Of a stretch of DNA of 64,000 nt, positions 1 to 64,000 are shown piece by piece (the first letter of the stretch is position 1; the number at the start of each line of letters is the position of its first letter). The stretch is from Desulfatitalea sp. BRH_c12. GTDB taxonomy: Bacteria; Desulfobacterota; Desulfobacteria; Desulfobacterales; Desulfosarcinaceae. The notes under the pieces were generated by a model, which saw only the letters and a program-made list of their open reading frames with translations, made no database searches and was not told where the DNA came from. The stretch covers positions 310,001 through 374,000 of the forward strand of contig LADR01000008.1 of assembly GCA_000961655.1 (NCBI GenBank). Direction: 5' to 3'. The position numbers and the translations under genes were made by a program.

Positions 1-914
1 GCATAGACAAACAGAATAAAAAAACACGGCAGCAGCAAAAATGCATACAATACATTGGACTGATTCCACAACCCCAGGGCCAGCATGGGGTCCTTTTTTA
101 TCCGGCCGGCCATCTCCGGAAAGATGACGTAGGTCACCGATTGGGTGATAATGTTCAACAGAGGAATCTTCTGGCTGCCGATGGCGTATATTGCCAAAGC
201 CGCCGCACCCAGCTTGGCCGAGATGATCACGTTGCTCAAATTGGTGTTGAATTGTCCGATCACCGCGGCGAAGCCCAACGGCAGAATGTAGTACAACTGT
301 TGTTTCAGCAGATGACGATCGATTCGCACCCCCAGCAAACGGTTTTTGAGCAGGTAAGCGACAGTGAAAATGGTTTTGGCGACTTCGAGCATGATCAGCA
401 GATAGATGATGCGCAGCACGTCATTGGTGCGATAGGCCACCCATATCAGGGTTCCGGTGCGGATGATGATATTGGCGCTGGTCCAATAGAGCACATGGTC
501 GGAGCGTTTCCTGGCCAGCAGCAATGTGTCCAGCAGATCGATATTCTGGTAGCAGAAAATATACAGCATCAGCCAAAATATGAAATTGTAGGTTGTCAGG
601 TTGCCGATTTGATTTCGCAAGAAGTAGATGGCCGTGATGCCGATCAGGCTGAAAGCGAATAATAGAAAAGTCGTATTGGTCACCAACTTTTTCTCATTCG
701 CGGGATCGACCGAAATGAAGTACATCAGGTTGCCTTTGACCCCGAAACTGATAAAGGACAAGGATATCGCCGAATAGACCAAAAATTCTCTGTACTGCCC
801 GAAGGTGGTTTTGTCGAGCAGGCGCACCAGGAATATCGGGCTCATGAATTGCACGGCGAAGTTAAATAACTGGGAAATGGCAAGAATGAAGGTCCTTTGT
901 GTCATGGATGCCAT
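1..914 (-). CDS. Wzx-like polysaccharide flippase, C-terminus cut by window edge
   Basis: The reading frame is open from an ATG at 914 to the left edge of the window, giving about 304 residues. It encodes a polytopic membrane protein beginning MASMTQRTFILAISQLFNFA, with repeated hydrophobic helices separated by short basic loops. Segments such as SPIFLVRLLDKTTFGQYREF and LGAAALAIYAIGSQKIP are typical of MATE-fold oligosaccharide or lipid-linked polysaccharide flippases (Wzx/RfbX group), which move undecaprenyl-linked sugars across the inner membrane. An AAAGGA ribosome site lies just before ATG 914; a second in-frame ATG is at 905. It starts 12 bp after the TonB receptor stop on the same strand, so the two may be co-transcribed. 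The substrate cannot be told, and the rest of the presumed polysaccharide locus lies outside the window. Confidence 0.75.
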   Translation of the reverse strand, partial: MASMTQRTFILAISQLFNFAVQFMSPIFLVRLLDKTTFGQYREFLVYSAISLSFISFGVKGNLMYFISVDPANEKKLVTNTTFLLFAFSLIGITAIYFLRNQIGNLTTYNFIFWLMLYIFCYQNIDLLDTLLLARKRSDHVLYWTSANIIIRTGTLIWVAYRTNDVLRIIYLLIMLEVAKTIFTVAYLLKNRLLGVRIDRHLLKQQLYYILPLGFAAVIGQFNTNLSNVIISAKLGAAALAIYAIGSQKIPLLNIITQSVTYVIFPEMAGRIKKDPMLALGLWNQSNVLYAFLLLPCFFILFVY

Positions 915-925
915 GCGCCGTTCCT

Positions 926-3070
926 TTACTGCCATTCATGCGCGAGCGCGATACCGCCATAGACGTTGACGGGAGGCGCGGGTTCGAAGTAACGGCCGCC
1001 GGCGGCATTGATGCGCACGTTGCCATTGTATTCGGCATCGAAGAGGTTGCGCACACCCACAAAGGGTTCAATGCGCCAATGGGTCCACTGTTTTATGAAC
1101 CCTGTGCGCAGATCGACCACGGTGTAGTGGTCATTGCTGAGCGTATTTTCGTCATCCACATAAAAACGTCCGATGTACCCGGCGCTGGCGGCTGCGTAGA
1201 TACCGGAAGCGTGCCGATACACGAGTTCATTCCAAATCTGATGGCGGGGCAGACCGGGCACATCATTGCCATCCAGATCGCGCGCGTCTTTGCGGTAGTT
1301 TTCGAATTGAGCGTCCAGGTAAGTATAGGCCAGATGAAATTCCCAGTCGCGCAGGAACTTGTGGGTCCATTCGATCTCCGCCCCGATCCGCCGTGACTCG
1401 CCGGCATTGCGATAGAAGACCCGATCGGTGGCATCGCGGAAAGCGATCAATTCGTCTTCGAGGCGAATATAAAAAACAGCCGCCTGCACGGACGTGCTGC
1501 GATTGATGTCGCGACGCAGACCGATTTCGTAATTGGTCGCGCGTTGCGGTTCGATCTCCGGGTTGATGCCGCCCCCACCGTCGGGCCGATTGACCACTTC
1601 GGTGCTGGTCGGTGTCTCAAAAGATTGCGCGATGTTGGCATACAGGCGCAAATCCGGCAGTGGGGCGAGAATCCATCCCAAACGGCCGGTGAACTGGTCG
1701 AAGACCCTGGATCCCGAATCGTCGCCATCGGCCAGGAAGCGATCGTCTATCCGAAAGCGCACGCGATCGTAGCGCCCGCCTAAAACCAGCGAAAGATCGT
1801 GTGTGAGGCTGACCTCATCCTGCAGATAAACCCCCAGCGCGGTAACCGCTTCATCTTGCGACAGCAGCATGGTGTCGCCTGGCCGGCCGCCCACATTATC
1901 GAAATTGTTGCGATCGTCGGCTTGGTGTTGCAGATCGATTCCGGCCACCATGCGATGTGCATGGCCGGCCAGCGTCGCGCTCGCGTCGTATTGGACGCGG
2001 CCGCCGGTCACCTGCCGGTCCAATTCGATAAAGCGAAAGGGGATCGCGTTTTCAAGATCGCGCTGGCTGGCATACCCTGCAACTTCAAGATTGTGGCGGG
2101 GACGAAGCGCACGGCGATACACAAGGCCGATGCGTTCATCGTTGAATTCCTCACCGGTATTGTACAACAGGCTCAAAGGGGCCGCCTGCGACGGGTCGGA
2201 GCGCACCTGTTCGGCCGTCAGTCCTCCGGGGTCCTGGGCCTGGGGGGCGTCAACCGTGTTCACAAGCAGGGTAAGGTCGGAGACATCATCGATATCGAAG
2301 CGCAGCTTGCCGCTGAAAAGCGTGTTTTCAGCCTGGCTGTGCGCGCGGTATCCGTCATTGCGCAGATGGGACAAGGTGGCGAACCCATTGTAGCGCCCGG
2401 TCTGTCCGCCGCCTTGCAGGACATATTTTTCCAGACCGTAGGCGCCGATCACTGTTTTAGCCGCCATGAACGGGTGCAGCGGAGCGTCCTGGGTGACAAT
2501 CGTGATGACCCCCCCGGATGCATTGCCGTAAAGCGCGGATATCGGACCGCGCATGACTTCGATATGCCCAATGGCGCTCGGGTCGATGGCCTCGAGGGGT
2601 GTTTGACCATCGGGCAGCGTTTGGGGGATCCCGTCGACGTAGATCTGGATGCCGCGCACTCCGAAAGCCGAGCGTGCGCCAAATCCGCGCATGGATATGC
2701 GCAGATCCTGGGCGAAGTTGTGTTCGTTTTGAACGTACAGACCGGGTACACGCCGGAGTGCGTCATCCAGTTTGACGGCCGGGCGCCCCTGTTGGATATC
2801 CGCATTATCGATGACGCTGACCGCCGCCGGCACGCGGCTGATCTCGGAAGCGATGCGCGGGGCGGTGACAACCACCGGCGCCAGCTCGGTTGCCGCCGGG
2901 GCAGCCTCCGTGCCAGTTCCGGAAGGCGCCCGCGCATCGCCCGGGATGTTCTCGGCCCAAGCCTCACCCGTCATCAGAAAGAAATGCGTCATGATGGCGA
3001 GAATGCCCAAGATGCGCGGCCAGGTGGATGCAAAAATAATGGCTCTTCCCATCTGCTGTAAGGCATCCAT
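926..3070 (-). CDS. TonB-dependent outer-membrane receptor, YncD/PqqU-like
   Basis: About 714 residues from the preferred ATG at 3070; an in-frame ATG at 3118 exists but lacks a ribosome site. A hydrophobic signal segment ends near GEAWA. A plug domain follows, starting at LAPVVVTAPR and containing RGFGARSAFGVRGIQIYVDG and RGPISALYGNASGGV. The rest is a large beta-barrel ending in an aromatic-containing tail (ALAHEWQ). The plug closely resembles Escherichia coli YncD (PqqU), whose established role is pyrroloquinoline quinone uptake; other members of the superfamily import siderophores. The substrate here is therefore inference. No ExbB, ExbD or TonB gene is in the window, and no ferric-uptake operator was recognised upstream. 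Confidence 0.85.
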   Translation of the reverse strand: MDALQQMGRAIIFASTWPRILGILAIMTHFFLMTGEAWAENIPGDARAPSGTGTEAAPAATELAPVVVTAPRIASEISRVPAAVSVIDNADIQQGRPAVKLDDALRRVPGLYVQNEHNFAQDLRISMRGFGARSAFGVRGIQIYVDGIPQTLPDGQTPLEAIDPSAIGHIEVMRGPISALYGNASGGVITIVTQDAPLHPFMAAKTVIGAYGLEKYVLQGGGQTGRYNGFATLSHLRNDGYRAHSQAENTLFSGKLRFDIDDVSDLTLLVNTVDAPQAQDPGGLTAEQVRSDPSQAAPLSLLYNTGEEFNDERIGLVYRRALRPRHNLEVAGYASQRDLENAIPFRFIELDRQVTGGRVQYDASATLAGHAHRMVAGIDLQHQADDRNNFDNVGGRPGDTMLLSQDEAVTALGVYLQDEVSLTHDLSLVLGGRYDRVRFRIDDRFLADGDDSGSRVFDQFTGRLGWILAPLPDLRLYANIAQSFETPTSTEVVNRPDGGGGINPEIEPQRATNYEIGLRRDINRSTSVQAAVFYIRLEDELIAFRDATDRVFYRNAGESRRIGAEIEWTHKFLRDWEFHLAYTYLDAQFENYRKDARDLDGNDVPGLPRHQIWNELVYRHASGIYAAASAGYIGRFYVDDENTLSNDHYTVVDLRTGFIKQWTHWRIEPFVGVRNLFDAEYNGNVRINAAGGRYFEPAPPVNVYGGIALAHEWQ

Positions 3071-3221
3071 TGCGTGTTCCGTTTGTGGGTTATTGTAAAA
3101 AGGAACGACAGCATCCATTGATGCGCGAGGGCAAATTCTTACTTTTTAAGGTATCCGCAGAATTTGCGTTATGGGGTGAACGCTTTAAATTCACATGGGG
3201 ACAACAGTAGCGTGGTCCGGC

Positions 3222-4088
3222 TCACGATTTGGAGGAGGGCCGCGATTTCCGAGTTTCCTTCAAACCGACGCTGCGTTTGAGAATCTCCATCAAATCTATG
3301 ACATTGTTTTCTTCCTCAGTGTCATCGGCAACATCCGCGCGGTCCTTTATCGAGAGCACGCTTGCGCCTTGTTCACGTTTTTTACGGACAACATCCAGAA
3401 GGCGTGGCGTGTATGGATCGGCCAGTTCGGTGGCGTCAAAATCGGCGGCGGCGGCGCGGATTTCAGCGGTCATGCGTTCAATCAAAGGCGCCGGGGCGTT
3501 GTCCGGTTCTGCCAGGCCGATATCCTGGGGCAAGCGGATCTCGTCGGCGAAACGCAGGGTTTCAGCGCGCAAGATGCCGTTCGCGGATAATATGGCCACC
3601 AGGTATTCTTTGCCGCGCATGACGAATGTGGCAATGCCGGCGCGATCGGACGCTTCCATAGCCGCCGCCAGAAGGCGATAGGGCTTGATCGTGTCACCGG
3701 TCGGTGCCAGGAAATAGGCCCGCTCGAAATAGGACGGATCAATCTGCGCGACCGGTACGAAAAGGCGCAGATCGATCTCCCTGCTGCGCTTGGGCGCCAG
3801 TGCTGCCAGTTCGTCATCAGTGATGACGACATAGTGTCCCTTCTCGATTTCATAACCGCGTACGATCTCCTCCGGTTCGAGCAGGCGATCTTCTTCGGAA
3901 CAGTAGTAGCGGCGCCGCAAGGGGGTGCCGTCCGGTGCCAGCATGCGCAGGGAAGCGCGCGTGGAACGCTGTGCCGGCAACAAGGTGACCGGCACGCTGA
4001 CCAGACCGAAGGTGATCGTTCCGGACCAGATTGAAAATCCGCGCGCGGATGATGGTTCATGCTCGGGCAATTTTACGTTTCTCCTCAT
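3222..4088 (-). CDS. ku: Ku DNA end-binding protein, second of an adjacent pair
   Basis: About 288 residues. The Ku core begins at ARGFSIWSGTITFGLVSVPV and includes the RRYYCSEEDRLLEPEEIVRGYEI region, the IDPSYFERAYFLAPTG region and FVMRGKEYLVAI. Bacterial Ku is a homodimeric ring that binds double-strand DNA ends and recruits LigD for non-homologous end joining. The C-terminal tail is basic and variable (RKSRPSSKS), as usual. The ATG at 4088 overlaps the end of the upstream Ku gene by 32 bp and has no clear ribosome site. A TTG at 4070, preceded by GAGGAG, is a plausible true start. Tight coupling to the upstream paralogue suggests joint translation, possibly for a heterodimer. A matching ligD is at 52854. 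Confidence 0.93.
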   Translation of the reverse strand: MRRNVKLPEHEPSSARGFSIWSGTITFGLVSVPVTLLPAQRSTRASLRMLAPDGTPLRRRYYCSEEDRLLEPEEIVRGYEIEKGHYVVITDDELAALAPKRSREIDLRLFVPVAQIDPSYFERAYFLAPTGDTIKPYRLLAAAMEASDRAGIATFVMRGKEYLVAILSANGILRAETLRFADEIRLPQDIGLAEPDNAPAPLIERMTAEIRAAAADFDATELADPYTPRLLDVVRKKREQGASVLSIKDRADVADDTEEENNVIDLMEILKRSVGLKETRKSRPSSKS

Positions 4089-4854
4089 GGGCGTTTTTGA
4101 TGCTCTGCTTCAGCATGTCGGCCAAAGAGATGACTGGCGACGGGCGCAGCTCGGCCTTCGGAAAAGAGGGCGTTTCGCCCCTCGCCTTGGTCATCACCAA
4201 TGCGCGGACCCGTTCGGTATAGTCGTCCTTGAAAGCTTGCGGATCGAATTTATCTTCAAGCGCTTCGACCAACTGTTGGGCCATGCGCAATTCAGGGCGC
4301 GTCAACTCCCGGGATTGCGGTGCCTGCAGGTCGGATACGTCCACGATGTCATCTGCGTGGCGCAACGTCATCATTTTCAGGTAACCGCTGGCCGCGTTCA
4401 GAGCGCCGAAGTAGGCCTTCTTGCGCATCGTCCAGCGCGCAACACCTGCCAGGCGCTGTTCGCGCAGGGCCAGAACAAAAGCTGCATAGACCTCGTTTTT
4501 TCCGTCCGGTCCCAGGTAATAGGGCCGGTCGAACCATTGGTGGCTGATCTGCTCCGGGCGTACGAAGCGGGTTATGCTGATCTCACGGCTATCCGGTGGT
4601 TCCAGGACCTTTAGATCCGCATCATCCAGAAGGATCATTTCGCCCGGTTCGATTTCGTACCCGCGGCGGACCTCGTCGGAGGCAACAGGCTGTCCGGTAT
4701 CCGGATGTACCATTTTTTGCTGGACAGGCGCGTGATCCGCGCGATGCAGCAATCGGAAGTGGACCTTGCGGTCTGAAACCCCTGCATAGAATTTAATGGG
4801 CACGCTGATGCTGCCGAAGCGGATCACGCCCTTCCACATCGCCCTGGCTGGCAT
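4057..4854 (-). CDS. ku: Ku DNA end-binding protein, first of an adjacent pair
   Basis: 265 residues with a good GGAGG ribosome site nine bases before the ATG at 4854. The N-terminus (ARAMWKGVIRFGSISVPIKF) and the central EVRRGYEIEPGEMILLDDAD, HQWFDRPYYLGPDG and WTMRKKAYFGAL segments match the bacterial Ku core fold. It is clearly diverged from the downstream Ku. The C-terminal part is charged and predicted helical (SLADMLKQSIKNAHEEKRK), the region that contacts LigD and DNA in this family. It is the promoter-proximal member of a two-gene unit. Genomes with two Ku genes are known (rhizobia, for example), where the paralogues can have separate or joint roles. Which applies here cannot be told. 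Confidence 0.94.
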   Translation of the reverse strand: MPARAMWKGVIRFGSISVPIKFYAGVSDRKVHFRLLHRADHAPVQQKMVHPDTGQPVASDEVRRGYEIEPGEMILLDDADLKVLEPPDSREISITRFVRPEQISHQWFDRPYYLGPDGKNEVYAAFVLALREQRLAGVARWTMRKKAYFGALNAASGYLKMMTLRHADDIVDVSDLQAPQSRELTRPELRMAQQLVEALEDKFDPQAFKDDYTERVRALVMTKARGETPSFPKAELRPSPVISLADMLKQSIKNAHEEKRKIARA

Positions 4855-5246
4855 GCGGATTTACCTCCATAGCAATTAATCTCACCTTCGGTGCTCACAG
4901 GCGATCCCCCACGGATCACCTCCTTCGTACCAATTCCGAAGTCAGCTGATCGTTGCGCATCGCACGATGGTGCGCACCGGCATAAATTTAGTTGCAAAAA
5001 CCGACTCAGCAACTCTCTCCGGGTTCTTTACAGTCCTTGCGCCTCGCGAATAAGCGATGGCCATTACGAAACGTGTATTTGTTTTGATGCGTTGGCATTT
5101 CCGGGATCACCGGGGATTGAAACCGATTTCGATATACTGAGTAAGCTCGGCTTAAAGGGGGTGGGGTCTGTATTTTGCCACAGATCCGGAGTTCTTATCT
5201 TTCAGTTTGTCAATCAACTGCTTTAACAAGAAAAGGAGGAATATTC
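4855..5246. other. Intergenic region between divergent ku and DUF2892 genes
   Basis: No convincing gene is seen in these 392 bases. The region must hold the promoters for the leftward Ku pair and the rightward DUF2892 gene, but no consensus pair stands out. A short stretch around 4901-4945 (GATCCCCCACGGATCACCTC, then a CGTACCAATTCCGAAG segment) resembles the right end of the palindromic repeat at 20724-20903 and may be a decayed fragment of it. Confidence 0.5.
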
Positions 5247-5720
5247 ATGATTCCTGACGCCAGGACCCGCGTTGTGCTGCATACTTCGGATTCATCCCAA
5301 CGTAAAATCAAACAACGCATGCAAGCCGATATTCAGTATTACCAGCAAGCCGGACCGGAGGCCATTGAGGAGCGCCTCAAGGAATTGGACGGTGAATGGG
5401 ATATTGAACGAACCTTGGAAGCCAATGCCGCTGCATTGTCTTTAGTGAGCTTTATTCTGGGCAGCAAAGTGCATCCCCGGTTCTATTGGTTGTCGGCCGG
5501 GGTGGCAGGGTTTCTGCTGCAGCATGCCATTCAGGGATGGTGCCCGCCACTGCCGTTTTTCCGGCGTATGGGCATCCGTACCACCGAAGAAATAGACGCT
5601 GAACGGTTCGCCCTGAAAATGATCCGTGGGGATTTCAAAAAGCTACAGCAATCCACCGAAACCGGTTTTGTGGATGTGGCGGATATGACAACTTTGTTGG
5701 AAGCCGCAAAACTGGCATAG
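5247..5720 (+). CDS. DUF2892 (YgaP-like) membrane protein
   Basis: 157 residues from an ATG preceded by a strong AAAAGGAGGA ribosome site; an upstream in-frame extension to 5175 has none. The first 75 residues are soluble and charged. A hydrophobic hairpin follows (ALSLVSFILGSKV and WLSAGVAGFLLQHAIQGWCP). The G-W-C-P motif at the end of the second helix is typical of the small YgaP-type transmembrane domain (DUF2892). That domain occurs alone or fused to rhodanese and anchors proteins in the inner membrane. Here it is fused to an uncharacterised N-terminal region and a short C-terminal tail (TTEEIDAERFALKMIRGDF). The function is unknown; the location next to stress genes is only suggestive. 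Confidence 0.72.
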   Translation: MIPDARTRVVLHTSDSSQRKIKQRMQADIQYYQQAGPEAIEERLKELDGEWDIERTLEANAAALSLVSFILGSKVHPRFYWLSAGVAGFLLQHAIQGWCPPLPFFRRMGIRTTEEIDAERFALKMIRGDFKKLQQSTETGFVDVADMTTLLEAAKLA

Positions 5721-6040
5721 TTGATTCTCAAAGATTCGTGAGGCCCTAAATAAAGGATGCATACTGTCGGGATACAATGCTGACCCTATGTACGCGTATG
5801 GCTTGGGACCCTAATGTTACGCGTAAGGTGTTTCGCTTCTTCCAGTCGGCCCGCGCATCGAGTGAATCGTCTCGAACATTCACAGTCTCGAACATTCACA
5901 AAAGAACCGCTTTGGGCCGTGTCCATGAGGGGCATACCAGGATCGTATTCATTTCGTTCCGGTTTGCAGCTCCTGCGCTGCAGGTAAGGGCCTGATGTAA
6001 AAGTAAGTTATCAACGAGTGTTTTGCGAAAGGAGATTAAC
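5721..6040 (+). other. Intergenic region upstream of the three-gene stress operon
   Basis: This stretch holds no supported gene. The frame at 5777-5995 is open but low in complexity, has no ribosome site and resembles nothing known. A short duplicated phrase (GAACATTCACA) occurs at 5874-5898. The region probably contains the promoter for the genes from 6041 onward. Confidence 0.4.
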
Positions 6041-6850
6041 ATGAGCATGGAAAAGGATAAAACCAATCTGCAAACCGAACCGGTGGAAGACGAAAAAAAA
6101 TCCTCTTCAAGCAGCCAGCCAGAGACGGGAGGCGTGGGTCACAGAAGCGCTTTTTCCGAAAGCCAACCAACGATGGCGGGCCGGGGAGACAAGAGCATCG
6201 CGGGCGGTTCCACCGGTGGCCGTGATCCCGGAGGCATTGGGCGCGGCAGTTCGTTTTCAACAGACCCCCCTAAAATGGAAGGCCGCCCGGAGGTACAAGG
6301 TTTTGCGGAAAGTGACAAAAGCCATGAGAAAACCCGCCTATCGGATCCCGGAGGGGTGGGCCACACGAGTCGATTTTCAGAGAGCCAGCCAGAGATGGCC
6401 GGCAGGGATGATACGCAGAGTTATGCAGCTGGGAGAGTGACGCCCGGAACGGAAGGTATGCACGAAGGGGAAGGCAAGCACCGTATCGAAGAGATGCAGG
6501 AAAAGCTGTCTTTCCGAGGTGAAAAAGTCAAACAGGAAACACAGAAACGTGTCATTCCATTTCTTTCGAGTCGCAAAGAGAGATTGGTAGAGCAATTGAA
6601 CGATACTGCCGGCGCCTTGCGCGAAACAGGGGCCCAAATGGACGAGAGCAACCGAAGTGCGGACCTGGTCCGGATGTCTGCCAAAAAAATCGAACAGTTA
6701 GGTGGATATCTGGGATCCCGCGAGATCGACGACATCGTGGACGATCTCCAGCAATATGCACGCAGCAAGCCCTGGATGATCATGGGGGGCGCTTTTGTAC
6801 TCGGTATTGCCGCCGCCAGATTTATCAAGGCGGGTGGGCGCCAGCATTGA
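6041..6850 (+). CDS. Repeat-containing, C-terminally anchored hypothetical protein
   Basis: 269 residues, starting at an ATG after AAAGGAG. The N-terminal half is hydrophilic and low in complexity, with three degenerate repeats near residues 30-50, 64-84 and 104-124. Their consensus is G-G-V/I-G-x-x-S-x-F-S, then P-x-M-x-G-R. A coiled-coil-prone region follows (REKQETQ to RSADLVRMSAKKIEQ), and the protein ends in one transmembrane segment (KPWMIMGGAFVLGIAAARFI). The C-terminal layout resembles membrane-anchored YqjD/ElaB-type or DUF3618-associated proteins. The two downstream genes are a holin-X-like membrane protein and a DUF3618 protein, so the three probably form an envelope-stress operon. 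The function is not known. Confidence 0.7.
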   Translation: MSMEKDKTNLQTEPVEDEKKSSSSSQPETGGVGHRSAFSESQPTMAGRGDKSIAGGSTGGRDPGGIGRGSSFSTDPPKMEGRPEVQGFAESDKSHEKTRLSDPGGVGHTSRFSESQPEMAGRDDTQSYAAGRVTPGTEGMHEGEGKHRIEEMQEKLSFRGEKVKQETQKRVIPFLSSRKERLVEQLNDTAGALRETGAQMDESNRSADLVRMSAKKIEQLGGYLGSREIDDIVDDLQQYARSKPWMIMGGAFVLGIAAARFIKAGGRQH

Positions 6851-6882
6851 TATGGCGATCTGGCTGAAAATAAGGAGTGATC

Positions 6883-7305
6883 ATGCAAAGACAATTTCAT
6901 AGGGAGTATGGCACCTTCGAGCAAGAGGACCAACGTTCGCTGGGCGAACTGTTTTCTGATTTGACCAATCAGGTGACCACGTTGATGCGCAAGGAGATTG
7001 AGTTGGCGCGCATCGAAATGACTCAGAAGGCATCCAGTATGGCCAAGGATGCCGTATTGATAAGTGCTGGTGGCGTGCTTTTGTACGCCGGTCTGCTGGT
7101 TTTGTTGGGAGCCGCATCGATTGGATTAGCGACATGGATGCCACTATGGCTGTCCACCTTAATCGTGGCAGTGGTCGTGTTAGCGATCGGGGGCACGTGC
7201 TTAATGGTCGGCAAAAACCGCTTGCGCAGCAAGGATCTTAAACCTGAGCAGGCGATCATTTCGCTCAAGGAGAATAAAAAATGGATAAAACAGCAGACGA
7301 CGTAG
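6883..7305 (+). CDS. Putative phage holin / holin-X superfamily (YqjE-like) membrane protein
   Basis: 140 residues from ATG 6883, five bases after AAGGAG; a GTG at 6877 lies inside the ribosome site and is unlikely. The cytoplasmic N-terminus SLGELFSDLTNQVTTLMRKE leads into two hydrophobic segments (ISAGGVLLYAGLLVLLGAAS and LSTLIVAVVVLAIGGTCLMV). This is the layout of the PF07332-type family, named after holins but usually chromosomal and unrelated to lysis. Such proteins often sit beside DUF3618 genes, as here, where the downstream gene overlaps by 25 bp. The role is probably inner-membrane organisation or stress, by association only. Confidence 0.75.
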   Translation: MQRQFHREYGTFEQEDQRSLGELFSDLTNQVTTLMRKEIELARIEMTQKASSMAKDAVLISAGGVLLYAGLLVLLGAASIGLATWMPLWLSTLIVAVVVLAIGGTCLMVGKNRLRSKDLKPEQAIISLKENKKWIKQQTT

Positions 7306-8534
7306 AAAAGGGCCGGATACGCGCGAGTGAGACTGGCAATCGGGGGATCCCCTCCGGCAATCCGCCCATTGCCCAAATAAGGGCTGAAATTGATAGGACG
7401 CGCGACGAAACCATACGAACCATCAACGAGCTTGAACGGCGTCTGTCGCCTTCGCGACTAAAAGAGCAGGTGAAGGACAGGGCCCGCCAAGCCACGGTAG
7501 GGAGGGCAAGTGCCATGGCGAAACAGACCGGTGAAACGTCGAGAAAATGGGGAGCGGTGTTTTTTGAGGCGCTCAAACAGAATCCACTGCCGACCATGCT
7601 CGTCGGAGGGGGCTTGGCCTGGCTGATCGCCAACGGGGTGCGCCAGGAGGAAAGTACTTATGGGACAATTCAAGCCGAGGAGGAATTCGGTTTCGAAGAC
7701 AGGCGCAGGAGTGTCGGTACAGACGCCTCGGGAACCTATGGCATGGGGTTCATCGATCGCAGACGTTCACAGCCCAGCGAACAAACCGGTCGCCGCACTG
7801 AGGATATCAAAAGCAAGGGCCGCGAAAAAGTAGAGGAAGCGCGCCGGCGCGCCGATGATATCAAAATGAAAGGACGCCAGAAAATGGATGAGGCCAGAAG
7901 CCGCGCTGCTGAAGTAAGTGAACAGATGCGCACCAAGGCGTCGCAGACGGGCGAACAGCTTCGGCAAAAAGCCTCACAAACGGGCGAACAGGTACGTCAG
8001 AGGGCCGAGCAGTTCAGCGCGTCCGCCTCGGCGTATGGTCGGCGCGCTCAGCAGCGATTTTCCCAAAGCGGCCAATCGGCCACTCAGAGCTTTTACAGGT
8101 CTCTGGAGACCAACCCTCTGGCGATTGCCGGGATCGTGTTGGCCGCCGGCGCCGCCATAGGCCTGATGATTCCTGAAAGCCGCTATGAAGATGAAAAACT
8201 GGGGCCCATCCGCGATGATATGCTCGACAGCGCACGTGAGACCGGTAGGGAAAAACTTGAACAAGTCGAGGCGGTGATTCGGGAAGGCAAAGAGGCTGCC
8301 AAGGAAGAAGCCGAACGGCAAGGATTGGTGTCTAAAGAAACTTCCGAACGTGCGGAACAAAAAGCGAGTCAAGCAACCCAGGACCTAACCTCTAAGGCGA
8401 GTCAAGCAACCCAGGACATATCCTCTAAGGCGAGTCAAGCAACCCAGGACATATCCTCTAAGGCGAGTCAAGCAACCCAGGACATATCTTCTAAGGTGGG
8501 GCAGAAAACGCCCGGTACCGGCGAGAATATTTAA
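7281..8534 (+). CDS. DUF3618-domain membrane protein with LEA-like 11-residue repeats
   Basis: 417 residues; AAGGAG precedes the ATG, which overlaps the upstream gene by 25 bp. Residues 25-75 (IAQIRAEIDRTRDETIRTIN and on) match the DUF3618 domain. Two hydrophobic segments follow (NPLPTMLVGGGLAWLIAN near 110, NPLAIAGIVLAAGAAIGLMI near 285). Between and after them lie long Ala/Lys/Glu/Gln-rich amphipathic stretches, such as KASQTGEQLRQ. The C-terminus has four near-identical 11-residue units (KASQATQDISS) encoded by a 33-bp tandem repeat. Such 11-mers resemble group 3 late-embryogenesis-abundant proteins, which protect membranes during drying. That comparison is by pattern only, not alignment. 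Confidence 0.78.
   Translation: MDKTADDVEKGRIRASETGNRGIPSGNPPIAQIRAEIDRTRDETIRTINELERRLSPSRLKEQVKDRARQATVGRASAMAKQTGETSRKWGAVFFEALKQNPLPTMLVGGGLAWLIANGVRQEESTYGTIQAEEEFGFEDRRRSVGTDASGTYGMGFIDRRRSQPSEQTGRRTEDIKSKGREKVEEARRRADDIKMKGRQKMDEARSRAAEVSEQMRTKASQTGEQLRQKASQTGEQVRQRAEQFSASASAYGRRAQQRFSQSGQSATQSFYRSLETNPLAIAGIVLAAGAAIGLMIPESRYEDEKLGPIRDDMLDSARETGREKLEQVEAVIREGKEAAKEEAERQGLVSKETSERAEQKASQATQDLTSKASQATQDISSKASQATQDISSKASQATQDISSKVGQKTPGTGENI
8364..8495 (+). repeat. Four tandem 33-bp units inside the DUF3618 gene
   Basis: Units begin at 8364, 8397, 8430 and 8463 and start GCGAGTCAAGCAACCCAGGA. Units 2 and 3 look identical, while 1 and 4 differ at a few bases. They are in frame and encode KASQATQDISS-type 11-mers. 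The near-identity at the DNA level points to recent expansion, so copy number may differ between strains. Confidence 0.95.
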
Positions 8535-8537
8535 AAA

Positions 8538-8592
8538 GGGAACAGGAGAGCTTGGGGCATTCATCGCGCCGACTCTCCTGCCCTTCCGTTTT
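8538..8592 (+). terminator. Possible terminator after the DUF3618 operon
   Basis: An inverted repeat CAGGAGAG (8543-8550) / CTCTCCTG (8573-8580), extended by GGG/CCC across a small bulge, follows the stop codon at once. A weak T-rich tail (TTCCGTTTT) comes after it. The loop is long, so termination is plausible but not certain. Confidence 0.5.
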
Positions 8593-8633
8593 AAAATTTA
8601 TTCCTATCAAAATGATATGCGGGTTTTAATCCG

Positions 8634-8639
8634 TATAAT
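8634..8639 (+). promoter_or_regulatory. Candidate -10 box for the YciE/YciF-like gene
   Basis: A perfect TATAAT lies 132 bases before the start codon at 8771. The -35 position 17 bases upstream is poor (AATGAT). If used, it would give a leader of roughly 125 nt containing the hairpin at 8693-8741. Confidence 0.35.
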
Positions 8640-8692
8640 ACCTCTTATTGCCCATTTCATAATGACCCCGCCAATCCCAACTTATGTAACAG

Positions 8693-8741
8693 GCCGACGG
8701 ATCTCCCCGATGCGGTGCATCCTGCCACGGAGTCGGCTTTT
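8693..8741 (+). promoter_or_regulatory. Structured leader hairpin upstream of the YciE/YciF-like gene
   Basis: GCCGA (8693) pairs with TCGGC (8733), CTCC pairs with GGAG across a five-base bulge, and an inner GATGC-GGT-GCATC stem-loop sits at the tip. TTTTAT follows directly. It could be a terminator/attenuator or a leader structure controlling the gene at 8771. It matches no riboswitch class I know. Confidence 0.4.
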
Positions 8742-8770
8742 ATAGATAGAATAAACAGGAGGATAGTTCC

Positions 8771-9283
8771 ATGAAGTTAGATAACCTCAAACAATTATAC
8801 ATACATGAACTAAATGACCTTTATTCGGCTGAAAACCAAATATTGGAAGCGTTGCCCAAGATGGTCGAGGCCACTGACGACAGCCGGCTTAAAAATGCTT
8901 TCATGAAGCATTTGGAATTAACCAAACACCAGGTTAGGCGGTTAGAGGAAATTTTCGATCAACTCGGCGAAAAAGCCGAGAGTTCAAAATGCGAAGGGAT
9001 GAAGGGCATTATCAAAGAAGGCGAAAGCTTTATAAAAAAAGATAAGAGTTTTTTCAGAGGAGACATAGATAACGATGTTCTGGACGCAGCCCTGATCGCC
9101 AGCGCACAGCGGGTGGAACATTATGAAATATCCGGCTACGGCACAGCCCGAACGTATGCCAAACACCTGGGCTATACCGAACAGGCCTCTTTGCTGCAGC
9201 AGACGCTTGATGAGGAAAGCAGGACCGATAGGGAGTTGACCGAATTGGCCGAGTCTTCGGTCAATATTAAAGCTGCCAAGTAA
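8771..9283 (+). CDS. Ferritin-like DUF892 stress protein (YciE/YciF family)
   Basis: 170 residues, close to the family's usual length. AGGAGG lies eight bases before the ATG. The protein is all-helical. KLDNLKQLYIHELNDLYSAENQIL at the N-terminus carries the conserved H/E metal-ligand pattern, followed by KHLELTKHQVRRLEEIF, the DAALIASAQRVEHYEISGYG helix and TLDEESRTDRELTELAE. This family forms a di-iron four-helix bundle and is induced by osmotic and general stress in enterobacteria. It is monocistronic, between its own leader and a strong hairpin terminator. The exact biochemical activity of the family is not established. Confidence 0.9.
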   Translation: MKLDNLKQLYIHELNDLYSAENQILEALPKMVEATDDSRLKNAFMKHLELTKHQVRRLEEIFDQLGEKAESSKCEGMKGIIKEGESFIKKDKSFFRGDIDNDVLDAALIASAQRVEHYEISGYGTARTYAKHLGYTEQASLLQQTLDEESRTDRELTELAESSVNIKAAK

Positions 9284-9294
9284 AAGTATTATAG

Positions 9295-9318
9295 GGCCGG
9301 CGGTCGCTTCCGCCGGCC
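9295..9318. terminator. Strong GC hairpin between convergent genes
   Basis: GGCCGGCGG, a six-base loop TCGCTT, then CCGCCGGCC: a perfect nine-base stem. It follows the YciE/YciF-like stop codon and is then TGTCCTT. On the opposite strand it lies just past the stop of the leftward ferredoxin gene, so it may serve both. Confidence 0.75.
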
Positions 9319-9324
9319 TGTCCT

Positions 9325-10665
9325 TCAATTGACGTGTTCATAGGCGCGTTTTGCGGGTGTCTCGGACAATTTCCGCATCGCTGGGGTGTTTGGAAAAAAA
9401 CCACCTTTCCAAGCAATCAGTGCTTCCAGATACAAAGATTGCAGTTGTTCCTTGGCCATCGCTTGTTTGATGGGCGGCAGTTTCAGGATGACGCCCAGGA
9501 GTGTAGCCATCATCCGATGGCTCAGCAGCGCCTGGTTGTCGAAAATCAGATTTTGTAACACACCGCGCTCAACAGCCATCTGAACGGTGCGATGGAACAT
9601 GTCCAGTGGCGTGATGACCCTTTGCGGCCTCGGGTACAAGCGGATGGCCGTTTGCGGACAGTTGCGCACGCAAATGCCGCAGCCCAGACAGATTGATTCA
9701 TCCAGCACAGCGTATGGCCGGGAGCCATTTTCTCGCGCTGCAGCCATCTGCACTGCTTCTACAGGGCATATGCGTGAGCAGATGCCGCAGCCGTTGCACT
9801 TGCCCATCTCAAACGCAGGCATGAAGTTGGAGGTCTGAATGGGCAGCAGAGCCCCGAATTTCCGGGCCGCGATTAAGCCTTCACAGCAACAGCGGCAGCA
9901 GTTGCAAATGAAGCTGACTTGTTTTTGCACATTTTCTCCACCCTGCACCAGGTTGTAGGCATACGCTTTCTGCAGAAGGTCCATCCCTTCAATCGCATCT
10001 ATTTTGCGGGCGAAACCGTTGCGAACCAACGGTGCGGCTACCTGGTTGAGGGTGAGGCAGATTTCCTTGGGGGCATTGCAGTCGCGGTCGACATGCGCCA
10101 TCTTGTGCCGGCAGTAACACATCCCCACGGCAATGGCCGACGCACTCTGGATCACGTGACTGGCTTTTTCATAATCGAGAATCTCGGTCGCACCCTCCAG
10201 TATGGCCGGTTCAACCACAAATACCCTGCCCAGCGCGGTTTTGCCGGCAAGAAAGAGGTCCTTGATGAAATCCTGCTCTACGTTGATATATTCGTAGAAA
10301 AGTCTTGAAAGGGTTTGCTGGTCGATATCCGAGCGCACACGCATCAATGAAAACTCGAAAAATCCAGCCATGGGCGGAGGCAAGACATACAATTTGCGAC
10401 CGGAATCCTGGCGAATATCCATCAGCAATCCGCGCGAGGCCATCTTTTCCAGGCTGCGCCGGGCCTCCTTCTCGGATACTTTCCAGATTTTGGCAGCGCG
10501 GGTGGCATTGAACGGTCGTAAAGGCACCGCGGCCGCCAGGCGGGCTTCCTCGGGTGTAAAAAGCAGTTTTAGAATTTGATAGAGAAGATCCGTTGAAGGT
10601 GCCCTTTGGGGGAAGGCGTTGAGGCGTCTGCCCAGTTTTTTATAGACATTGACAGTATAAGCCAA
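9325..10665 (-). CDS. Winged-helix / dicluster ferredoxin fusion protein
   Basis: 446 residues from a TTG at 10665, placed seven bases after AGAGAGG; an ATG-proximal extension to 10713 has no ribosome site. Residues about 45-105 look like a helix-turn-helix (FNATRAAKIWKVSEKEARRS, LEKMASRGLL). The centre has a Cys-rich motif, CYCRHKMAHVDRDC then PKEIC, and a CNCCRCCC run that could bind a further cluster. Two classical 4Fe-4S motifs follow: CNGCGICSRICP and CLGCGICVRNCP. Similar proteins are common in sulfate reducers and syntrophs, but their role is unproven; a redox-sensing regulator or an electron carrier are both possible. It stands alone, convergent with the YciE/YciF-like gene. Confidence 0.82.
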   Translation of the reverse strand: MAYTVNVYKKLGRRLNAFPQRAPSTDLLYQILKLLFTPEEARLAAAVPLRPFNATRAAKIWKVSEKEARRSLEKMASRGLLMDIRQDSGRKLYVLPPPMAGFFEFSLMRVRSDIDQQTLSRLFYEYINVEQDFIKDLFLAGKTALGRVFVVEPAILEGATEILDYEKASHVIQSASAIAVGMCYCRHKMAHVDRDCNAPKEICLTLNQVAAPLVRNGFARKIDAIEGMDLLQKAYAYNLVQGGENVQKQVSFICNCCRCCCEGLIAARKFGALLPIQTSNFMPAFEMGKCNGCGICSRICPVEAVQMAAARENGSRPYAVLDESICLGCGICVRNCPQTAIRLYPRPQRVITPLDMFHRTVQMAVERGVLQNLIFDNQALLSHRMMATLLGVILKLPPIKQAMAKEQLQSLYLEALIAWKGGFFPNTPAMRKLSETPAKRAYEHVN

Positions 10666-11040
10666 AACGGTGCCTCTCTTTCGGAATAATGAAGAATATG
10701 CAGGCACTATCACGATACATGCAAGTGAAAGGGTTGATGTTGATCATGATACCACGGGGGGCTTCATTCAATAGAGTAAAGATAGTATTCAAGCAGGGGC
10801 GAGCAGGTACTGTCCGTTGGCCTGTGGGCGTCTGCCAGTGGCGCTTTGCGCTTGGATGTGGACAGACACGAGACCACGCGCAGCGTGTTTCAACCGACCG
10901 ACATACAGGACGCATGCATGATGCAGTGAAATGCGTGACTTCGGGATCATTATAGGGCAATTCAGTGTATTTTCCAAGCCTGGGACAATGCGTAAAGTAT
11001 AACGATTTGGGTTCTAAACCGTCGCGAGAGCGCAGTCAGG

Positions 11041-11213
11041 TAGGGTGGGGCATTGCCCACCATTGTCTTATGCCGATCGCCTCTGGATTGGCCGTATTCG
11101 ACGTTTCATCGCTATGTTCGATCCGGTGGCTATCCAATCGCTTGGGCCGGGTTCAGTGTCAGAAACGATGATGTTGTTTGTGGAGAATAATGGTGGGCAA
11201 TGCCCACCCTACA
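11041..11213 (+). mobile_element. MITE-like element, copy 1 (173 bp)
   Basis: The ends are inverted repeats: TAGGGTGGGGCATTGCCCAC at the left, and GGTGGGCAATGCCCACCCTA at the right, each also internally palindromic. The interior matches, in inverted orientation, the sequence at 38114-38286. Shared phrases include GATTGGCCGTATTC, TTCATCGCTATGTTC and CTATCCAATCGCTTGGGC. It has no open reading frame of note and no transposase, so it would be a non-autonomous element. No clear target duplication is visible. Confidence 0.8.
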
Positions 11214-11270
11214 TTCGGGATTGGCACCGAGGCGGTGATCCTGGTGGATCATGGCGCGGACCACCCACCC

Positions 11271-11348
11271 GGATCACCGGGCGGTTTTGACTTTTTTACG
11301 TCACCCAAACCCGGTGTCTCACTTGACCGAAGTTGATAACCAAATAAT
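11271..11348 (+). repeat. Dispersed intergenic repeat (TTTTTACGTCACCC family), copy 1
   Basis: The core reads TTTTTTACGTCACCCAAACC, then GTCTCACTTGACCGAAGT and AACCAAATAA. Related copies in the same orientation lie at 44801-44870 and 60371-60447, all between genes. Confidence 0.75.
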
Positions 11349-11397
11349 GCTTTTGGTTTTAGAATGACGCAAGGGCCTATATACTCAGGAGGCACAG

Positions 11398-12171
11398 GTG
11401 CATATGAAAAATGTGTTGCGAATCGCCGCGGTGGGAGATCTGCATTGCAGGCTTTCCAGCAAAGGCCAAATAGCCCCACTATTCGCCCGACTCAGCGAGC
11501 AGGCCGATGTGCTGCTGCTGTGCGGCGATCTGACCGATTACGGTCTGCTCGAGGAGGCGCGCATCCTGGCCGATGAGTTGAAAGACGTGGTGGCGCGTAT
11601 ACCTACCATCACCGTTCTAGGCAATCATGATTTTGAATCCGGCAAACAGGTCGAACTGTTGCATTTATTTTCGGACGCGGGCCTGATCCTGCTGGATGGA
11701 AACTGTTACGAGACGTGTGGGATCGGTTTTACGGGCGTCAAAGGGTTTGCGGGCGGATTCGACAGAAGGGCTCTCAAACCTTGGGGAGAGAGCGAAATAA
11801 AGGCATTCGTGGAGGAAAGCCGGCAGGAAGCCGCGCGCCTGGAATCCAGTCTGGCCCTGCTATCGACCCCGCAACGCATTGTCCTTCTGCATTATTCCCC
11901 TATTCGTGCAACCGTCATGGGAGAATCCCCGGAAATCTTTCCTTTCCTCGGATCCAGTGAACTGGAAGCAGCCCTGAACCGTCACGCGGTGCGGGCTGTG
12001 TTTCACGGCCATGCCCATGCCGGCAGTCCGGAAGGACACACGCAACGCAACGTACCGGTGTACAATGTGGCCTTGCCCCTGATGCGCAAATTATACGCCG
12101 GGCAACCGCCGTATCGCATCGTCGAAGTGACCGTGAACCCGGATCACTGCGGTTCGGATACGACATGCTGA
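11398..12171 (+). CDS. Calcineurin-like metallophosphoesterase
   Basis: 257 residues. The five metallophosphoesterase blocks are visible in order: GDLH near residue 14, GDLTD near 43, GNHD near 75, a histidine in LLHYSPI near 165, and GHAHAG near 203. These bind two metal ions and hydrolyse phosphoester bonds. A start at GTG 11398 lies five bases after AGGAGG; ATG 11404 is also possible. The gene is followed after 45 bp by a nucleotidyltransferase-fold gene, suggesting a two-gene unit. The substrate cannot be inferred; cyclic nucleotides, nucleotide phosphates and nucleic-acid ends are all handled by this superfamily. Confidence 0.88.
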   Translation: MHMKNVLRIAAVGDLHCRLSSKGQIAPLFARLSEQADVLLLCGDLTDYGLLEEARILADELKDVVARIPTITVLGNHDFESGKQVELLHLFSDAGLILLDGNCYETCGIGFTGVKGFAGGFDRRALKPWGESEIKAFVEESRQEAARLESSLALLSTPQRIVLLHYSPIRATVMGESPEIFPFLGSSELEAALNRHAVRAVFHGHAHAGSPEGHTQRNVPVYNVALPLMRKLYAGQPPYRIVEVTVNPDHCGSDTTC

Positions 12172-12216
12172 CCGTAGGGTCTTTTTGAAAACGGAAATGT
12201 CCACAAAGAGGCAGAA

Positions 12217-13020
12217 ATGGATCCACAAGATGGGTTGCGGAATGTCTCCGATCCCCAACGCAAAATTTATCGCAAGGCTCTGGATGTCTTGATCCAAGCC
12301 CAATTTCCTTTTTTGGTGGGTGGCGCTTTCGCCTTGAAATATTACACGGGCGTCAGCCGCGATACCAAGGACATCGACTTGTTCATTCTGCCCCAGGATT
12401 ACGAGCGCGGCCTTCAGATTCTGGCCAAGGCCGGCTTCAAAACGGAGCATACTTTTCCGCATTGGCTGGGCAAGGCCACATACGGTGCCTACCAGATCGA
12501 TATTATCTTCAGCTCGGGCAACGCCATCGGCAAAGTGGATGCGTTGTGGTTCACGCATGCCGCCACCGGCGAGGTGCTCGGGGTGCCTGTGTCCATCTGC
12601 CCTGCCGAAGAGACCATCTGGTCCAAAGCCTTTGTCATGGAACGTGAACGGTATGACGGGGCCGACATTCTACACATTCTGCTGTTGCGGGCCGCCGATT
12701 TGGATTGGCCACGTCTGCTCGAGCGATTCGGACGGCATTGGCGGATTCTTTTCAGCTACCTGATCCTTTTTGGGTTTGTCTATCCTTCGGAAAAAGAGAA
12801 AATTCCCGCTGAAGTGATGAAGACACTGTCGGATCGTTTGCACAACGGCTCCGACGAGGTATATCCCGGAGAACGCATCTGCAGGGGAACGCTGCTGTCG
12901 CGTGAGCAGTACCGCCTTGATATTGAGCAATGGGGGTTCGCAGATGCCAGACTGCATCCGCTCGGAGAGATGAGCGCCGAGGAAATCAAGCGCTGGAGCA
13001 CCCCTGACAAAGAAAAATAA
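12217..13020 (+). CDS. Nucleotidyltransferase-fold protein
   Basis: 267 residues. Residues 28-55 read FLVGGAFALKYYTGVSRDTK followed by DIDLFIL, the G-G-x-A-x(n)-D-x-D pattern of the minimal nucleotidyltransferase fold. A further acidic residue in YQIDIIFSSG could complete the metal site. The C-terminal half (YLILFGFVYPSEKEKIPAEV onward) has no recognised domain. It follows the metallophosphoesterase on the same strand. Members of this fold include aminoglycoside-modifying enzymes and toxin-antitoxin nucleotidyltransferases, but nothing here fixes the target. It could work on the same substrate as its neighbour. Confidence 0.7.
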   Translation: MDPQDGLRNVSDPQRKIYRKALDVLIQAQFPFLVGGAFALKYYTGVSRDTKDIDLFILPQDYERGLQILAKAGFKTEHTFPHWLGKATYGAYQIDIIFSSGNAIGKVDALWFTHAATGEVLGVPVSICPAEETIWSKAFVMERERYDGADILHILLLRAADLDWPRLLERFGRHWRILFSYLILFGFVYPSEKEKIPAEVMKTLSDRLHNGSDEVYPGERICRGTLLSREQYRLDIEQWGFADARLHPLGEMSAEEIKRWSTPDKEK

Positions 13021-13035
13021 CGGGTTCCGTGTTGC

Positions 13036-13521
13036 TCACTGCCCCTGCATCCTGCGCAGGTAATGAATCACCGCCCAGATATCGTTTTCTAACATCGTAT
13101 GGCTCAGGTCAGGATGCCGGTTGAAGCCGAAACCGATTTTGAAGAACAAGTCCGCGTCACTCTGGCGCTGCACCCGTTCGGATGCCAGATTGGTGGGCAG
13201 CGGTGCAAAACTCTGGCCGACCGTGCCATGACCTTCCCCGCGGGGGCCGTGACAATGGGTACAAAAATAACCGTACGCTTGGCGCCCCTGCGCCAGCACC
13301 GGCGGCGTGGGGTGCAGGGGGTTGGCCAAGGCCTCAGCGCCCATCATCCGGAGAGTAGAAAGAGTGCCACCCGTGGCGATTGCCCCCATCGACATGACAG
13401 GCATGTGCGTTTCATAGGTATCATAGCCCTCGTCGGTGGTCATGCGGGCGTAATCGCAACCGGCACAGAGCCATGAAAGGCACGCAAACCAAAATAACAC
13501 TGCAACGCTATGGCGAACCAT
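13036..13521 (-). CDS. actE: Monohaem cytochrome c, ActE-like subunit
   Basis: 161 residues with an N-terminal hydrophobic signal ending in a Cys-containing sequence (SWLCAGCDYA), possibly a lipobox. One haem c site is present, CTHCHG, and a distal methionine is likely in HTMLENDIW. The HPTPPVLAQGRQAYGYFCTH spacing and the GEGHGTVGQ segment are those of the small ActE-type cytochrome of alternative complex III. It is the last gene of the leftward respiratory block and overlaps the 105-residue membrane protein gene by 14 bp. It could pass electrons from ACIII to the adjacent oxidase. An alternative reading is a CcoP-like cytochrome of the oxidase. Confidence 0.72.
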   Translation of the reverse strand: MVRHSVAVLFWFACLSWLCAGCDYARMTTDEGYDTYETHMPVMSMGAIATGGTLSTLRMMGAEALANPLHPTPPVLAQGRQAYGYFCTHCHGPRGEGHGTVGQSFAPLPTNLASERVQRQSDADLFFKIGFGFNRHPDLSHTMLENDIWAVIHYLRRMQGQ

Positions 13522-13810
13522 CAGGGGCTCCCTTCAGGTAGGGGTTGGTCGGGTCGGTGCGGCCATCGATATGCTGGGGCGGTATGCGCTCTTTCAATTC
13601 ACGCGGCACCGCCCCCGTATCGCGCGCTTTTCTTTCGGTGGAATAGGGGCTTTGGCCCGGCACATCCGGTAAATCGCCAAAATTCCATTGGCGGACCTTC
13701 TTGTCACCCACGGTAATAAAAACCATCAGCCCCCAGGCGATAAACACCAGGGCGATCCCTACCGGCAGCATCATGCTCTTGAGTGTCGATTGGTTTTCAG
13801 CAGGGCTCAT
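13508..13810 (-). CDS. Small membrane protein of the ACIII/oxidase block
   Basis: 100 residues from ATG 13810, seven bases after GGAGG (an in-frame ATG at 13825 is less likely). One transmembrane helix (MMLPVGIALVFIAWGLMVFI) is followed by a hydrophilic periplasmic tail rich in Pro, Arg and Asp. No family was recognised. It lies between a 90-residue membrane protein and the monohaem cytochrome, so it is probably an accessory subunit of the oxidase or of ACIII. Confidence 0.7.
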   Translation of the reverse strand: MSPAENQSTLKSMMLPVGIALVFIAWGLMVFITVGDKKVRQWNFGDLPDVPGQSPYSTERKARDTGAVPRELKERIPPQHIDGRTDPTNPYLKGAPDGSP

Positions 13811-13826
13811 CGGATCACCTCCCATT

Positions 13827-14099
13827 TCAAAAAACGGCGTCTCCCAGGATGCCGATCACCACCCAATAGGCCAGGACCCATATAGCCACCCCAACATACA
13901 TGAACACCAGAAAAGGGGTGATCGGATGGTGCTCCGATTTGGGCACGAAATCGGGTTTGAGTTCCTCGAAGGGATCGTCCATGGCCTCGCGATCGCGCGG
14001 ATATCCTCGCCAGGTGATATAGATGGCAATCATCAGGATAAGGCCCAACGCCGTCCCGTATACCCAATGTTGAAAGTCGAGAAGTGGAAAAAAGCGCAT
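13827..14099 (-). CDS. Small two-helix membrane protein of the ACIII/oxidase block
   Basis: 90 residues. There are two hydrophobic helices, GTALGLILMIAIYITW near 15-31 and TPFLVFMYVGVAIWVLAYWV near 61-80. Between them is an acidic loop, EAMDDPFEELKPDFVP. It lies 12 bp from the upstream CcoS-like gene and ends 17 bp before the next start. No family was recognised. The layout slightly recalls the membrane anchor of CcoP-type subunits without the haem domains. Confidence 0.68.
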   Translation of the reverse strand: MRFFPLLDFQHWVYGTALGLILMIAIYITWRGYPRDREAMDDPFEELKPDFVPKSEHHPITPFLVFMYVGVAIWVLAYWVVIGILGDAVF

Positions 14100-14111
14100 G
14101 GCGGTTACCTC

Positions 14112-14372
14112 TTATACCTCACGCACGCCGAGCAGGACCGCAATGATCAGTGCTCCCAGAACCATCAGCGCACCGAATGACAACACATACAACTCAACAA
14201 TGCGTCCCACCCGCCGCCGCTGTCCATTGTCCGGCGGCAAGTCGGTCAAGGGAAAATAGGCGGCCCGTTTCTGGTCTTCGAACTGCCCGTTTTTAAACGC
14301 CCAGAAAAAAGCCGCAAAACTGGCCACCAGGGTCAAAACGATCAGGGCGATCCATTCGATCAGGTAAAACAT
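14112..14372 (-). CDS. CcoS-like small membrane protein
   Basis: 86 residues. An N-terminal helix leads to FFWAFKNGQFEDQKRAAYFP, which resembles the short F-W-A-x-x-x-G-Q-F-x-D motif of CcoS. CcoS is a cbb3 oxidase assembly factor needed to insert cofactors into the catalytic subunit. Unlike classical CcoS there is a second helix at the C-terminus (VLSFGALMVLGALIIAVLLG). It lies between the CcoO-like gene (three bases away) and the other small membrane genes. The assignment rests on this motif and position only. Confidence 0.6.
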   Translation of the reverse strand: MFYLIEWIALIVLTLVASFAAFFWAFKNGQFEDQKRAAYFPLTDLPPDNGQRRRVGRIVELYVLSFGALMVLGALIIAVLLGVREV

Positions 14373-14374
14373 CT

Positions 14375-15337
14375 TTACTCCTCTTCCTTTTTGAGGGGGC
14401 TGTCAGCGATCTCGTTGGCGATATCGATGGTCACCGTTTCCCGCCGGCTATCGGTCTCGCCGATAAAATACACCGCCACATATTCGCCCACCGACCAGAT
14501 CTTCTCCGATTCGAGTTCTTCCTTGAAGAACGGCATGGCCGTGCCGGTGATGCCGTTCATGATCTGATAGTAAAGTATCCCGCCGCTGATGCCTCTGCCT
14601 TTTAAAAGGGTAAAATTCAAGGGCGGCGGATCCAGATAGGGCTGCGCCGGTCCCATGCCGTCGCCGATAGGGCCATGACATCCGATGCAAAAGCCCTGGT
14701 AAATCCTCTTGCCGCGGTTGAGACGGTAATCCGTGGTCGGATATGGGTTGGGCAGTTCGCGCCAGGGTGCGGGCACGTGATCGTGCAGCCAGCGGACATT
14801 CTCGTCGGGGCCGGCCCGGAAGGCTTCCAGGGCCTTTTCTTTCCAGAAATTCTGGCGGGCCATGCGGTGGTCGGCCAGTTTGAAGCCCAGACTCTGCTTG
14901 TAGGCGATCAGGGCTCTGATTTGATCCATACCCAGGAACTCCCAATTGGGCATGACCGATTCGGGGCGCACGAACCGCGGATTGATAAAATGGGCCACAT
15001 GCCAATCATCCGGATGCAGGCCGCCCTCCTGGGACAGATCGGGGCCCCAGCGTTCGGTGCCCACCAGATGCGGCACATCCAGCACGTAGTCGCCGGACTG
15101 CGAGATCCGCTCAGAACCGGACCCCCAATCGAACGGCCGCACGAATTGGGTGTGGCAGAAAGTGCACCCGTTATTTTGGTAAATCCGGCGCCCCTCTTCT
15201 TCGAGCGGTGTGCGGGCGCGCACCACCGCGGACGGCGCCTCGCTGATCGTGTGCCAGGGCAGGAGCATCGAGATGAACAGAACGGCCGAGAAAATCAACA
15301 GGCATCCGGTTACGATGACCATGGGGACCATCTTCAC
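14375..15337 (-). CDS. ccoO: CcoO-like cytochrome c with a second CcoP-like haem domain
   Basis: 320 residues. The start is a GTG that overlaps the CcoN stop (GTGA), with AAGGAGG upstream. One N-terminal anchor helix is followed by haem site CTFCHT in the context GCTFCHTQFVRPF, and by LVGTERWGPDLSQEGG, both hallmarks of CcoO. A second cytochrome c domain near residues 205-300 carries CIGCHG and a likely methionine ligand in GTAMPFF. Classical CcoO has a single haem, so this protein looks like CcoO joined to a CcoP-type domain. No separate dihaem ccoP is seen. It should relay electrons from ACIII to CcoN. Confidence 0.85.
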   Translation of the reverse strand: MKMVPMVIVTGCLLIFSAVLFISMLLPWHTISEAPSAVVRARTPLEEEGRRIYQNNGCTFCHTQFVRPFDWGSGSERISQSGDYVLDVPHLVGTERWGPDLSQEGGLHPDDWHVAHFINPRFVRPESVMPNWEFLGMDQIRALIAYKQSLGFKLADHRMARQNFWKEKALEAFRAGPDENVRWLHDHVPAPWRELPNPYPTTDYRLNRGKRIYQGFCIGCHGPIGDGMGPAQPYLDPPPLNFTLLKGRGISGGILYYQIMNGITGTAMPFFKEELESEKIWSVGEYVAVYFIGETDSRRETVTIDIANEIADSPLKKEEE

Positions 15338-16704
15338 GGCAGACCCTCCTTGATTTTTCCCGGCCAGTACAAGGTGCGCAAAAGGTTGTACAGCCCGATA
15401 TACGCCGCACCGATGATGAACAACCCGGAAAACAGGCGCAGCACCATGTAAATGTGCATCATGGGCAGCGTGCGGTAGATCGCTTCACCGTTGAGCCAGC
15501 TGTTGCCCTGGATCAGGCCGGCCGTCGAGAGAACCAGGTGGAAAGCCGTCAGGCCGAAGATCAACAGCCAGTATTGTATGTCGGCCAAGCGCTTTTCGTA
15601 CAGCGGACGGCCGATAATGCGCGGTATGATCAGCCAGATGCCTGCCAAGCCGATAAATCCAGCGAAACCCAGAACTCCCAGGTGCGAGTGCGCGATCACC
15701 CAGTTGTTTAAATGCGTCACGCGCTGCACGGACGGCAAGGCTTGCAGCGGGCCGGCGATGCAGACCAGGGCATACCAGACCAGACCGGCGAATACGAATT
15801 TGCCGGCAATATTGGCATGCAAGACGCCCAGCCGCCCGCGCATGGTCAGCCACAGATTGACCAGCACCGTGGCCACCGGCAGCAACATGCTCAGGCTGCC
15901 CGTGATGGCGACCACCTTCAGCCAGGTCGGAATAGGGGTTTGAATGATATGGTGAGCGCCGATATGCGAATAGAGCACCAGAATCGTCCAGAACCCGATC
16001 AGAGACAAACTGTGGCTGTACAGCGGCGCGCGACTGACGATCGGCACGATATAGTAGGCCACGGCCACCGCCAGGGGGGTCATAAACAGCCCGATGATGC
16101 CGTGGCCGTAAAACCAGGCCAGATTGGCGTCGGCCAAACCGGCCAGAGAGCCGGTGCGCGGGTTCCAGACGGCATTGCCGAAGAAGTAGAAGCACCAGGT
16201 GAAGACCAGTGCGGCAAAAAGATACCATACGCTGACGTAGAGAATTTTCTCTTGCCGCCGCAGGGTGGTCATCAGGTAGTTGACGAAGATCAGAGCGAAC
16301 GCCGTCAAAATTCCGATGTCCACCGGCCAGATCCATTCGGCGTATTCGCGCGATTGGGAATACCCCAATCCCAGCAGCACGTTGCCGGAAAGAATGGACA
16401 GATTCCATACCCACAATGCGAGCTTGCCCAGCCGCTCGCTGTACAGGACTGTGCGGGTCATGACCGGGATCAGATAAAACCCGGCCCCCATCAGACTGGT
16501 GCCGACAAATCCGAAGATCACCGTATTGGTGTGCATGGGCCGCAATCGGCCAAAGACCAGAAAGGGAATATTGTCGATCAGTTCGGGTGCGGCCAAATGG
16601 GTGGCATCGATGCCGCCCAGCGTGGTCCCCACCACGAACCATATGGCCGAGCTCAGCAAAAAGGCCTTGGCTGTCCCATTGGGTTCGACTTTCAGCAACT
16701 GCAT
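15334..16704 (-). CDS. ccoN: cbb3-type oxygen reductase catalytic subunit I
   Basis: 456 residues and about 12 helices; AAAGGAG lies five bases before the ATG. The haem-copper centre is visible: H201 in WFYGHGI, Y245 in LVLYSHIG, and H251/H252 in GAHHII. The 44-residue gap from H201 to the tyrosine matches the cross-linked His-Tyr pair of C-family oxidases. This argues for oxygen reduction and against a nitric oxide reductase, which lacks that tyrosine. Further haem-ligand candidates are H58 (RPMHTN) and the His residues in NNWVIAHSHLG. It is flanked by ACIII genes, so quinol to ACIII to oxidase is the likely route. Confidence 0.92.
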   Translation of the reverse strand: MQLLKVEPNGTAKAFLLSSAIWFVVGTTLGGIDATHLAAPELIDNIPFLVFGRLRPMHTNTVIFGFVGTSLMGAGFYLIPVMTRTVLYSERLGKLALWVWNLSILSGNVLLGLGYSQSREYAEWIWPVDIGILTAFALIFVNYLMTTLRRQEKILYVSVWYLFAALVFTWCFYFFGNAVWNPRTGSLAGLADANLAWFYGHGIIGLFMTPLAVAVAYYIVPIVSRAPLYSHSLSLIGFWTILVLYSHIGAHHIIQTPIPTWLKVVAITGSLSMLLPVATVLVNLWLTMRGRLGVLHANIAGKFVFAGLVWYALVCIAGPLQALPSVQRVTHLNNWVIAHSHLGVLGFAGFIGLAGIWLIIPRIIGRPLYEKRLADIQYWLLIFGLTAFHLVLSTAGLIQGNSWLNGEAIYRTLPMMHIYMVLRLFSGLFIIGAAYIGLYNLLRTLYWPGKIKEGLP

Positions 16705-16747
16705 GCACTCTCCTTTGAAAAAAAGATTCGGGTAATCTTTTTTTCAG

Positions 16748-17296
16748 CTAATGATGACACGCCAACCAGCAGTCGGTTTGCGCTCCCAGCTGTTGATGAC
16801 AATCGATGCAGAATCCCATTTTGAACTGTCTGCGGACCAGGCGATCCTGTGCTTCCACCAGCCCGTGGCACTCGCTGCAAGCCAGCTCGGCCCAGCGCAA
16901 ATGCGGCTGATGATTGAACTGGACATAATCAGGCACGTAAAAAACGCGCTTCCACAGGATTGGCATGCCGGTCGTCAGGGTTTGTTTTTCTTTCATGATT
17001 TCCGGGTGGGTCGGAATGACGTAGTCGTGACAGAAGAAACATTTGCTCATTTCAGGCAGGCCGGAACGAGGGCCGTGATCCGGAAAAGGGTGGCAGAAAC
17101 GGCAGGCGATCTGTTTGGTGCCTGCATGCACCCGGTGGCTGAACGGAATGGGCTGCTCCGGGCCGATATCCTGGTGCGGAAAGCCATAGTAGTAAAAAAG
17201 CATGAGCAGTCCTGCCACACCGATGCCTATGTAAGCCCACTTTCCGCGCCGCGGGTGGTAAGAAGGGACCGGCTTTTTCGAATCACTGTTTTTCAT
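16748..17296 (-). CDS. actA: Multihaem cytochrome c, ActA-like subunit
   Basis: 182 residues with one N-terminal anchor helix (YIGIGVAGLLMLFYYYGFP). Four canonical haem c sites are present (CRFCH, CFFCH, CSECH, CIDCH), and a fifth at the extreme C-terminus is CWLACHH, a CX3CH spacing. PIPFSHRVHAGTKQIACRFC is typical of the pentahaem ActA subunit of alternative complex III, which accepts electrons from quinol oxidation. It lies between the ActF-like gene and ccoN, not at the head of the operon where actA is usually found. The odd fifth motif may still bind haem, but this is unproven. Confidence 0.82.
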   Translation of the reverse strand: MKNSDSKKPVPSYHPRRGKWAYIGIGVAGLLMLFYYYGFPHQDIGPEQPIPFSHRVHAGTKQIACRFCHPFPDHGPRSGLPEMSKCFFCHDYVIPTHPEIMKEKQTLTTGMPILWKRVFYVPDYVQFNHQPHLRWAELACSECHGLVEAQDRLVRRQFKMGFCIDCHQQLGAQTDCWLACHH

Positions 17297-17473
17297 GCGT
17301 TCATCTTTGCGGCATTCATAATATTGTTTTCGGGTGAGGGCATACCCTTTTCAAAACGTGCACATGGGGAGGTGAGCATATCAAACCGACAGGATGCCTC
17401 CCTTTACACTTTACACTTCGCCTTCATCAGTTGAGCGAAGTGCATACCAGAAAGGTTTTTATCTGCCCATCGA

Positions 17474-18697
17474 TCAATGCACCCGCTTCAATCCTTGCCA
17501 GAACAACGGATCGGATACGGGCAGCAGCGGAAAACGCGTCAGGAAAAAGACGATGCACAAACCGATCAATCCGAAAAAACCAACCGTGATTAATAGCTCC
17601 AATAATCCCAGGGGTATTTGGGGTCCCTTCCATATCGAAGGGGCGATCAACAAAAACCGTTCCAGCCACATGCCAATCAGGATCAGTAAGCAGAGCGCGA
17701 CCATGAATCCGTGCTTCAATTTGATGCGGCGGCTGAGCAGGACCACAAAGGGCAGGGCAAAGCATACGATCAGAACCGTCCAGGCCAGCGGTTTCCAGGG
17801 CAACGCGCGTACGCGTTGAAGTACAAAGTGGCTCTCTTCGGGCAGATTTCCGAACCACATAATAAAAAACTGGGCGTAGAAAAAGTCGGCCGTGATCAGA
17901 CAAAACCCCAACAGCAGCTTGCCCAGGTTATGCAGATGCAGAGGCTTGATGTAAGGCGATAGTCCCAGTCGGCGTTTTGCAAAAAAGCACAAGATGATCA
18001 GGGCAGCGATGCCGGTGAAAAAACTGCCTGCAAAGTAGTACGCACCGAAAAGGGTGCTGTACCAGTGCGGGTCCAGGGACATGATCAGATCAAAGGCCAC
18101 AACCGTCAGCAGGACACCGAAGAAGATGGCGTAAATATTTGCCCATACCGTTTGGGTCGCACCACGGTACGCCTCTGTAGGCGGCGCGGGCGCGTCTTCT
18201 TTTCTGCCAAGCAGTTGCTGATCGCCGCGTATGCCCAGATAAACCATAACCGATGCCGCCACCGCAAGCAGCAGCAATGCCGCACCTTCGCGGATAAAAA
18301 AGAACGGCACATTCAGCCAGGCGCGTTTTTCGGGCAGGTCCTCGTGGATCCACGGAAACAGATGCTCCTTGCCGATGAAAAGCAGCCAGAAAAGTAGAAA
18401 CGCCAGGGGCAGGAATAACACCGGAGATTCGGCCAGGCGCTTGAGTGACCGGCCCCAGTTGGCCTTGGTGATGATCAGTACGGCTGAGAACAGGACGGCT
18501 CCACAACTCAAGCCGGTCCAGAACACCAGGTTGACCAGGAAAGCCTGCCAGGCGCGCTGGTTCATGGCACCGGCGGTGCCATAAAGAAAAGCGGCGGCCC
18601 CAGCCACAACACAGACTGCCAACACCAGAACGATCACCCATTCGGGTGGCCGGCCATGGGCGTCCTGAAACACGACGGTAGGGTCAACTTCGGACAT
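17474..18697 (-). CDS. actF: NrfD-like membrane subunit ActF of alternative complex III
   Basis: 407 residues from ATG 18697, seven bases after AGAGGAG; the frame is open further upstream, but that stretch overlaps actD. About ten hydrophobic helices are present, beginning PEWVIVLVLAVCVVAGAAAF. The AWQAFLVNLVFWTGLSCGAV segment and the large helical core match NrfD/PsrC-type quinol-binding subunits. The gene overlaps the end of actD by 14 bp. With ActC it would form the membrane core of the quinol:cytochrome c oxidoreductase. ActC and ActF are paralogous; this one is assigned ActF from its position after actD. Confidence 0.85.
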   Translation of the reverse strand: MSEVDPTVVFQDAHGRPPEWVIVLVLAVCVVAGAAAFLYGTAGAMNQRAWQAFLVNLVFWTGLSCGAVLFSAVLIITKANWGRSLKRLAESPVLFLPLAFLLFWLLFIGKEHLFPWIHEDLPEKRAWLNVPFFFIREGAALLLLAVAASVMVYLGIRGDQQLLGRKEDAPAPPTEAYRGATQTVWANIYAIFFGVLLTVVAFDLIMSLDPHWYSTLFGAYYFAGSFFTGIAALIILCFFAKRRLGLSPYIKPLHLHNLGKLLLGFCLITADFFYAQFFIMWFGNLPEESHFVLQRVRALPWKPLAWTVLIVCFALPFVVLLSRRIKLKHGFMVALCLLILIGMWLERFLLIAPSIWKGPQIPLGLLELLITVGFFGLIGLCIVFFLTRFPLLPVSDPLFWQGLKRVH

Positions 18698-19190
18698 CGC
18701 GAATCTCCTCTGCACCGCTGTCGCGTAATATTTGACGGATGGCGTCGCTGCGCGCCGGCGGGCAGGCCAGTAAGATCCCGTAGCGATCCACCGTGAAGCG
18801 TGCGTCATAATGTGCGGGGATCCGCAAGCGGGGCAGGCGCGTGAGAATCAGCAGTCCGGCTACTCCGGAAAGAATCGCGAATAGAATGCAGAACTCGAAG
18901 GCCACAATGACATTGGATACACTGGGAATCGGAGGCTTGCCCCAGACGATGAAGTTCCATTGCGCCGCGGTATAAACCGCCAGGGCCAAACCGAAAAGAA
19001 TGCCGAAAATGCCGCCAAAAAGAACAAAGCGGCGCACCGGGCTGGGTTTCACTTCCAGTGCCTCTTCCACCTCTTCATTGAGCGCGGGAGAGTAAACCGT
19101 TTCAACGTCGATTTTTTCTGTTTTCATTCTGTCGATCGCCTTGAGAACATCATCGACATAAGCGTAGATGGCCAGTAGTCTGTCCGTCAT
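18684..19190 (-). CDS. actD: DUF3341 subunit ActD of alternative complex III
   Basis: 168 residues. The N-terminal domain (LLAIYAYVDDVLKAIDRMKT) precedes two hydrophobic helices (FVLFGGIFGILFGLALAVYT and VIVAFEFCILFAILSGVAGL). A small C-terminal domain begins FTVDRYGILLACPP. This arrangement, with a P-P-I-P loop between the helices (GKPPIPSVSNVIVAFE), is characteristic of ActD, a two-helix subunit of unknown catalytic role in ACIII. It lies between actC and actF, the canonical order. Confidence 0.88.
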   Translation of the reverse strand: MTDRLLAIYAYVDDVLKAIDRMKTEKIDVETVYSPALNEEVEEALEVKPSPVRRFVLFGGIFGILFGLALAVYTAAQWNFIVWGKPPIPSVSNVIVAFEFCILFAILSGVAGLLILTRLPRLRIPAHYDARFTVDRYGILLACPPARSDAIRQILRDSGAEEIRDVRS

Positions 19191-19339
19191 AGAACCTCGC
19201 CCCCGTTAGCCTGTCAGCCCGTTGGCCCATTGACTCGCGTTTGCCCCGTTATCTGGAAGGGCGAACCTTGTGTGCGCCCGCGCGTGCCACGCAAGCGCGT
19301 TTGTCCGTAGGATGCCGGCGTTGCTCACGGACTGAGGGG

Positions 19340-20659
19340 TCAACGCCCCCCACGGTGCGGTGCTGGCAAATCTTCTTTCAATTCGGTCATGGAAACGGTG
19401 GGCAGCAATTTCGTGAACAGCAGGAAAAGAAAAAAGAACATGCTGAAAGAGCCGAGCATGATGCCGATTTCCACGATCGACGGTCCCAGGTACAGACCCC
19501 ATGAATAGGGGTCATATTCATGCGCCGGGGAACTTAAAATGATGATATAGCGCTCAAACCACATACCTAAATTGATCAATACGGATATGATGATCAGAGA
19601 GACCAAGTTGGTGCGCAGCTTTTTGATGTAGAAGAAAAGGGGTGCGACCGCGTTGCAGATGAACATCAGCCAGTAGCCAAAAGCATAGGGTCCCACGGCA
19701 CGCCAGTGAAAAATTTCTCTTTCCGCCTCATTGGCGCTGTACCAGGCAATGAACATTTCGGTCAGATACGAGTAGAGCATGATCAGGCCGGTAAAAACGA
19801 TGGTTTTGGCCACATTTTCAAAAATTTCCATCGTCAAAATGTTTTCGAAACGGTAGAGAATGCGCAGGGGGATTAATAGAATCAGCACCATGGCCAGACC
19901 GGAGTGAATGGCGCCGGCCACGAAGTAGGGCGCGAAGATGGTGCTGTGCCATCCGGGCACGATGCCCAGTGCAAAGTCCCAGGATACGACGCTGTGCACC
20001 GAGATGACCAGAGGCGTCGCCAAAGCTGCGAAAAGAAGGTAGACCCAACCGTAATGGCCCCACTGACGGGAGTTTCCGGTCCATCCCAACGACAGGAAAC
20101 CGTAAATTTTTTTGCGCAGACCCTGGAATTTTTCGCGCAGGATGGCCAGATCGGGAATCAGGCCCGTGTACCAGAAAATCGAACTGACCGTCAGATAGGT
20201 GGAGATGGCGATCACGTCAAACACCAGCGGCGACTGAAAATTGGGCCACAGGTTGCGCTGGTTGGGGTAGGGCAAAATCCAGTAGACGATCCACACCCGT
20301 CCCAGGTGGATCAACGGGAATAGACCGGCCACGGAAACGGCGAACACCGTCATGGCCTCCGCACTGCGCGCCAAGGGTGTGCGCCAGGGGGCTTTGAAAA
20401 GATAGAGAATGGCCGAGATCAAGGTGCCTGAATGCGCGATTCCGACCCAGAATACGAAGTTGATCAGGTAGGTGCCCCACATTACCGGATGGTTGTCGCC
20501 AGTGGCGCCGATGCCGGTGGCGATCTGCCATCCCCACGCAAACACACCCACGAGAATGCCCATAAAGGCCATGGCCAGCATCACATAATAGGCCTTATTG
20601 GGCCGTGAAAACCCGGCCAGAACCGTATCGTTGACCTCATGATAACGCATTTCTTTCAT
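19340..20659 (-). CDS. actC: NrfD-like membrane subunit ActC of alternative complex III
   Basis: 439 residues and about ten helices. Signatures include GTYLINFVFWVGIAHSGTLI near the N-terminus and FIAWYSANEAEREIFHWRAV near 300, both typical of ActC. The latter region helps form the quinol site in this family. It follows actB on the same strand across a 380-bp gap that holds a palindromic repeat. Such a large gap inside a respiratory operon may mean partial termination or a second promoter. Confidence 0.9.
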   Translation of the reverse strand: MKEMRYHEVNDTVLAGFSRPNKAYYVMLAMAFMGILVGVFAWGWQIATGIGATGDNHPVMWGTYLINFVFWVGIAHSGTLISAILYLFKAPWRTPLARSAEAMTVFAVSVAGLFPLIHLGRVWIVYWILPYPNQRNLWPNFQSPLVFDVIAISTYLTVSSIFWYTGLIPDLAILREKFQGLRKKIYGFLSLGWTGNSRQWGHYGWVYLLFAALATPLVISVHSVVSWDFALGIVPGWHSTIFAPYFVAGAIHSGLAMVLILLIPLRILYRFENILTMEIFENVAKTIVFTGLIMLYSYLTEMFIAWYSANEAEREIFHWRAVGPYAFGYWLMFICNAVAPLFFYIKKLRTNLVSLIIISVLINLGMWFERYIIILSSPAHEYDPYSWGLYLGPSIVEIGIMLGSFSMFFFLFLLFTKLLPTVSMTELKEDLPAPHRGGR

Positions 20660-20723
20660 CGTACTTTCCGGGTCAGGGTTTGTCTTTATACAAACTTATT
20701 CAACTTTCGGTTTCCAAACGCCG

Positions 20724-20903
20724 GTGATCCGGGCGGGTGGTCCGCGCCACACGCCATTCGTTCAAGTGAGGCTAAAGGTGTACTCCGGGTCGGGCCGCAA
20801 ACTCGCTGGCGCTCAAACAGTGCGGCCCAAACAACCCTACGCACACCTTAAGCCTCACTAAATCTCATGGCTGACTGTGGCGCGGACCACCCGCCCGGCT
20901 CAC
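20724..20903. repeat. Nested palindromic element between actB and actC
   Basis: Three nested inverted repeats are visible. The outer arms are 28 bp (20724-20751 and 20876-20903, one mismatch; GGCGGGTGGTCCGCGCCACA against its complement). The middle arms are 17 bp (20765-20781 and 20843-20859; AGTGAGGCTAAAGGTGT). The inner arms are 8 bp (GGGCCGCA at 20792, TGCGGCCC at 20821). The inner loop reads AACTCGCTGGCGCTCAAACA. It has no coding capacity. The rest of the 380-bp gap (20660-21039) shows nothing else I can name. Confidence 0.88.
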
Positions 20904-21039
20904 CTCACTTCGTGCCAATCCTGAAAGTTGAGAAACTTACTTAAGAGATAGCATTTCCTTCTGTTTGATTTGTCATGGCTTTCTCCGTTGTTGCATCAAT
21001 AGACGTGCTGTCTCGCGGTTGTTCTAACAAGTCAACGGG

Positions 21040-23991
21040 CTACAGCGTTTGCGTCAGGCGCTTCAGGTAAATGACGGCCGGTTTGGTATTCAGATGGTGC
21101 AGTACCTGATATGCCCGGGCATCTTGCATCAGTTTGGCCACGCGGCTTTGCGGATCCAGCAGGTTGCCGAAGATCAGCGCATCGGTCGGACACGTCTGGG
21201 CGCAGGCTGTTGTGAATTCCCCGTCGCGCAGCGGCCGGTCTTCGTTGCGGGCCGTCACCTTGGCCGCCACGATGCGCTGGATGCAAAAGGAGCATTTTTC
21301 CATAATCCCCTTTTGGCGCACCGTGACATCCGGGTTGAGTTGCATTTCCAGCGGTTTTGGCCGGGTCCAGGTGAACCAGTTGAAACGGCGCACTTTATAA
21401 GGGTCGTTTTGCGAACAGAAGCGCGTGCCGAAACAGCGGTTGTACACTTGGTTGTTGAGACCTTCCGGGCTGTGGTGCGGGGCAAAAACCGGGCAGACCG
21501 CCTCGCACGGAGCACTGTCGCAATGCTGGCACAACATGACCAGCCAGCCTGCCCGATGGGTGTCCCGGTCGAAGTAGCGTTGGGCCCTGATCCACGACAT
21601 TTCGCGCATTTTGAGCATCTGTTCGCGGCCGACGAAGGCCACGTTGTTCTCCGCATAACAGGCCACCACACAGGCCCCGCAGCCAATGCAGCGGTCCAGA
21701 TCGACGATCATCGCCCAGCGATATTCCGCGTGCTGGTGCGGGCCGTAGAAGTCGATCTCCTTGTGATAACCGTCCGGCAGGGGCGGCGTGATGTGCGGCT
21801 TGTGACCGGCGGCGACTTTCTCTTTGTGGTGTTCGAAATCTTCATGCGCCAGGAAATCCCGGCCATGATCGGTGAAGCTGCCGCTGGTGGCGGCGATGCC
21901 GAAACGGTCCGGCAGCCGTTGGATCGTGACCGTGAACGTCGCGCCGGCCAGTGTGCCATGCGGATCGATGCCGGAGGGGAGCAGGGTGAATGCATTGGCC
22001 GGCAGGCCGTCGGCAAAACGACCGAACCGGACATGTCCCTGGCCGATCGGCACGGCCAGTTGGCCTGGCGGAACCGAATACATTGGCAAGACCGGCACAT
22101 CGATGGCCCCGTCGGGCGATACGATCCGTACCATGTCGCTTTGCGACAACCCCAGCCGGTCGGCATCCTGCGGGTGCATTTCGACCCAGCCGCCCCAGGT
22201 GATCTGGGTGATCGGATCGGGTAACTCCTGCAGCCAGGGGCGATTGGCCATGCGTCCGTCGTAAAATTGGATGGTCGGATACATGATCGCCGCGAAAGTC
22301 CCGGCGCCCGGCGGCTGTGGCGGGGCGGCAAAAATTGTGTCGCCTGGCGCTTCGGCACTCAGACGCGCCGCCGTCCGGCCCTTTTCGTCAGGCCGGCGGA
22401 CGCCTTGCCGCAAGCTTTGAATCCAGAAGCGCCTGAAGGAGTTTGGGGCCTCACTGCGTTCCGCATGCTTGCGCCAAGCTGAACGCAACCGCTGCGCATA
22501 CGTGGGCATCGGATCCGTGTCGCGTTCGAAGAAGGTTTCGATCAGCATGTCCCCCAGAGGCCGGGTATCGAACACCGCCCCCATGGTGGGTTGCATCAGG
22601 CTCATGATACCTGGTTTGGGATGGTAGTCGCCCCAGGTTTCCAGAAAAGTATGGGCTGGCAGGTGCAGATGTGCATGCACCGAGGTTTCGTCCGGAAAAC
22701 TGGAGAAACTGACTACCATCGGGACTTTCCCGAGGCTTTCGGACACCTGCCAGGCCATTGGCAGGGTGAACGCCGGGTTGACATCGCACAACAGCAGCAG
22801 ATCGATCTCCTTGTCCCGCAAACGGTCGCTGAACACCTGCATGTCCGCCATCGAAGCGGCCGCGCCCAGCGCATGCGGCTGCTGGAAATCGATCAGGGTG
22901 AGACTCTCTTGGGTGACGGCGCACAGCAGGTTGGCGGCGACCGCCGTGGCGTATGCGTTGGGCATCAAACGGCCGTTGCCGCCCGCCAGCGCGAGAGGAC
23001 GGGCGGCCTGGGCAAAGCGGCGCGCAATGGCGCGCAAAGTTTCTTCAGACACACCGCTGCCCTCGGCCGCGCTGCGCGCCGTATGATCGCCGATGGCCTG
23101 CTGGACCTGTTCGCGCTGGGACCTCGACCAATGCGCGGGCTGTTCTTCCAGAAGAATCTTAAGCATGCCCACGGCCACCAGATACTCCTTTCCGGGGGCC
23201 GTGAAAACGGCGTGATCGGCATTGGCAGCCGTCAGCGACTGGCGCGGACCGACGTACACGAAAAAGTTCTTGCGCCCAGCTCCGGGCTGGTGAAAGGCGG
23301 CAAAGCGGCGCGCGTACTCCACATTGGAAAGCCAGGTTTCCAGAAAATCGGCGTTGAACGAGATCAGGAAATCGGCCTGATCGATGGTGTAGGTGGGCAG
23401 CGCGGCGTGGCCGAAAACAGTCTGATTGGCGGCTTGCAGGGACTCATACGACAAAGGCTCATACATCAGATGGGCGCGGGGACCGGCGCCAAATTGCGCC
23501 AATCCATCGTCGATAACCTCTTTGAGTGTGCCCGCGAGCAGCGGTGTCAACAGCGCGACGCGCTCCTGACGGCCCTGCCTGCGCAGCGCGCGGACTTTTT
23601 CGTACAGCAAGGTCTCGGCCTGCGCACGATCGATCAGCTGAAGGGCGCCCTCACGGGATCGCAGGCGCGGACCGCGGATGCGATCAGGATTATACAGGCC
23701 AGTGAGCGAAGCCTGTCCGCGGGGACACAGTTTGCCCGTGTTGATCGGATGCAATGGGTTTCCTTCCGCCTTGATGATGCGGCCATCGCGATTGGCGGCC
23801 AGCATGCCGCATCCGGCCGGACATTCTCGGCATACCGTGGCGAAAACGGTCGCTATGCCCGGAAGAATGCCCTCGGGGGGGCGCACATACGGAATCAAAT
23901 CCGGCAGCTCAGGCCCGCAGCCCGTAGCGAAGGCCACGCTGCCCCAACCCATCCATTTGAGGAACTGTCGTCGTCGGATCCCCTTGGCCAT
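21040..23991 (-). CDS. actB: ActB: molybdopterin-like / iron-sulfur fusion subunit of alternative complex III
   Basis: 983 residues from ATG 23991; upstream in-frame codons look non-coding. A twin-arginine signal, RRRQFLKWMGWG, is followed by a possible lipobox (FATGC). The N-terminal two thirds is a molybdopterin-oxidoreductase-like domain starting with a CRECPAGC cluster motif and LCPRGQASL. The C-terminal third is an NrfC/PsrB-like ferredoxin with CIGCGACVVAC, CQHCDSAPCEAVCP, CSFCIQ and CAQTCP, enough for several 4Fe-4S clusters. In known ACIII this protein lacks molybdenum and relays electrons, facing the periplasm. It is the first gene of the leftward block. Confidence 0.92.
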   Translation of the reverse strand: MAKGIRRRQFLKWMGWGSVAFATGCGPELPDLIPYVRPPEGILPGIATVFATVCRECPAGCGMLAANRDGRIIKAEGNPLHPINTGKLCPRGQASLTGLYNPDRIRGPRLRSREGALQLIDRAQAETLLYEKVRALRRQGRQERVALLTPLLAGTLKEVIDDGLAQFGAGPRAHLMYEPLSYESLQAANQTVFGHAALPTYTIDQADFLISFNADFLETWLSNVEYARRFAAFHQPGAGRKNFFVYVGPRQSLTAANADHAVFTAPGKEYLVAVGMLKILLEEQPAHWSRSQREQVQQAIGDHTARSAAEGSGVSEETLRAIARRFAQAARPLALAGGNGRLMPNAYATAVAANLLCAVTQESLTLIDFQQPHALGAAASMADMQVFSDRLRDKEIDLLLLCDVNPAFTLPMAWQVSESLGKVPMVVSFSSFPDETSVHAHLHLPAHTFLETWGDYHPKPGIMSLMQPTMGAVFDTRPLGDMLIETFFERDTDPMPTYAQRLRSAWRKHAERSEAPNSFRRFWIQSLRQGVRRPDEKGRTAARLSAEAPGDTIFAAPPQPPGAGTFAAIMYPTIQFYDGRMANRPWLQELPDPITQITWGGWVEMHPQDADRLGLSQSDMVRIVSPDGAIDVPVLPMYSVPPGQLAVPIGQGHVRFGRFADGLPANAFTLLPSGIDPHGTLAGATFTVTIQRLPDRFGIAATSGSFTDHGRDFLAHEDFEHHKEKVAAGHKPHITPPLPDGYHKEIDFYGPHQHAEYRWAMIVDLDRCIGCGACVVACYAENNVAFVGREQMLKMREMSWIRAQRYFDRDTHRAGWLVMLCQHCDSAPCEAVCPVFAPHHSPEGLNNQVYNRCFGTRFCSQNDPYKVRRFNWFTWTRPKPLEMQLNPDVTVRQKGIMEKCSFCIQRIVAAKVTARNEDRPLRDGEFTTACAQTCPTDALIFGNLLDPQSRVAKLMQDARAYQVLHHLNTKPAVIYLKRLTQTL

Positions 23992-24162
23992 AATAATCCT
24001 TCCGGGTTTCCATCGGTGTTTGTGGGTCGGCACTAAGCCTCTATGCCGGTCTGATCGGATTTCATTCGTAGGGTCGCGCTGCGACTGCGAGTGCGTGGAG
24101 ATGTAGACGCAGACTAGCATTGCGCAGGATCGAACAAAATCAGTTTAAGCATGTATTTGGCA

Positions 24163-24171
24163 GGGGGGGGG
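24163..24171. repeat. Run of nine G in the divergent actB / membrane-protein region
   Basis: An uninterrupted G9 tract sits in the 294-bp divergent interval. Runs like this can slip during replication. Nothing else is recognisable in 23992-24285. Confidence 0.6.
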
Positions 24172-24285
24172 CAAGGTATGCGGCGCCCCCCTTGTCGCGA
24201 CAGTGCGCTGCCTGCATATGGTCATCGTTTTATCCCGGTATAGAGTCTTTACAGTATTTTCGATCTCTCATCGTGTGCATTAAAG

Positions 24286-24981
24286 TTGAGCATTGTGCAT
24301 GGGCTGTTCTACCCGTTTTTTCCCGCTTTGCGACGATGGTCGCTATCTGCATGCGCGCTCACCCAGTTGAACGATCCTTTCGTGCGATGGGTTTATCGCT
24401 TTGTATACCCCGACAGGGAACCGGACTTGAGGAAATATGCCGTGATGGCCATCACTGAAGACCAATGGACCGCATTTGATCGTTTAAACCCGGGGACTAT
24501 TTTCCGGCTGGGCGCCGAGGGCGGAGTGGCCGCCGGAACCACTTTTATCCTTTTTCAAATGGTGGCCGCCGGGCTGTCGGAGGGCGCGTTCGTTGTGCCT
24601 TTGCGAATGATCGCGGCCATGCCGCTGGGCCGTGATGTGTTGAGCGCCTGGTATCCGGCTTTTGCCCCCATAGTGATCGCCCTGGGCATTCACCTGATCC
24701 TGTCCGTGCTTTATGGTGTGTTGTTCGCCCGTTTTCTGGCGGCTTATGCGGTCCGCCCCAAAACGATACAGCGGTTGGTTGTCTTGGGCGGCCTGTTCGG
24801 AACAGGGCTTTGGTTGACCAACTTCTATCTGATTGCACCTGTTTTTGGGTGGTACTGGTTTCCGTTGGGCACTTCCGCCTGGGTGCAAGTTATCGCGCAT
24901 GGGGTTTTTTTCGGAATGGTTCTGGGCGGGTATGTCCAATACCGTTCAGCTGAAACAGGTAAGGCTGAGACATCCATTTAG
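24286..24981 (+). CDS. Hypothetical four-helix membrane protein
   Basis: 231 residues if translation starts at TTG 24286. A start at ATG 24445 (GAGGAAA upstream), giving MAITEDQWTA, would leave 178 residues and is at least as likely. Four hydrophobic segments are visible (GGVAAGTTFILFQMVAAGL, FAPIVIALGIHLILSVLYGV, RLVVLGGLFGTGLWLTNFYL and WVQVIAHGVFFGMVLGGYVQ). No family was recognised. It is divergent from actB and 126 bp upstream of a PRC-barrel gene. Confidence 0.6.
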   Translation: MSIVHGLFYPFFPALRRWSLSACALTQLNDPFVRWVYRFVYPDREPDLRKYAVMAITEDQWTAFDRLNPGTIFRLGAEGGVAAGTTFILFQMVAAGLSEGAFVVPLRMIAAMPLGRDVLSAWYPAFAPIVIALGIHLILSVLYGVLFARFLAAYAVRPKTIQRLVVLGGLFGTGLWLTNFYLIAPVFGWYWFPLGTSAWVQVIAHGVFFGMVLGGYVQYRSAETGKAETSI

Positions 24982-25107
24982 TACCTGAACGCGGCCGCAG
25001 GGCCGAATAATCCGCCTTCCTTATGGGAATCAGGTAGACACCTGATTTCTTTCCGACGCATGGGAGACTACTTTGACGATAATGCCGGTACGGCAAGAGG
25101 GAGTTCT

Positions 25108-25629
25108 ATGAATAAGATCATCATTCGAGGCATTCTGTCGCTGGCCATCGTTTTGGGGCTTTTGGCCGGCGGCGGTTCGGGCCTGTCCAGCGCCCAGGAA
25201 TCGCCAGAGGCTGGGCAGCCGGGCGGCAAAGGCCCGCAACCCCAAACGGAACTGCATATGCTGCGGGTCAGTGATATGCTCGGTCGTAAGGTGCGCGATG
25301 GTCAAGGCGCCGAAATCGGTGAAATTGAAGATGTGGTGCTCGCCGAATCCGGCAGAGTCGATTATCTCGTGTTGAATGTTGACGGGCGCATGTATCCAAT
25401 CCCCTGGGGGTTGTTCGGCCAATCGGCCGGTGGCGGAGACTCGCCGGAGTGGCAGGTGGCCGTCGATCGCCAGCGGTTGCAGCAGGCGCCTTCATTTTCG
25501 GCGGAACAGTGGCGCACCATGCGGCAGACCGAATGGATGGAACGGGTTCATTCCTATTTTGGTGCCACCCCTCAGACCCCACCCGGTGAACCGCTCAAAG
25601 CGCCGAGCGGATTGCGTATTGTCGAGTAG
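25108..25629 (+). CDS. Exported PRC-barrel domain protein
   Basis: 173 residues from ATG 25108 (AGAGGGAG upstream). The signal peptide ILSLAIVLGLLAGGGSGLSS is probably cleaved near SSAQE. A PRC-barrel follows (LRVSDMLGRKVRDGQGAEIG, then VDYLVLNVDGRMYPIPWGLF). The C-terminal part contains RLQQAPSFSAEQW and RVHSYFGA. The same order occurs in the second PRC protein at 51879-52496. PRC-barrels are small beta domains that bind other proteins or RNA; exported versions are common in stress loci. Their function is not defined. Confidence 0.8.
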   Translation: MNKIIIRGILSLAIVLGLLAGGGSGLSSAQESPEAGQPGGKGPQPQTELHMLRVSDMLGRKVRDGQGAEIGEIEDVVLAESGRVDYLVLNVDGRMYPIPWGLFGQSAGGGDSPEWQVAVDRQRLQQAPSFSAEQWRTMRQTEWMERVHSYFGATPQTPPGEPLKAPSGLRIVE

Positions 25630-25734
25630 GTGCCTCTATTCTTTGCTTGGTCCTCCTACTTGGCTACGGGTTTGGCTGCCTCTGGACAGATTCATAAACA
25701 TCAATCTTACTTAATTGAACGAACATAAAAGGAG

Positions 25735-28700
25735 ATGATGGTGCAATCCCTCCCAAAAGAGCGTCGTGCCCTTTGCGGGATATGTCCGGCGGGTTGCTGG
25801 GTCGTTGTGTCATATGATCTGCAAGGACGTATCGCGACGGTTCAGCCCGACCCCGACTCACCGTTGGGCCTCGTCTGCAAGTTAGGCGAACACTCCGCCG
25901 AGATCGTCCATAGCGCCAACCGCCTGCAAACGCCGTTGCGCCGCAAAGGTCCCAAGGGGAGCTTCGATTTTGAGCCGATCAGTTGGGAGACGGCTTTTGA
26001 AGAGATCGTCGATCGGATGCAGGCCATCAAAGCCGAGTCCGGACCCGAGGCAACGGCCATTTACACCGGCCGCGGCAGCTTCGAGTTGGCCATGTGCGAT
26101 GTGTTCCAGCCGGCCGGTGTGGCGGTTTCCTCCGCATCGAGCGTGCTCTTTCCTTTTGGCTCGCCGAACACCATGGGCGTGGGTGCGCTGTGTTACGTCT
26201 CTTATGCCATGATCGCCCCGCATGTCACCATGGGCGGCATGCTGATCACGATGTTTTCCGATCTGGAGAATGCCGAATTGATTGTGGTGTGGGGTGCCAA
26301 TCCGGCCACGGATTCCCCGCCAAACGATTATTACCGCATTTTGAAAGCCGTCGAGCGCGGCGCGCAGGTGGTGGTTATCGATCCGAGGCGTACGGCCATG
26401 GCCAAAACCGCCGGCGCCGAGTGGATTCCGGTTCGGCCGGGCACCGACGGGGCCCTGGCCCTGGGGCTGTGCCAGGTGCTGATCGAGGAAGAACTCTACG
26501 ACGAGGCCTTTGCGCGCGATTGGACGCATGGTTTCGATGCGTTTGCCGAGCATGTGCAGCATTACCGCCCCGAGATGGTGGCCGCGATCTGCGGTGTGCC
26601 GCAAGAGACCATTCGTTCCCTGGCGCGGCGCATCGCCGCAGCGGGCGGCGCTGCGCCGGTGATGTACACCGGATTGGAGTACAACGACAGCGGCGTGCAG
26701 GCCATTCGCGCCACCATGGTCCTGTGGGGACTGGCCGGGCAGTTGGATGTGCCCGGCGGACGCTGCTTTGCCATGCCCGGCAGCGATTTTCCGGTCAACC
26801 GTGAGGGGCTGATCGCCAATCCCAACATGAAAAAGGCCCTGGGCCGTGATACTTTTCCGGTCTACAGCGCCTATCGCGGCGAATCGCATGCCAATGCCCT
26901 GCCGGAGGCAGTACTGAATGGCCGGCCGTATCCGATCCGGTCCCTGATCGTTCTGGGCGCCTCGATCAGCACGGCCTGGCCGCAGCCCGAGGTGTGGCGG
27001 CGCACCCTCGATGCCCTCGATTTCCTGGTATGCATCGATGTCAACCTGACGGCCGACAGCGCTTACGCCGATATCGTGCTGCCAGCGGCCACCTGGTACG
27101 AAATTCAATCTTACATGCGGTATGGGCCTGTGTTCCGCATCCGTGAAAAGGTGATCGAGCCATTGGGTCAGTCGCGCAACGCCTTCTTTATCCTGACAGA
27201 ACTGGCCGAGCGCCTCGGATACGGCCATCTTTATCCGCGCGATGAGGAGGCCCTGCTGCGTCATGCATTGAAAGGATCACCGTTTACATTGGAACAGGTG
27301 CGCGCGGCTGGCGGTACGGTGCGTATCGACACGCAACTGATGCAATATAAAAAGTGGGAAAAAGGTCTGTTGCGCCCGGATGGCCAGCCCGGTTTCGACA
27401 CTCCCACCGGCAAGTTCGAGATTGCTTCGACCATTCTTGAAGAGCATGGCTATGCGCCCCTGCCGGTCTATACCGAACCGCAGGAAGGGCCTTTGGCCCA
27501 GCCTATACTGGCCCGGGAGTTCCCGCTGGTGTTCAACTCGGGCGCGCGCGTCACGACCGATTTTCGCAGCCAGTTTCACCACATCCCAGGGTTGTCGCGC
27601 CAACGACCCGAACCGACCGTCACGCTCAATGCCGGCGACGCCGCGGCCCGCGGGATTGAAAATGGCGATGCAGTGCGGGTGCGCACGCCCCGCGGGCAGG
27701 TGCGCATGCGTGCGCTGGTTACCGAGGACATCGTGCCCGGCGCCATCGATGCCAACATGGGCGGCGGCGGTCCGTTGGGGCCGGCCGCTTGGCAGGCCTG
27801 CAACATCAATGACTTGACCGAACGGCGTCATGATCCGATTTCGGGGTTTCCCATTTACAAATCGCTATTGTGCGAAGTTGAAAAGGCGGATCAGGCCGGG
27901 GCTGCCCTGACGATCGATTCGGGTGAAAGCGTGGCAGCTAACGCACCATCGGCACACGCAGTCAGTGCGTCCGCTGTCAAGGAACGCATTTACCTGGATC
28001 ACAACGCCACAACCAATCCGGACCCGGAAGTGTCGCGATTCATGATGGCCCATTTTCAAAACGGATACGGCAACCCTTCTTCGATCTACCGCGAAGGGCG
28101 CAATGCCAAAACCGCCATCGAGGATGCCCGGCGCTCGGTCGCCAAACTGCTCGGTTGCACGGCGCGGCGCATCAGCTTCACCGGCGGCGGCAGTGAAGCC
28201 AACAACTGGGTGATCAAAGGGGTGGCGCTGGCTCAGTGGGCCCACAAGCCGCATTTGATCACCTCGGCCGTCGAGCACCCTTCGGTACTGAAAGTGATGG
28301 CCTGGCTTGGACAGGCCGGCTTCGGGCTGACCATTCTGCCGGTCGACCCGTACGGTCAGGTCAATCCCCGTGACCTCGATGCGGCCATCACCGAGCGGAC
28401 CGTTCTGATCAGCATTATGACCGCCAACAATGAAACCGGCACGCTGCAGCCGATTGCCGAAATGGCGCGCATCGCCCGGGCGCACGGCATATTGTTTCAC
28501 ACCGACGCGGTGCAGGCCGGCGGCAAGATTCCCCTGGATGTGGCTGCCCTGGATGTCGATTTTCTGACCTTATCGGCGCACAAGCTTCACGGGCCCAAAG
28601 GGGTGGGCGCGCTTTACATGCGCAAGGGCGTGCAGTTGACGCCCCTGATCCACGGGGGCGGACAGGAATACGGCGTGCGCGCCGGCACGGAGAACACCTT

Positions 28701-29142
28701 GGGGATCATCGGGTTCGGTCAGGCCGCGGTCCTGGCTGAAAACCGTCTCGATACCGATGGTGACCGGATTGCGGGCCTGCGTGACCGCCTGCAGGAACAC
28801 CTGTTGGCCATTGTGCCGGAAGCCAGGATCAACGGTCATCCACGCGAACGTCTGCCCAATACCTTAAATCTGTCCCTGCCTGCCATTCGCGGCGAAAGCA
28901 TGGTGTTGGCCCTGGATCTGCAAGGGGTCAGCATCTCCTCCGGCTCAGCCTGTCGCTCAGGATCGCCCCTTCCGTCCCATGCGCTGCTGGCAATGGGGCT
29001 TTCGACCGAGCAGGCCCATTGTGCGCTGCGATTCTCATTGGGCAGCGCCAACACCGAAGCCCAGATCGATCGGGTCGCCGAACTGATCGACCAAATCGTT
29101 CACCAATCCATGCACAGCGTGCGCTTTGTGGCCTGCCGGTGA
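25735..29142 (+). CDS. Molybdopterin oxidoreductase fused to cysteine desulfurase; probable metallopterin-dependent ergothioneine synthase
   Basis: 1,135 residues from the first of three successive start codons (ATG 25735, ATG 25738, GTG 25741); ribosome-site spacing favours the last two. The N-terminal half is a DMSO-reductase-family domain. A 4Fe-4S motif is formed by C14, C17, C21 and C48 (CGICPAGC, then LVCKLG). C153 in GALCYVSY sits where the molybdenum-ligating Cys/Ser/Sec is expected. The substrate-channel and cofactor-binding C-terminal domain (DAAARGIENGDAVRVRTPRG) runs to about residue 710. After an Ala/Ser-rich linker, residues 745-1125 form a class V PLP cysteine desulfurase: IYLDHNATTNPD, PLP lysine K950 (LSAHKLHG) and sulfur-carrying C1073 (SSGSACRSG). 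An EgtD-type methyltransferase follows 41 bp later. From memory, the ergothioneine synthase of Caldithrix abyssi has this architecture and sulfurates trimethylhistidine. Confidence 0.85.
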   Translation: MMVQSLPKERRALCGICPAGCWVVVSYDLQGRIATVQPDPDSPLGLVCKLGEHSAEIVHSANRLQTPLRRKGPKGSFDFEPISWETAFEEIVDRMQAIKAESGPEATAIYTGRGSFELAMCDVFQPAGVAVSSASSVLFPFGSPNTMGVGALCYVSYAMIAPHVTMGGMLITMFSDLENAELIVVWGANPATDSPPNDYYRILKAVERGAQVVVIDPRRTAMAKTAGAEWIPVRPGTDGALALGLCQVLIEEELYDEAFARDWTHGFDAFAEHVQHYRPEMVAAICGVPQETIRSLARRIAAAGGAAPVMYTGLEYNDSGVQAIRATMVLWGLAGQLDVPGGRCFAMPGSDFPVNREGLIANPNMKKALGRDTFPVYSAYRGESHANALPEAVLNGRPYPIRSLIVLGASISTAWPQPEVWRRTLDALDFLVCIDVNLTADSAYADIVLPAATWYEIQSYMRYGPVFRIREKVIEPLGQSRNAFFILTELAERLGYGHLYPRDEEALLRHALKGSPFTLEQVRAAGGTVRIDTQLMQYKKWEKGLLRPDGQPGFDTPTGKFEIASTILEEHGYAPLPVYTEPQEGPLAQPILAREFPLVFNSGARVTTDFRSQFHHIPGLSRQRPEPTVTLNAGDAAARGIENGDAVRVRTPRGQVRMRALVTEDIVPGAIDANMGGGGPLGPAAWQACNINDLTERRHDPISGFPIYKSLLCEVEKADQAGAALTIDSGESVAANAPSAHAVSASAVKERIYLDHNATTNPDPEVSRFMMAHFQNGYGNPSSIYREGRNAKTAIEDARRSVAKLLGCTARRISFTGGGSEANNWVIKGVALAQWAHKPHLITSAVEHPSVLKVMAWLGQAGFGLTILPVDPYGQVNPRDLDAAITERTVLISIMTANNETGTLQPIAEMARIARAHGILFHTDAVQAGGKIPLDVAALDVDFLTLSAHKLHGPKGVGALYMRKGVQLTPLIHGGGQEYGVRAGTENTLGIIGFGQAAVLAENRLDTDGDRIAGLRDRLQEHLLAIVPEARINGHPRERLPNTLNLSLPAIRGESMVLALDLQGVSISSGSACRSGSPLPSHALLAMGLSTEQAHCALRFSLGSANTEAQIDRVAELIDQIVHQSMHSVRFVACR

Positions 29143-29183
29143 TCGCCGGACAGGGTGCAGCAGTGCCGCGGAAAGAGAGTCCA

Positions 29184-30257
29184 ATGAACGGCCGATCGGT
29201 AAATCGCGTGACCGTCAGCAACTACTTGAACGATGACTTCAGTGCCCGCATTGCCGACGATGTGCGGCGCGGGCTGTCCAGAACACCCAAAGCCATTCCT
29301 TCCAAATACTTTTACGATAGCCGGGGATCACGCCTGTTCGATCGGATTTGCGAGCTGCCGGAGTACTACCCGACGCGCACGGAAATCGGCATCCTGCGCG
29401 ACCGCGCCCGGTCGATTATGTCCTTTTTCGAAAAGCGTCCCGGTCTTCTGGTGGAGATCGGCAGCGGGTCGGATGTGAAAATCCGCCAGTTGCTCGAGCG
29501 GATCGATCCGGCCTGGCTGCGTCACATCCGCTATGTCCCGATGGACATCAGCGCCGATTGCGTGATCGGCGGGGCGCGGCGCCTGCTGGCGGATTTTCAG
29601 GGACTGTCCGTCGAGGGCATCATTGCCGATTTCACGTGTCACCTGGAACAGATTCCCCCCGGCCGCAAAATGATTGTCTTTCTGGGGGGCACCTTCGGCA
29701 ATTTTACGCCGGCCGAGGGCAACGATCTTCTGATGCGCCTGGCCGCAACCATGGGGGCCGAGGATCGTCTCTTGATTGGCTTGGATATGGTCAAGGACCG
29801 GCCCATCATCGAAGCGGCCTATAACGACCGGGCCGGCGTAACCGCGGCATTCAACCTGAACATTCTGAATCACATCAACCAACGGTTGGATGCGAATTTC
29901 GATATGAACCTATTCGAGCACCATGCCTTTTTTAATCCGAATGAAGAAAGAATCGAAATGCATCTGCGGGCCAGAGACACATTTACCGTGCAGATCGCCG
30001 GGTTGGCGATGGCATCTTTTTTCCGCCGCAACGAAACCATTCGGACCGAAATAAGTCAGAAATTCAGCCGGCAAAGCGCACATGCGCGTTTTCGGAAGGC
30101 CGGCCTGGAGGCGGTCGCCTGGCACACCGACGCGCAGGACTGGTTTTCCCTGGTGGAACTCGCCAAAAAGCGCTTTGCCCATGTCGGTTCTGCGGCGCAT
30201 GCCGCCTGGACGCAGAAAACTTCCGTTTACCCTGAAAAAAGAGAGGCGCCTGCATGA
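29184..30257 (+). CDS. egtD: EgtD-type L-histidine N-alpha-methyltransferase
   Basis: 357 residues from ATG 29184; the frame is open further upstream without a ribosome site. Family signatures are clear: KAIPSKYFYDSRGSRLFDRI, CELPEYYPTRTE, the SAM loop LVEIGSGSDVKIRQLL, YVPMDISADCV and IVFLGGTFGNFTPAEG. EgtD transfers three methyl groups from SAM to the histidine amino group, giving hercynine (trimethylhistidine), the precursor of ergothioneine. No EgtB-type iron sulfoxide synthase, EgtC or EgtE is nearby. Instead the upstream fusion enzyme supplies both sulfur mobilisation and a redox domain, consistent with an anaerobic route. The C-terminus is extended by some 30 residues relative to the usual 320. 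The stop overlaps the next start (ATGA). Confidence 0.92.
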   Translation: MNGRSVNRVTVSNYLNDDFSARIADDVRRGLSRTPKAIPSKYFYDSRGSRLFDRICELPEYYPTRTEIGILRDRARSIMSFFEKRPGLLVEIGSGSDVKIRQLLERIDPAWLRHIRYVPMDISADCVIGGARRLLADFQGLSVEGIIADFTCHLEQIPPGRKMIVFLGGTFGNFTPAEGNDLLMRLAATMGAEDRLLIGLDMVKDRPIIEAAYNDRAGVTAAFNLNILNHINQRLDANFDMNLFEHHAFFNPNEERIEMHLRARDTFTVQIAGLAMASFFRRNETIRTEISQKFSRQSAHARFRKAGLEAVAWHTDAQDWFSLVELAKKRFAHVGSAAHAAWTQKTSVYPEKREAPA

Positions 30258-31480
30258 ATGACCATCTTCACCGCAAGCGGGGCAGGCGGCTGGCCGCCGT
30301 TATTTATTCATCCATGGCCGCTTGCCTGCTGAATTTCCAGGCGGCCCACGCCGACCCCCCGACCGCAAGCCTATGGGATGTCGGTCAACTCAGGGCCGGC
30401 CAAAACCTGGCCACCTCCCTGCGTGCACACAAAATTTCTCCGCAATCCATCCAGCGCATTGTCACCGCATTAGATCCATATGTGGCTTTCAAACGGATTC
30501 AACCCGACACGGTCTACCGTTATGTTTTCGATCCGGAGGGAGTGCTGCGGGAGTTCACCCTCGAAGCCGGGCATCGCGTGTGGCACCTGACCCTCACGCA
30601 GAAAGGGGGTGCAGTTGTACGCCCGTTCAACGTTACCCGGCGGGTTGAAACGGGCGTCGTCGACGTCGTTGTCGACACTGATGTGGGCACAGCCATCCGG
30701 AGCGCGGGAGAAGCGCTCAGTTTGGCGCGCCGTGTCGAACGGATACTGCTGACGGACTTGGATCGCGCCTTTGAATTGCGCAAGGGCGATCGTTTCAGAA
30801 TCGTCGTGGAAAGGATTCATTTGGCCCACTGGGTGATGCAGTATGGGCGCATCGAAGCATTCGAGGTGTACAGAGGCAAACAGGCGATATTGGCCATCGG
30901 TCACAACGGCGGCTACTACGATGCGACCGGCCATTCGCTGACCCGCCATTTCCTGAGATTCCCGCTCAGCTATCGGAACATCAGTTCCGAGTTTGTGAAA
31001 CAGCGAAAACATCCGATTCTGGGAGGTGTCCGACCGCATCGCGGCATCGATTTCGCGGCACCCATCGGTACGCCGGTCTGGAGTATCGCCGATGGCGAGG
31101 TTATCGCGGCCGGCTGGCGCAATGGTTTCGGGCGCACCGTGGTGATTCGCCATAATTACGGCTATGAAACTTTGCATGCGCATCTGAAGGCGTATGGACC
31201 GGGCATTAAAGTCGGGCGCACCATCCGGCAGAAGCAGATTGTCGGATACATCGGCACGTCCGGGCTTTCCACCGGTCCTCACCTGCATTTCGAGCTAACC
31301 CGGGATGGCAAGCACCGCAATCCCCTCAAAGAGCCGTTTCCGCAGGCCGTTATCGCATCCGATGAACGGGAAGCCTTCTCAGCAAAACAGGCCAGGGTTG
31401 CCGCCCTTCTATCGCCCGATGATGAAACGGCAGTCGCAATCGAAATGCCTCATCCGGTTTCTACACTTTTCCAACGGTGA
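30254..31480 (+). CDS. Exported M23-family (LytM) peptidase
   Basis: 408 residues. An N-terminal signal (AAVIYSSMAACLLNFQAAHA) precedes an OapA/MepM-like N-terminal region. The M23 metallopeptidase domain lies near residues 250-355: the zinc ligands are H-x(3)-D in RPHRGIDFAAP, and the second histidine pair is in HAHLKAYG and GPHLHFELT. Such enzymes cut peptidoglycan cross-bridges or regulate amidases. Translation is coupled to egtD by a 4-bp ATGA overlap, which is unexpected because the two activities are unrelated. It may simply share the promoter. The tail beyond 370 is low in complexity. Confidence 0.88.
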   Translation: MNDHLHRKRGRRLAAVIYSSMAACLLNFQAAHADPPTASLWDVGQLRAGQNLATSLRAHKISPQSIQRIVTALDPYVAFKRIQPDTVYRYVFDPEGVLREFTLEAGHRVWHLTLTQKGGAVVRPFNVTRRVETGVVDVVVDTDVGTAIRSAGEALSLARRVERILLTDLDRAFELRKGDRFRIVVERIHLAHWVMQYGRIEAFEVYRGKQAILAIGHNGGYYDATGHSLTRHFLRFPLSYRNISSEFVKQRKHPILGGVRPHRGIDFAAPIGTPVWSIADGEVIAAGWRNGFGRTVVIRHNYGYETLHAHLKAYGPGIKVGRTIRQKQIVGYIGTSGLSTGPHLHFELTRDGKHRNPLKEPFPQAVIASDEREAFSAKQARVAALLSPDDETAVAIEMPHPVSTLFQR

Positions 31481-31604
31481 TGATGTTACCTGTCTTTCGG
31501 TATGCAATTACTTGCTGCACCGTATACTGTAAGTTACAGGCATATGATAGCTCACACATGACATGGCTGTAAAAGCCATGAACCCTAAAAGGAGGTGACC
31601 AACT

Positions 31605-31778
31605 ATGTGTTACAATTGTGGATGCAACATGCCTAATGATGACCATGGCAAAGGCCACATGGGTGTCGATCCGAACGGAAAAGCCATTACGGAAAAAACC
31701 TTTCAAGCCGCCGGCAAGGCATTCGAAATGTCGATGGAAGAGTCCAAGGAGAATACCCACAAACTTTTGAAGAAATAA
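31605..31778 (+). CDS. Small Cys-rich protein (MCYNCGC type)
   Basis: 57 residues, beginning MCYNCGCNMPNDDHGKGHMG and ending in an amphipathic helix (KAFEMSMEESKENTHKLLKK). A very strong AAAAGGAGGTGA site sits seven bases before the ATG. The Cys4, Cys-x-x-Cys and nearby His residues could bind a metal. Similar short proteins with an MCYNCGC opening occur in other bacteria, but I know no function. It lies 141 bp upstream of a hemerythrin gene on the same strand. A hairpin CATGGCT-GTAA-AAGCCATG lies just before it at 31562-31580. Confidence 0.75.
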   Translation: MCYNCGCNMPNDDHGKGHMGVDPNGKAITEKTFQAAGKAFEMSMEESKENTHKLLKK

Positions 31779-31919
31779 CAACCACCAACCGAGCCTGTCA
31801 GCGACGGCAGTCGATTGTTGCCGCCGCATTTTCTGTATGCTGCATAAGCCCGTCTTTGAGGCCGACATCCGGTGCACTGCCGGTGGAACATCTTAACAAG
31901 AACAAGAAAGGGAATCTTT

Positions 31920-32375
31920 ATGGCACATCAACTTCTTCAAATAATCGAAAAAGATCATGAGGAAATTAAAGAGATCCTCGAGCAGTTGGAAAATGCATCG
32001 CAAGGTGCGGTCAAAAAGAAAGAAGATCTTTTCATGAAGTTGAAAATGGAACTTTTGCCGCACATGAAAGCTGAAGAAAAGCATTTTTATCCTGTGCTCG
32101 GGGAGAGCAAGTCGTCCCGCCAGATCTCGATGGAAGCCATTGAAGAGCATCACGTGGCCGAAATGGTATTCAAAGAGCTCGACAAATTAGATAAGGATGA
32201 GGAAAGGTGGTCGGCCAAACTGAAAGTTTTCAAGGAGATTCTCGAGCATCATATCGAAGAAGAGGAGGAAGAGGTTTTCGAGGTGGCCGAAGATGTGCTG
32301 GACGAAAATCAATTGGATGAAATTATGACGGCTTTCAATGAAGAGAAAGAAAAAGGCAAAAAGAAATACAGGTAA
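31920..32375 (+). CDS. Hemerythrin HHE-domain protein
   Basis: 151 residues; AAAGGGA precedes the ATG (an in-frame extension to 31872 is not needed). Helical, with the metal-ligand pattern of the HHE cation-binding domain: H in IIEKDHEEIKE, H and E in LPHMKAEEKHFYPVL, H-H in EEHHVAEM and H-H-x-x-E in EILEHHIEEEEEEVFE. Such domains bind a di-iron centre and sense or buffer oxygen, nitric oxide or iron. It follows the small Cys-rich gene and precedes the Mrp operon. The C-terminus is highly charged (EEKEKGKKKYR). Confidence 0.9.
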   Translation: MAHQLLQIIEKDHEEIKEILEQLENASQGAVKKKEDLFMKLKMELLPHMKAEEKHFYPVLGESKSSRQISMEAIEEHHVAEMVFKELDKLDKDEERWSAKLKVFKEILEHHIEEEEEEVFEVAEDVLDENQLDEIMTAFNEEKEKGKKKYR

Positions 32376-32440
32376 ACCGGCTAAGTGATCCGGCGCCCCA
32401 TCCGGCTGCCACCCGGTAACGGGTCCCATATTTTTTCCTC

Positions 32441-32468
32441 GCGTTCCCACCTTTCAGCGTGGGAACGC
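32441..32468 (+). terminator. Hairpin terminator after the hemerythrin gene
   Basis: GCGTTCCCAC, loop CTTTCAGC, GTGGGAACGC: a perfect ten-base stem. It lacks a T tail on the plus strand. A shorter hairpin ACCCG-GTAA-CGGGT at 32411-32424, followed within eight bases by TTTTTT, may be the functional terminator. Confidence 0.55.
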
Positions 32469-32499
32469 ATGAAATTCCTTTAGCCAAGGGATTCCGATA

Positions 32500-34788
32500 G
32501 TGATATTCGCCGGCGTCATTCTCAGTGGATTTTTCCTGGCTTTCCTGGTCGCTCCGCTTTTTAAAGTACTGGGAAAAGCGGCTCCCTGGGTGATATCGCT
32601 GTTTCCATTCTCACAATTACTCTTTTTCCTCATGCTCTGGACCAACCGGCCGCACGCAACCGGGGAACTCGTCGCGTGCACCCAATGGGTGCCCGGGGCA
32701 GGCGTCGACCTGTGCTTTTTAATCGATGGTCTGAGCATGGTGTTCATGGTCCTGATCAGCGGCATCGGCGGGTGTGTATTTCTCTATTCCAAGGATTATC
32801 TGCACGACGATCCACACCTTGATCGCTTCTACAGTTATTTGCTGGTTTTCATGAGCGCCATGCTGGGGCTGGTGGCGGCCGACAACGTGATCAGCCTGTA
32901 TGTTTTCTGGGAACTGACTTCGATCAGCTCCTTTTTGCTGATCGGGTTCCATCCCGATACGCCCGAAGCCCGCCGCGCCGCCTTGCAGGCCTTGCTGGTC
33001 ACCAACCTGGGAGGGCTGGCCATGCTGGCCGGTTTGGTGATACTGGCCGAAGCCGGCGATTCCTACTATTTTTCGGAACTGATCCAGCGGGGCGATGTCA
33101 TCCGTGCACATCCGCATTATTCGGCCGCCTTGCTGCTGCTGTTGACCGGCGCTTTCACCAAGTCGGCGCAGATGCCGTTTCATATGTGGTTGCCCAACGC
33201 CATGGTCGCCCCCACGCCGGTAAGCGCATACCTGCATTCGGCCGCCATGGTCAAAGGCGGTATTTACCTGGTCGCGCGCATCAGTCCGATCTTTGGGGGC
33301 ACGGCCCTGTGGTTCGGCGCGCTGACGATCGTGGGCGGCATCACGTTTGTCATCGCCGCCGTCTTGGGGTTGGCGCAGCGGGATGTCAAACGGATGTTGG
33401 CCTATTCGACCATCAGCGTGCTGGGAATGCTCATGGCGGTGCTGGGAATCGGTAATGAAAAGGCGGTGCAAGGCGCCATGGTCTATCTCTTTGCCCATGC
33501 CTTGTATAAATCGACGCTGTTCATGACCGGCGGCGCCATCGACCATGCCGCCGGCACGCGCGATTTGACCCGCTTGGGCGGTCTGGGCCGGATGTTGCCG
33601 CTGGTCGCCGGCGCCGGCATTCTGGCGGCCTTTTCCAAATCGGGAGTGCCGCCGACGGTGGGCCTGATCGGCAAGGAACTGATTTATGAAGCTGGCCTGC
33701 ATGCGCACAGCGCGCAGAAGGTCATCGTTGCCGGCGCTCTTTTCGGCAACATGTTTCTGGCAGCAGTGGCTTGGGCCGCAGGCATCCGCCCGTTTGTAGG
33801 ACGGCTTCAATCGCCGGAAGCGCCGCATGCGCTCAAGCCCATGATGTGGTTTGCGCCGCTGGTCCTCGGGGTGCTTGGGGTGGCCTTGGGCTGGGCGCCT
33901 GAAATCGTGGAAAAGACTTTCCTGCATGCGGCCGCCAACACGGTTTCCGGTCATCCGGTCCCTATGGACCTGGCCCTCTGGCATGGTTTCAACACGGCCG
34001 TGCTCTTGAGCATCCTGACCCTTGCCGGCGGCGGCCTTTTATTTTGGGTGCGACACCGATGGCGCCGGTTTGCCGAGGCGCGGCCCTGGGTGGGTCCCGA
34101 CATCCTGTATGACAGGCTCCTGAGCGTACTGAAGGGTATCGCCAGGTTGTCTACGCGGCTGCTTCAAAGTGGTTATCTGCGGCAATACATGATCTTGGTC
34201 TGGGCCGTCAGCGCCGGGATGGTGTCGTGGATGCTGTTCGATGCAGCGCCGTTATCCTGGCCGGCCTTTGCGCCGGTGCTGCCGCACCTGCACGAATGGG
34301 TGATAGGCAGTGTCATGATGGCTGCCGCAGTGTTCGCCATTGCCACGACCCAGCGCCTGGTGTCCATCCTGGCGTTGGGCGTGATCGGCTTCGGCGTTAC
34401 CTTGTTCTTCGTTCTGTACAGCGCCCCTGACCTTGCAATTACCCAGTTTCTGGTGGAAACTTTCAGCGTGATTCTGTTTGTCCTGGTGCTCTACCGGTTG
34501 CCGGAGCTAAAAGATCGTTCCCCTGTGGCGACCCGCGTTCGCGATGCACTCGTCGCCCTTGCGGTCGGCGCGGTGATGACCCTGCTGGTGCTCGGGTCAC
34601 CGTCCGTTCAGTACTATCCCAAAATATCGGAGTATTTCGCACAGGTGGCGGTGAGCGCGGCCCACGGTCACAATATCGTCAATGTAATCCTGGTCGACTT
34701 CCGCGTAATGGATACCCTGGGCGAAATCACCGTACTGGCGGTGGCGGCGATCGGTGTCTACAGTTTGTGGCGGCGCGAAGATGCTTAA
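32500..34788 (+). CDS. mrpA: Mrp cation/proton antiporter subunit A
   Basis: 762 residues from a GTG start (AAGGGA upstream). The N-terminal 500 residues are NuoL-like. Conserved helices include YVFWELTSISSFLLIGFHPD, the lysine helix AFTKSAQMPFHMWLPNAMVA with a second lysine in HSAAMVKGGIYL, and QRDVKRMLAYSTISVLGMLM. The C-terminal part (VETFSVILFVLVLYRLPELK) is the MrpA/MrpB-type extension. Mrp complexes exchange sodium for protons across the inner membrane using the proton gradient, supporting salt and alkali tolerance. It is the first of seven tightly packed genes. Confidence 0.93.
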   Translation: MIFAGVILSGFFLAFLVAPLFKVLGKAAPWVISLFPFSQLLFFLMLWTNRPHATGELVACTQWVPGAGVDLCFLIDGLSMVFMVLISGIGGCVFLYSKDYLHDDPHLDRFYSYLLVFMSAMLGLVAADNVISLYVFWELTSISSFLLIGFHPDTPEARRAALQALLVTNLGGLAMLAGLVILAEAGDSYYFSELIQRGDVIRAHPHYSAALLLLLTGAFTKSAQMPFHMWLPNAMVAPTPVSAYLHSAAMVKGGIYLVARISPIFGGTALWFGALTIVGGITFVIAAVLGLAQRDVKRMLAYSTISVLGMLMAVLGIGNEKAVQGAMVYLFAHALYKSTLFMTGGAIDHAAGTRDLTRLGGLGRMLPLVAGAGILAAFSKSGVPPTVGLIGKELIYEAGLHAHSAQKVIVAGALFGNMFLAAVAWAAGIRPFVGRLQSPEAPHALKPMMWFAPLVLGVLGVALGWAPEIVEKTFLHAAANTVSGHPVPMDLALWHGFNTAVLLSILTLAGGGLLFWVRHRWRRFAEARPWVGPDILYDRLLSVLKGIARLSTRLLQSGYLRQYMILVWAVSAGMVSWMLFDAAPLSWPAFAPVLPHLHEWVIGSVMMAAAVFAIATTQRLVSILALGVIGFGVTLFFVLYSAPDLAITQFLVETFSVILFVLVLYRLPELKDRSPVATRVRDALVALAVGAVMTLLVLGSPSVQYYPKISEYFAQVAVSAAHGHNIVNVILVDFRVMDTLGEITVLAVAAIGVYSLWRREDA

Positions 34789-34860
34789 CCACCTTCCCGG
34801 CTCAGCGGGGCCTTGATACATAATGTGATCCACCATGATATGCAATCTAAGGAGCACGAA

Positions 34861-35277
34861 TTGCCTTCGTTGATTCTAAGTTATGTGTGCGGTCATCTGG
34901 TGCCGCTGCTCCTGGCGGTTTCGGTGATTTTTTTCTGGAGTGGTCACAACCAACCCGGCGGTGGCTTCATCGGAGGGTTGCTGGCCGCCGAAGCGGTATT
35001 GATGATCGTCATCGCCCAAGGTGTGGATGCCGCACGTCGTCGCATGCCACTGCAGCCCGGCACACTGGTCGCCGTTGGCTTTCTGACGGCCGCCGCCGCG
35101 GGTCTGCCAGGCTTGATCCTGGGGGAACCCTTTTTTTCCGGCCAATGGACCGAATTGACCTTGCCCCTGCTGGGCGCCAAAATACCTTTGGGGACACCGC
35201 TTCTGTTCGATACAGGGGTGTACCTGCTGGTCATCGGCGCAACACTTTCGATCGCGTTCACCTTCGGGGAGAAATGA
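34861..35277 (+). CDS. mrpB: Mrp antiporter subunit B
   Basis: 138 residues from TTG 34861, six bases after AAGGAG; the frame opens at 34813 but without a ribosome site. The four-helix MnhB-type protein carries the family motif SGHNQPGGGFIGGLLAAEAV and ends in FDTGVYLLVIGATLSIAFTF. The length matches the family (about 140). A one-base gap separates it from mrpC. Confidence 0.92.
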   Translation: MPSLILSYVCGHLVPLLLAVSVIFFWSGHNQPGGGFIGGLLAAEAVLMIVIAQGVDAARRRMPLQPGTLVAVGFLTAAAAGLPGLILGEPFFSGQWTELTLPLLGAKIPLGTPLLFDTGVYLLVIGATLSIAFTFGEK

Positions 35278-35278
35278 T

Positions 35279-35623
35279 ATGTACATGATGGCCTTGCTGG
35301 TTGGCGGGTTGTTTGCCATGGCCGTGTATTGTCTGTTGCGGCGTAACCTGCTCAAACTGGTATTTGGTTTCCTGATTCTATCGCACGCGGTCAATCTGTT
35401 GATCTTCACAGCCGGTGGTCTGACCCGCAATGCACCGCCGATCGCGCCTTCCGAAGCCAAATTTCTGGCCGCACCGTATGCCGACCCGCTGCCCCAGGCC
35501 CTGATTTTGACGGCCATTGTCATTAATTTCGGTGTTTTCGCTTTTTTGCTGGCCTTGGTCGACAAAGCCCGTCGCAAGACCGGCACGGACGATTCGGATG
35601 CCATGAAGGGAAGCGATGCATGA
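35279..35623 (+). CDS. mrpC: Mrp antiporter subunit C
   Basis: 114 residues with three helices; it is NuoK-like. RRNLLKLVFGFLILSHAVNL and DPLPQALILTAIVINFGVFA are diagnostic, the second carrying the conserved T-A-I-V-I segment. Its stop overlaps the mrpD start by four bases. Confidence 0.92.
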   Translation: MYMMALLVGGLFAMAVYCLLRRNLLKLVFGFLILSHAVNLLIFTAGGLTRNAPPIAPSEAKFLAAPYADPLPQALILTAIVINFGVFAFLLALVDKARRKTGTDDSDAMKGSDA

Positions 35624-37104
35624 ATACACTGCTGGTCCTGCCGGTGATCGTTCCTATAGGCGCAGCGGCCTTTATTTGGCTTTTCAACAGCCGTCCGCGC
35701 ATCCAGCATGCGCTGGTTCTGCTGACTGTGGCTGCAACGCTGGCCGTGGCTTGCCTGATCTTGCGCCAGACCGCCGCCGGTGATGTCCACAGCACCCAGA
35801 TCGGCCATTGGCCGGCGCCTTACGGCATCACGTTTATCGTCGACGGATTCAGTACCTTGATGTTGCTGATCAGCACCCTGATCGGCGGCATGGCGGCCCT
35901 TTTTTCTATCGGAGACACGGCTGATCGCCGCCATGCCGGATACTTTCCGCTCTTTTTCATTCTCCTGGGGGGCGTCAATGGCGCATTCCTGACCGGAGAC
36001 CTGTTCAATCTGTATGTATGGTTCGAAGTCCTGTTGATGGCCTCTTTCGTCCTGATGGCCCTCGGCGGCCAACGCACGCAGATCGAAGGGGCCGTGAAGT
36101 ATGTCATGCTCAACCTGGCAGGGTCCACGCTGCTGCTGGCCGGCATCGGCATCATCTACGGATTGACCGGTACGTTGAACATGGCCGATCTGGCCGCCAA
36201 ACTGGCGGGCGTGTCGAATGCCGGTCGCGTGAATGCAGCGGCCATGCTTCTGCTGGCGGCCTTCTGCATCAAAAGCGCCATCTTTCCGTTCTTCTTTTGG
36301 CTGCCGGCCTCATACCATACGCCGCCGCCGGCCGTGGCGGCCCTGTTTGCGGGTCTGCTCACCAAAGTCGGCATCTATGCTCTGGTCCGTATGTTCACGC
36401 TCGTTTTCGTGGCGGACACTGCGGCCACTTTTAAGCTGCTCCGCATTCTGGCGGGACTCACCATGGTCAGCGGTGTGTTGGGCGCACTGATTCAAAAAGA
36501 CATGCGCCGGCTTTTCGCTTTCCTGATCGTGAGTGAAATCGGATTCGTCCTCATGGGCATCGGCTTCAGGACCGAGCGGGCCTTGACGGGCACCATTTTT
36601 TTTCTGATGCACATGGCAGTGGTCAAAAGCACGCTGTTTCTGATGACCGGTGTGATCGAGCATTGGAAAGGCACTGTGCGGCTGGACCGCCTGGGCAGTT
36701 TGTTCGAAGACCATCCCGCATTCGGATATTTATTTCTTGGGCCGGTTTTCGCGCTGGCGGGACTGCCGCCTCTGTCGGGTTTCTGGGGCAAGTACGTCCT
36801 GGTCCAGGCCGGCCTGATCGAAAAGTACTACCTGTTGGTGGGCGTTGCGCTGGCGGTCAGCCTGACGACGCTGTGGGTTGTCGCTAGAATCTGGATGGAA
36901 GCATTCTGGCGGCCCGCTTGTGCCCCCAAGCGACGCGCCGACGCGCCTCTGGGTCTTTTGCGCATCGGCCCGATCGTCGTGCTGGCGGCCGTTACATTTC
37001 TGCTGGGTCTGTGGGCCGAACCGTTCCATGCCCAAGCCTTGCAGGCCGCCGGGCAACTGCTGCATCCGTCCGCCTACATGCAGGCCGTACTGGGAGGCCC
37101 ATAA
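35620..37104 (+). CDS. mrpD: Mrp antiporter subunit D
   Basis: 494 residues with about 14 helices, homologous to NuoN/NuoM. Key positions are the glutamate in LYVWFEVLLMASFVLMALGG, the lysine in AAFCIKSAIFPFFFWLPASY and HTPPPAVAALFAGLLTKVGI, and the QKDMRRLFAFLIVSEIGFVL helix. Together with MrpA it forms the putative ion-translocating channels. It overlaps mrpC by four bases and touches mrpE through TAATG. Confidence 0.93.
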   Translation: MNTLLVLPVIVPIGAAAFIWLFNSRPRIQHALVLLTVAATLAVACLILRQTAAGDVHSTQIGHWPAPYGITFIVDGFSTLMLLISTLIGGMAALFSIGDTADRRHAGYFPLFFILLGGVNGAFLTGDLFNLYVWFEVLLMASFVLMALGGQRTQIEGAVKYVMLNLAGSTLLLAGIGIIYGLTGTLNMADLAAKLAGVSNAGRVNAAAMLLLAAFCIKSAIFPFFFWLPASYHTPPPAVAALFAGLLTKVGIYALVRMFTLVFVADTAATFKLLRILAGLTMVSGVLGALIQKDMRRLFAFLIVSEIGFVLMGIGFRTERALTGTIFFLMHMAVVKSTLFLMTGVIEHWKGTVRLDRLGSLFEDHPAFGYLFLGPVFALAGLPPLSGFWGKYVLVQAGLIEKYYLLVGVALAVSLTTLWVVARIWMEAFWRPACAPKRRADAPLGLLRIGPIVVLAAVTFLLGLWAEPFHAQALQAAGQLLHPSAYMQAVLGGP

Positions 37105-37448
37105 TGAAGAACACGCGTCTTCCGATCCGGATGATAAAGTTAGGCGCTTTCGTTTTTTTCTATCTGAAGGAAATCGTCTTGGCCAATATCAAGGTAGCCC
37201 ACGATGTCCTGACGCCCCATTTGCGCATACGCGCGGGTGTCGTGGCCGTGCCCCTTGACCTGAAAAAAGACATCAGCCTGGTCATCTTGGCCAATCTGCT
37301 CAGCATTACGCCCGGCACCTTGAGCCTGGACATTTCGACTGATCGCAAAGTGCTTTACGTGCACGCCCTCTATCTTGAAAATCCGGATGCATTTCGCAAA
37401 AACATCAAAACCCAATTTGAACGCCGACTGAAGGAGATATTCGAATGA
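37104..37448 (+). CDS. mrpE: Mrp antiporter subunit E
   Basis: 114 residues from ATG 37104; the frame is open far upstream inside mrpD, which is not the true start. It is shorter than many MrpE proteins (about 160), because the first two helices are reduced to one (MIKLGAFVFFYLKEIVLANI). The conserved MrpE core ILANLLSITPGTLSLDIS and the C-terminal LYVHALYLENPDAFRKNIK are intact. Confidence 0.9.
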   Translation: MKNTRLPIRMIKLGAFVFFYLKEIVLANIKVAHDVLTPHLRIRAGVVAVPLDLKKDISLVILANLLSITPGTLSLDISTDRKVLYVHALYLENPDAFRKNIKTQFERRLKEIFE

Positions 37449-37729
37449 CACTCACCGGTTATGACCTGATGACCATTGCGATATTGGTGGCATTGTTTCT
37501 TTTGTTTAGCGCACTAGTGTGCGCGTTCGTGCGATTGGTCAAAGGCCCTGATCTGCCCGACCGCGTGGTGGCCCTGGACATGATCGCCATCATCATCGTC
37601 GGTGTGTGCGCCATCTATGCGATCAAGGCGGACGAAGCCCTTTTTTTGCGGGTGGCCATTGTTATCACCCTGGTCAATTTTCTGGCCACCATTGCCATCG
37701 CGCGCTACTTGTCGGAGAAAGCCTTATGA
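37445..37729 (+). CDS. mrpF: Mrp antiporter subunit F
   Basis: 94 residues and three helices. The family motif KGPDLPDRVVALDMIAI is followed by FLRVAIVITLVNFLATIAIA. It overlaps mrpE and mrpG by four bases each, indicating translational coupling. Confidence 0.92.
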   Translation: MTLTGYDLMTIAILVALFLLFSALVCAFVRLVKGPDLPDRVVALDMIAIIIVGVCAIYAIKADEALFLRVAIVITLVNFLATIAIARYLSEKAL

Positions 37730-38109
37730 TGAAAGAATGGATTGCGGCCCTGTTGTTGGTGACCGGTGCCCTGGTACTGCTGTTCGCGGCCATCGGCATT
37801 TTGCGATTTCCCGACCTATACGCACGCATGCATGCGGCCTCCAAAAGCACCTCCTTCGGCGTGGCCCTGATGTTGATTGGTACAGCTGTGCATTTCATGG
37901 CTTTCAGTACAGCCTTGGAGGCCCTGCTGATCGTGCTTTTCCTGTTTATGACAATCCCGATATCCGCCCACATGCTCGCCCGGGCCGGCTACTTTCTAAA
38001 TGTCCCCATGTACGAAGATACCGCCGTGGACGAACTTAAAGGCCAATACGATTATGAGCGCAAGGTGCTCCATTCGAAACAGGTATCGCAAGGAGATCGT
38101 TCGCTTTGA
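37726..38109 (+). CDS. mrpG: Mrp antiporter subunit G
   Basis: 127 residues from ATG 37726, coupled to mrpF (ATGA). The MnhG core is clear: AAIGILRFPDLYARMHAASK followed by STSFGVALMLIG, and the final helix LFLFMTIPISAHMLARAGYF. The C-terminal tail is hydrophilic (VDELKGQYDYERKVLHSKQ). It is the last gene of the operon; the MITE-like element at 38114 begins five bases after the stop. Confidence 0.92.
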   Translation: MMKEWIAALLLVTGALVLLFAAIGILRFPDLYARMHAASKSTSFGVALMLIGTAVHFMAFSTALEALLIVLFLFMTIPISAHMLARAGYFLNVPMYEDTAVDELKGQYDYERKVLHSKQVSQGDRSL

Positions 38110-38113
38110 TAGT

Positions 38114-38286
38114 TAGCAGGGTGGGCATTGCCCACCACCGCGCTGTTACAACATCGTCGGTTCTGACACTGATCCCGCCCAAGCGATTGGATAGACACCG
38201 GAGGGGAACATAGCGATGAACCTATGAATACGGCCAATCACAGACACGATCAACATAAGACAAAAGGTGGGCGATGCCCACCCTAC
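38114..38286 (-). mobile_element. MITE-like element, copy 2 (173 bp, inverted)
   Basis: It is related to 11041-11213 in the opposite orientation. Ends: CAGGGTGGGCATTGCCCACC at the left and GGTGGGCGATGCCCACCCTA at the right. The interior carries the reverse of CTATCCAATCGCTTGGGC and of GATTGGCCGTATTC. It sits at once after the mrpG stop, where it could act as a terminator. The remaining bases to 38433 show no gene. Confidence 0.8.
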
Positions 38287-38433
38287 CTGGCTGAACGACG
38301 ATTCCGGACCCCCCCCACAAAGCCACAACTATTGTACACCCGATTGAAATAGTGATAAAGAGGCCTATTTTTTATGCCAGTATTTCTGGGCGATCCCTTA
38401 AATATCCACAAAGTATGCAAGGAGAAGCGTCTC

Positions 38434-39195
38434 ATGGACGGTGTCAAAACCCTTTCCAGGCCAATCGCTTTCTGGGTCGGATTTTTTAACATGTTGGCCT
38501 GTCTGGTGCTGATCGGTGCAAGCTATTGGGGCTTGCAGTCAATTTCTAAAACCGTGTTGCCCCTGGCGCAAAACACTCCGGGGGTTCCGGAAATTGAGCG
38601 GTTGGCCCGTTGGACCGGCGACGCGCTGCAGTGGTTCTGGCCTGCGCTGGCGCCTGCCGCAGTATTGTTTTTCCTTGTGTTGACGCTGTTGACATGGCTG
38701 GTGTTGCGCAGTCGCGTGAAAAAGCGCCTGCCGTCTCCTACGACCGCGCGTCCCCGGGCGGCCAAACCGTCCGCTGCGTCCAAAGCCGAAGATACCCGGC
38801 AAACGCTCGAGATGAACCAACGGATTTTTTTGCATCTTATAGCGACGCTGCAGAAAGAGGGCCGTCTCCTCGATTTTTTTTCTGAAGATCTCGCGCAGTA
38901 CGATGACGGCCAGATCGGCGCGGCAGTGCGCAATATCCATGAGAACTGCAAAAAAACCATCCATAAATACCTTGCGCCCCAGGCGGTGGTCGATCGGGAG
39001 GAAGGCGAAGAAATCTCCGTGGACAAAGATTTTGACGCCAATGAACTCAAACTCGTCGGCAACGTGACCGGTCATCCGCCATTTAAAGGCATCGTGCGCC
39101 ACCGGGGCTGGCGCACCCGTAAAATCGACTTGCCCACGCTTTCCGGACAGCAGGATCCCGGCATTATCGCACCGGCGGAAATAGAGATCATTTAG
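38434..39195 (+). CDS. DUF2760-domain membrane protein
   Basis: 253 residues from ATG 38434 (AAGGAG upstream). Two N-terminal helices (AFWVGFFNMLACLVLIGASY and WFWPALAPAAVLFFLVLTLL) are followed by a low-complexity linker. The soluble C-terminal DUF2760 domain has ALLQ-type helix NQRIFLHLIATLQKEGRLLD, DDGQIGAAVRNIHENCKKTI and GTVRHRGWR-like IVRHRGWRTRKIDLP. In related genomes this domain tends to precede Hsp70-family genes, as it does here. The function is unknown; membrane anchoring of the two chaperones is a reasonable guess. Confidence 0.82.
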   Translation: MDGVKTLSRPIAFWVGFFNMLACLVLIGASYWGLQSISKTVLPLAQNTPGVPEIERLARWTGDALQWFWPALAPAAVLFFLVLTLLTWLVLRSRVKKRLPSPTTARPRAAKPSAASKAEDTRQTLEMNQRIFLHLIATLQKEGRLLDFFSEDLAQYDDGQIGAAVRNIHENCKKTIHKYLAPQAVVDREEGEEISVDKDFDANELKLVGNVTGHPPFKGIVRHRGWRTRKIDLPTLSGQQDPGIIAPAEIEII

Positions 39196-39205
39196 AAGGA
39201 TTTAA

Positions 39206-39300
39206 GTTTCAGGTGGTAGGTTTCAAGCCAAGGATGAGGGACATTCTGATATTCTGACCCGAGCGTGCGCGCCAGATTGTCGATACCTGACACCTGAAAC
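39206..39300. repeat. Imperfect inverted repeat between DUF2760 and the first Hsp70
   Basis: GTTTCAGGTGGTAGGT (39206-39221) faces ACCTGACACCTGAAAC (39285-39300), a 16-bp repeat with about three mismatches and a 63-base loop. It may be a weak attenuator or a decayed repeat element. Confidence 0.5.
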
Positions 39301-39343
39301 ATAACATCTGGCACTTATTTTTTTACAAAAGGTAAAACTTTCC

Positions 39344-41155
39344 ATGACTGATTCCCGTTATATCATCGGCATCGACCTGGGGACGACCAACAGTGTCGTG
39401 GCCTATGTCGAAGCTGATATTGATCGCATTGAAGAGGCGCCCATCCGTTTGTTCGACATTCCGCAAGTGGTCGACGCCGGCGTTTTGGAAGCCCGTCCGA
39501 TTGTGCCTTCTTTCGTGCTCGTGCCGGCCGCGCAGGAGACACCGCAAGGTGCCATGGCGCTGCCCTGGGATCCATCTGCCGGCATGGCCGTAGGCGAATA
39601 TGCCCGCCGGCGCGGCGAAGAGATTCCGCAACGGCTGATCGCTTCGGCCAAATCGTGGTTGTGCAATACCCTGGTCGACCGCAAAGCGCCGATTCTCCCC
39701 TGGGAGTCGCACCAACCGGGCAATGCCCCGCAAATTGCCAAACTGTCGCCCGTGGAAGCCTCGGCCGCCATACTCGGCCATATCCGCGATGCCTGGAACC
39801 ATACCATGGCGCGAACGGATGCCGGCCTGGACGAACGCCTGCGAATTGAAAACCAATTGATTTATCTGACCGTGCCGGCTTCGTTCGATGCCGTGGCGCG
39901 CGAGTTGACCATGGAAGCGGCCGAACTGGCCGGATTGTCGCAGGTCACGCTACTCGAAGAGCCCCAGGCGGCTTTTTACGCCTGGATCGGGGGCAGTGAG
40001 CGCTGGCGCGATGCGGTTGCGCCGGGTGACCTGATTCTGGTGTGCGATGTGGGTGGCGGCACCAGCGATTTCAGTTTGATCCAAGTGGCCGAAGAGGCCG
40101 GCGACCTGGTGCTGGACCGGATTGCCGTGGGCAACCACCTGCTCGTCGGCGGCAACAACATGGATCTGGCCCTGGCCTACGCGCTGTCCGGACGGCTGGC
40201 CGAGCGCGGCACGCGCCTGGACACCTGGCAGATGAGCGGCCTTTGGCACAGCTGCCGAAGGGCCAAGGAGCAGATCCTTTCCGATACCACGATCGACAGC
40301 CTGCCGGTCACCATTCTGGGGCGCGGCAGCAAACTGATCGGCGGTACGATCACCATCGATTTGACCCGCGAACTGATCGAAAGTGTGCTGCGCGACGGGT
40401 TTCTGCCGGCGTGCACCCGCGACGACAAACCCAAAGCCCCGCAACGTGCCGGTATCCGGGAATTCGGGCTGGCTTACGAGGCCGATCCGGCCATTACGCG
40501 TCACCTGGCTGCATTTCTGGACCGCCGCAATCCAGAAGACAAACCGGTTGTGCCCACCGCCGTGTTGTTCAACGGCGGTGTCATGAAATCGGCCTTGCTG
40601 CGTGAGCGGGTTGTGTCTGTGTTGAACAGCTGGAGCGGCGGCAATCCCATCCGCGAGATCGAAGGCAGCGATTTCGACCTGTCGGTCGCGCGGGGGGCCG
40701 CATATTACGGGCTGGCGCGACAGGGCAAGGGCGTGCGTATCCGCGGCGGACTGGGGCGTGCTTACTATATCGGCATCGCCGCCGCCATGCCGGCCGTGCC
40801 GGGGCTTCCATCGCCGACCAAGGCCTTGTGCGTGGCTTCTTTCGGCATGGAAGAGGGCACTACCGCCGATATCACCGAACGCGAGTTCATGCTGCTGGTC
40901 GGCGAGCCGGTGGTGTTTGATTTCCTCGGCTCTACGACGCGCGTCGACGATGCCATAGGTACCGTGGTCGAAGATTGGCAGGGCGAAATCGAAGCCATCA
41001 CCACCTTGGAAACCACGCTGGAAGGCGATCCGGGCCAAGTCATCCCGGTCTCTCTCGAGTTGCACGTTACCGAAGTCGGCACACTTGAAGTATACTGCGT
41101 CTCGAGGATCGACGCGCGCAAGTGGAAACTCGAGTGGAACGTCAGAGAGCAGTAG
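39344..41155 (+). CDS. Hsp70-family protein, first of a pair
   Basis: 603 residues. The actin-like ATPase is clear: phosphate-1 loop GIDLGTTNSVVAY, phosphate-2 loop CDVGGGTSDFSL near 228, and the adenosine region VLFNGGVMKSALLRERV near 410. The rest includes a short beta-rich substrate-binding-like domain (VSLELHVTEVGTLEVYCVS). It lacks the helical lid and EEVD-type tail of DnaK, so it is a divergent Hsp70 like those of the HscC/YegD type. It precedes a larger paralogue by 131 bp. No J-domain or GrpE gene is in the window. Confidence 0.88.
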   Translation: MTDSRYIIGIDLGTTNSVVAYVEADIDRIEEAPIRLFDIPQVVDAGVLEARPIVPSFVLVPAAQETPQGAMALPWDPSAGMAVGEYARRRGEEIPQRLIASAKSWLCNTLVDRKAPILPWESHQPGNAPQIAKLSPVEASAAILGHIRDAWNHTMARTDAGLDERLRIENQLIYLTVPASFDAVARELTMEAAELAGLSQVTLLEEPQAAFYAWIGGSERWRDAVAPGDLILVCDVGGGTSDFSLIQVAEEAGDLVLDRIAVGNHLLVGGNNMDLALAYALSGRLAERGTRLDTWQMSGLWHSCRRAKEQILSDTTIDSLPVTILGRGSKLIGGTITIDLTRELIESVLRDGFLPACTRDDKPKAPQRAGIREFGLAYEADPAITRHLAAFLDRRNPEDKPVVPTAVLFNGGVMKSALLRERVVSVLNSWSGGNPIREIEGSDFDLSVARGAAYYGLARQGKGVRIRGGLGRAYYIGIAAAMPAVPGLPSPTKALCVASFGMEEGTTADITEREFMLLVGEPVVFDFLGSTTRVDDAIGTVVEDWQGEIEAITTLETTLEGDPGQVIPVSLELHVTEVGTLEVYCVSRIDARKWKLEWNVREQ

Positions 41156-41286
41156 GCTGCTTGCCCATTGGCCGACGCGCCGTCTACGTCGTCCTCAGCA
41201 CCCGAAAAGGACACACGGGTGCACGCGCCAAGGCAAAAAATTCGGGTCAGTGCCCCACGGGCTAACGGGCCACGGGATAAACAGAC

Positions 41287-44070
41287 ATGAACGACACCAC
41301 TCTCGCCGCCAAGCGCTTCATCATCGGCATCGATCTGGGAACCACCAATTCGGCGGTTTCCTATGTCGACCTGTCTGCGCCGTCGGCGGCCATCGAAATT
41401 TTCAATGTGCCGCAACTGACCGCGCCGGGGGAGTTCCGACGGCTACCCGTGCTGCCATCTTTCTTGTACATTCCCGGTCAGTACGATATCGACGGCGCCG
41501 CCATCACCCATCCCTGGCCCAAGGTCGAAGATGATTTTGCCGGGGCGCTGGCACGCGACCAGGGCGCTCAGGTGCCAGGGCGCCTGGTATCGTCGGCCAA
41601 AAGCTGGTTGTGCCATGGCAACGTGGACCGCAATGCGCGCATTCTGCCCTGGGGCGCGCCGCAGGAAGTGCATAAGGTCTCGCCCGTGCAGGCCGGCGCC
41701 GCCTACCTTGGGCATATCCGACGTGCCTGGAATTACAGCCGGGGCGATGAAGAGGAACTTTTCCTCGAAAACCAGAATGTCGTGCTCACCGTTCCGGCCT
41801 CGTTCGACGAGGTGGCGCGCGAGTTGACCCTGGCGGCCGCTAAATTGGCCGGCTACCGTCACGTCACCCTGCTCGAAGAACCGCTGGCGGCCTTTTACAG
41901 CTGGCTGGTGCGGCATGAACGCCAGTGGGACGATTTCGTCCGGCCAAATGAATTGATCCTGATCTGCGACGTGGGCGGCGGCACCACCGATTTCACCCTG
42001 GTCACCTTGAATGCCGTCGAAGGCGGCAGCCCGCGATTCGAACGCATTGCCGTGGGTGATCACCTGATCCTGGGCGGCGACAACATCGATCTGGCTCTGG
42101 CGCGCCGCGTCGAAGCCCAATGGAGCGCCGGCCGGCGCCCAACGCTGGACACCAATCGCTGGAAAAGCCTGACGCATCAATGCCGGCAGGCCAAAGAGCA
42201 CATCCTTTCCGGTGAAGCCGACCACCACCGCATCACCTTGATGGGCGGCGGCAGCCGCCTGATCGCCGGGACCGTAACGGCCGAATTGGACCGAACCACG
42301 ATCGAGCAGACGATTCTGGAGGGCTTTTTTCCCCTTATCGACAGCGATGCCGTGGATCCTCCGGCGCAGAGGGCTGCCATTACCGAATTCGGGTTGCCTT
42401 ATGAACCCGAACCGCGCATCACCCGTCACATGATCCGGTTTCTGGAGCGTCACCGCCAGGACGTGGCGGGCATCCTGGGCAAAGCCGCACCCATGCCGGA
42501 TTTAGTGCTTTTCAACGGCGGCGCCCTCAAGCCGGAGAGCATTCAGACGCGCATCATCGACGCCCTCTGCCACTATTACGCACCCACCGCGAGCGACCGG
42601 CCGCGCGTACTTGAAAACCGCAACCACGACCTGGCCGTGGCGTTGGGCGCGGCCTACTATGGCTTGGTCAAGATCGGCCGGGGAGTGCGCGTCGGCAGCG
42701 GCAGTCCGCGCGCTTACTATTTGGGCGTGGACCTGCCGGGCCAAATGACACCGGAGAGACGTCAAGCCATATGCCTGGTCGAGCGCGGCCTGGACGAAGG
42801 CAGCGTCATCGAACTGGGCGACAAGACGTTCGAGGTGCTGGCCAATCAGCCGGTGCGTTTCGACCTGTTCAGTTCCACCTACCGCAGCCGTGATCGCAGC
42901 GGAGAAATGGTCACCGTCGACGACTCGTTCATGCCCCTGCCGCCGCTGCAAACGGTCATTCAGTTCGGCAAAAAAAGGGTTAAAACCGCAATTCCGGTAC
43001 GCATCCAGGCCGAGTACACGGAGATGGGCACGCTGGCTCTGTGGTGCCGCTCGTTGGTCAGCGAACATCGCTGGCAACTTCAGTTTCAATTGCGCGACAG
43101 CGCCCAGCCGATCGAAGTACGCGAGGAAGTGGTCCTGGATGCCGACCTGGTCAGGCAAGCGCGCCAGGCCATGCAGGCCGCATTGGCCGGCACAGGCCCG
43201 AATTCCTTAGACGGACTGGTCAAACAGATCGCGACCATCGTTGACCGTCCGCGCGAACAGTGGCCATTGTCTTTGATACGCGAGTTGGCTGACGCCTTGC
43301 TGGCAGAGCGCGACGTGCGCGCCCGGACGGCCCAGCACGAAGCGCGCTGGTTGAACCTGACCGGATTCTTTCTGCGGCCTGGGTTTGGCGACAGCCTCGA
43401 TCCCGAACGCATCAAGCAAACCTGGAAAGTGTACACGCAGGGCGCGGTGCGGCCCAATCACGCCCAAGTACAGGTTGAATGGTGGATTATGTGGCGCCGG
43501 GTCGCCGGTGGCCTGACGCCTGGACAGCAGCGTCAGCTCAGCCAGGAGCTGGGAACGTTGCTGCAGCCCAAAAAAGGCAAAAAAGTGCGTCTGCCCCAGC
43601 AGCTTCAGCTTGAAATCTGGATGGCCGTGGCCAACTTCGAGCGGCTTTACACGAAAGATAAAATCCAGTGGGGCCGCCTGCTGCTTGCCCAGCTTGCACC
43701 CAATCAGACCCGGCCGCAGTATTTCTGGGCTCTGGCGCGAATCGGCGCGCGGGAACTGCTGTATGGCCCGGCCGATCGCGTGATCCCGCCCCAGGAAGCG
43801 GCCCAGTGGATCGCGTTGCTGCTGAACCAATCCTGGCCCAACCCCAAATGGATTGGTGCAGCGCTGGCCCAACTGGCGCGCAAAACCGGCGATCGCACCC
43901 GCGATGTGGCGCCGGCGCTGACAGCGCGTATTCTGGCCTGGATGGATCAGTATCCCGAACTCTCCGACCAACAGCGTTACCTGACCGAAGTCGTGCCGAT
44001 CGCCCGGCAAGAAGAGCAGGTTTTGTTCGGTGAATCGTTGCCTTCCGGCATTGTGCTGCGGGTTGATTGA
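41287..44070 (+). CDS. Large Hsp70-family protein with long C-terminal extension, second of a pair
   Basis: 927 residues. The ATPase motifs are GIDLGTTNSAVSYV, CDVGGGTTDFTLV and VLFNGGALKPESIQTRI. Residues 1-600 align in layout with the upstream Hsp70. The additional 320 residues are helical and polar (GLVKQIATIVDRPREQWPLS, LNLTGFFLRPGFGDSLDPER) and probably correspond to the DUF3731-type extension seen on some Hsp70s. Such pairs, a short and a long form in tandem, recur in this type of locus. Client proteins are unknown. The ATPase residues look intact in both, so neither appears to be a pseudo-chaperone. Confidence 0.88.
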   Translation: MNDTTLAAKRFIIGIDLGTTNSAVSYVDLSAPSAAIEIFNVPQLTAPGEFRRLPVLPSFLYIPGQYDIDGAAITHPWPKVEDDFAGALARDQGAQVPGRLVSSAKSWLCHGNVDRNARILPWGAPQEVHKVSPVQAGAAYLGHIRRAWNYSRGDEEELFLENQNVVLTVPASFDEVARELTLAAAKLAGYRHVTLLEEPLAAFYSWLVRHERQWDDFVRPNELILICDVGGGTTDFTLVTLNAVEGGSPRFERIAVGDHLILGGDNIDLALARRVEAQWSAGRRPTLDTNRWKSLTHQCRQAKEHILSGEADHHRITLMGGGSRLIAGTVTAELDRTTIEQTILEGFFPLIDSDAVDPPAQRAAITEFGLPYEPEPRITRHMIRFLERHRQDVAGILGKAAPMPDLVLFNGGALKPESIQTRIIDALCHYYAPTASDRPRVLENRNHDLAVALGAAYYGLVKIGRGVRVGSGSPRAYYLGVDLPGQMTPERRQAICLVERGLDEGSVIELGDKTFEVLANQPVRFDLFSSTYRSRDRSGEMVTVDDSFMPLPPLQTVIQFGKKRVKTAIPVRIQAEYTEMGTLALWCRSLVSEHRWQLQFQLRDSAQPIEVREEVVLDADLVRQARQAMQAALAGTGPNSLDGLVKQIATIVDRPREQWPLSLIRELADALLAERDVRARTAQHEARWLNLTGFFLRPGFGDSLDPERIKQTWKVYTQGAVRPNHAQVQVEWWIMWRRVAGGLTPGQQRQLSQELGTLLQPKKGKKVRLPQQLQLEIWMAVANFERLYTKDKIQWGRLLLAQLAPNQTRPQYFWALARIGARELLYGPADRVIPPQEAAQWIALLLNQSWPNPKWIGAALAQLARKTGDRTRDVAPALTARILAWMDQYPELSDQQRYLTEVVPIARQEEQVLFGESLPSGIVLRVD

Positions 44071-44202
44071 TCCATTGATCAATGGGCCTATGGGTACGTT
44101 ACCCTGGTATCTACAGTCCTTTGCCGTTCAATTTGGGGTTTTCCCTCATGGTTTGCCCATGCTCATCCCCACTTGCCAAGTTTGCTCCATGACCTATGAT
44201 CT

Positions 44203-44242
44203 TAATCATTCCATGTGGAAGCTAATCATACCATGTGGAAGC
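44203..44242. repeat. Tandem duplication of a 20-bp unit upstream of khpA
   Basis: TAATCATTCCATGTGGAAGC and TAATCATACCATGTGGAAGC lie head to tail with one mismatch. They fall in the 296-bp gap after the second Hsp70, and could be a duplicated operator or a replication slip. Confidence 0.7.
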
Positions 44243-44366
44243 GTCTCTCCCTTAATGGGGGAGAAGAAGTAAAAACTGGAGCGGAACAAGTGACTTATGC
44301 AGAAGCAGGAGACCTGCACAAACTTGCCGCGCACCCATCCAACAACCACGCAAGGGAGGCCCACTT

Positions 44367-44675
44367 ATGAACAGCATCATCAATCGCAGCAGCTCGAAAA
44401 CCACCCCTAAAGTCAGCGGAGCTGTCAAAGACGAATGTTATGCCATGGATCAGTTGATCAGCCGCATCGCCAAGTCGCTGGTGGATCAGCCGGAGAATGT
44501 CACTGTGTCCACCGTTAATGGCAGTCAGACGTTGGTATTGGAATTGAGGGTTGCCAAAGAGGATGTGGGCAAGGTCATCGGCAAGCAGGGGCGCACGGCG
44601 CAAGCCATGCGGATGCTTCTCTCCGCTGTTTCTTCCAAGGCCAAAAAGCGCACCGTACTTGAAATCATAGAGTGA
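44367..44675 (+). CDS. khpA: KH-domain RNA-binding protein, KhpA-like
   Basis: 102 residues. Residues 25-102 are a single type-II-like KH domain: DQLISRIAKSLVDQPENV, then the G-x-x-G loop in EDVGKVIGKQGRTAQAMRML and a C-terminal LEIIE strand. KhpA is a small RNA-binding protein, often partnered with KhpB/Jag, with roles in cell division and small-RNA regulation. Classical KhpA is about 76-80 residues. The extra N-terminus (MNSIINRSSSKTTPKVSGAV) may be a real extension, or translation may begin further in, at ATG 44445 (MDQLIS). It is usually found near ribosomal-protein genes, so its place beside Hsp70 genes is unusual. Confidence 0.85.
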   Translation: MNSIINRSSSKTTPKVSGAVKDECYAMDQLISRIAKSLVDQPENVTVSTVNGSQTLVLELRVAKEDVGKVIGKQGRTAQAMRMLLSAVSSKAKKRTVLEIIE

Positions 44676-45103
44676 TGTGGCTTGAAGGCATTTCCTTTGT
44701 TCTGTTTGCCGCTCGAGGGATATGGCTGAAGAAAAGGCTTCAGCCATTATTATCATCTGGTTATGCAGTTCCCTCCAGTGACTCTGGCGTTTTCGGGATT
44801 GGCTCACCGGGTTTTTATACGTCACCCCACGCCGTATCTCACCTGACCGAGTGGACAACCAAATATTATTTTAACTTCAGCCGCTATTGCATCTGCAACG
44901 CCAGTTGCCGACACGGCGTCTGACGCGTGCCGTTCGCACGCTAGCCATAAATAGCACCAGGCTTCTCCGTTATTCAGCCGCCTGGGAGCGAGAATGAGGT
45001 GTAAACACCCCCTGCGCACCTAAAAATACTAAATGGCACCCATACTAATGAAGCGCATGTGATCGTACAATTTCTATTTATGATTACCAAACAGGATCTC
45101 AAC
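44676..45103. other. Intergenic region with a repeat copy
   Basis: No credible gene in 428 bases. It contains the repeat at 44801-44870. The remainder shows nothing I can name, though it should carry the promoter for the kinase at 45104. Confidence 0.45.
44801..44870 (+). repeat. Dispersed intergenic repeat (TTTTTACGTCACCC family), copy 2
   Basis: The core TTTTTATACGTCACCCCACG, then GTATCTCACCTGACCGAGTG and CAACCAAATATT, matches 11271-11348 and 60371-60447. Copies 2 and 3 are both preceded by CTCCAGTGACT and a GAATTGGC or GATTGGC phrase, so the unit may extend upstream. Confidence 0.7.
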
Positions 45104-48100
45104 ATGGCCAATCATCGTTCCAAAGTGATCGCTCTGAGTGTATTACCTGCCGCGCTATTAATCATTCTGGGCGGGCAATGGCTTCTTCCGGACGCCGTGC
45201 TCAACCAAAGCATGCCGGCGCCGACTTACATGTTGGGTCTGCTGAACCTCATTTTTCTGGGGATGACTTCTCTGTCCATCAGTTACCTGGCCGCCCGCAG
45301 CTATCTTCAAAGTGGTGCGCTCGGTATGCTGCTGCTGGGCAAAGGCGCGCTGATCTTCGGACTGGCCGCGATCATGTCGGAGTGGTTCCTTTACACCTGG
45401 GGCGGCTTCAATGTCATGGTCACGATCTACAATTCCGGCGCCCTGCTGACCGGCCTGCTCTATTTTGCAGCGACGCTGTTGGTCATCCTGGACTGGCCGC
45501 GTGAAAAAGATCCCGTTAAACGCAAGAACAAATTGATGATCAGCTATCCGGCAATCTTGGTTCTCGCCATCCTGATCGCGGTTGCCAGCCGCGCTGGCAT
45601 GCTGCCAGTCTTTTTCAGCGAGCCTTCGGGGTCATCCAGTGTGCGTGAGATCGTAGTCGGCGCGTCATCGATGTTGCTCCTGGTTGCTGGGCTGCATGTC
45701 CTGTTTTTTTATGTTCAGAAGCGGTCGGATTATCTTTTCTGGTACGGACTGGCCCTGATTCTTATCGCCGAAGGGCTGTTTGGCAGCCTCTTGCAAAGGT
45801 CGATCACCGGTCCGATCGGTTGGACGGCGCGACTGGCGCAATATATCGGTGGCATCTACCTGTTGATCGCGGTGCTCTCCCTTATCCGGCGTAAGTCTCT
45901 GGATTATGAGTTGACCGATTTGCTGAACCGGCCATCGACACTTTACACTTCTGTCTTTCAAAATAGCCCGACCGGCATCGTTCTGTCGGTCGCGCAGGGT
46001 CACCTGCTGGCAGCCAATCCGAAGGCGCTGGCCCTTTTAGGCTACGATGCCGACCAGATCGGACAACTGCGAGTCCGTGATCTGATTGGGGATGGCGGGC
46101 GCGGTGCGTCCGAAGTGTTGCAAGATCGTGGTGGCAAGCCTTACCATGGCGAATGGCCGATGGTCCGCGCCGACGGCGACGTCTTTCCCGCCGAGATCAC
46201 ACGCACCGTCTTCGAAGACCAACAGGGAATCCTGCTCGAAGCACTTCTTTTTCGCAATATTACCCACCGCAAACAGGCCCAGGAGGACCTGCAGGCCGCC
46301 TATGCCGTTAACGAGCGCAACCTGGCCCAACTGCGCGCAATATTCGATCACCTGACCGTTGGTCTGGCCGTTTTTGATCCCCAAGGCAATCTTCTGGAAA
46401 TGAATCCGGCCGCCATGAAGATATACGGCTTTGAAGATCCCAATATGATCAAGGGGCACTTGAGTCGTTTGTCTACATTTTTAGAGGTGTCCGATCTGCA
46501 GGGTAATCTTTTGCCGCCCGAGCAATGGCCCATCGGGCGTGTCCTGGCCGGCGAAATTTTCCAGGAGATCGAGGTGCGGTTGCGCCGACGGGATATCGAA
46601 AAATCCTGGTTTGCATGCTACGGAGGCACCCCGATATACGGGCGCAAAGGGGAGATGCTGTTTGCCCTGGTGAGTGTGCGTGATATTACCGAACGAAAAC
46701 GCGTCATGGCCGCGTTGCGCGAGAGCGAAGAGCAGTTCCGCGCCTTTTTTGAAAAGGCGGGCGTAGGCGCCGTACTGGTAGAACTGGGATTGCGGTACAT
46801 GCGGGTGAATGATCGTTATTGCCAGATCACCGGCTACAGCCGGGAAGAACTGTTGACGATGGGGCCGTTGGACCTGGCGCCCACTGAGGATCGTAAAAGC
46901 GATCGCGAATCGATGCTGCGGTTTTATCGAGATGACCGCAGTGCTTATGACGTGGAGAAACGCTATGTGCGCAAAGACGGAACGATCATCTGGGTCCATG
47001 TGACCGGTACATTTGTGCGCGATGCTTCAGGCCGGCCTTTGTATACAGCGGCTTTGGTCGAGGACATCACCGAGCGTAAGCAAACCGCGGTGGCCCTGCA
47101 AGAGAGTGAGCAGCGCTTCCGCGAAGTGCTTGAAAACTCGCTGGACGTCGCCTACCGCCGCGATTTGCGCAGCGACACCTACGACTACATGAGCCCCGTG
47201 GCCGATCGGACGATGGGTATTCCGGCCGATGAATTGCGGGAGATGTCGACGGAGGCCTATCTGCTGAGGATTCATCCGGACGATCGCGGGCCCTTTCAGG
47301 AGATGATCGCGCAGAGCATGCAAGGCCGATCAGGACGCGTACAGTACCGTTTCAAGGGTTTGAACGGCGCCTACCGATGGCTCGCCGACCATTTTACCAT
47401 TCAAAGGGACAGTCATGGCGCTCCTTTGTACTGCAGCGGTATCATTCGGGATATCAGCGTCCAGAAACAGGTTGAAGCCTCTTTGCGTGAAAGCGAAGAG
47501 CGCCTGAAAAGTTTTTTCAAGGCCAGTTCGGTCTACATGGCGGTAGTGGAACTGGCTGATGATGACTTTATTTACCTGCTCCCCAACGAGAAGACCGCCG
47601 GGTTTTTCAGTTTAGCGCCGGAACGGATCACCGGCATGCGCGGCAGGCAACTGGGGATGGACGAAGAGACGATTGCGCAGAGTGTACAATTGCTCCAAAG
47701 AAGCATGGAACAAGAAGAACCGGTCATCCTCGAGCTTCCGATACGCTACAAAGGGCAAGAATCCTGGTTTTTGTTGACCATCAGCCACATTCCGGGCAGC
47801 CCTGCCGACCGGGCGCGCTTCGCCGTCACCGGATTCGATATCACGCCGCGCAAGCAGGATGAAGAAAAAATCAAGCAGTCGCTCAAAGAGAAAGAATCGC
47901 TGCTTCAGGAGATTCACCATCGGGTCAAAAACAACATGCAGGTGATTATCAGCCTGCTCAATCTGCAATCCGGCACCATCAAGGATGCCAAAGTCAAGGA
48001 ACTGTTCAAGGAAGCCAGCAGCCGGGTCAACGCCATGGCCTTGATCCATAGCATCTTATACCAGTCCGCGGAATTGACCGGTATCGAATTGAAAAAGTAT

Positions 48101-48487
48101 TTCGAAAGCCTGGCCGCAAGCCTGGCCGGCATGTACCGAACGGCCGGGGTCAGCATTAAAGTGAATGCCGATCATATTACTATGAATATGGATCAGGCCA
48201 TACCCTGCGGGCTGATCATCAGTGAATTGATCTCAAATGCACTGAAGTATGCTTTCCCAGGGGGCGCGGGCGGCGAAATCTTCATAGAAGCGTATCGATC
48301 CGATGCGCATTACACTGTGAGTGTCCGCGATAACGGCATCGGGTTGCCTGAATCCGTACAAAATGGATCCGTGGAGACGCTGGGCCTCAAACTGGTGTGG
48401 GGACTGGCCGAAAATCAGTTGGGCGGAAAGTTGTCCGTGGACAGATCCAACGGCACCTGTTTCAGGATCGATATCCCGCTCGACTGA
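45104..48487 (+). CDS. Membrane-bound multi-PAS sensor histidine kinase (HisKA_2 type)
   Basis: 1,127 residues from ATG 45104; a start at 45059 is possible. The first 240 residues hold about eight hydrophobic helices ([40 protein letters not shown] and others), a membrane sensor. Four to five PAS domains follow, at roughly 260-390, 400-535, 545-665, 675-795 and 805-920; D-I-T-E-R-K-type joints are visible ([20 protein letters not shown]). The catalytic part is HisKA_2 with [20 protein letters not shown] and a HATPase ([20 protein letters not shown]). No receiver is attached. The next gene, 48 bp on, is a hybrid kinase. Confidence 0.9.
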
Positions 48488-48535
48488 AAGAGGGTGCCAA
48501 TACCTGAAGCGAAGCCGCCCCAGAAAGGAATAGGC

Positions 48536-49690
48536 ATGCAAGATTCTCGCAACGCCCAGAACACCATTTTTACCTTATTGTCCACCATGAGCCACGACTT
48601 GCGAACGCCACTGACCGCGATGCTCAATATGATCAATGTGATCCGGGATGATCCGGGGCGGCACTGCACGGACCAGAACCTCCAGTTGATCCAGGAGGCC
48701 GGGCAGGAGCTGAAGAGTCTTTTGGAAGACACCTTCAGCCTGGCCAAAATAGAATCAGGGCGTTTCATGCTGAAGGAAAGTCCCGTAGCGCTGCGCGATC
48801 TGCTCGGCCAGGTGGTCAAGGCCTACGCAGCGGAAGCGCAGAGCAAGAATATAGAATTGCGCCTCGATGTCGACTCTGCTTTGCCAGCCATGATCATTAC
48901 CGACAAGGAGCGCTTGCGCCAAGTGGTGACGAATCTTGTTTCCAATGCGTTAAAATATACGTATGAAGGCGCGGTAACGTTGCGCGCGGTGGGCCAGGAT
49001 GCGCCCGACGCAGCGGGTGGGCAGCGGCTGATTGTGGCGGTGGAGGATAGCGGCGTCGGCATACCCCAGGACCTGCAAACAAGGCTTTTCGATAGTTTTT
49101 TTCAGAGTGCCGGCAGCGGCCTTGCCAAGGAAATCAGCGGCACCGGATTGGGATTGGCCATCAGCAAACGCATTGTGGAAAAAATGGGTGGCCGACTTGT
49201 TGTTCGCAGCGCTTCCGGAAAAGGGAGCACGTTCAGCTTCGATGTGCCCTGCCGGGCTGCACAGGCGCAGCCGCCTGTGCGACAACCGGAAGCCCGTGCG
49301 GATTTGGCCGGTCTCGGGCCTTTGCGCGTGCTTATTGTCGAAGACAACTATATCAATTCGCTCTCCTTCAGCCAGATGTTAGAGCAGCAGGGTTTCCACG
49401 TGCACAGTGCCGCCAATGGCAAGCAGGCTTTGGATCTGATTCGGGAAAAGTACTTCGATGTGGTGCTGATGGATGTAAAAATGCCCGTGATGGACGGACT
49501 TGAAGCCACCCGCAGAATTCGCAGTTCCCCGGATGGGCGTATAAGCGCCACGAAAGTCGTGGCCCTGACAGCCTATGCCATGCCTGAGGATCGTGAACAC
49601 GTTTTCGAGGCGGGTGTCGACGATCTGATCTCCAAGCCGATCGAAATAGAGGAATTGACGCTGGTGCTGTCGCGGGTACTCAAAAAATAG
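48536..49690 (+). CDS. Hybrid histidine kinase with C-terminal receiver
   Basis: 384 residues from ATG 48536 (AAAGGAA upstream). HisKA phosphosite STMSHDLRTPLTAML is near residue 18. The HATPase contains NLVSNALKYTYEG, DSGVGIP and GTGLGLAISKRIV. A receiver from about residue 262 has the phosphoacceptor D in FDVVLMDVKMPVMDG and the conserved lysine in DLISKPIEIE. There is no sensor, transmembrane helix or output domain. It probably receives phosphate signals from, or works with, the multi-PAS kinase directly upstream. It is convergent with the next gene, 29 bp away. Confidence 0.92.
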   Translation: MQDSRNAQNTIFTLLSTMSHDLRTPLTAMLNMINVIRDDPGRHCTDQNLQLIQEAGQELKSLLEDTFSLAKIESGRFMLKESPVALRDLLGQVVKAYAAEAQSKNIELRLDVDSALPAMIITDKERLRQVVTNLVSNALKYTYEGAVTLRAVGQDAPDAAGGQRLIVAVEDSGVGIPQDLQTRLFDSFFQSAGSGLAKEISGTGLGLAISKRIVEKMGGRLVVRSASGKGSTFSFDVPCRAAQAQPPVRQPEARADLAGLGPLRVLIVEDNYINSLSFSQMLEQQGFHVHSAANGKQALDLIREKYFDVVLMDVKMPVMDGLEATRRIRSSPDGRISATKVVALTAYAMPEDREHVFEAGVDDLISKPIEIEELTLVLSRVLKK

Positions 49691-49719
49691 ATTCGCCAGG
49701 GTGGGGCCTTGCGCCCGTC

Positions 49720-51666
49720 TTATTCAGATACGGTATTGTACAGGACGCTGTTGACCTTTTCCAGCAGCGCTTTGGCCGAAAAGGGTTTTTGAATGAATTG
49801 CAATCCCTTGTTGAGCACACCCTGTCGCGTGATGACGTCGGCCGTGTATCCGGACATGAACAAGGCCTTTGTTTCCGGATGGTATTCACTAATTCGCTGA
49901 TACACTTCGGGCCCCTTCATCGTCGGCATGATCACATCCGACAACAGCATGTGCAACGTTTGCCGGTAGTCTCGCGACTGTTGAACGGCGTCCTCGGCAT
50001 CGCGTGCCTGTATGACATTGTATCCGTTTTCGGACAGTATCCGGCATGTCATGCGCAGCACAGAGGGATCGTCTTCAACCACCATGATGGTGGCCGACCC
50101 TATCAAGGGCATGTGATCGGACGTGGATTCCGGGTCCATGATGCACACCTCGTCCGCAAAACTGGGCAGGTACACCTTGAAGGAGGCGCCTTTGCCCGGC
50201 TCGCTGTACACTTCGATATGGCCATTGTGCTGCTTGACAATGCCGTAGACTGTCGAAAGGCCCAGGCCTGTGCCGCTTTCCTTGCTTTTGGTCGTATAGA
50301 AAGGCTCGAAAATACGTTCGATGGTATCCTTTTCCATGCCGATACCGCTGTCCGTGACCGCGATCATGATATAGTTGCCTGGTGTTACTTCCGTCCTTGC
50401 GGTGGCATAGTTGTGGTCCAACTCCATGATGGCGGTTTCGATACTCACAGTGCCGCCGTCGGGCATGGCATCGCGGGCATTGACCACCAGGTTCATCAGG
50501 ATTTGTTCGATCTGGCTGACGTCAGCCTTCACGATGGCAGGTTTACGCATCAGTTTGAAAGTGAGGGTGATATCCTCGCCGATGACCCGTCCCAGCAATT
50601 TTTCGAAATCCATAATGACCTGATTGATATCGACCCAATTGATGTTCAGAACCTGTTTGCGGCCGAAGGCCATCAACTGTTTGACCAGCTGGCGCGCACG
50701 TTCGGAAGCCTTGAAGATCTCCTGCAATCCTTCAAAATGGGGATGATCGGGGGGCATGCCACTCATGAGCAGTTCGCTGTAGCCTAAGACTACATACAAA
50801 ATGTTATTGAAATCGTGGGCGATACCGCCGGCGAGCCGTCCTATGGCTTCCATCTTCTGGGATTGATGCAGTTGAAATTCAAGTTTTTTGATTTGGGTGA
50901 TATCGGTCAGATTGACCAGCATGCCGGACGGCTTCACATCCGTCCGGTTTTTATTGTACTCGTTTTTTGGCATGGCCGCAAAATCGGCGATCACTGATAA
51001 GCGCGAACCGTCTTTGCGTAGCACCTGGTGCTCCGTTGGCCCCCGGCTCTGCATAAGAGAGTGATCGTCAGGGGCTGACGAGGGTTTTTCATCCATTGCG
51101 ATGAATTGCCGAAAATCGAGCCCCCGTTCAAAGTCATCGACTGAAACACCCAGCATTCGCATCGCGGCACTGTTCATATAAGTGATCAAGTGCCGGTAAT
51201 CGATTTCGAACACGCCGGTAGGCAGCAGCTCCGCCATGGTTTTGAAACGCTTTTCACTGAGCCGCAGTTTCTTTTCCATTGCAGCTTTGTACAATCCGAT
51301 TTCAAGTGCGGAGTGCAGTTCGGCTTCATTGAAGGGTTTGATCAGGTAGCCGAAGGGTTCGGTAGATTTGGCCCGGTCCAGCAAGGACTTGTTTCCGAAG
51401 GCCGTTAAAAATATTACCGGTATTTGAAAGCGCTCGTGAATTTCGCTGGCAGCCTGAATGCCGTCCATGTCGCCCTTGAGAATGATATCCATGATGATCA
51501 GGTCGGGCTGGGCCTGCTCGGCTTTCTGAATGGCTTTTTCACCTGAGTCGGCATGTGCACAAACCTCATACCCCATGTTGGTGAGACTTGAGATGAGATC
51601 CTGCGCCACAATGAATTCGTCTTCCACTACCATTATGGAGGGTTTGCCCATGGTGTCGTCGCTCAT
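49720..51666 (-). CDS. Receiver-PAS-kinase-receiver hybrid protein
   Basis: 648 residues from ATG 51666 (51651 is an alternative). Domain order: receiver at about 8-125 (D in PDLIIMDIILK), PAS at about 140-270, HisKA with GGIAHDFNNILYVVLGYSEL near 290, HATPase (NLVVNARDAMPDG, DSGIGME, GTGLGLSTVYGI), and a terminal receiver (D in HMLLSDVIMPTMKG, K in FIQKPFSAK). The kinase core is of the NtrB-like HDFNN type. It has no membrane helix or DNA-binding domain. It lies opposite the other two kinases and forms a convergent signalling cluster with them. Confidence 0.92.
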   Translation of the reverse strand: MSDDTMGKPSIMVVEDEFIVAQDLISSLTNMGYEVCAHADSGEKAIQKAEQAQPDLIIMDIILKGDMDGIQAASEIHERFQIPVIFLTAFGNKSLLDRAKSTEPFGYLIKPFNEAELHSALEIGLYKAAMEKKLRLSEKRFKTMAELLPTGVFEIDYRHLITYMNSAAMRMLGVSVDDFERGLDFRQFIAMDEKPSSAPDDHSLMQSRGPTEHQVLRKDGSRLSVIADFAAMPKNEYNKNRTDVKPSGMLVNLTDITQIKKLEFQLHQSQKMEAIGRLAGGIAHDFNNILYVVLGYSELLMSGMPPDHPHFEGLQEIFKASERARQLVKQLMAFGRKQVLNINWVDINQVIMDFEKLLGRVIGEDITLTFKLMRKPAIVKADVSQIEQILMNLVVNARDAMPDGGTVSIETAIMELDHNYATARTEVTPGNYIMIAVTDSGIGMEKDTIERIFEPFYTTKSKESGTGLGLSTVYGIVKQHNGHIEVYSEPGKGASFKVYLPSFADEVCIMDPESTSDHMPLIGSATIMVVEDDPSVLRMTCRILSENGYNVIQARDAEDAVQQSRDYRQTLHMLLSDVIMPTMKGPEVYQRISEYHPETKALFMSGYTADVITRQGVLNKGLQFIQKPFSAKALLEKVNSVLYNTVSE

Positions 51667-51792
51667 CTGATAAATTGAGAAACCGTGACCAATAATGCAT
51701 GAATTGCACTGTCCGGTTATGCAATGGTTTGCAGTTTGTCCCGTCCCGGGACAGTAACTCTTATAGTAAGGGCGAAAGGATGGAAAAACAAT

Positions 51793-51814
51793 GGGGGTGG
51801 GAAATCCCACCCCC
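51793..51814 (-). terminator. Rho-independent terminator downstream of the PRC-barrel gene
   Basis: GGGGGTGGG, four-base loop AAAT, CCCACCCCC. On the minus strand the stem is followed by ATTGTTTTTCC, a convincing T tail. It lies 65 bases past the stop of the leftward gene at 51879. Confidence 0.8.
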
Positions 51815-51878
51815 CAGGTCCTCGATGCTTATGCGATGTGCTGGCTTCGAAGCCCGTTAGAGAAGCACACTGTGTGAG

Positions 51879-52496
51879 TTATCGGTCGGTCGTGCCTGAA
51901 CCCTTACCGCTACCGCCACCCATGCCAGGCTGGTGCATGGAATCGCTGCCCATGCCGCTCGGCTTAGACTTGGAGTGACCGGGGCTGCTGCCAAAGTAGC
52001 CATGCACTTCCTGTTCATATTGCGGAGAGGCGATCTGGCCCCAATTCTCACCCTCGAAACTGGGTGCGTTATCCAGCTGCTGCTTATCGATGCTCGCAGT
52101 CAGTTTATCCTCGTGCATACGCAGATTGGCGGCCTGCCAAGGAATGGGAACGTATTCCGCGCCGACACCAAGGACGCCACCTTTGGCCAGAATGACATAT
52201 TGAACCTGGCCATCGTCACCAATAACGAGATTGTCTATACTGCCCAGATCTTCACCGTTTTGCGAGACGACTTTTTGACCGACGATGTCGCTTGATTTAT
52301 GCATGCCGGCTTGTTTAAAAGCCGCTTTGTCCTTGTCCATGGATCCTGCTCGCGCATCTGTTTTGCGGGGGCTATCACCGTCGGTGACTTCTTTGGAGAG
52401 GTTGCTGCCGGACTTTTGGCCTTCAGCCGCCAGGACCGGTCCAATAGCGGTCGTCAGTAGAAAAACGGTTGCGATGGCTAATGCTTTAAGCTTCAT
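51879..52496 (-). CDS. Exported PRC-barrel protein with Gly/Ser-rich tail
   Basis: 205 residues with an AAAGGAG ribosome site. The signal peptide LAIATVFLLTTAIGPVLA is cleaved near LAAEG. A PRC-barrel domain is near residues 68-125 (SSDIVGQKVVSQNGEDLGSI, GQVQYVILAKGG, YVPIPWQAANL). It continues KQQLDNAPSFEGENWGQI and VHGYFGSSPG, shared with the PRC protein at 25108-25629. The tail is rich in Gly, Ser, Met and His (GSDSMHQPGMGGGSGKGS). Periplasmic location is expected. It lies beside the signalling cluster and upstream of ligD on the opposite strand. Confidence 0.82.
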   Translation of the reverse strand: MKLKALAIATVFLLTTAIGPVLAAEGQKSGSNLSKEVTDGDSPRKTDARAGSMDKDKAAFKQAGMHKSSDIVGQKVVSQNGEDLGSIDNLVIGDDGQVQYVILAKGGVLGVGAEYVPIPWQAANLRMHEDKLTASIDKQQLDNAPSFEGENWGQIASPQYEQEVHGYFGSSPGHSKSKPSGMGSDSMHQPGMGGGSGKGSGTTDR

Positions 52497-52853
52497 AATA
52501 ATAAATCTCCTTTATTTGATTATTTGATCTTTTCCCCACACATCCCTCCCACACGTCTATGGCGCGTTACTGAAACGTTAGGCATGAAACCCAAGACGGA
52601 CAATGTAGATTAGACTGTATAAGGAGCTGCATAAAGTATTATGCGAGACCGTCTAACGGGCTCTCTATGGGCTGAAAATGCAGTCCAGACATTACTGCGC
52701 CCTTGGAAATAGGCACAACGCAGAGTGTCCTATGGTTGGCATGGGTTTGACCGGAGATAAGAATACCGATTAGAACCCATGTCAAGGGATTTATTGACCC
52801 TTATCATAAAGAGTCTTTTCTGTGTTCAATCCATGCACCCTGGAGTATTACCC
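52497..52853. other. Divergent intergenic region, PRC-barrel gene to ligD
   Basis: No gene was recognised in 357 bases. The divergent promoters of ligD and the PRC-barrel gene should lie here. No repeat-family copy was found. Confidence 0.4.
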
Positions 52854-55391
52854 GTGAGTCTCGATCACTATCGCCGCAAGCGCGATTTCCGGAAAACACC
52901 CGAACCGCAGGGTGGCCCTGCCGCCGATGCCGGTGGTCGACGCTATGTGATTCAGAAACATGCCGCACGGCGGCTGCATTACGACTTTCGCCTGGAACTC
53001 AATGGGGTCCTTAAAAGCTGGGCCGTCCCCAAAGGCCCCAGCCTGGACCCCAGACAAAAGCGCCTGGCCGTCGAAGTTGAGGATCACCCCCTCGGGTACG
53101 GCGATTTCGAAGGGGTTATACCGCCCCGGCAGTATGGCGCCGGCACGGTGCTCGTGTGGGATCTTGGCTTTTGGGAACCGGAAGGTGATCCTGAAGTCGG
53201 TTTGGAAAAGGGCAATTTAAAGTTTATTCTACATGGCCAAAAACTCACCGGGCGCTGGGCGTTAGTGCGTATCACCGATGAGGGGGATAAGAAAGAATGG
53301 CTGCTGATCAAACATCAGGATGACGCGGCGGTCCGCAACGGCGCCGACACCGTTTTGGAACGCCAACCGGAAAGTGTTTTAAGCGGCAGAAAAATAGACG
53401 AGATTGCGGCCGACAGGGATCGGATCTGGCAGTCCGGGCGCGCGGCAGGTGTAGCGGCCAAACCAGGCCTGACCGGTATTGATCCTTCTAAAATACCCCA
53501 GGCGGTGCGGGCGGCGTTTCCGGAAGAATTTCTGCCACAGTTGGCGGGTACCGCGGATCATCCGCCGGATGGCGAAGAGTGGCTGCATGAGATAAAATAC
53601 GATGGGTATCGGCTCACCTGTCACATCCAGGCGGGACAGGTGCGGCTGATCACACGCAACCAGCATGACTGGACCGATCGTTTCAACGCCCTCGTTCTTG
53701 AAGCCGCCCGACTGCCAGTTCGTTCAGCCATTTTGGATGGCGAGGTGACGGTTCTGCGCCCGGACGGCACCACGGATTTCCAGGCTCTGCAGAACCATAT
53801 CAAAGGGAAAAAAGATGGTAAACTGATCTACTATCTGTTCGACCTGCCGTACTGCGAAGGCTACGATCTGAGCGCGGTGCCCCTGATACAGCGCAAACAG
53901 TTGCTCAAGCAACTCATGCAATCCCAAGGCAAGCCGCGTTCCGGCATACTGCAGGTAAGTGGCGAGATCCAGGGGCAAGGTCAAGACGTTTTTCATAATG
54001 CCTGCCTTTTGGGGGTGGAAGGGATCATTTCCAAAAAGAGCGCCGCCGCTTATGAACAGCGCCGGGCCGCATCCTGGCTCAAAATCAAATGCACCCAGCG
54101 GCAGGAGTTTGTGATCGGCGGCTATAGCGGTTCGAATGCCTCTCCGGGGGGATTGCGGTCACTGCTGGTCGGATATTTCAAGGATCAGCGCCTGATCTAT
54201 GCAGGTAAGGTGGGCACCGGTTTCAGCGTCCGTCAGCGCAGTACCCTCAAAAAGCAGCTCGATGACGAGAGGCAAACCACCGCACCGTTTGATAATCCCC
54301 CGCGCGGAAAAGATCTGCACTGGAGCCAACCGCGCCTGGTGGCCGAAATTGCCTTTTCCGAATGGACGCAGGAGCGCGTGCTGCGGCACCCGGTGTTCAA
54401 AGGCCTGCGCGAGGACAAGCCGGCCGGCCAGGTGGTTCTCGAATCGCAGGCCGCCGCACCATCTCGGGCTGAGCGGAGCAGGCCGGCCTCGAAAAAGTCA
54501 ACGGCTTTGGACATCGCGGGCGTGCGCCTGACCCACCCGGATCGGGTGCTCTACCCGGAGTTCGGGTTGACCAAAGAGAAGCTGGCCCGCTTCTACGAGC
54601 GTATCGCCGACTGGATTCTGCCGCACATCCGGCATCGTCCCCTGACCATCGTGCGCTGCCCCCAAGGCAGCACCGAGGAATGTTTTTATCAGAAGCATTT
54701 CAAGGAAACACTGCCCGAACAGCTCAAGGCCGTGCGAATCAGCGAAGGGCGGCAGGAACGCAACTATATCTACATCGAAGATCTGCCCGGACTGATCGCC
54801 CTGGTGCAGATCAGTGTGCTGGAACTGCACCCGTGGGGCAGTCGCATCGAACATCTCGAAAACCCGGACACACTGGTGTTTGACCTGGACCCTGACCCGG
54901 AGTTGGAGTGGGAGTATGTCGTGCAGACGGCGTGGCATTTGCGCGGGATATTGCAGGGATTCGGTCTGAGCAGCTATGTAAAGACGTCTGGCGGCAAAGG
55001 GCTGCATGTTCAGGTGCCGGTCGCTGCAACCGCAACTTGGGACGAAGCCAAACGATTCGCCCAAAAGATCGCCGTCGGTATGGCCGCGGCGCAACCACGG
55101 CGCTACACCGCCAACGTACGCAAGGCCCAGCGCAAAGGCAAAATTTATATCGACTATTTGCGAAACGCCCGCGGCGCCACCAGTGTGGCGCCCTATTCGA
55201 CACGGGCGCGTCCCGGCGCGCCCGTGTCCATGCCCCTGCACTGGGAAGAACTTTCCATGCGCACCGGCCCGGATGCGTTTACGGTCGAAAATGTGGCTGA
55301 GCGCCTAGAACGCCTGAAAGACGATCCGTGGCAGGATTACATCCGCATCCCGAACGCGTTTCCCGAAAAAGACCTTCCGGAGCATGGATAA
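52854..55391 (+). CDS. ligD: Multifunctional ATP-dependent DNA ligase LigD
   Basis: 845 residues from GTG 52854 (GGAG eight bases upstream), starting SLDHYRRKRDFRKTPEP, the usual LigD opening. The order is 3'-phosphoesterase, ligase, polymerase. The phosphoesterase has IQKHAARRLHYDFRLEL near 35. The ligase has the adenylated lysine K248 in HEIKYDGYRL and motif IDYLR-type C-terminal segments. The polymerase/primase has the metal-binding D-x-D in VFDLDPDPE near 676. LigD trims, fills and seals ends brought together by Ku. Both Ku genes of this genome segment are some 48 kb away on the opposite strand, not adjacent to ligD as in many bacteria. Confidence 0.95.
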   Translation: MSLDHYRRKRDFRKTPEPQGGPAADAGGRRYVIQKHAARRLHYDFRLELNGVLKSWAVPKGPSLDPRQKRLAVEVEDHPLGYGDFEGVIPPRQYGAGTVLVWDLGFWEPEGDPEVGLEKGNLKFILHGQKLTGRWALVRITDEGDKKEWLLIKHQDDAAVRNGADTVLERQPESVLSGRKIDEIAADRDRIWQSGRAAGVAAKPGLTGIDPSKIPQAVRAAFPEEFLPQLAGTADHPPDGEEWLHEIKYDGYRLTCHIQAGQVRLITRNQHDWTDRFNALVLEAARLPVRSAILDGEVTVLRPDGTTDFQALQNHIKGKKDGKLIYYLFDLPYCEGYDLSAVPLIQRKQLLKQLMQSQGKPRSGILQVSGEIQGQGQDVFHNACLLGVEGIISKKSAAAYEQRRAASWLKIKCTQRQEFVIGGYSGSNASPGGLRSLLVGYFKDQRLIYAGKVGTGFSVRQRSTLKKQLDDERQTTAPFDNPPRGKDLHWSQPRLVAEIAFSEWTQERVLRHPVFKGLREDKPAGQVVLESQAAAPSRAERSRPASKKSTALDIAGVRLTHPDRVLYPEFGLTKEKLARFYERIADWILPHIRHRPLTIVRCPQGSTEECFYQKHFKETLPEQLKAVRISEGRQERNYIYIEDLPGLIALVQISVLELHPWGSRIEHLENPDTLVFDLDPDPELEWEYVVQTAWHLRGILQGFGLSSYVKTSGGKGLHVQVPVAATATWDEAKRFAQKIAVGMAAAQPRRYTANVRKAQRKGKIYIDYLRNARGATSVAPYSTRARPGAPVSMPLHWEELSMRTGPDAFTVENVAERLERLKDDPWQDYIRIPNAFPEKDLPEHG

Positions 55392-55437
55392 TGCGTGAGA
55401 ATAAAAAAAGACAGGCACTGCAAGGAGGCCGGTGGGC

Positions 55438-56184
55438 GTGAAAGATAAAAAACGGCCTGGAAGGCGACTCCTGATTTTGGTGCGCCGCATCGGACGGAAC
55501 GAATCCACAACCTTGTTGCTGCTTTTAATGGTGGTCGGTCTGACCTGGGCCTTTGTGGCCATTGCCGACGAAGTTGTCGAGGGCGAGACCCGCTCCTTTG
55601 ATCGCTGGCTGATCCTGGCCTTGCGCAATCCGCGCGATGCCAATGATCCGCTGGGCGGGCGCTGGTTGGAAGAACTATTCAGGGATATCACGGCCCTGGG
55701 CAGCAACGGGGTATTGGCGTTGATTACCCTTTCAGTAATCGGCTATTTACTTCTCTACCGCAAATTGCGCACAGCCGCGTTAATGATGGTATCGATTGCC
55801 GGAGGAACCATTTTAAGTTATGGCTTCAAAACGGTGGTCGGCCGACCACGGCCCGACCTGATATCGCATGATTTTTTTGTTTCCACCGCCAGTTTTCCCA
55901 GTGGGCACGCCACCATGGCGGCCGTCACCTATCTTACGCTGGGCGCACTGCTGGCGCGTATTCATCCTGAACCGCGCGTGAAAGCGTACTTTTTGCTTCT
56001 GTCGATGGTCATCACACTGATCGTGGGGGCGAGTCGCGTTTACATGGGGGTGCACTGGCCCACGGACGTGCTTGGCGGCTGGACCCTGGGCACCGCTTGG
56101 GCCCTGTTGTGCTGGCTGGTTGCCCGTTGGCTGCAGAGGCGCGGGCGAATGGAGCCGGAAGGGCAGGTTCCTGAGCGAGAATGA
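55438..56184 (+). CDS. PAP2-family phosphatase, membrane-bound
   Basis: 248 residues from GTG 55438 (AAGGAGG nine bases upstream; GTG 55432 is too close). Six helices and the three PAP2 motifs: KTVVGRPRPD, FPSGHATMA and SRVYMGVHWPTDVLGGW. These proteins dephosphorylate lipid phosphates such as undecaprenyl pyrophosphate or phosphatidic acid at the periplasmic face. It follows ligD by 46 bp and may be co-transcribed. The family member cannot be pinned down; the substrate is open. Confidence 0.88.
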   Translation: MKDKKRPGRRLLILVRRIGRNESTTLLLLLMVVGLTWAFVAIADEVVEGETRSFDRWLILALRNPRDANDPLGGRWLEELFRDITALGSNGVLALITLSVIGYLLLYRKLRTAALMMVSIAGGTILSYGFKTVVGRPRPDLISHDFFVSTASFPSGHATMAAVTYLTLGALLARIHPEPRVKAYFLLLSMVITLIVGASRVYMGVHWPTDVLGGWTLGTAWALLCWLVARWLQRRGRMEPEGQVPERE

Positions 56185-56313
56185 CCTTGCAGCATATCTT
56201 CTGGTTCATATGCGTCGAAATACGGATAGCACTGTATTTTCAAAACGACTGCTGAAAATTATTTTTCCCAGGCAAGCCATTCACTCAGAACAACAAAAAC
56301 ACAAGGAGGATTT

Positions 56314-57165
56314 ATGAAAAAAAGTGTCTTGAGGGTGTCGGTGGCGATTCTGTCCATACTGATATCCTTCTCTTTTGCAGTGGCGGCTGAACACGAAGAC
56401 GACAAAATGTCCACCAAGGACAACACCCGCACAGAGCAGGGCGCCACGATGGATCGCAAAGCCGATGACAATGCCGCTACGGCCCAGAACCAGCAAGACA
56501 TCATGGAGGCCCGCCAGAAATCGGAGGAAACCGTGAGCCAGGCCACTGCTTTGCTCAGCGATTTCTCGAAAGCGACCGATAAGAATCGGATCCCTGATGC
56601 GGTTTTAAAAGAAGCCAAGGCAATGATCATTGTTCCCGATGTCGTCAGGGCTGGTTTGATTGCAGGCGGGCGCTATGGTCAGGGCGTATTGGTCACCCGC
56701 AATGAAAAGGAATGGAGCAATCCAGTCTTTATTTCCCTCGGTGGCGCCAGTTTGGGGGCACAGATCGGGGTCGAATCAAGTGATGTCATCATGGTTGTCC
56801 AAAATCAGCAAGTCGTGGATAATTTACTTCAGGACAACGAATTCACCTTAGGTGCAGATGCCTCCGTGGCAGCTGGCGATATCGGGGCATCCGCCCAAAC
56901 GACCACTGCTGATGTCCTGACGTACCAAAAAACCAAAGGTGTGTTTGCAGGCGTCGCCTTGACTGGTGGGGTCCTGGATGTCGATGAGGATGCCATGGTG
57001 GCGTATTATCGCACGGATGATGCTGCCAGCGCTTACTATGGCGACGAAAAGGAAGATGGTCTGGCCCAGAAAATTATCGACGGCCAAAAAACCGATAAAA
57101 TGACCGCGCCCCAAAGTGCTGAGACATTGAAGGAGTCATTGAAGCGTTTTGCACCGCAGAGCTAG
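56314..57165 (+). CDS. Exported SYLF (Ysc84) lipid-binding protein
   Basis: 283 residues, AAGGAGG before the ATG. A signal peptide (VLRVSVAILSILISFSFAVA) is cleaved near AVAAE. After an acidic linker, residues about 75-240 form a SYLF domain (IPDAVLKEAKAMIIVPDVVR, GGRYGQGVLVTR, LGAQIGVESSDVIMVVQN). The SYLF/YSC84 domain binds phosphoinositides in eukaryotes; bacterial members are probably periplasmic or surface-located and poorly characterised. A clean terminator follows after 120 bp, so it ends its transcription unit. Confidence 0.85.
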   Translation: MKKSVLRVSVAILSILISFSFAVAAEHEDDKMSTKDNTRTEQGATMDRKADDNAATAQNQQDIMEARQKSEETVSQATALLSDFSKATDKNRIPDAVLKEAKAMIIVPDVVRAGLIAGGRYGQGVLVTRNEKEWSNPVFISLGGASLGAQIGVESSDVIMVVQNQQVVDNLLQDNEFTLGADASVAAGDIGASAQTTTADVLTYQKTKGVFAGVALTGGVLDVDEDAMVAYYRTDDAASAYYGDEKEDGLAQKIIDGQKTDKMTAPQSAETLKESLKRFAPQS

Positions 57166-57224
57166 CATTTGATTCGGTTTGCTTGACTTGGTGCAAGGCC
57201 CCAACGCTTGTGCGTGAATATGAA

Positions 57225-57275
57225 AGCTCCACCCGTCCGGTTCACCTCACTACGTGCCATCCCGAAAGTTGAGTT
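57225..57275 (+). repeat. Partial copy of the palindromic element
   Basis: CCACCCGTCCGGTTCACCTC, then ACGTGCCATCCCGAAAGTTG, resembles the right end and flank of the element at 20724-20903 (CCACCCGCCCGGCTCACCTC, CGTGCCAATCCTGAAAGTTG). The left arms are missing. Confidence 0.6.
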
Positions 57276-57287
57276 ACAAGTTCCAAG

Positions 57288-57318
57288 CGCCCGTTGTGAA
57301 AGATGCAACGGGCGTTTT
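57288..57318 (+). terminator. Rho-independent terminator after the SYLF gene
   Basis: CGCCCGTTG, nine-base loop TGAAAGATG, CAACGGGCG, then TTTT: a perfect nine-base stem with a T tail. Confidence 0.85.
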
Positions 57319-57427
57319 GCGTTTTGGTTCGCTGAATCAGCGCTATCCGACATGTTTTTCCTGCACGTGTCGTTGCGCAGGAGAAAAGTATTCAATAAAA
57401 CGAGAAGAATACGATTGCTGTTAGCAG

Positions 57428-57856
57428 CTATCCTACCAACTTGGCTTTCAGCGTGATGTGGGTTCCGGCCAATGCCTTCGAGACGGGGCAGTTGGTTTTG
57501 GCATTTTCCGCCTGTTCCATGAATGCCGATTCCTCTATACCGGGAACATCCGCTTCGGTTTGCAAAACAATGCCGGTGATGGCAAATCCCTGACCCTTCA
57601 TTTCGACCGTCACGTCGGCACGTGTACGAATGCTGCGCGGTGCGAAACCGGCTTTTTCCAGCATGCCTGAAAGCGCCATTGAAAAGCAGCCGGCGTGTGC
57701 CGCCCCGATCAATTCTTCGGGATTGGTGCCCTGGCCATCTTCGAACCGGGACTGGAACGAATAGGCGCCTTCATACGCACCGCTGCCCAGTTTCAAGGTC
57801 CCGCGGCCATCCTTGATTTTTCCATCCCATTGGGCTTGTGCTGTTCTGGTTGGCAT
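57428..57856 (-). CDS. osmC: OsmC-family peroxide reductase
   Basis: 142 residues from ATG 57856 (AGGAGG upstream; the frame is open further upstream without one). The typical length and motifs of OsmC: the N-terminal A-Q-W-D-G-K strand, NPEELIGAAHAGCFSMALSG with the peroxidatic cysteine, and the resolving cysteine in KTNCPVSKALAGTHI. OsmC reduces organic hydroperoxides in an osmotically induced manner in enterobacteria. Monocistronic and convergent with the SYLF gene. Confidence 0.93.
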   Translation of the reverse strand: MPTRTAQAQWDGKIKDGRGTLKLGSGAYEGAYSFQSRFEDGQGTNPEELIGAAHAGCFSMALSGMLEKAGFAPRSIRTRADVTVEMKGQGFAITGIVLQTEADVPGIEESAFMEQAENAKTNCPVSKALAGTHITLKAKLVG

Positions 57857-58039
57857 GTTTCCTCCTTGTTTGTTTATTGGTTGAACCGTCGATTGATAAT
57901 TCTCTGCGTTCATGAACCGGTGTGCATGAACTTGCCTGACCCATCGGAACGGTACAGATATTAACAATGAATAAAGCTTACGCAAATTTGTCCAAATTGC
58001 AGATTCTCCTATTCATGCAGATTCCACGATTTCAACACA

Positions 58040-60190
58040 TCAACGAAGACATTGACTCAGCAGGTCGCGCAGGGCGGCCGGGGAGGTTACGCGGTACTTG
58101 GCGGCGGTATCGCCGGGGCCGACTTTGATGCTGATGTCCCTCTCGCCGGCTACCCGGAACATGGATTCATCCGTTTCGTCATCGCCGGCGCACAAGACGC
58201 TATCATAGCGGTTGAGGGTCTTCAGATGCTGCAGGATAACCCCATTGTTGATCAGGATGGAACTGATCTCGACAATTTTGCTTCCGTGATGGATCTCCAC
58301 TGGCAGATTGGACAGCAACTCTTGCAGTTCAATAACCAGTTGGTGCGCTTTCCATGCACCGAACTCGACATCGGCACCGCGATAGTGCCATACGACCGAG
58401 GCGTTCTTTTCTTCAACGAACGATCCGGGCGTCATGTCCGCGTAATGGAACAGCATGTCCGCTACCCGGTTCTTCCACTCCAGATCGACATGCGCTTCGA
58501 ACTGGATCCACTCGCGTGCGTTGCGGTGCTTGTAGTAAAAACCGTGTTCGGCGATCAGATGGAAGCCGTGATTTCCGAACCAGCGCGACATGTCGTCGCG
58601 GGTCCTTCCGCTGATCAGATACACATCCAACCCTGATTTTTCCAGAAGAATGAAAAGCGCCTCGAGGGCTGGATCGGGCCCGGCCTCCTCTGGATTGTTG
58701 CGCAATTCAGTCAATGTGCCATCGTAATCCAGAAAGAGACCCCAGCGGCCCTCGGCCATCGAGCGCTTCAACGCGTCTGCCGAGAGCGAAAGGACTTTGT
58801 TGGGCGAACGCATGTCTTCTGTGACCGAACTCAGATCCTGGATAAAAGAGTGCGCCCACAAACGTGCATTGTAGCGCAATATGCGACGGCGCATGGGTGC
58901 CATGCGCCGGTTGCGCTCGGCCGGCGGCATGTTCAGGGCGTCGTTGAGGGCGTTGGCCATTTGCTCGATGTTGTAAGGATTGACCACTGTGGCTTGCGGC
59001 AGTTCCTGGGCCGCACCGGCGAATTCGCTCAGGATCAACACGCCGTTATGGTCTTTCTGGCACACCAGGTATTCCTTGGCCACCAGGTTCATGCCATCGA
59101 TGAGGGGCGTGACCATGGCCACATCGGCCAAGCTATAGAGCGCGCACAACTGGCTGAAGGTCACCGACTGGTGAATGAAGTGAATGGGGGCGTTTTCGAT
59201 GGTGGCCAACTCGCCATTGATTTTGCTGACCTTGCGCTCGATATCGCGACGCAGCTTCTGGTATGCATCCACACTTTCCCGGGAGGGTACGCTGATGAAA
59301 ATGAACACCACATCGCGCCGTCCCGACTCGATCAGAAATCGCTCGATGGCATCCAATCGGCGCGGTACGCCTTTGGTGTAATCCAGCCGTTCCACGCCCA
59401 ACACGACTTTTTTGCCCTGGTAGATGCGGCGGTACTCACGCAGGTGATCGTGATAGGCCTGCGACTGCATCTCGGTTTCGAATTTGTCGGCCGGAATGGA
59501 TATGGGATACACGCCCACCGAGACCAGGTGGGTTTCGGTCGCGATGGTGTTGATTTCCGAGGCCAGGCCGAGGATGCGTTGGACGGTGCTGCGAAAGTGG
59601 CGCAGGTAATCGGACGTGTGAAAACCGATCAGATCGGCGCCGAGCAGCCCTTCGAGCAGTTCTATGCGGTTGGGATGGCAGCGGAAAATTTCATAGGAGG
59701 GAAAAGGGGTGTGCAAGAAAAACCCGATCTTCAGATCCGGCCTTTGCGCACGAAGCAAAGCCGGCAAGAGCATCAGGTGATAATCATGGACCCAGACCAT
59801 ATCGCCGTGTTGGGCCCGCTCCACGACGCTCTGCGCGAAAGCGCGGTTGACACTCTTATAGGCATCGAACCAGCGGCGATCATATCGTGCATAGCTGGGC
59901 AGATAGTGCATCAACGGCCACAGACTGGAATTGGAAAAGCCTGTATAAAAATCTTCTACATCCTGTTCGGACAGGAATAGGGGCGTATAGCCAAAGCGCT
60001 CCTGCAGTTCGCGGGTGATCTCCGTGCGGCGTTCGGGATCTTCCACCGGTGCGCCCGCCCAGCCGACCCATTGGAAATCATAGTCCGCGCGTAACCCATC
60101 CATTGCCGAGACCAGGCCACCCGCCGAGGCGGTGATGGTGTCCGTCACAACGACCGGCAGACGATTGGATATATTGATCAAGGATTGCAT
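58040..60190 (-). CDS. otsAB: Fused trehalose-6-phosphate synthase/phosphatase
   Basis: 716 residues; AGGAG lies eight bases before the ATG. Residues 1-470 are a GT20 synthase: [53 protein letters not shown], and the [11 protein letters not shown] donor site. Residues 490-716 are an HAD-type phosphatase ([13 protein letters not shown]; the Lys/Asp region near [10 protein letters not shown]). It makes trehalose from UDP- or ADP-glucose and glucose-6-phosphate. Fusions of this kind are common in environmental bacteria; E. coli has separate otsA and otsB. Trehalose protects against drying and salt. Confidence 0.94.
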
Positions 60191-60513
60191 TCAAACATCT
60201 CCTGAACGTACATGCAATCATATATATGCACCTTGCGCCATACCGTACAGTCCCCATTTCGCAACTGAAGGATATTCAGAAATTATTCTTTTTGGTTATC
60301 CGGTTCGCTCCAGTGACTATTGGTGAAGTACCTCCCCATTTTGCACGCTTTTACGAATTGGCATGGAGGAGGTGATCCGGGTGGTTTGACATTTTTACGT
60401 CACCCACACCCGTATCTCACTTGGCCGAAGTGGAACACCAGATATCCTTTATTGTTTTATCGGTTTCCCGCGTAAGCATCTGGATTTCCATATTATGAAC
60501 CACGGGACACCCA
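60191..60513. other. Intergenic region upstream of otsAB
   Basis: 323 bases without a gene; the only recognisable item is the repeat copy at 60371-60447. The otsAB promoter should be near 60200-60300. The formate dehydrogenase operon ends at its right side, without an evident terminator. Confidence 0.45.
60371..60447 (+). repeat. Dispersed intergenic repeat (TTTTTACGTCACCC family), copy 3
   Basis: The core ATTTTTACGTCACCCACACC, then GTATCTCACTTGGCCGAAGT and ACACCAGATATCC, matches copies at 11271 and 44801. Confidence 0.72.
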
Positions 60514-60846
60514 TCATTCCGGCAGATCGGCCTGTACGTCCGTGAGCACCCTGCAGGCATCTATGACATATTGTTTGTGAATCTTATTGGACGGATAGGT
60601 CACCCCGGCGATCAGACTGAGCGCCATATTCACTTGGTCGAGCGGTTTGCGCCAACGCGGGGGACCTTCGGCTCTCAGTCGTTCGATCAGGCCGTCACGC
60701 ACATGCACGACGATGTTCTCGGCGTGATCCACGCTTGCGATCAATTTGGGGACGGGCAATTCAAACACATGCTGCAGGCATTCGACCGCCTCGCGACACA
60801 GCACACGCAAAGAGCGTTGATCATTTTTGTCGATAGGGACGATCAT
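60514..60846 (-). CDS. Hypothetical protein of the formate dehydrogenase operon
   Basis: 110 residues from ATG 60846 (AAGGAG upstream), overlapping the NrfD stop by four bases. It is soluble and mostly helical (RSLRVLCREAVECLQHVFEL, VVHVRDGLIERLRA). No domain was recognised. It is the last gene of the operon; an accessory or chaperone role for the dehydrogenase is possible but unsupported. Confidence 0.68.
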   Translation of the reverse strand: MIVPIDKNDQRSLRVLCREAVECLQHVFELPVPKLIASVDHAENIVVHVRDGLIERLRAEGPPRWRKPLDQVNMALSLIAGVTYPSNKIHKQYVIDACRVLTDVQADLPE

Positions 60847-62060
60847 CGGCTGCTCTCCTTCTTGCGCAAAACAGCAGCACTGATAAGGAGCGCGCCACAT
60901 GCGAACAGCCCCCAGGCCACTGCCGACCGCGATGAAGACCGCCGCGCTTTAGGGAGCGTTCGGGTGGCGCGGTCTTTCCCTGCCGAACCGGCGCTTTTTT
61001 TTGCGTGATCGGCAGGCTGGTCAGCATGTTCTGCGTTGTTGCCGATCTTTGGTTCGCGGGTATACGCGAAATAATCCCGGGCACGACGGCCCGATTCCTG
61101 GCCGGCATACACCAGCACCGTTTGCTGCACCATTGCGCCCGCCAGCTTTAGCACGGATGCCGCGTTCGACACCCTCGATCGGTTCGTGTCGAATCGATCC
61201 CACAGGCGCAGCGCCAGCGAACCGAGCATACCAATGCCCAGAAAGCCAATGCGATACCAGGGTTCATAGCGCGATTGCGCGATGGCGCTAGCCTCGGCCG
61301 AGCGGCGCCAGTGGCCATCCAGCACGGCTCCCAAGGCCAACTCAGCAGCCCCTGAAACAAAGGCGAGTTTTTTGATGCTGGCGGTGGTTGCGCCGCAGGT
61401 GCCGTTGTGCATCGGAAACAGCAGCAGGGCCGCGGCTGCATTGGATACACCGGCGCACGCATACAGGGGCGCCATGAGCGGATAGGCACTCGCCCAGGCG
61501 GGCATATTGGTCTCTTCCAATTCGGTTCCCATGTAGGCGATGGCCACGGACCCCAAAAGAGCCGCTGGCAGGCTGAAGGCACGGCCAGCCCAGTTGCCGG
61601 ACCGGGTGTACCCGATATCGGCCGCCACCTGACCGGCAGCGGCCAACCCGCTGAAAAAGGTAAAGGGGCTGATCGACCAGATCCCGATGGACATGGGCGA
61701 ACTTTTTTTGAAAATGCGCAGCATATTGTACCAGCGACGGGGGGTATGCAGCGCGGCAATCAGGATCGCAGCACTGTTCATGCCCCCGGCCACTGCCAGA
61801 TAGCGGCCGGCGCGCACCATCCGGCGGTTTTGCCCCCGCAGATCGGCCACAGTGGCAATAATCTGTGAGCCGCCGGCTATTTGGGTGGAAAGAAAGGCCA
61901 GGGCGGTGTTCCATTTGTAATGGCTGTGCTTGATGGGCGTCAGATCGTAATAGCCGTGCCCAGCGTAGCCGGGCAATGCCGCCGGCAAAGGGGCGGCCGG
62001 GGCAGGATAGATCTCCCGGCGGGCCTCGTTGCGATAAGTGGTCATTTTCGCGCGCTGCAT
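60843..62060 (-). CDS. NrfD-like membrane subunit of formate dehydrogenase
   Basis: 405 residues; AGAGGTGA precedes the ATG. Around eight helices (SAAILIAALHTPRRWYNMLR, ISPFTFFSGLAAAGQVAADI, SLPAALLGSVAIAYMGTELE), with a hydrophilic basic C-terminal stretch before a last helix. The N-terminal half (KHSHYKWNTALAFLSTQIAG) matches the NrfD-related anchors found next to dicluster ferredoxins. It would bind quinone and accept electrons from the iron-sulfur subunit. This replaces the cytochrome b (FdnI) of E. coli enzymes. It begins three bases after the ferredoxin gene. Confidence 0.8.
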   Translation of the reverse strand: MQRAKMTTYRNEARREIYPAPAAPLPAALPGYAGHGYYDLTPIKHSHYKWNTALAFLSTQIAGGSQIIATVADLRGQNRRMVRAGRYLAVAGGMNSAAILIAALHTPRRWYNMLRIFKKSSPMSIGIWSISPFTFFSGLAAAGQVAADIGYTRSGNWAGRAFSLPAALLGSVAIAYMGTELEETNMPAWASAYPLMAPLYACAGVSNAAAALLLFPMHNGTCGATTASIKKLAFVSGAAELALGAVLDGHWRRSAEASAIAQSRYEPWYRIGFLGIGMLGSLALRLWDRFDTNRSRVSNAASVLKLAGAMVQQTVLVYAGQESGRRARDYFAYTREPKIGNNAEHADQPADHAKKSAGSAGKDRATRTLPKARRSSSRSAVAWGLFACGALLISAAVLRKKESSR

Positions 62061-62063
62061 GGG

Positions 62064-63011
62064 TCACCTCTTTCTGCCGGGCCGGGGGGCTTTTGACTGT
62101 TGCGTCATCAATACGGCCGCCAATGCGCCTAAGCCGGCCACGGCTGCCAATCCGGTGCCGAGGCTTTTGGCGACGCGCCCGGAGGGCAGTTGCGGGGCGA
62201 CCGGCAGATTGTAGACTTCGGGGCGGTCGAGCAGCAAAAAGAAACAGTAAAGCTGCTGGATGCCGCCGGTTGCCCCGGCTGTACCCGGTGCGCCGTAAAG
62301 GTAGGCATTGTCCACGCCGAGCGCATGCAGCTTTTCAACCCGGCGCGCGGCGCGGGTCAGCAGAACGTCCACCTCGCCGAATTGAATCGAATTGGTCGGG
62401 CAGCTTTTGGCGCAGGCTGGTTCGAAGCCGCCCTTGAGCCGGTCATAGCACAGGGTGCACTTGTGCGCTTTGCCATCGGAAAAGTTGATCTCGACGACGC
62501 CGAACGGACAGGCGGGGACGCAATAGGCGCAGCCATTGCAGATATCCTGCTGGACGACGACCGTTCCGAATTCAGTGCGGAACAGCGCCCCGGTCGGACA
62601 GGCGTCCAGGCAGCCGGCCTGCTTGCAATGTTTGCACACGTCGCTCATCATCAGCCAGTGGCTCTGGAAGGGCTTGAGCCGATTGGCCCGGCAGCCGGGG
62701 TTGTCCTCGATCTGCTCGATGAAGGTCACGTGCCGCCAGGTGATCGCGGACAGTTCGCGCGTATGATCGTAGCTGTTGGCAGTCAGCCCGATCTGTTGGG
62801 CGGGCAGGGCGTTCCACTCTTTGCAGGCAACCTCGCAGGCCTTGCAGCCTATGCACAGGCTTGTGTCGGTGAAAAAACCATATGTGCGGCCCGGCCGGAT
62901 CGTTATGCCGGCGGTCAGCTCCGATTCATCGGGAATCACCCGGCTGAGCGTCGATTCGGTATGGTCGCGCGCGCGCATTGGGACGGCGGGTGGATAGACG
63001 GCCGAGGTCAT
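62064..63011 (-). CDS. fdhB: Iron-sulfur (ferredoxin) subunit of formate dehydrogenase
   Basis: 315 residues, coupled to the catalytic subunit by an ATGA overlap. Four 4Fe-4S motifs are visible: CIGCKACEVACKEWN, CKHCKQAGCLDACP, CNGCAYCVPACP, and CTLCYDRL with CAKSCP. This is the FdnH/FdoH/HybA arrangement. A C-terminal hydrophobic anchor follows (SLGTGLAAVAGLGALAAVLM). It would carry electrons from formate to the NrfD subunit. Confidence 0.9.
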   Translation of the reverse strand: MTSAVYPPAVPMRARDHTESTLSRVIPDESELTAGITIRPGRTYGFFTDTSLCIGCKACEVACKEWNALPAQQIGLTANSYDHTRELSAITWRHVTFIEQIEDNPGCRANRLKPFQSHWLMMSDVCKHCKQAGCLDACPTGALFRTEFGTVVVQQDICNGCAYCVPACPFGVVEINFSDGKAHKCTLCYDRLKGGFEPACAKSCPTNSIQFGEVDVLLTRAARRVEKLHALGVDNAYLYGAPGTAGATGGIQQLYCFFLLLDRPEVYNLPVAPQLPSGRVAKSLGTGLAAVAGLGALAAVLMTQQSKAPRPGRKR

Positions 63012-64000
63012 TTTTGAGCCCTCACTGGCAGGCGGCCCTTGCGCAGATTGCAGGTGAACGCCTTACCTTCATGAATCGTGGTATTGGGGTCGCCGATGAT
63101 CGCCGTCAGCGTGTTGGCGATAGCGCCCGTGGCATACCCATGCCAACCGAAATGAAACGGCATGCCGACCTGGTAAATGGTGCGGCCATCGATGGTAAAC
63201 GGTCGCAGGCGATGGGTAACCATCGCTTTGGCTTCCACGGACCCCCGGGCCGTGGACACCACGACCCAGTCCAGGGTTGCAATATCTTTTTCGCGCGCCA
63301 GTTCGGGAGGGATTTCAACAAAGCCTTCCGGCTGCAGTTCCGCCAGCGAGGGGACCATGCGGGTAGGCATGCCGCCGGAATGGTGCTCGGTCAGGCGATA
63401 GGTGGTGATCGCGTAGGGATAGGCGGGATCGGCGGGTGCATGGTAGGGATTGTCCGGGCGCAGCCACTTCTTGGCCAGCGGGTTGTTCTGTTGATGATAA
63501 AACAGGTTGTGCACGGGCGATTCCACCGGCTCGTAATGCGCGGGCACCGGGCCGTCTTTCATTCCCGAGGTCACAAAAAGCGAGCTTTTGCCGTCCGATA
63601 TCATGGTGAACGGCGAATCCCCATCGATGGCCGCCATGCCCTGCGGGTCTTTGGACCAGTCCGGTTTGTAGCCGGGCGCCTTGTCGGGCGGAAAATCGGG
63701 AACATCGTGTCCGGTCCAGCGCTGCTCACGATCCTGCCACCACACGTAGCGCTTGCGTTCCGACCAGGGCTTGCCGGCCGGGTCGGCGGCGGCCCGGTTG
63801 TACAGCATCCGGCGGTTGTCCGGCCAGGCAAACCCCCATCCCAAGTGGGTGCCGGGGCCGTCCGGTCCGTCGGGAACATGCGAGCGCGCCTGATTGTGGC
63901 CGTCTTTGGGAAACACCCCGGAGTAGATCCACACGCCGCAAGCGGTGGAACCATCGTCCTTGAGCTCTTCGGGACTTACCAGTTGCCTGCGGTCCGGCCA
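63008..64000 (-). CDS. fdnG: Formate dehydrogenase catalytic subunit, N-terminal part beyond the window
   Basis: The frame is open to the right edge (about 330 residues), ending at 63008. The visible part is the C-terminal third of a FdnG/FdoG-type molybdopterin enzyme: LKDDGSTACGVWIYSGVFPK, HLGWGFAWPDNRRMLYNRAA, and the terminal domain with VTHRLRPFTIDGRTIYQVGM and HFGWHGYATGAIANTLTAII. The region with the selenocysteine or cysteine ligand, the 4Fe-4S site and the Tat signal lie outside. Which of Sec or Cys is used cannot be told. Confidence 0.9.
   Translation of the reverse strand, partial: WPDRRQLVSPEELKDDGSTACGVWIYSGVFPKDGHNQARSHVPDGPDGPGTHLGWGFAWPDNRRMLYNRAAADPAGKPWSERKRYVWWQDREQRWTGHDVPDFPPDKAPGYKPDWSKDPQGMAAIDGDSPFTMISDGKSSLFVTSGMKDGPVPAHYEPVESPVHNLFYHQQNNPLAKKWLRPDNPYHAPADPAYPYAITTYRLTEHHSGGMPTRMVPSLAELQPEGFVEIPPELAREKDIATLDWVVVSTARGSVEAKAMVTHRLRPFTIDGRTIYQVGMPFHFGWHGYATGAIANTLTAIIGDPNTTIHEGKAFTCNLRKGRLPVRAQK

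Follow-up and report, generated by a model that had tools for sequence, protein, structure and literature searches.

Metallopterin-dependent ergothioneine synthase (MES) was described as an enzyme class in 2022 by Beliaeva and Seebeck, from Caldithrix abyssi (PMC9516567). The protein joins a bis-MGD module (residues 1-718), a relative of acetylene hydratase, to a cysteine desulfurase. Changes at C153, K952, C1074 or C1135 of the C. abyssi enzyme (CaMES) abolished ergothioneine formation, whereas a change at C1097 just halved it (PMC9516567). Ergothioneine was made in E. coli by four diverse MES, the enzyme was reported in 55 genomes, and in-chain sulfur transfer was concluded from CaMES heterodimers to be obligatory (PMC9516567). 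The window analyzed here, a 64,000-nucleotide stretch of the Desulfatitalea sp. BRH_c12 genome, carries a gene pair that the original prediction had read as an oxygen-independent ergothioneine pathway, pointing to an enzyme of C. abyssi and noting that the system might already have been described. That enzyme does exist (PMC9516567), and its two-domain plan matches that of the window protein.

The MES and EgtD genes in the window

The MES gene (25735..29142, + strand) encodes 1135 amino acids and was identified by its Pfam and NCBIfam domains, its match to the published CaMES positions and an alignment with 47 fused relatives. Its N-terminal bis-MGD/4Fe-4S module spans residues 1-718 (25735..27888, +) and its C-terminal NifS/IscS-type cysteine desulfurase spans residues 747-1135 (27973..29139, +), with the Pfam domains Molybdopterin at 63-493, Molydop_binding at 605-710 and Aminotran_5 at 752-1114 (E = 2e-77). 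Each of the positions C14-x2-C17-x3-C21, C48, C153, K950, C1073, C1096 and C1134 was inspected, and the catalytic signatures claimed for both halves of the fusion (CX2CX3C, C153, K950 and C1073) were all verified in the sequence. C14, C17, C21 and C48 are the cluster cysteines for 4Fe-4S, C153 is the predicted metal ligand, and the desulfurase half has the PLP lysine K950, the persulfide cysteine C1073 and the relay cysteine C1134 in the C-terminal tail. These eight residues are invariant in an alignment of 48 MES. C1134, the second-last residue of the protein and the counterpart of the second relay cysteine in the published enzyme, was not mentioned in the original prediction.

The closest solved relative of the N half is acetylene hydratase (2e7z; phmmer, E = 6e-69), which is also the best Foldseek match of the predicted structure (E = 1e-51, TMt 0.83). 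In this model (pLDDT 84; a monomer without cofactors), the desulfurase half matches the Nfs1/IscS fold with an rmsd of about 2 Å. Low pLDDT is found in the linker (734-748) and in the C1134-bearing tail (1127-1135), which agrees with a mobile sulfur carrier without proving it. When each half was compared with L110, an MES of 1136 amino acids whose source MAG carries the label C. abyssi, the identity was about 74% for the N-terminal and 58% for the C-terminal half, and all nine published positions are in register. It is well supported that the window protein is an MES, a new member of the published enzyme class.

The start codon of EgtD, histidine N-alpha-trimethyltransferase (29184..30257, +, 357 amino acids), is an ATG at 29184, 41 bp past the MES stop codon. 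The protein scores 348.9 bits against the curated TIGR03438 model (cut-off 290.9) and aligns end to end with the solved M. smegmatis EgtD (E = 1e-74), so the clear EgtD expected behind the fusion gene is indeed present. The motifs GNxTP, AYxDxAGVTAAFN and TExSxKF are retained; in the alignment to 4uy5, these substrate-binding motifs read GNFTP, AYNDRAGVTAAFN and TEISQKF. EgtD is single-copy in the window's genome.

It had also been claimed that neither EgtB nor EanB is present. For EgtB, a model search of the window's genome agrees with this: the best score was 50 bits against a cut-off of 360, and every hit lies far under the cut-off. The evidence for EanB is weaker: none of the rhodanese hits inspected in the window's genome resembles it, and its absence is likely rather than fully proved. 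One 467-residue candidate looks like a rhodanese combined with a metallo-beta-lactamase fold, and no EanB chain was matched by a 384-residue triple-rhodanese protein.

The gene of an M23 peptidase (Csd3/MepM-like, PF01551; 30254..31480, +) follows, starting with an ATG at 30254 and sharing 4 bp with the EgtD stop. The peptidase is probably co-transcribed with MES and EgtD, as the predicted operon implies, but it is probably a bystander outside the pathway because it is retained beside MES in only one sister genome (L044). The M23 and hemerythrin genes recur in one sister genome only, and none of the M23 peptidase, PRC-barrel and hemerythrin genes recurs across the 79 other named MES loci (tblastn), so we do not regard them as pathway parts. 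In the neighbourhood clustering, a further upstream ORF of the window was likewise matched in the sister genome only.

Proposed pathway and the pairing of MES with EgtD

By analogy with CaMES, we consider it very probable (about 95%) that MES and EgtD of the window make ergothioneine without O2. The domain content, the residues and the gene pairing are direct observations, and the MES reaction would be carried over from the published C. abyssi enzyme. EgtD would convert histidine to trimethylhistidine (TMH), while the desulfurase half of MES, through K950-PLP, would move sulfur from L-cysteine to C1073. The persulfide would then be handed to C1134, whose flexible C-terminal tail may deliver the sulfur to a Mo/W-bis-MGD centre held by C153, and the sulfido group of the metal would sulfurate C2 of the TMH imidazole to give ergothioneine. 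Both the carrier role of the tail and the attack by Mo=S are inferred here, just as in the published work (PMC9516567).

Within the same phylum, EgtD lies in the 1.5-kb flanks of 22/22 fused homologues and of 0/33 unfused sisters, which argues that the MES-EgtD pairing is not due to chance. When 84,980 species genomes were scanned, 364 related stretches came up, and the best 80 of the 364, which we examined, come from many bacterial and archaeal phyla. MES is thus present over many phyla, anammox and purple sulfur bacteria among them, which extends the published distribution far past 55 genomes (PMC9516567). Across phyla, EgtD is found in 47 of 81 MES neighbourhoods, and the next commonest family in 9. 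Among the MES genomes without a nearby EgtD, 17 of 21 carry EgtD elsewhere (14 over the cut-off), compared with 0 of 14 control genomes over the cut-off.

These data bear on a different reading of the fusion, in which it serves cofactor or Fe-S maturation, as a self-sulfurating reductase of the formate dehydrogenase type, and the pairing with EgtD is incidental. The N half does match the formate dehydrogenase and thiosulfate reductase models and the C half the NifS model, all below the cut-offs, and desulfurases are known to sulfurate Mo cofactors (PMC9516567). However, partner subunits were not found adjoining the MES gene, two further NifS/IscS-type desulfurases are encoded in the window's genome for general needs, published homologues produce ergothioneine (PMC9516567), and EgtD flanks only the fused homologues in the phylum and is the dominant neighbour across phyla. 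We therefore regard a maturation role as very improbable.

At five MES loci, four of the anammox type and one from Phycisphaerae (L105, L107, L113, L116 and L171), a binding-protein/permease fusion is encoded together with an ABC ATPase. For the one copy tested, that of L107, the ergothioneine transporter EgtUC ranks first among solved structures (4e-39), narrowly ahead of the choline-type ProX (5e-36).

Desulfurase-less MES and an unfused sister family

Seven MES orthologues stop cleanly after the metallopterin module, sharing about 69-75% identity with the N half of the window protein. Three are from Methanophagales-class archaea (L175, L210 and L211) and two from Nitrospirota (L143 and L201), while Rhabdochromatium marinum (L118) and a deltaproteobacterial MAG (L100) have one each. 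All seven retain C14, C17, C21, C48 and C153. Three further candidates (L137, L139 and L115) have broken or cut frames and were left out of the count. EgtD is immediately downstream in five of the seven, namely those of Methanophagales and Nitrospirota, and the other two genomes have an EgtD-family hit elsewhere, that of L100 just under the cut-off. In a quick tree (LG+G4, SH-aLRT only), at least four separate desulfurase losses are all forced by well-supported branches. The loss is not explained by archaea devoid of desulfurases, since the genomes G769 and G979 hold another class-V aminotransferase of >400 bits.

Either the short MES obtain sulfur from another donor or the function of the enzyme has changed. 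Their conservation in three archaeal and two Nitrospirota genomes, the latter two proteins being 74% identical to each other, argues against decay. The existence of these relatives indicates that a fused sulfur supply is not universal, and their position beside EgtD in Methanophagales and Nitrospirota argues against an obligatory in-chain supply. The desulfurase-less forms are thus at odds with the published conclusion (PMC9516567) and call the same-chain rule into question.

An unfused sister family, U1, comprises 26 proteins of Desulfobacterota (L010-L012, L063-L068 and L083-L099) and has no copy in the window's genome. U1 shares about 50% identity with MES over the whole N half, retains C153, the cluster cysteines and C713, and has a conserved C-terminal tail, DP[ST]LGC[VG]G. 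Unlike MES, it has no desulfurase, and its partner is an OvoA/OvsM-type methyltransferase instead of EgtD. The unfused sisters are not a split MES paired with EgtD, as 0/33 have either EgtD or a desulfurase in their flanks. In 25 of the 26 U1 loci, a protein with a Trm112-type N-terminus and a SAM methyltransferase domain adjoins U1, directly upstream on the same strand in 24 and downstream in one. TIGR04345, the C-terminal 4-mercaptohistidine N1-methyltransferase of OvoA, is the best NCBIfam match in 9/9 proteins tested, nearly full length in eight of the nine but below the cut-off (90-122 versus 170 bits). For the one protein searched against solved structures, the best matches are OvsM (2e-23), OvoA and OvoM, which are N-methyltransferases of 5-thiohistidine or 5-selenohistidine.

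These matches predict an O2-independent, metallopterin-dependent ovothiol pathway, and the presence of both MES and U1 genes in one genome (G554) suggests that their products differ. We tentatively propose, at somewhat less than even odds and from sequence comparison, that MES is one branch of a group of metallopterin imidazole thiolases, in which U1 and its OvoM/OvsM-type methyltransferase may make ovothiol, or the corresponding selenium compound, by an O2-free route via 5-thiohistidine, and several MES lineages may have dropped the desulfurase in favor of another sulfur donor. We know of no other O2-independent ovothiol route, so that this one, if U1 does make 5-thiohistidine, would be the first. 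No report of a metallopterin-dependent ovothiol pathway was found in a literature search that missed most subscription journals. A third unfused group (L069-L075) is 43-48% identical, mostly has a CGICP N-terminal motif, lacks the Cys tail and has neither EgtD nor an OvoM-like gene nearby.

That the window MES itself yields a different 2-thioimidazole, for instance by acting on something else than trimethylhistidine, is very improbable: related Mo enzymes have been suggested to sulfurate other heterocycles (PMC9516567) and U1 has another type of methyltransferase as its partner, but the partner in the window is a bona fide EgtD, over the cut-off and with its substrate-binding motifs, and the window protein is MES-like at the sites separating MES from the sister family.

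Genomic surroundings and comparison with known systems

Directly upstream of MES, on the opposite strand, lies a cluster (14375-24120, −) that encodes alternative complex III (an ActB-like Mo-bis-MGD/FeS protein, NrfD and ActD), a cbb3/COX1-type oxidase and c-type cytochromes. These genes make up a module for oxygen reduction within a lineage of sulfate reducers. The nearest MES to that of the window is L009/L101, from a member of the same genus, Desulfobacteraceae bacterium SURF_4, and alternative complex III genes are upstream in the sister genome too, as read from protein starts and the clustering. Genes downstream of MES and EgtD include those for a hemerythrin-like protein and for an Mrp antiporter. 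We would guess that ergothioneine has an oxygen-related role in the window's organism, and the placement of MES beside an oxidase bears on the role of ergothioneine in anaerobes. Elsewhere, the window encodes a DUF2760 protein followed by a pair of HSP70-like proteins, of which the second carries DUF3731 (39344-44070, +), a complete DNA ligase D with phosphoesterase, ligase and primase-polymerase (52779-55391, +), and a trehalose-6-phosphate synthase/phosphatase fusion (58040-60190, −).

The routes through EgtB (an iron sulfoxide synthase) and EanB (a rhodanese) share with the window the first step by EgtD and ergothioneine as end product, whereas their sulfur-transfer enzymes are unrelated to MES. 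Acetylene hydratase (2e7z) has the closest solved fold to the N half, with a Cys metal ligand and a 4Fe-4S cluster, but it catalyzes another reaction, is 25% identical and lacks a desulfurase. With CaMES, the window protein shares the two-module plan, a near-equal length (1135 versus 1136 amino acids in the C. abyssi-labelled protein), the EgtD partner and all the catalytic, cluster and relay residues, K952, C1074 and C1135 corresponding to K950, C1073 and C1134. It differs from CaMES in belonging to a relative of sulfate reducers and in lying beside an oxygen-reductase gene cluster, and would add an O2-independent ergothioneine route to a sulfate-reducer lineage, next to alternative complex III and a cytochrome oxidase.
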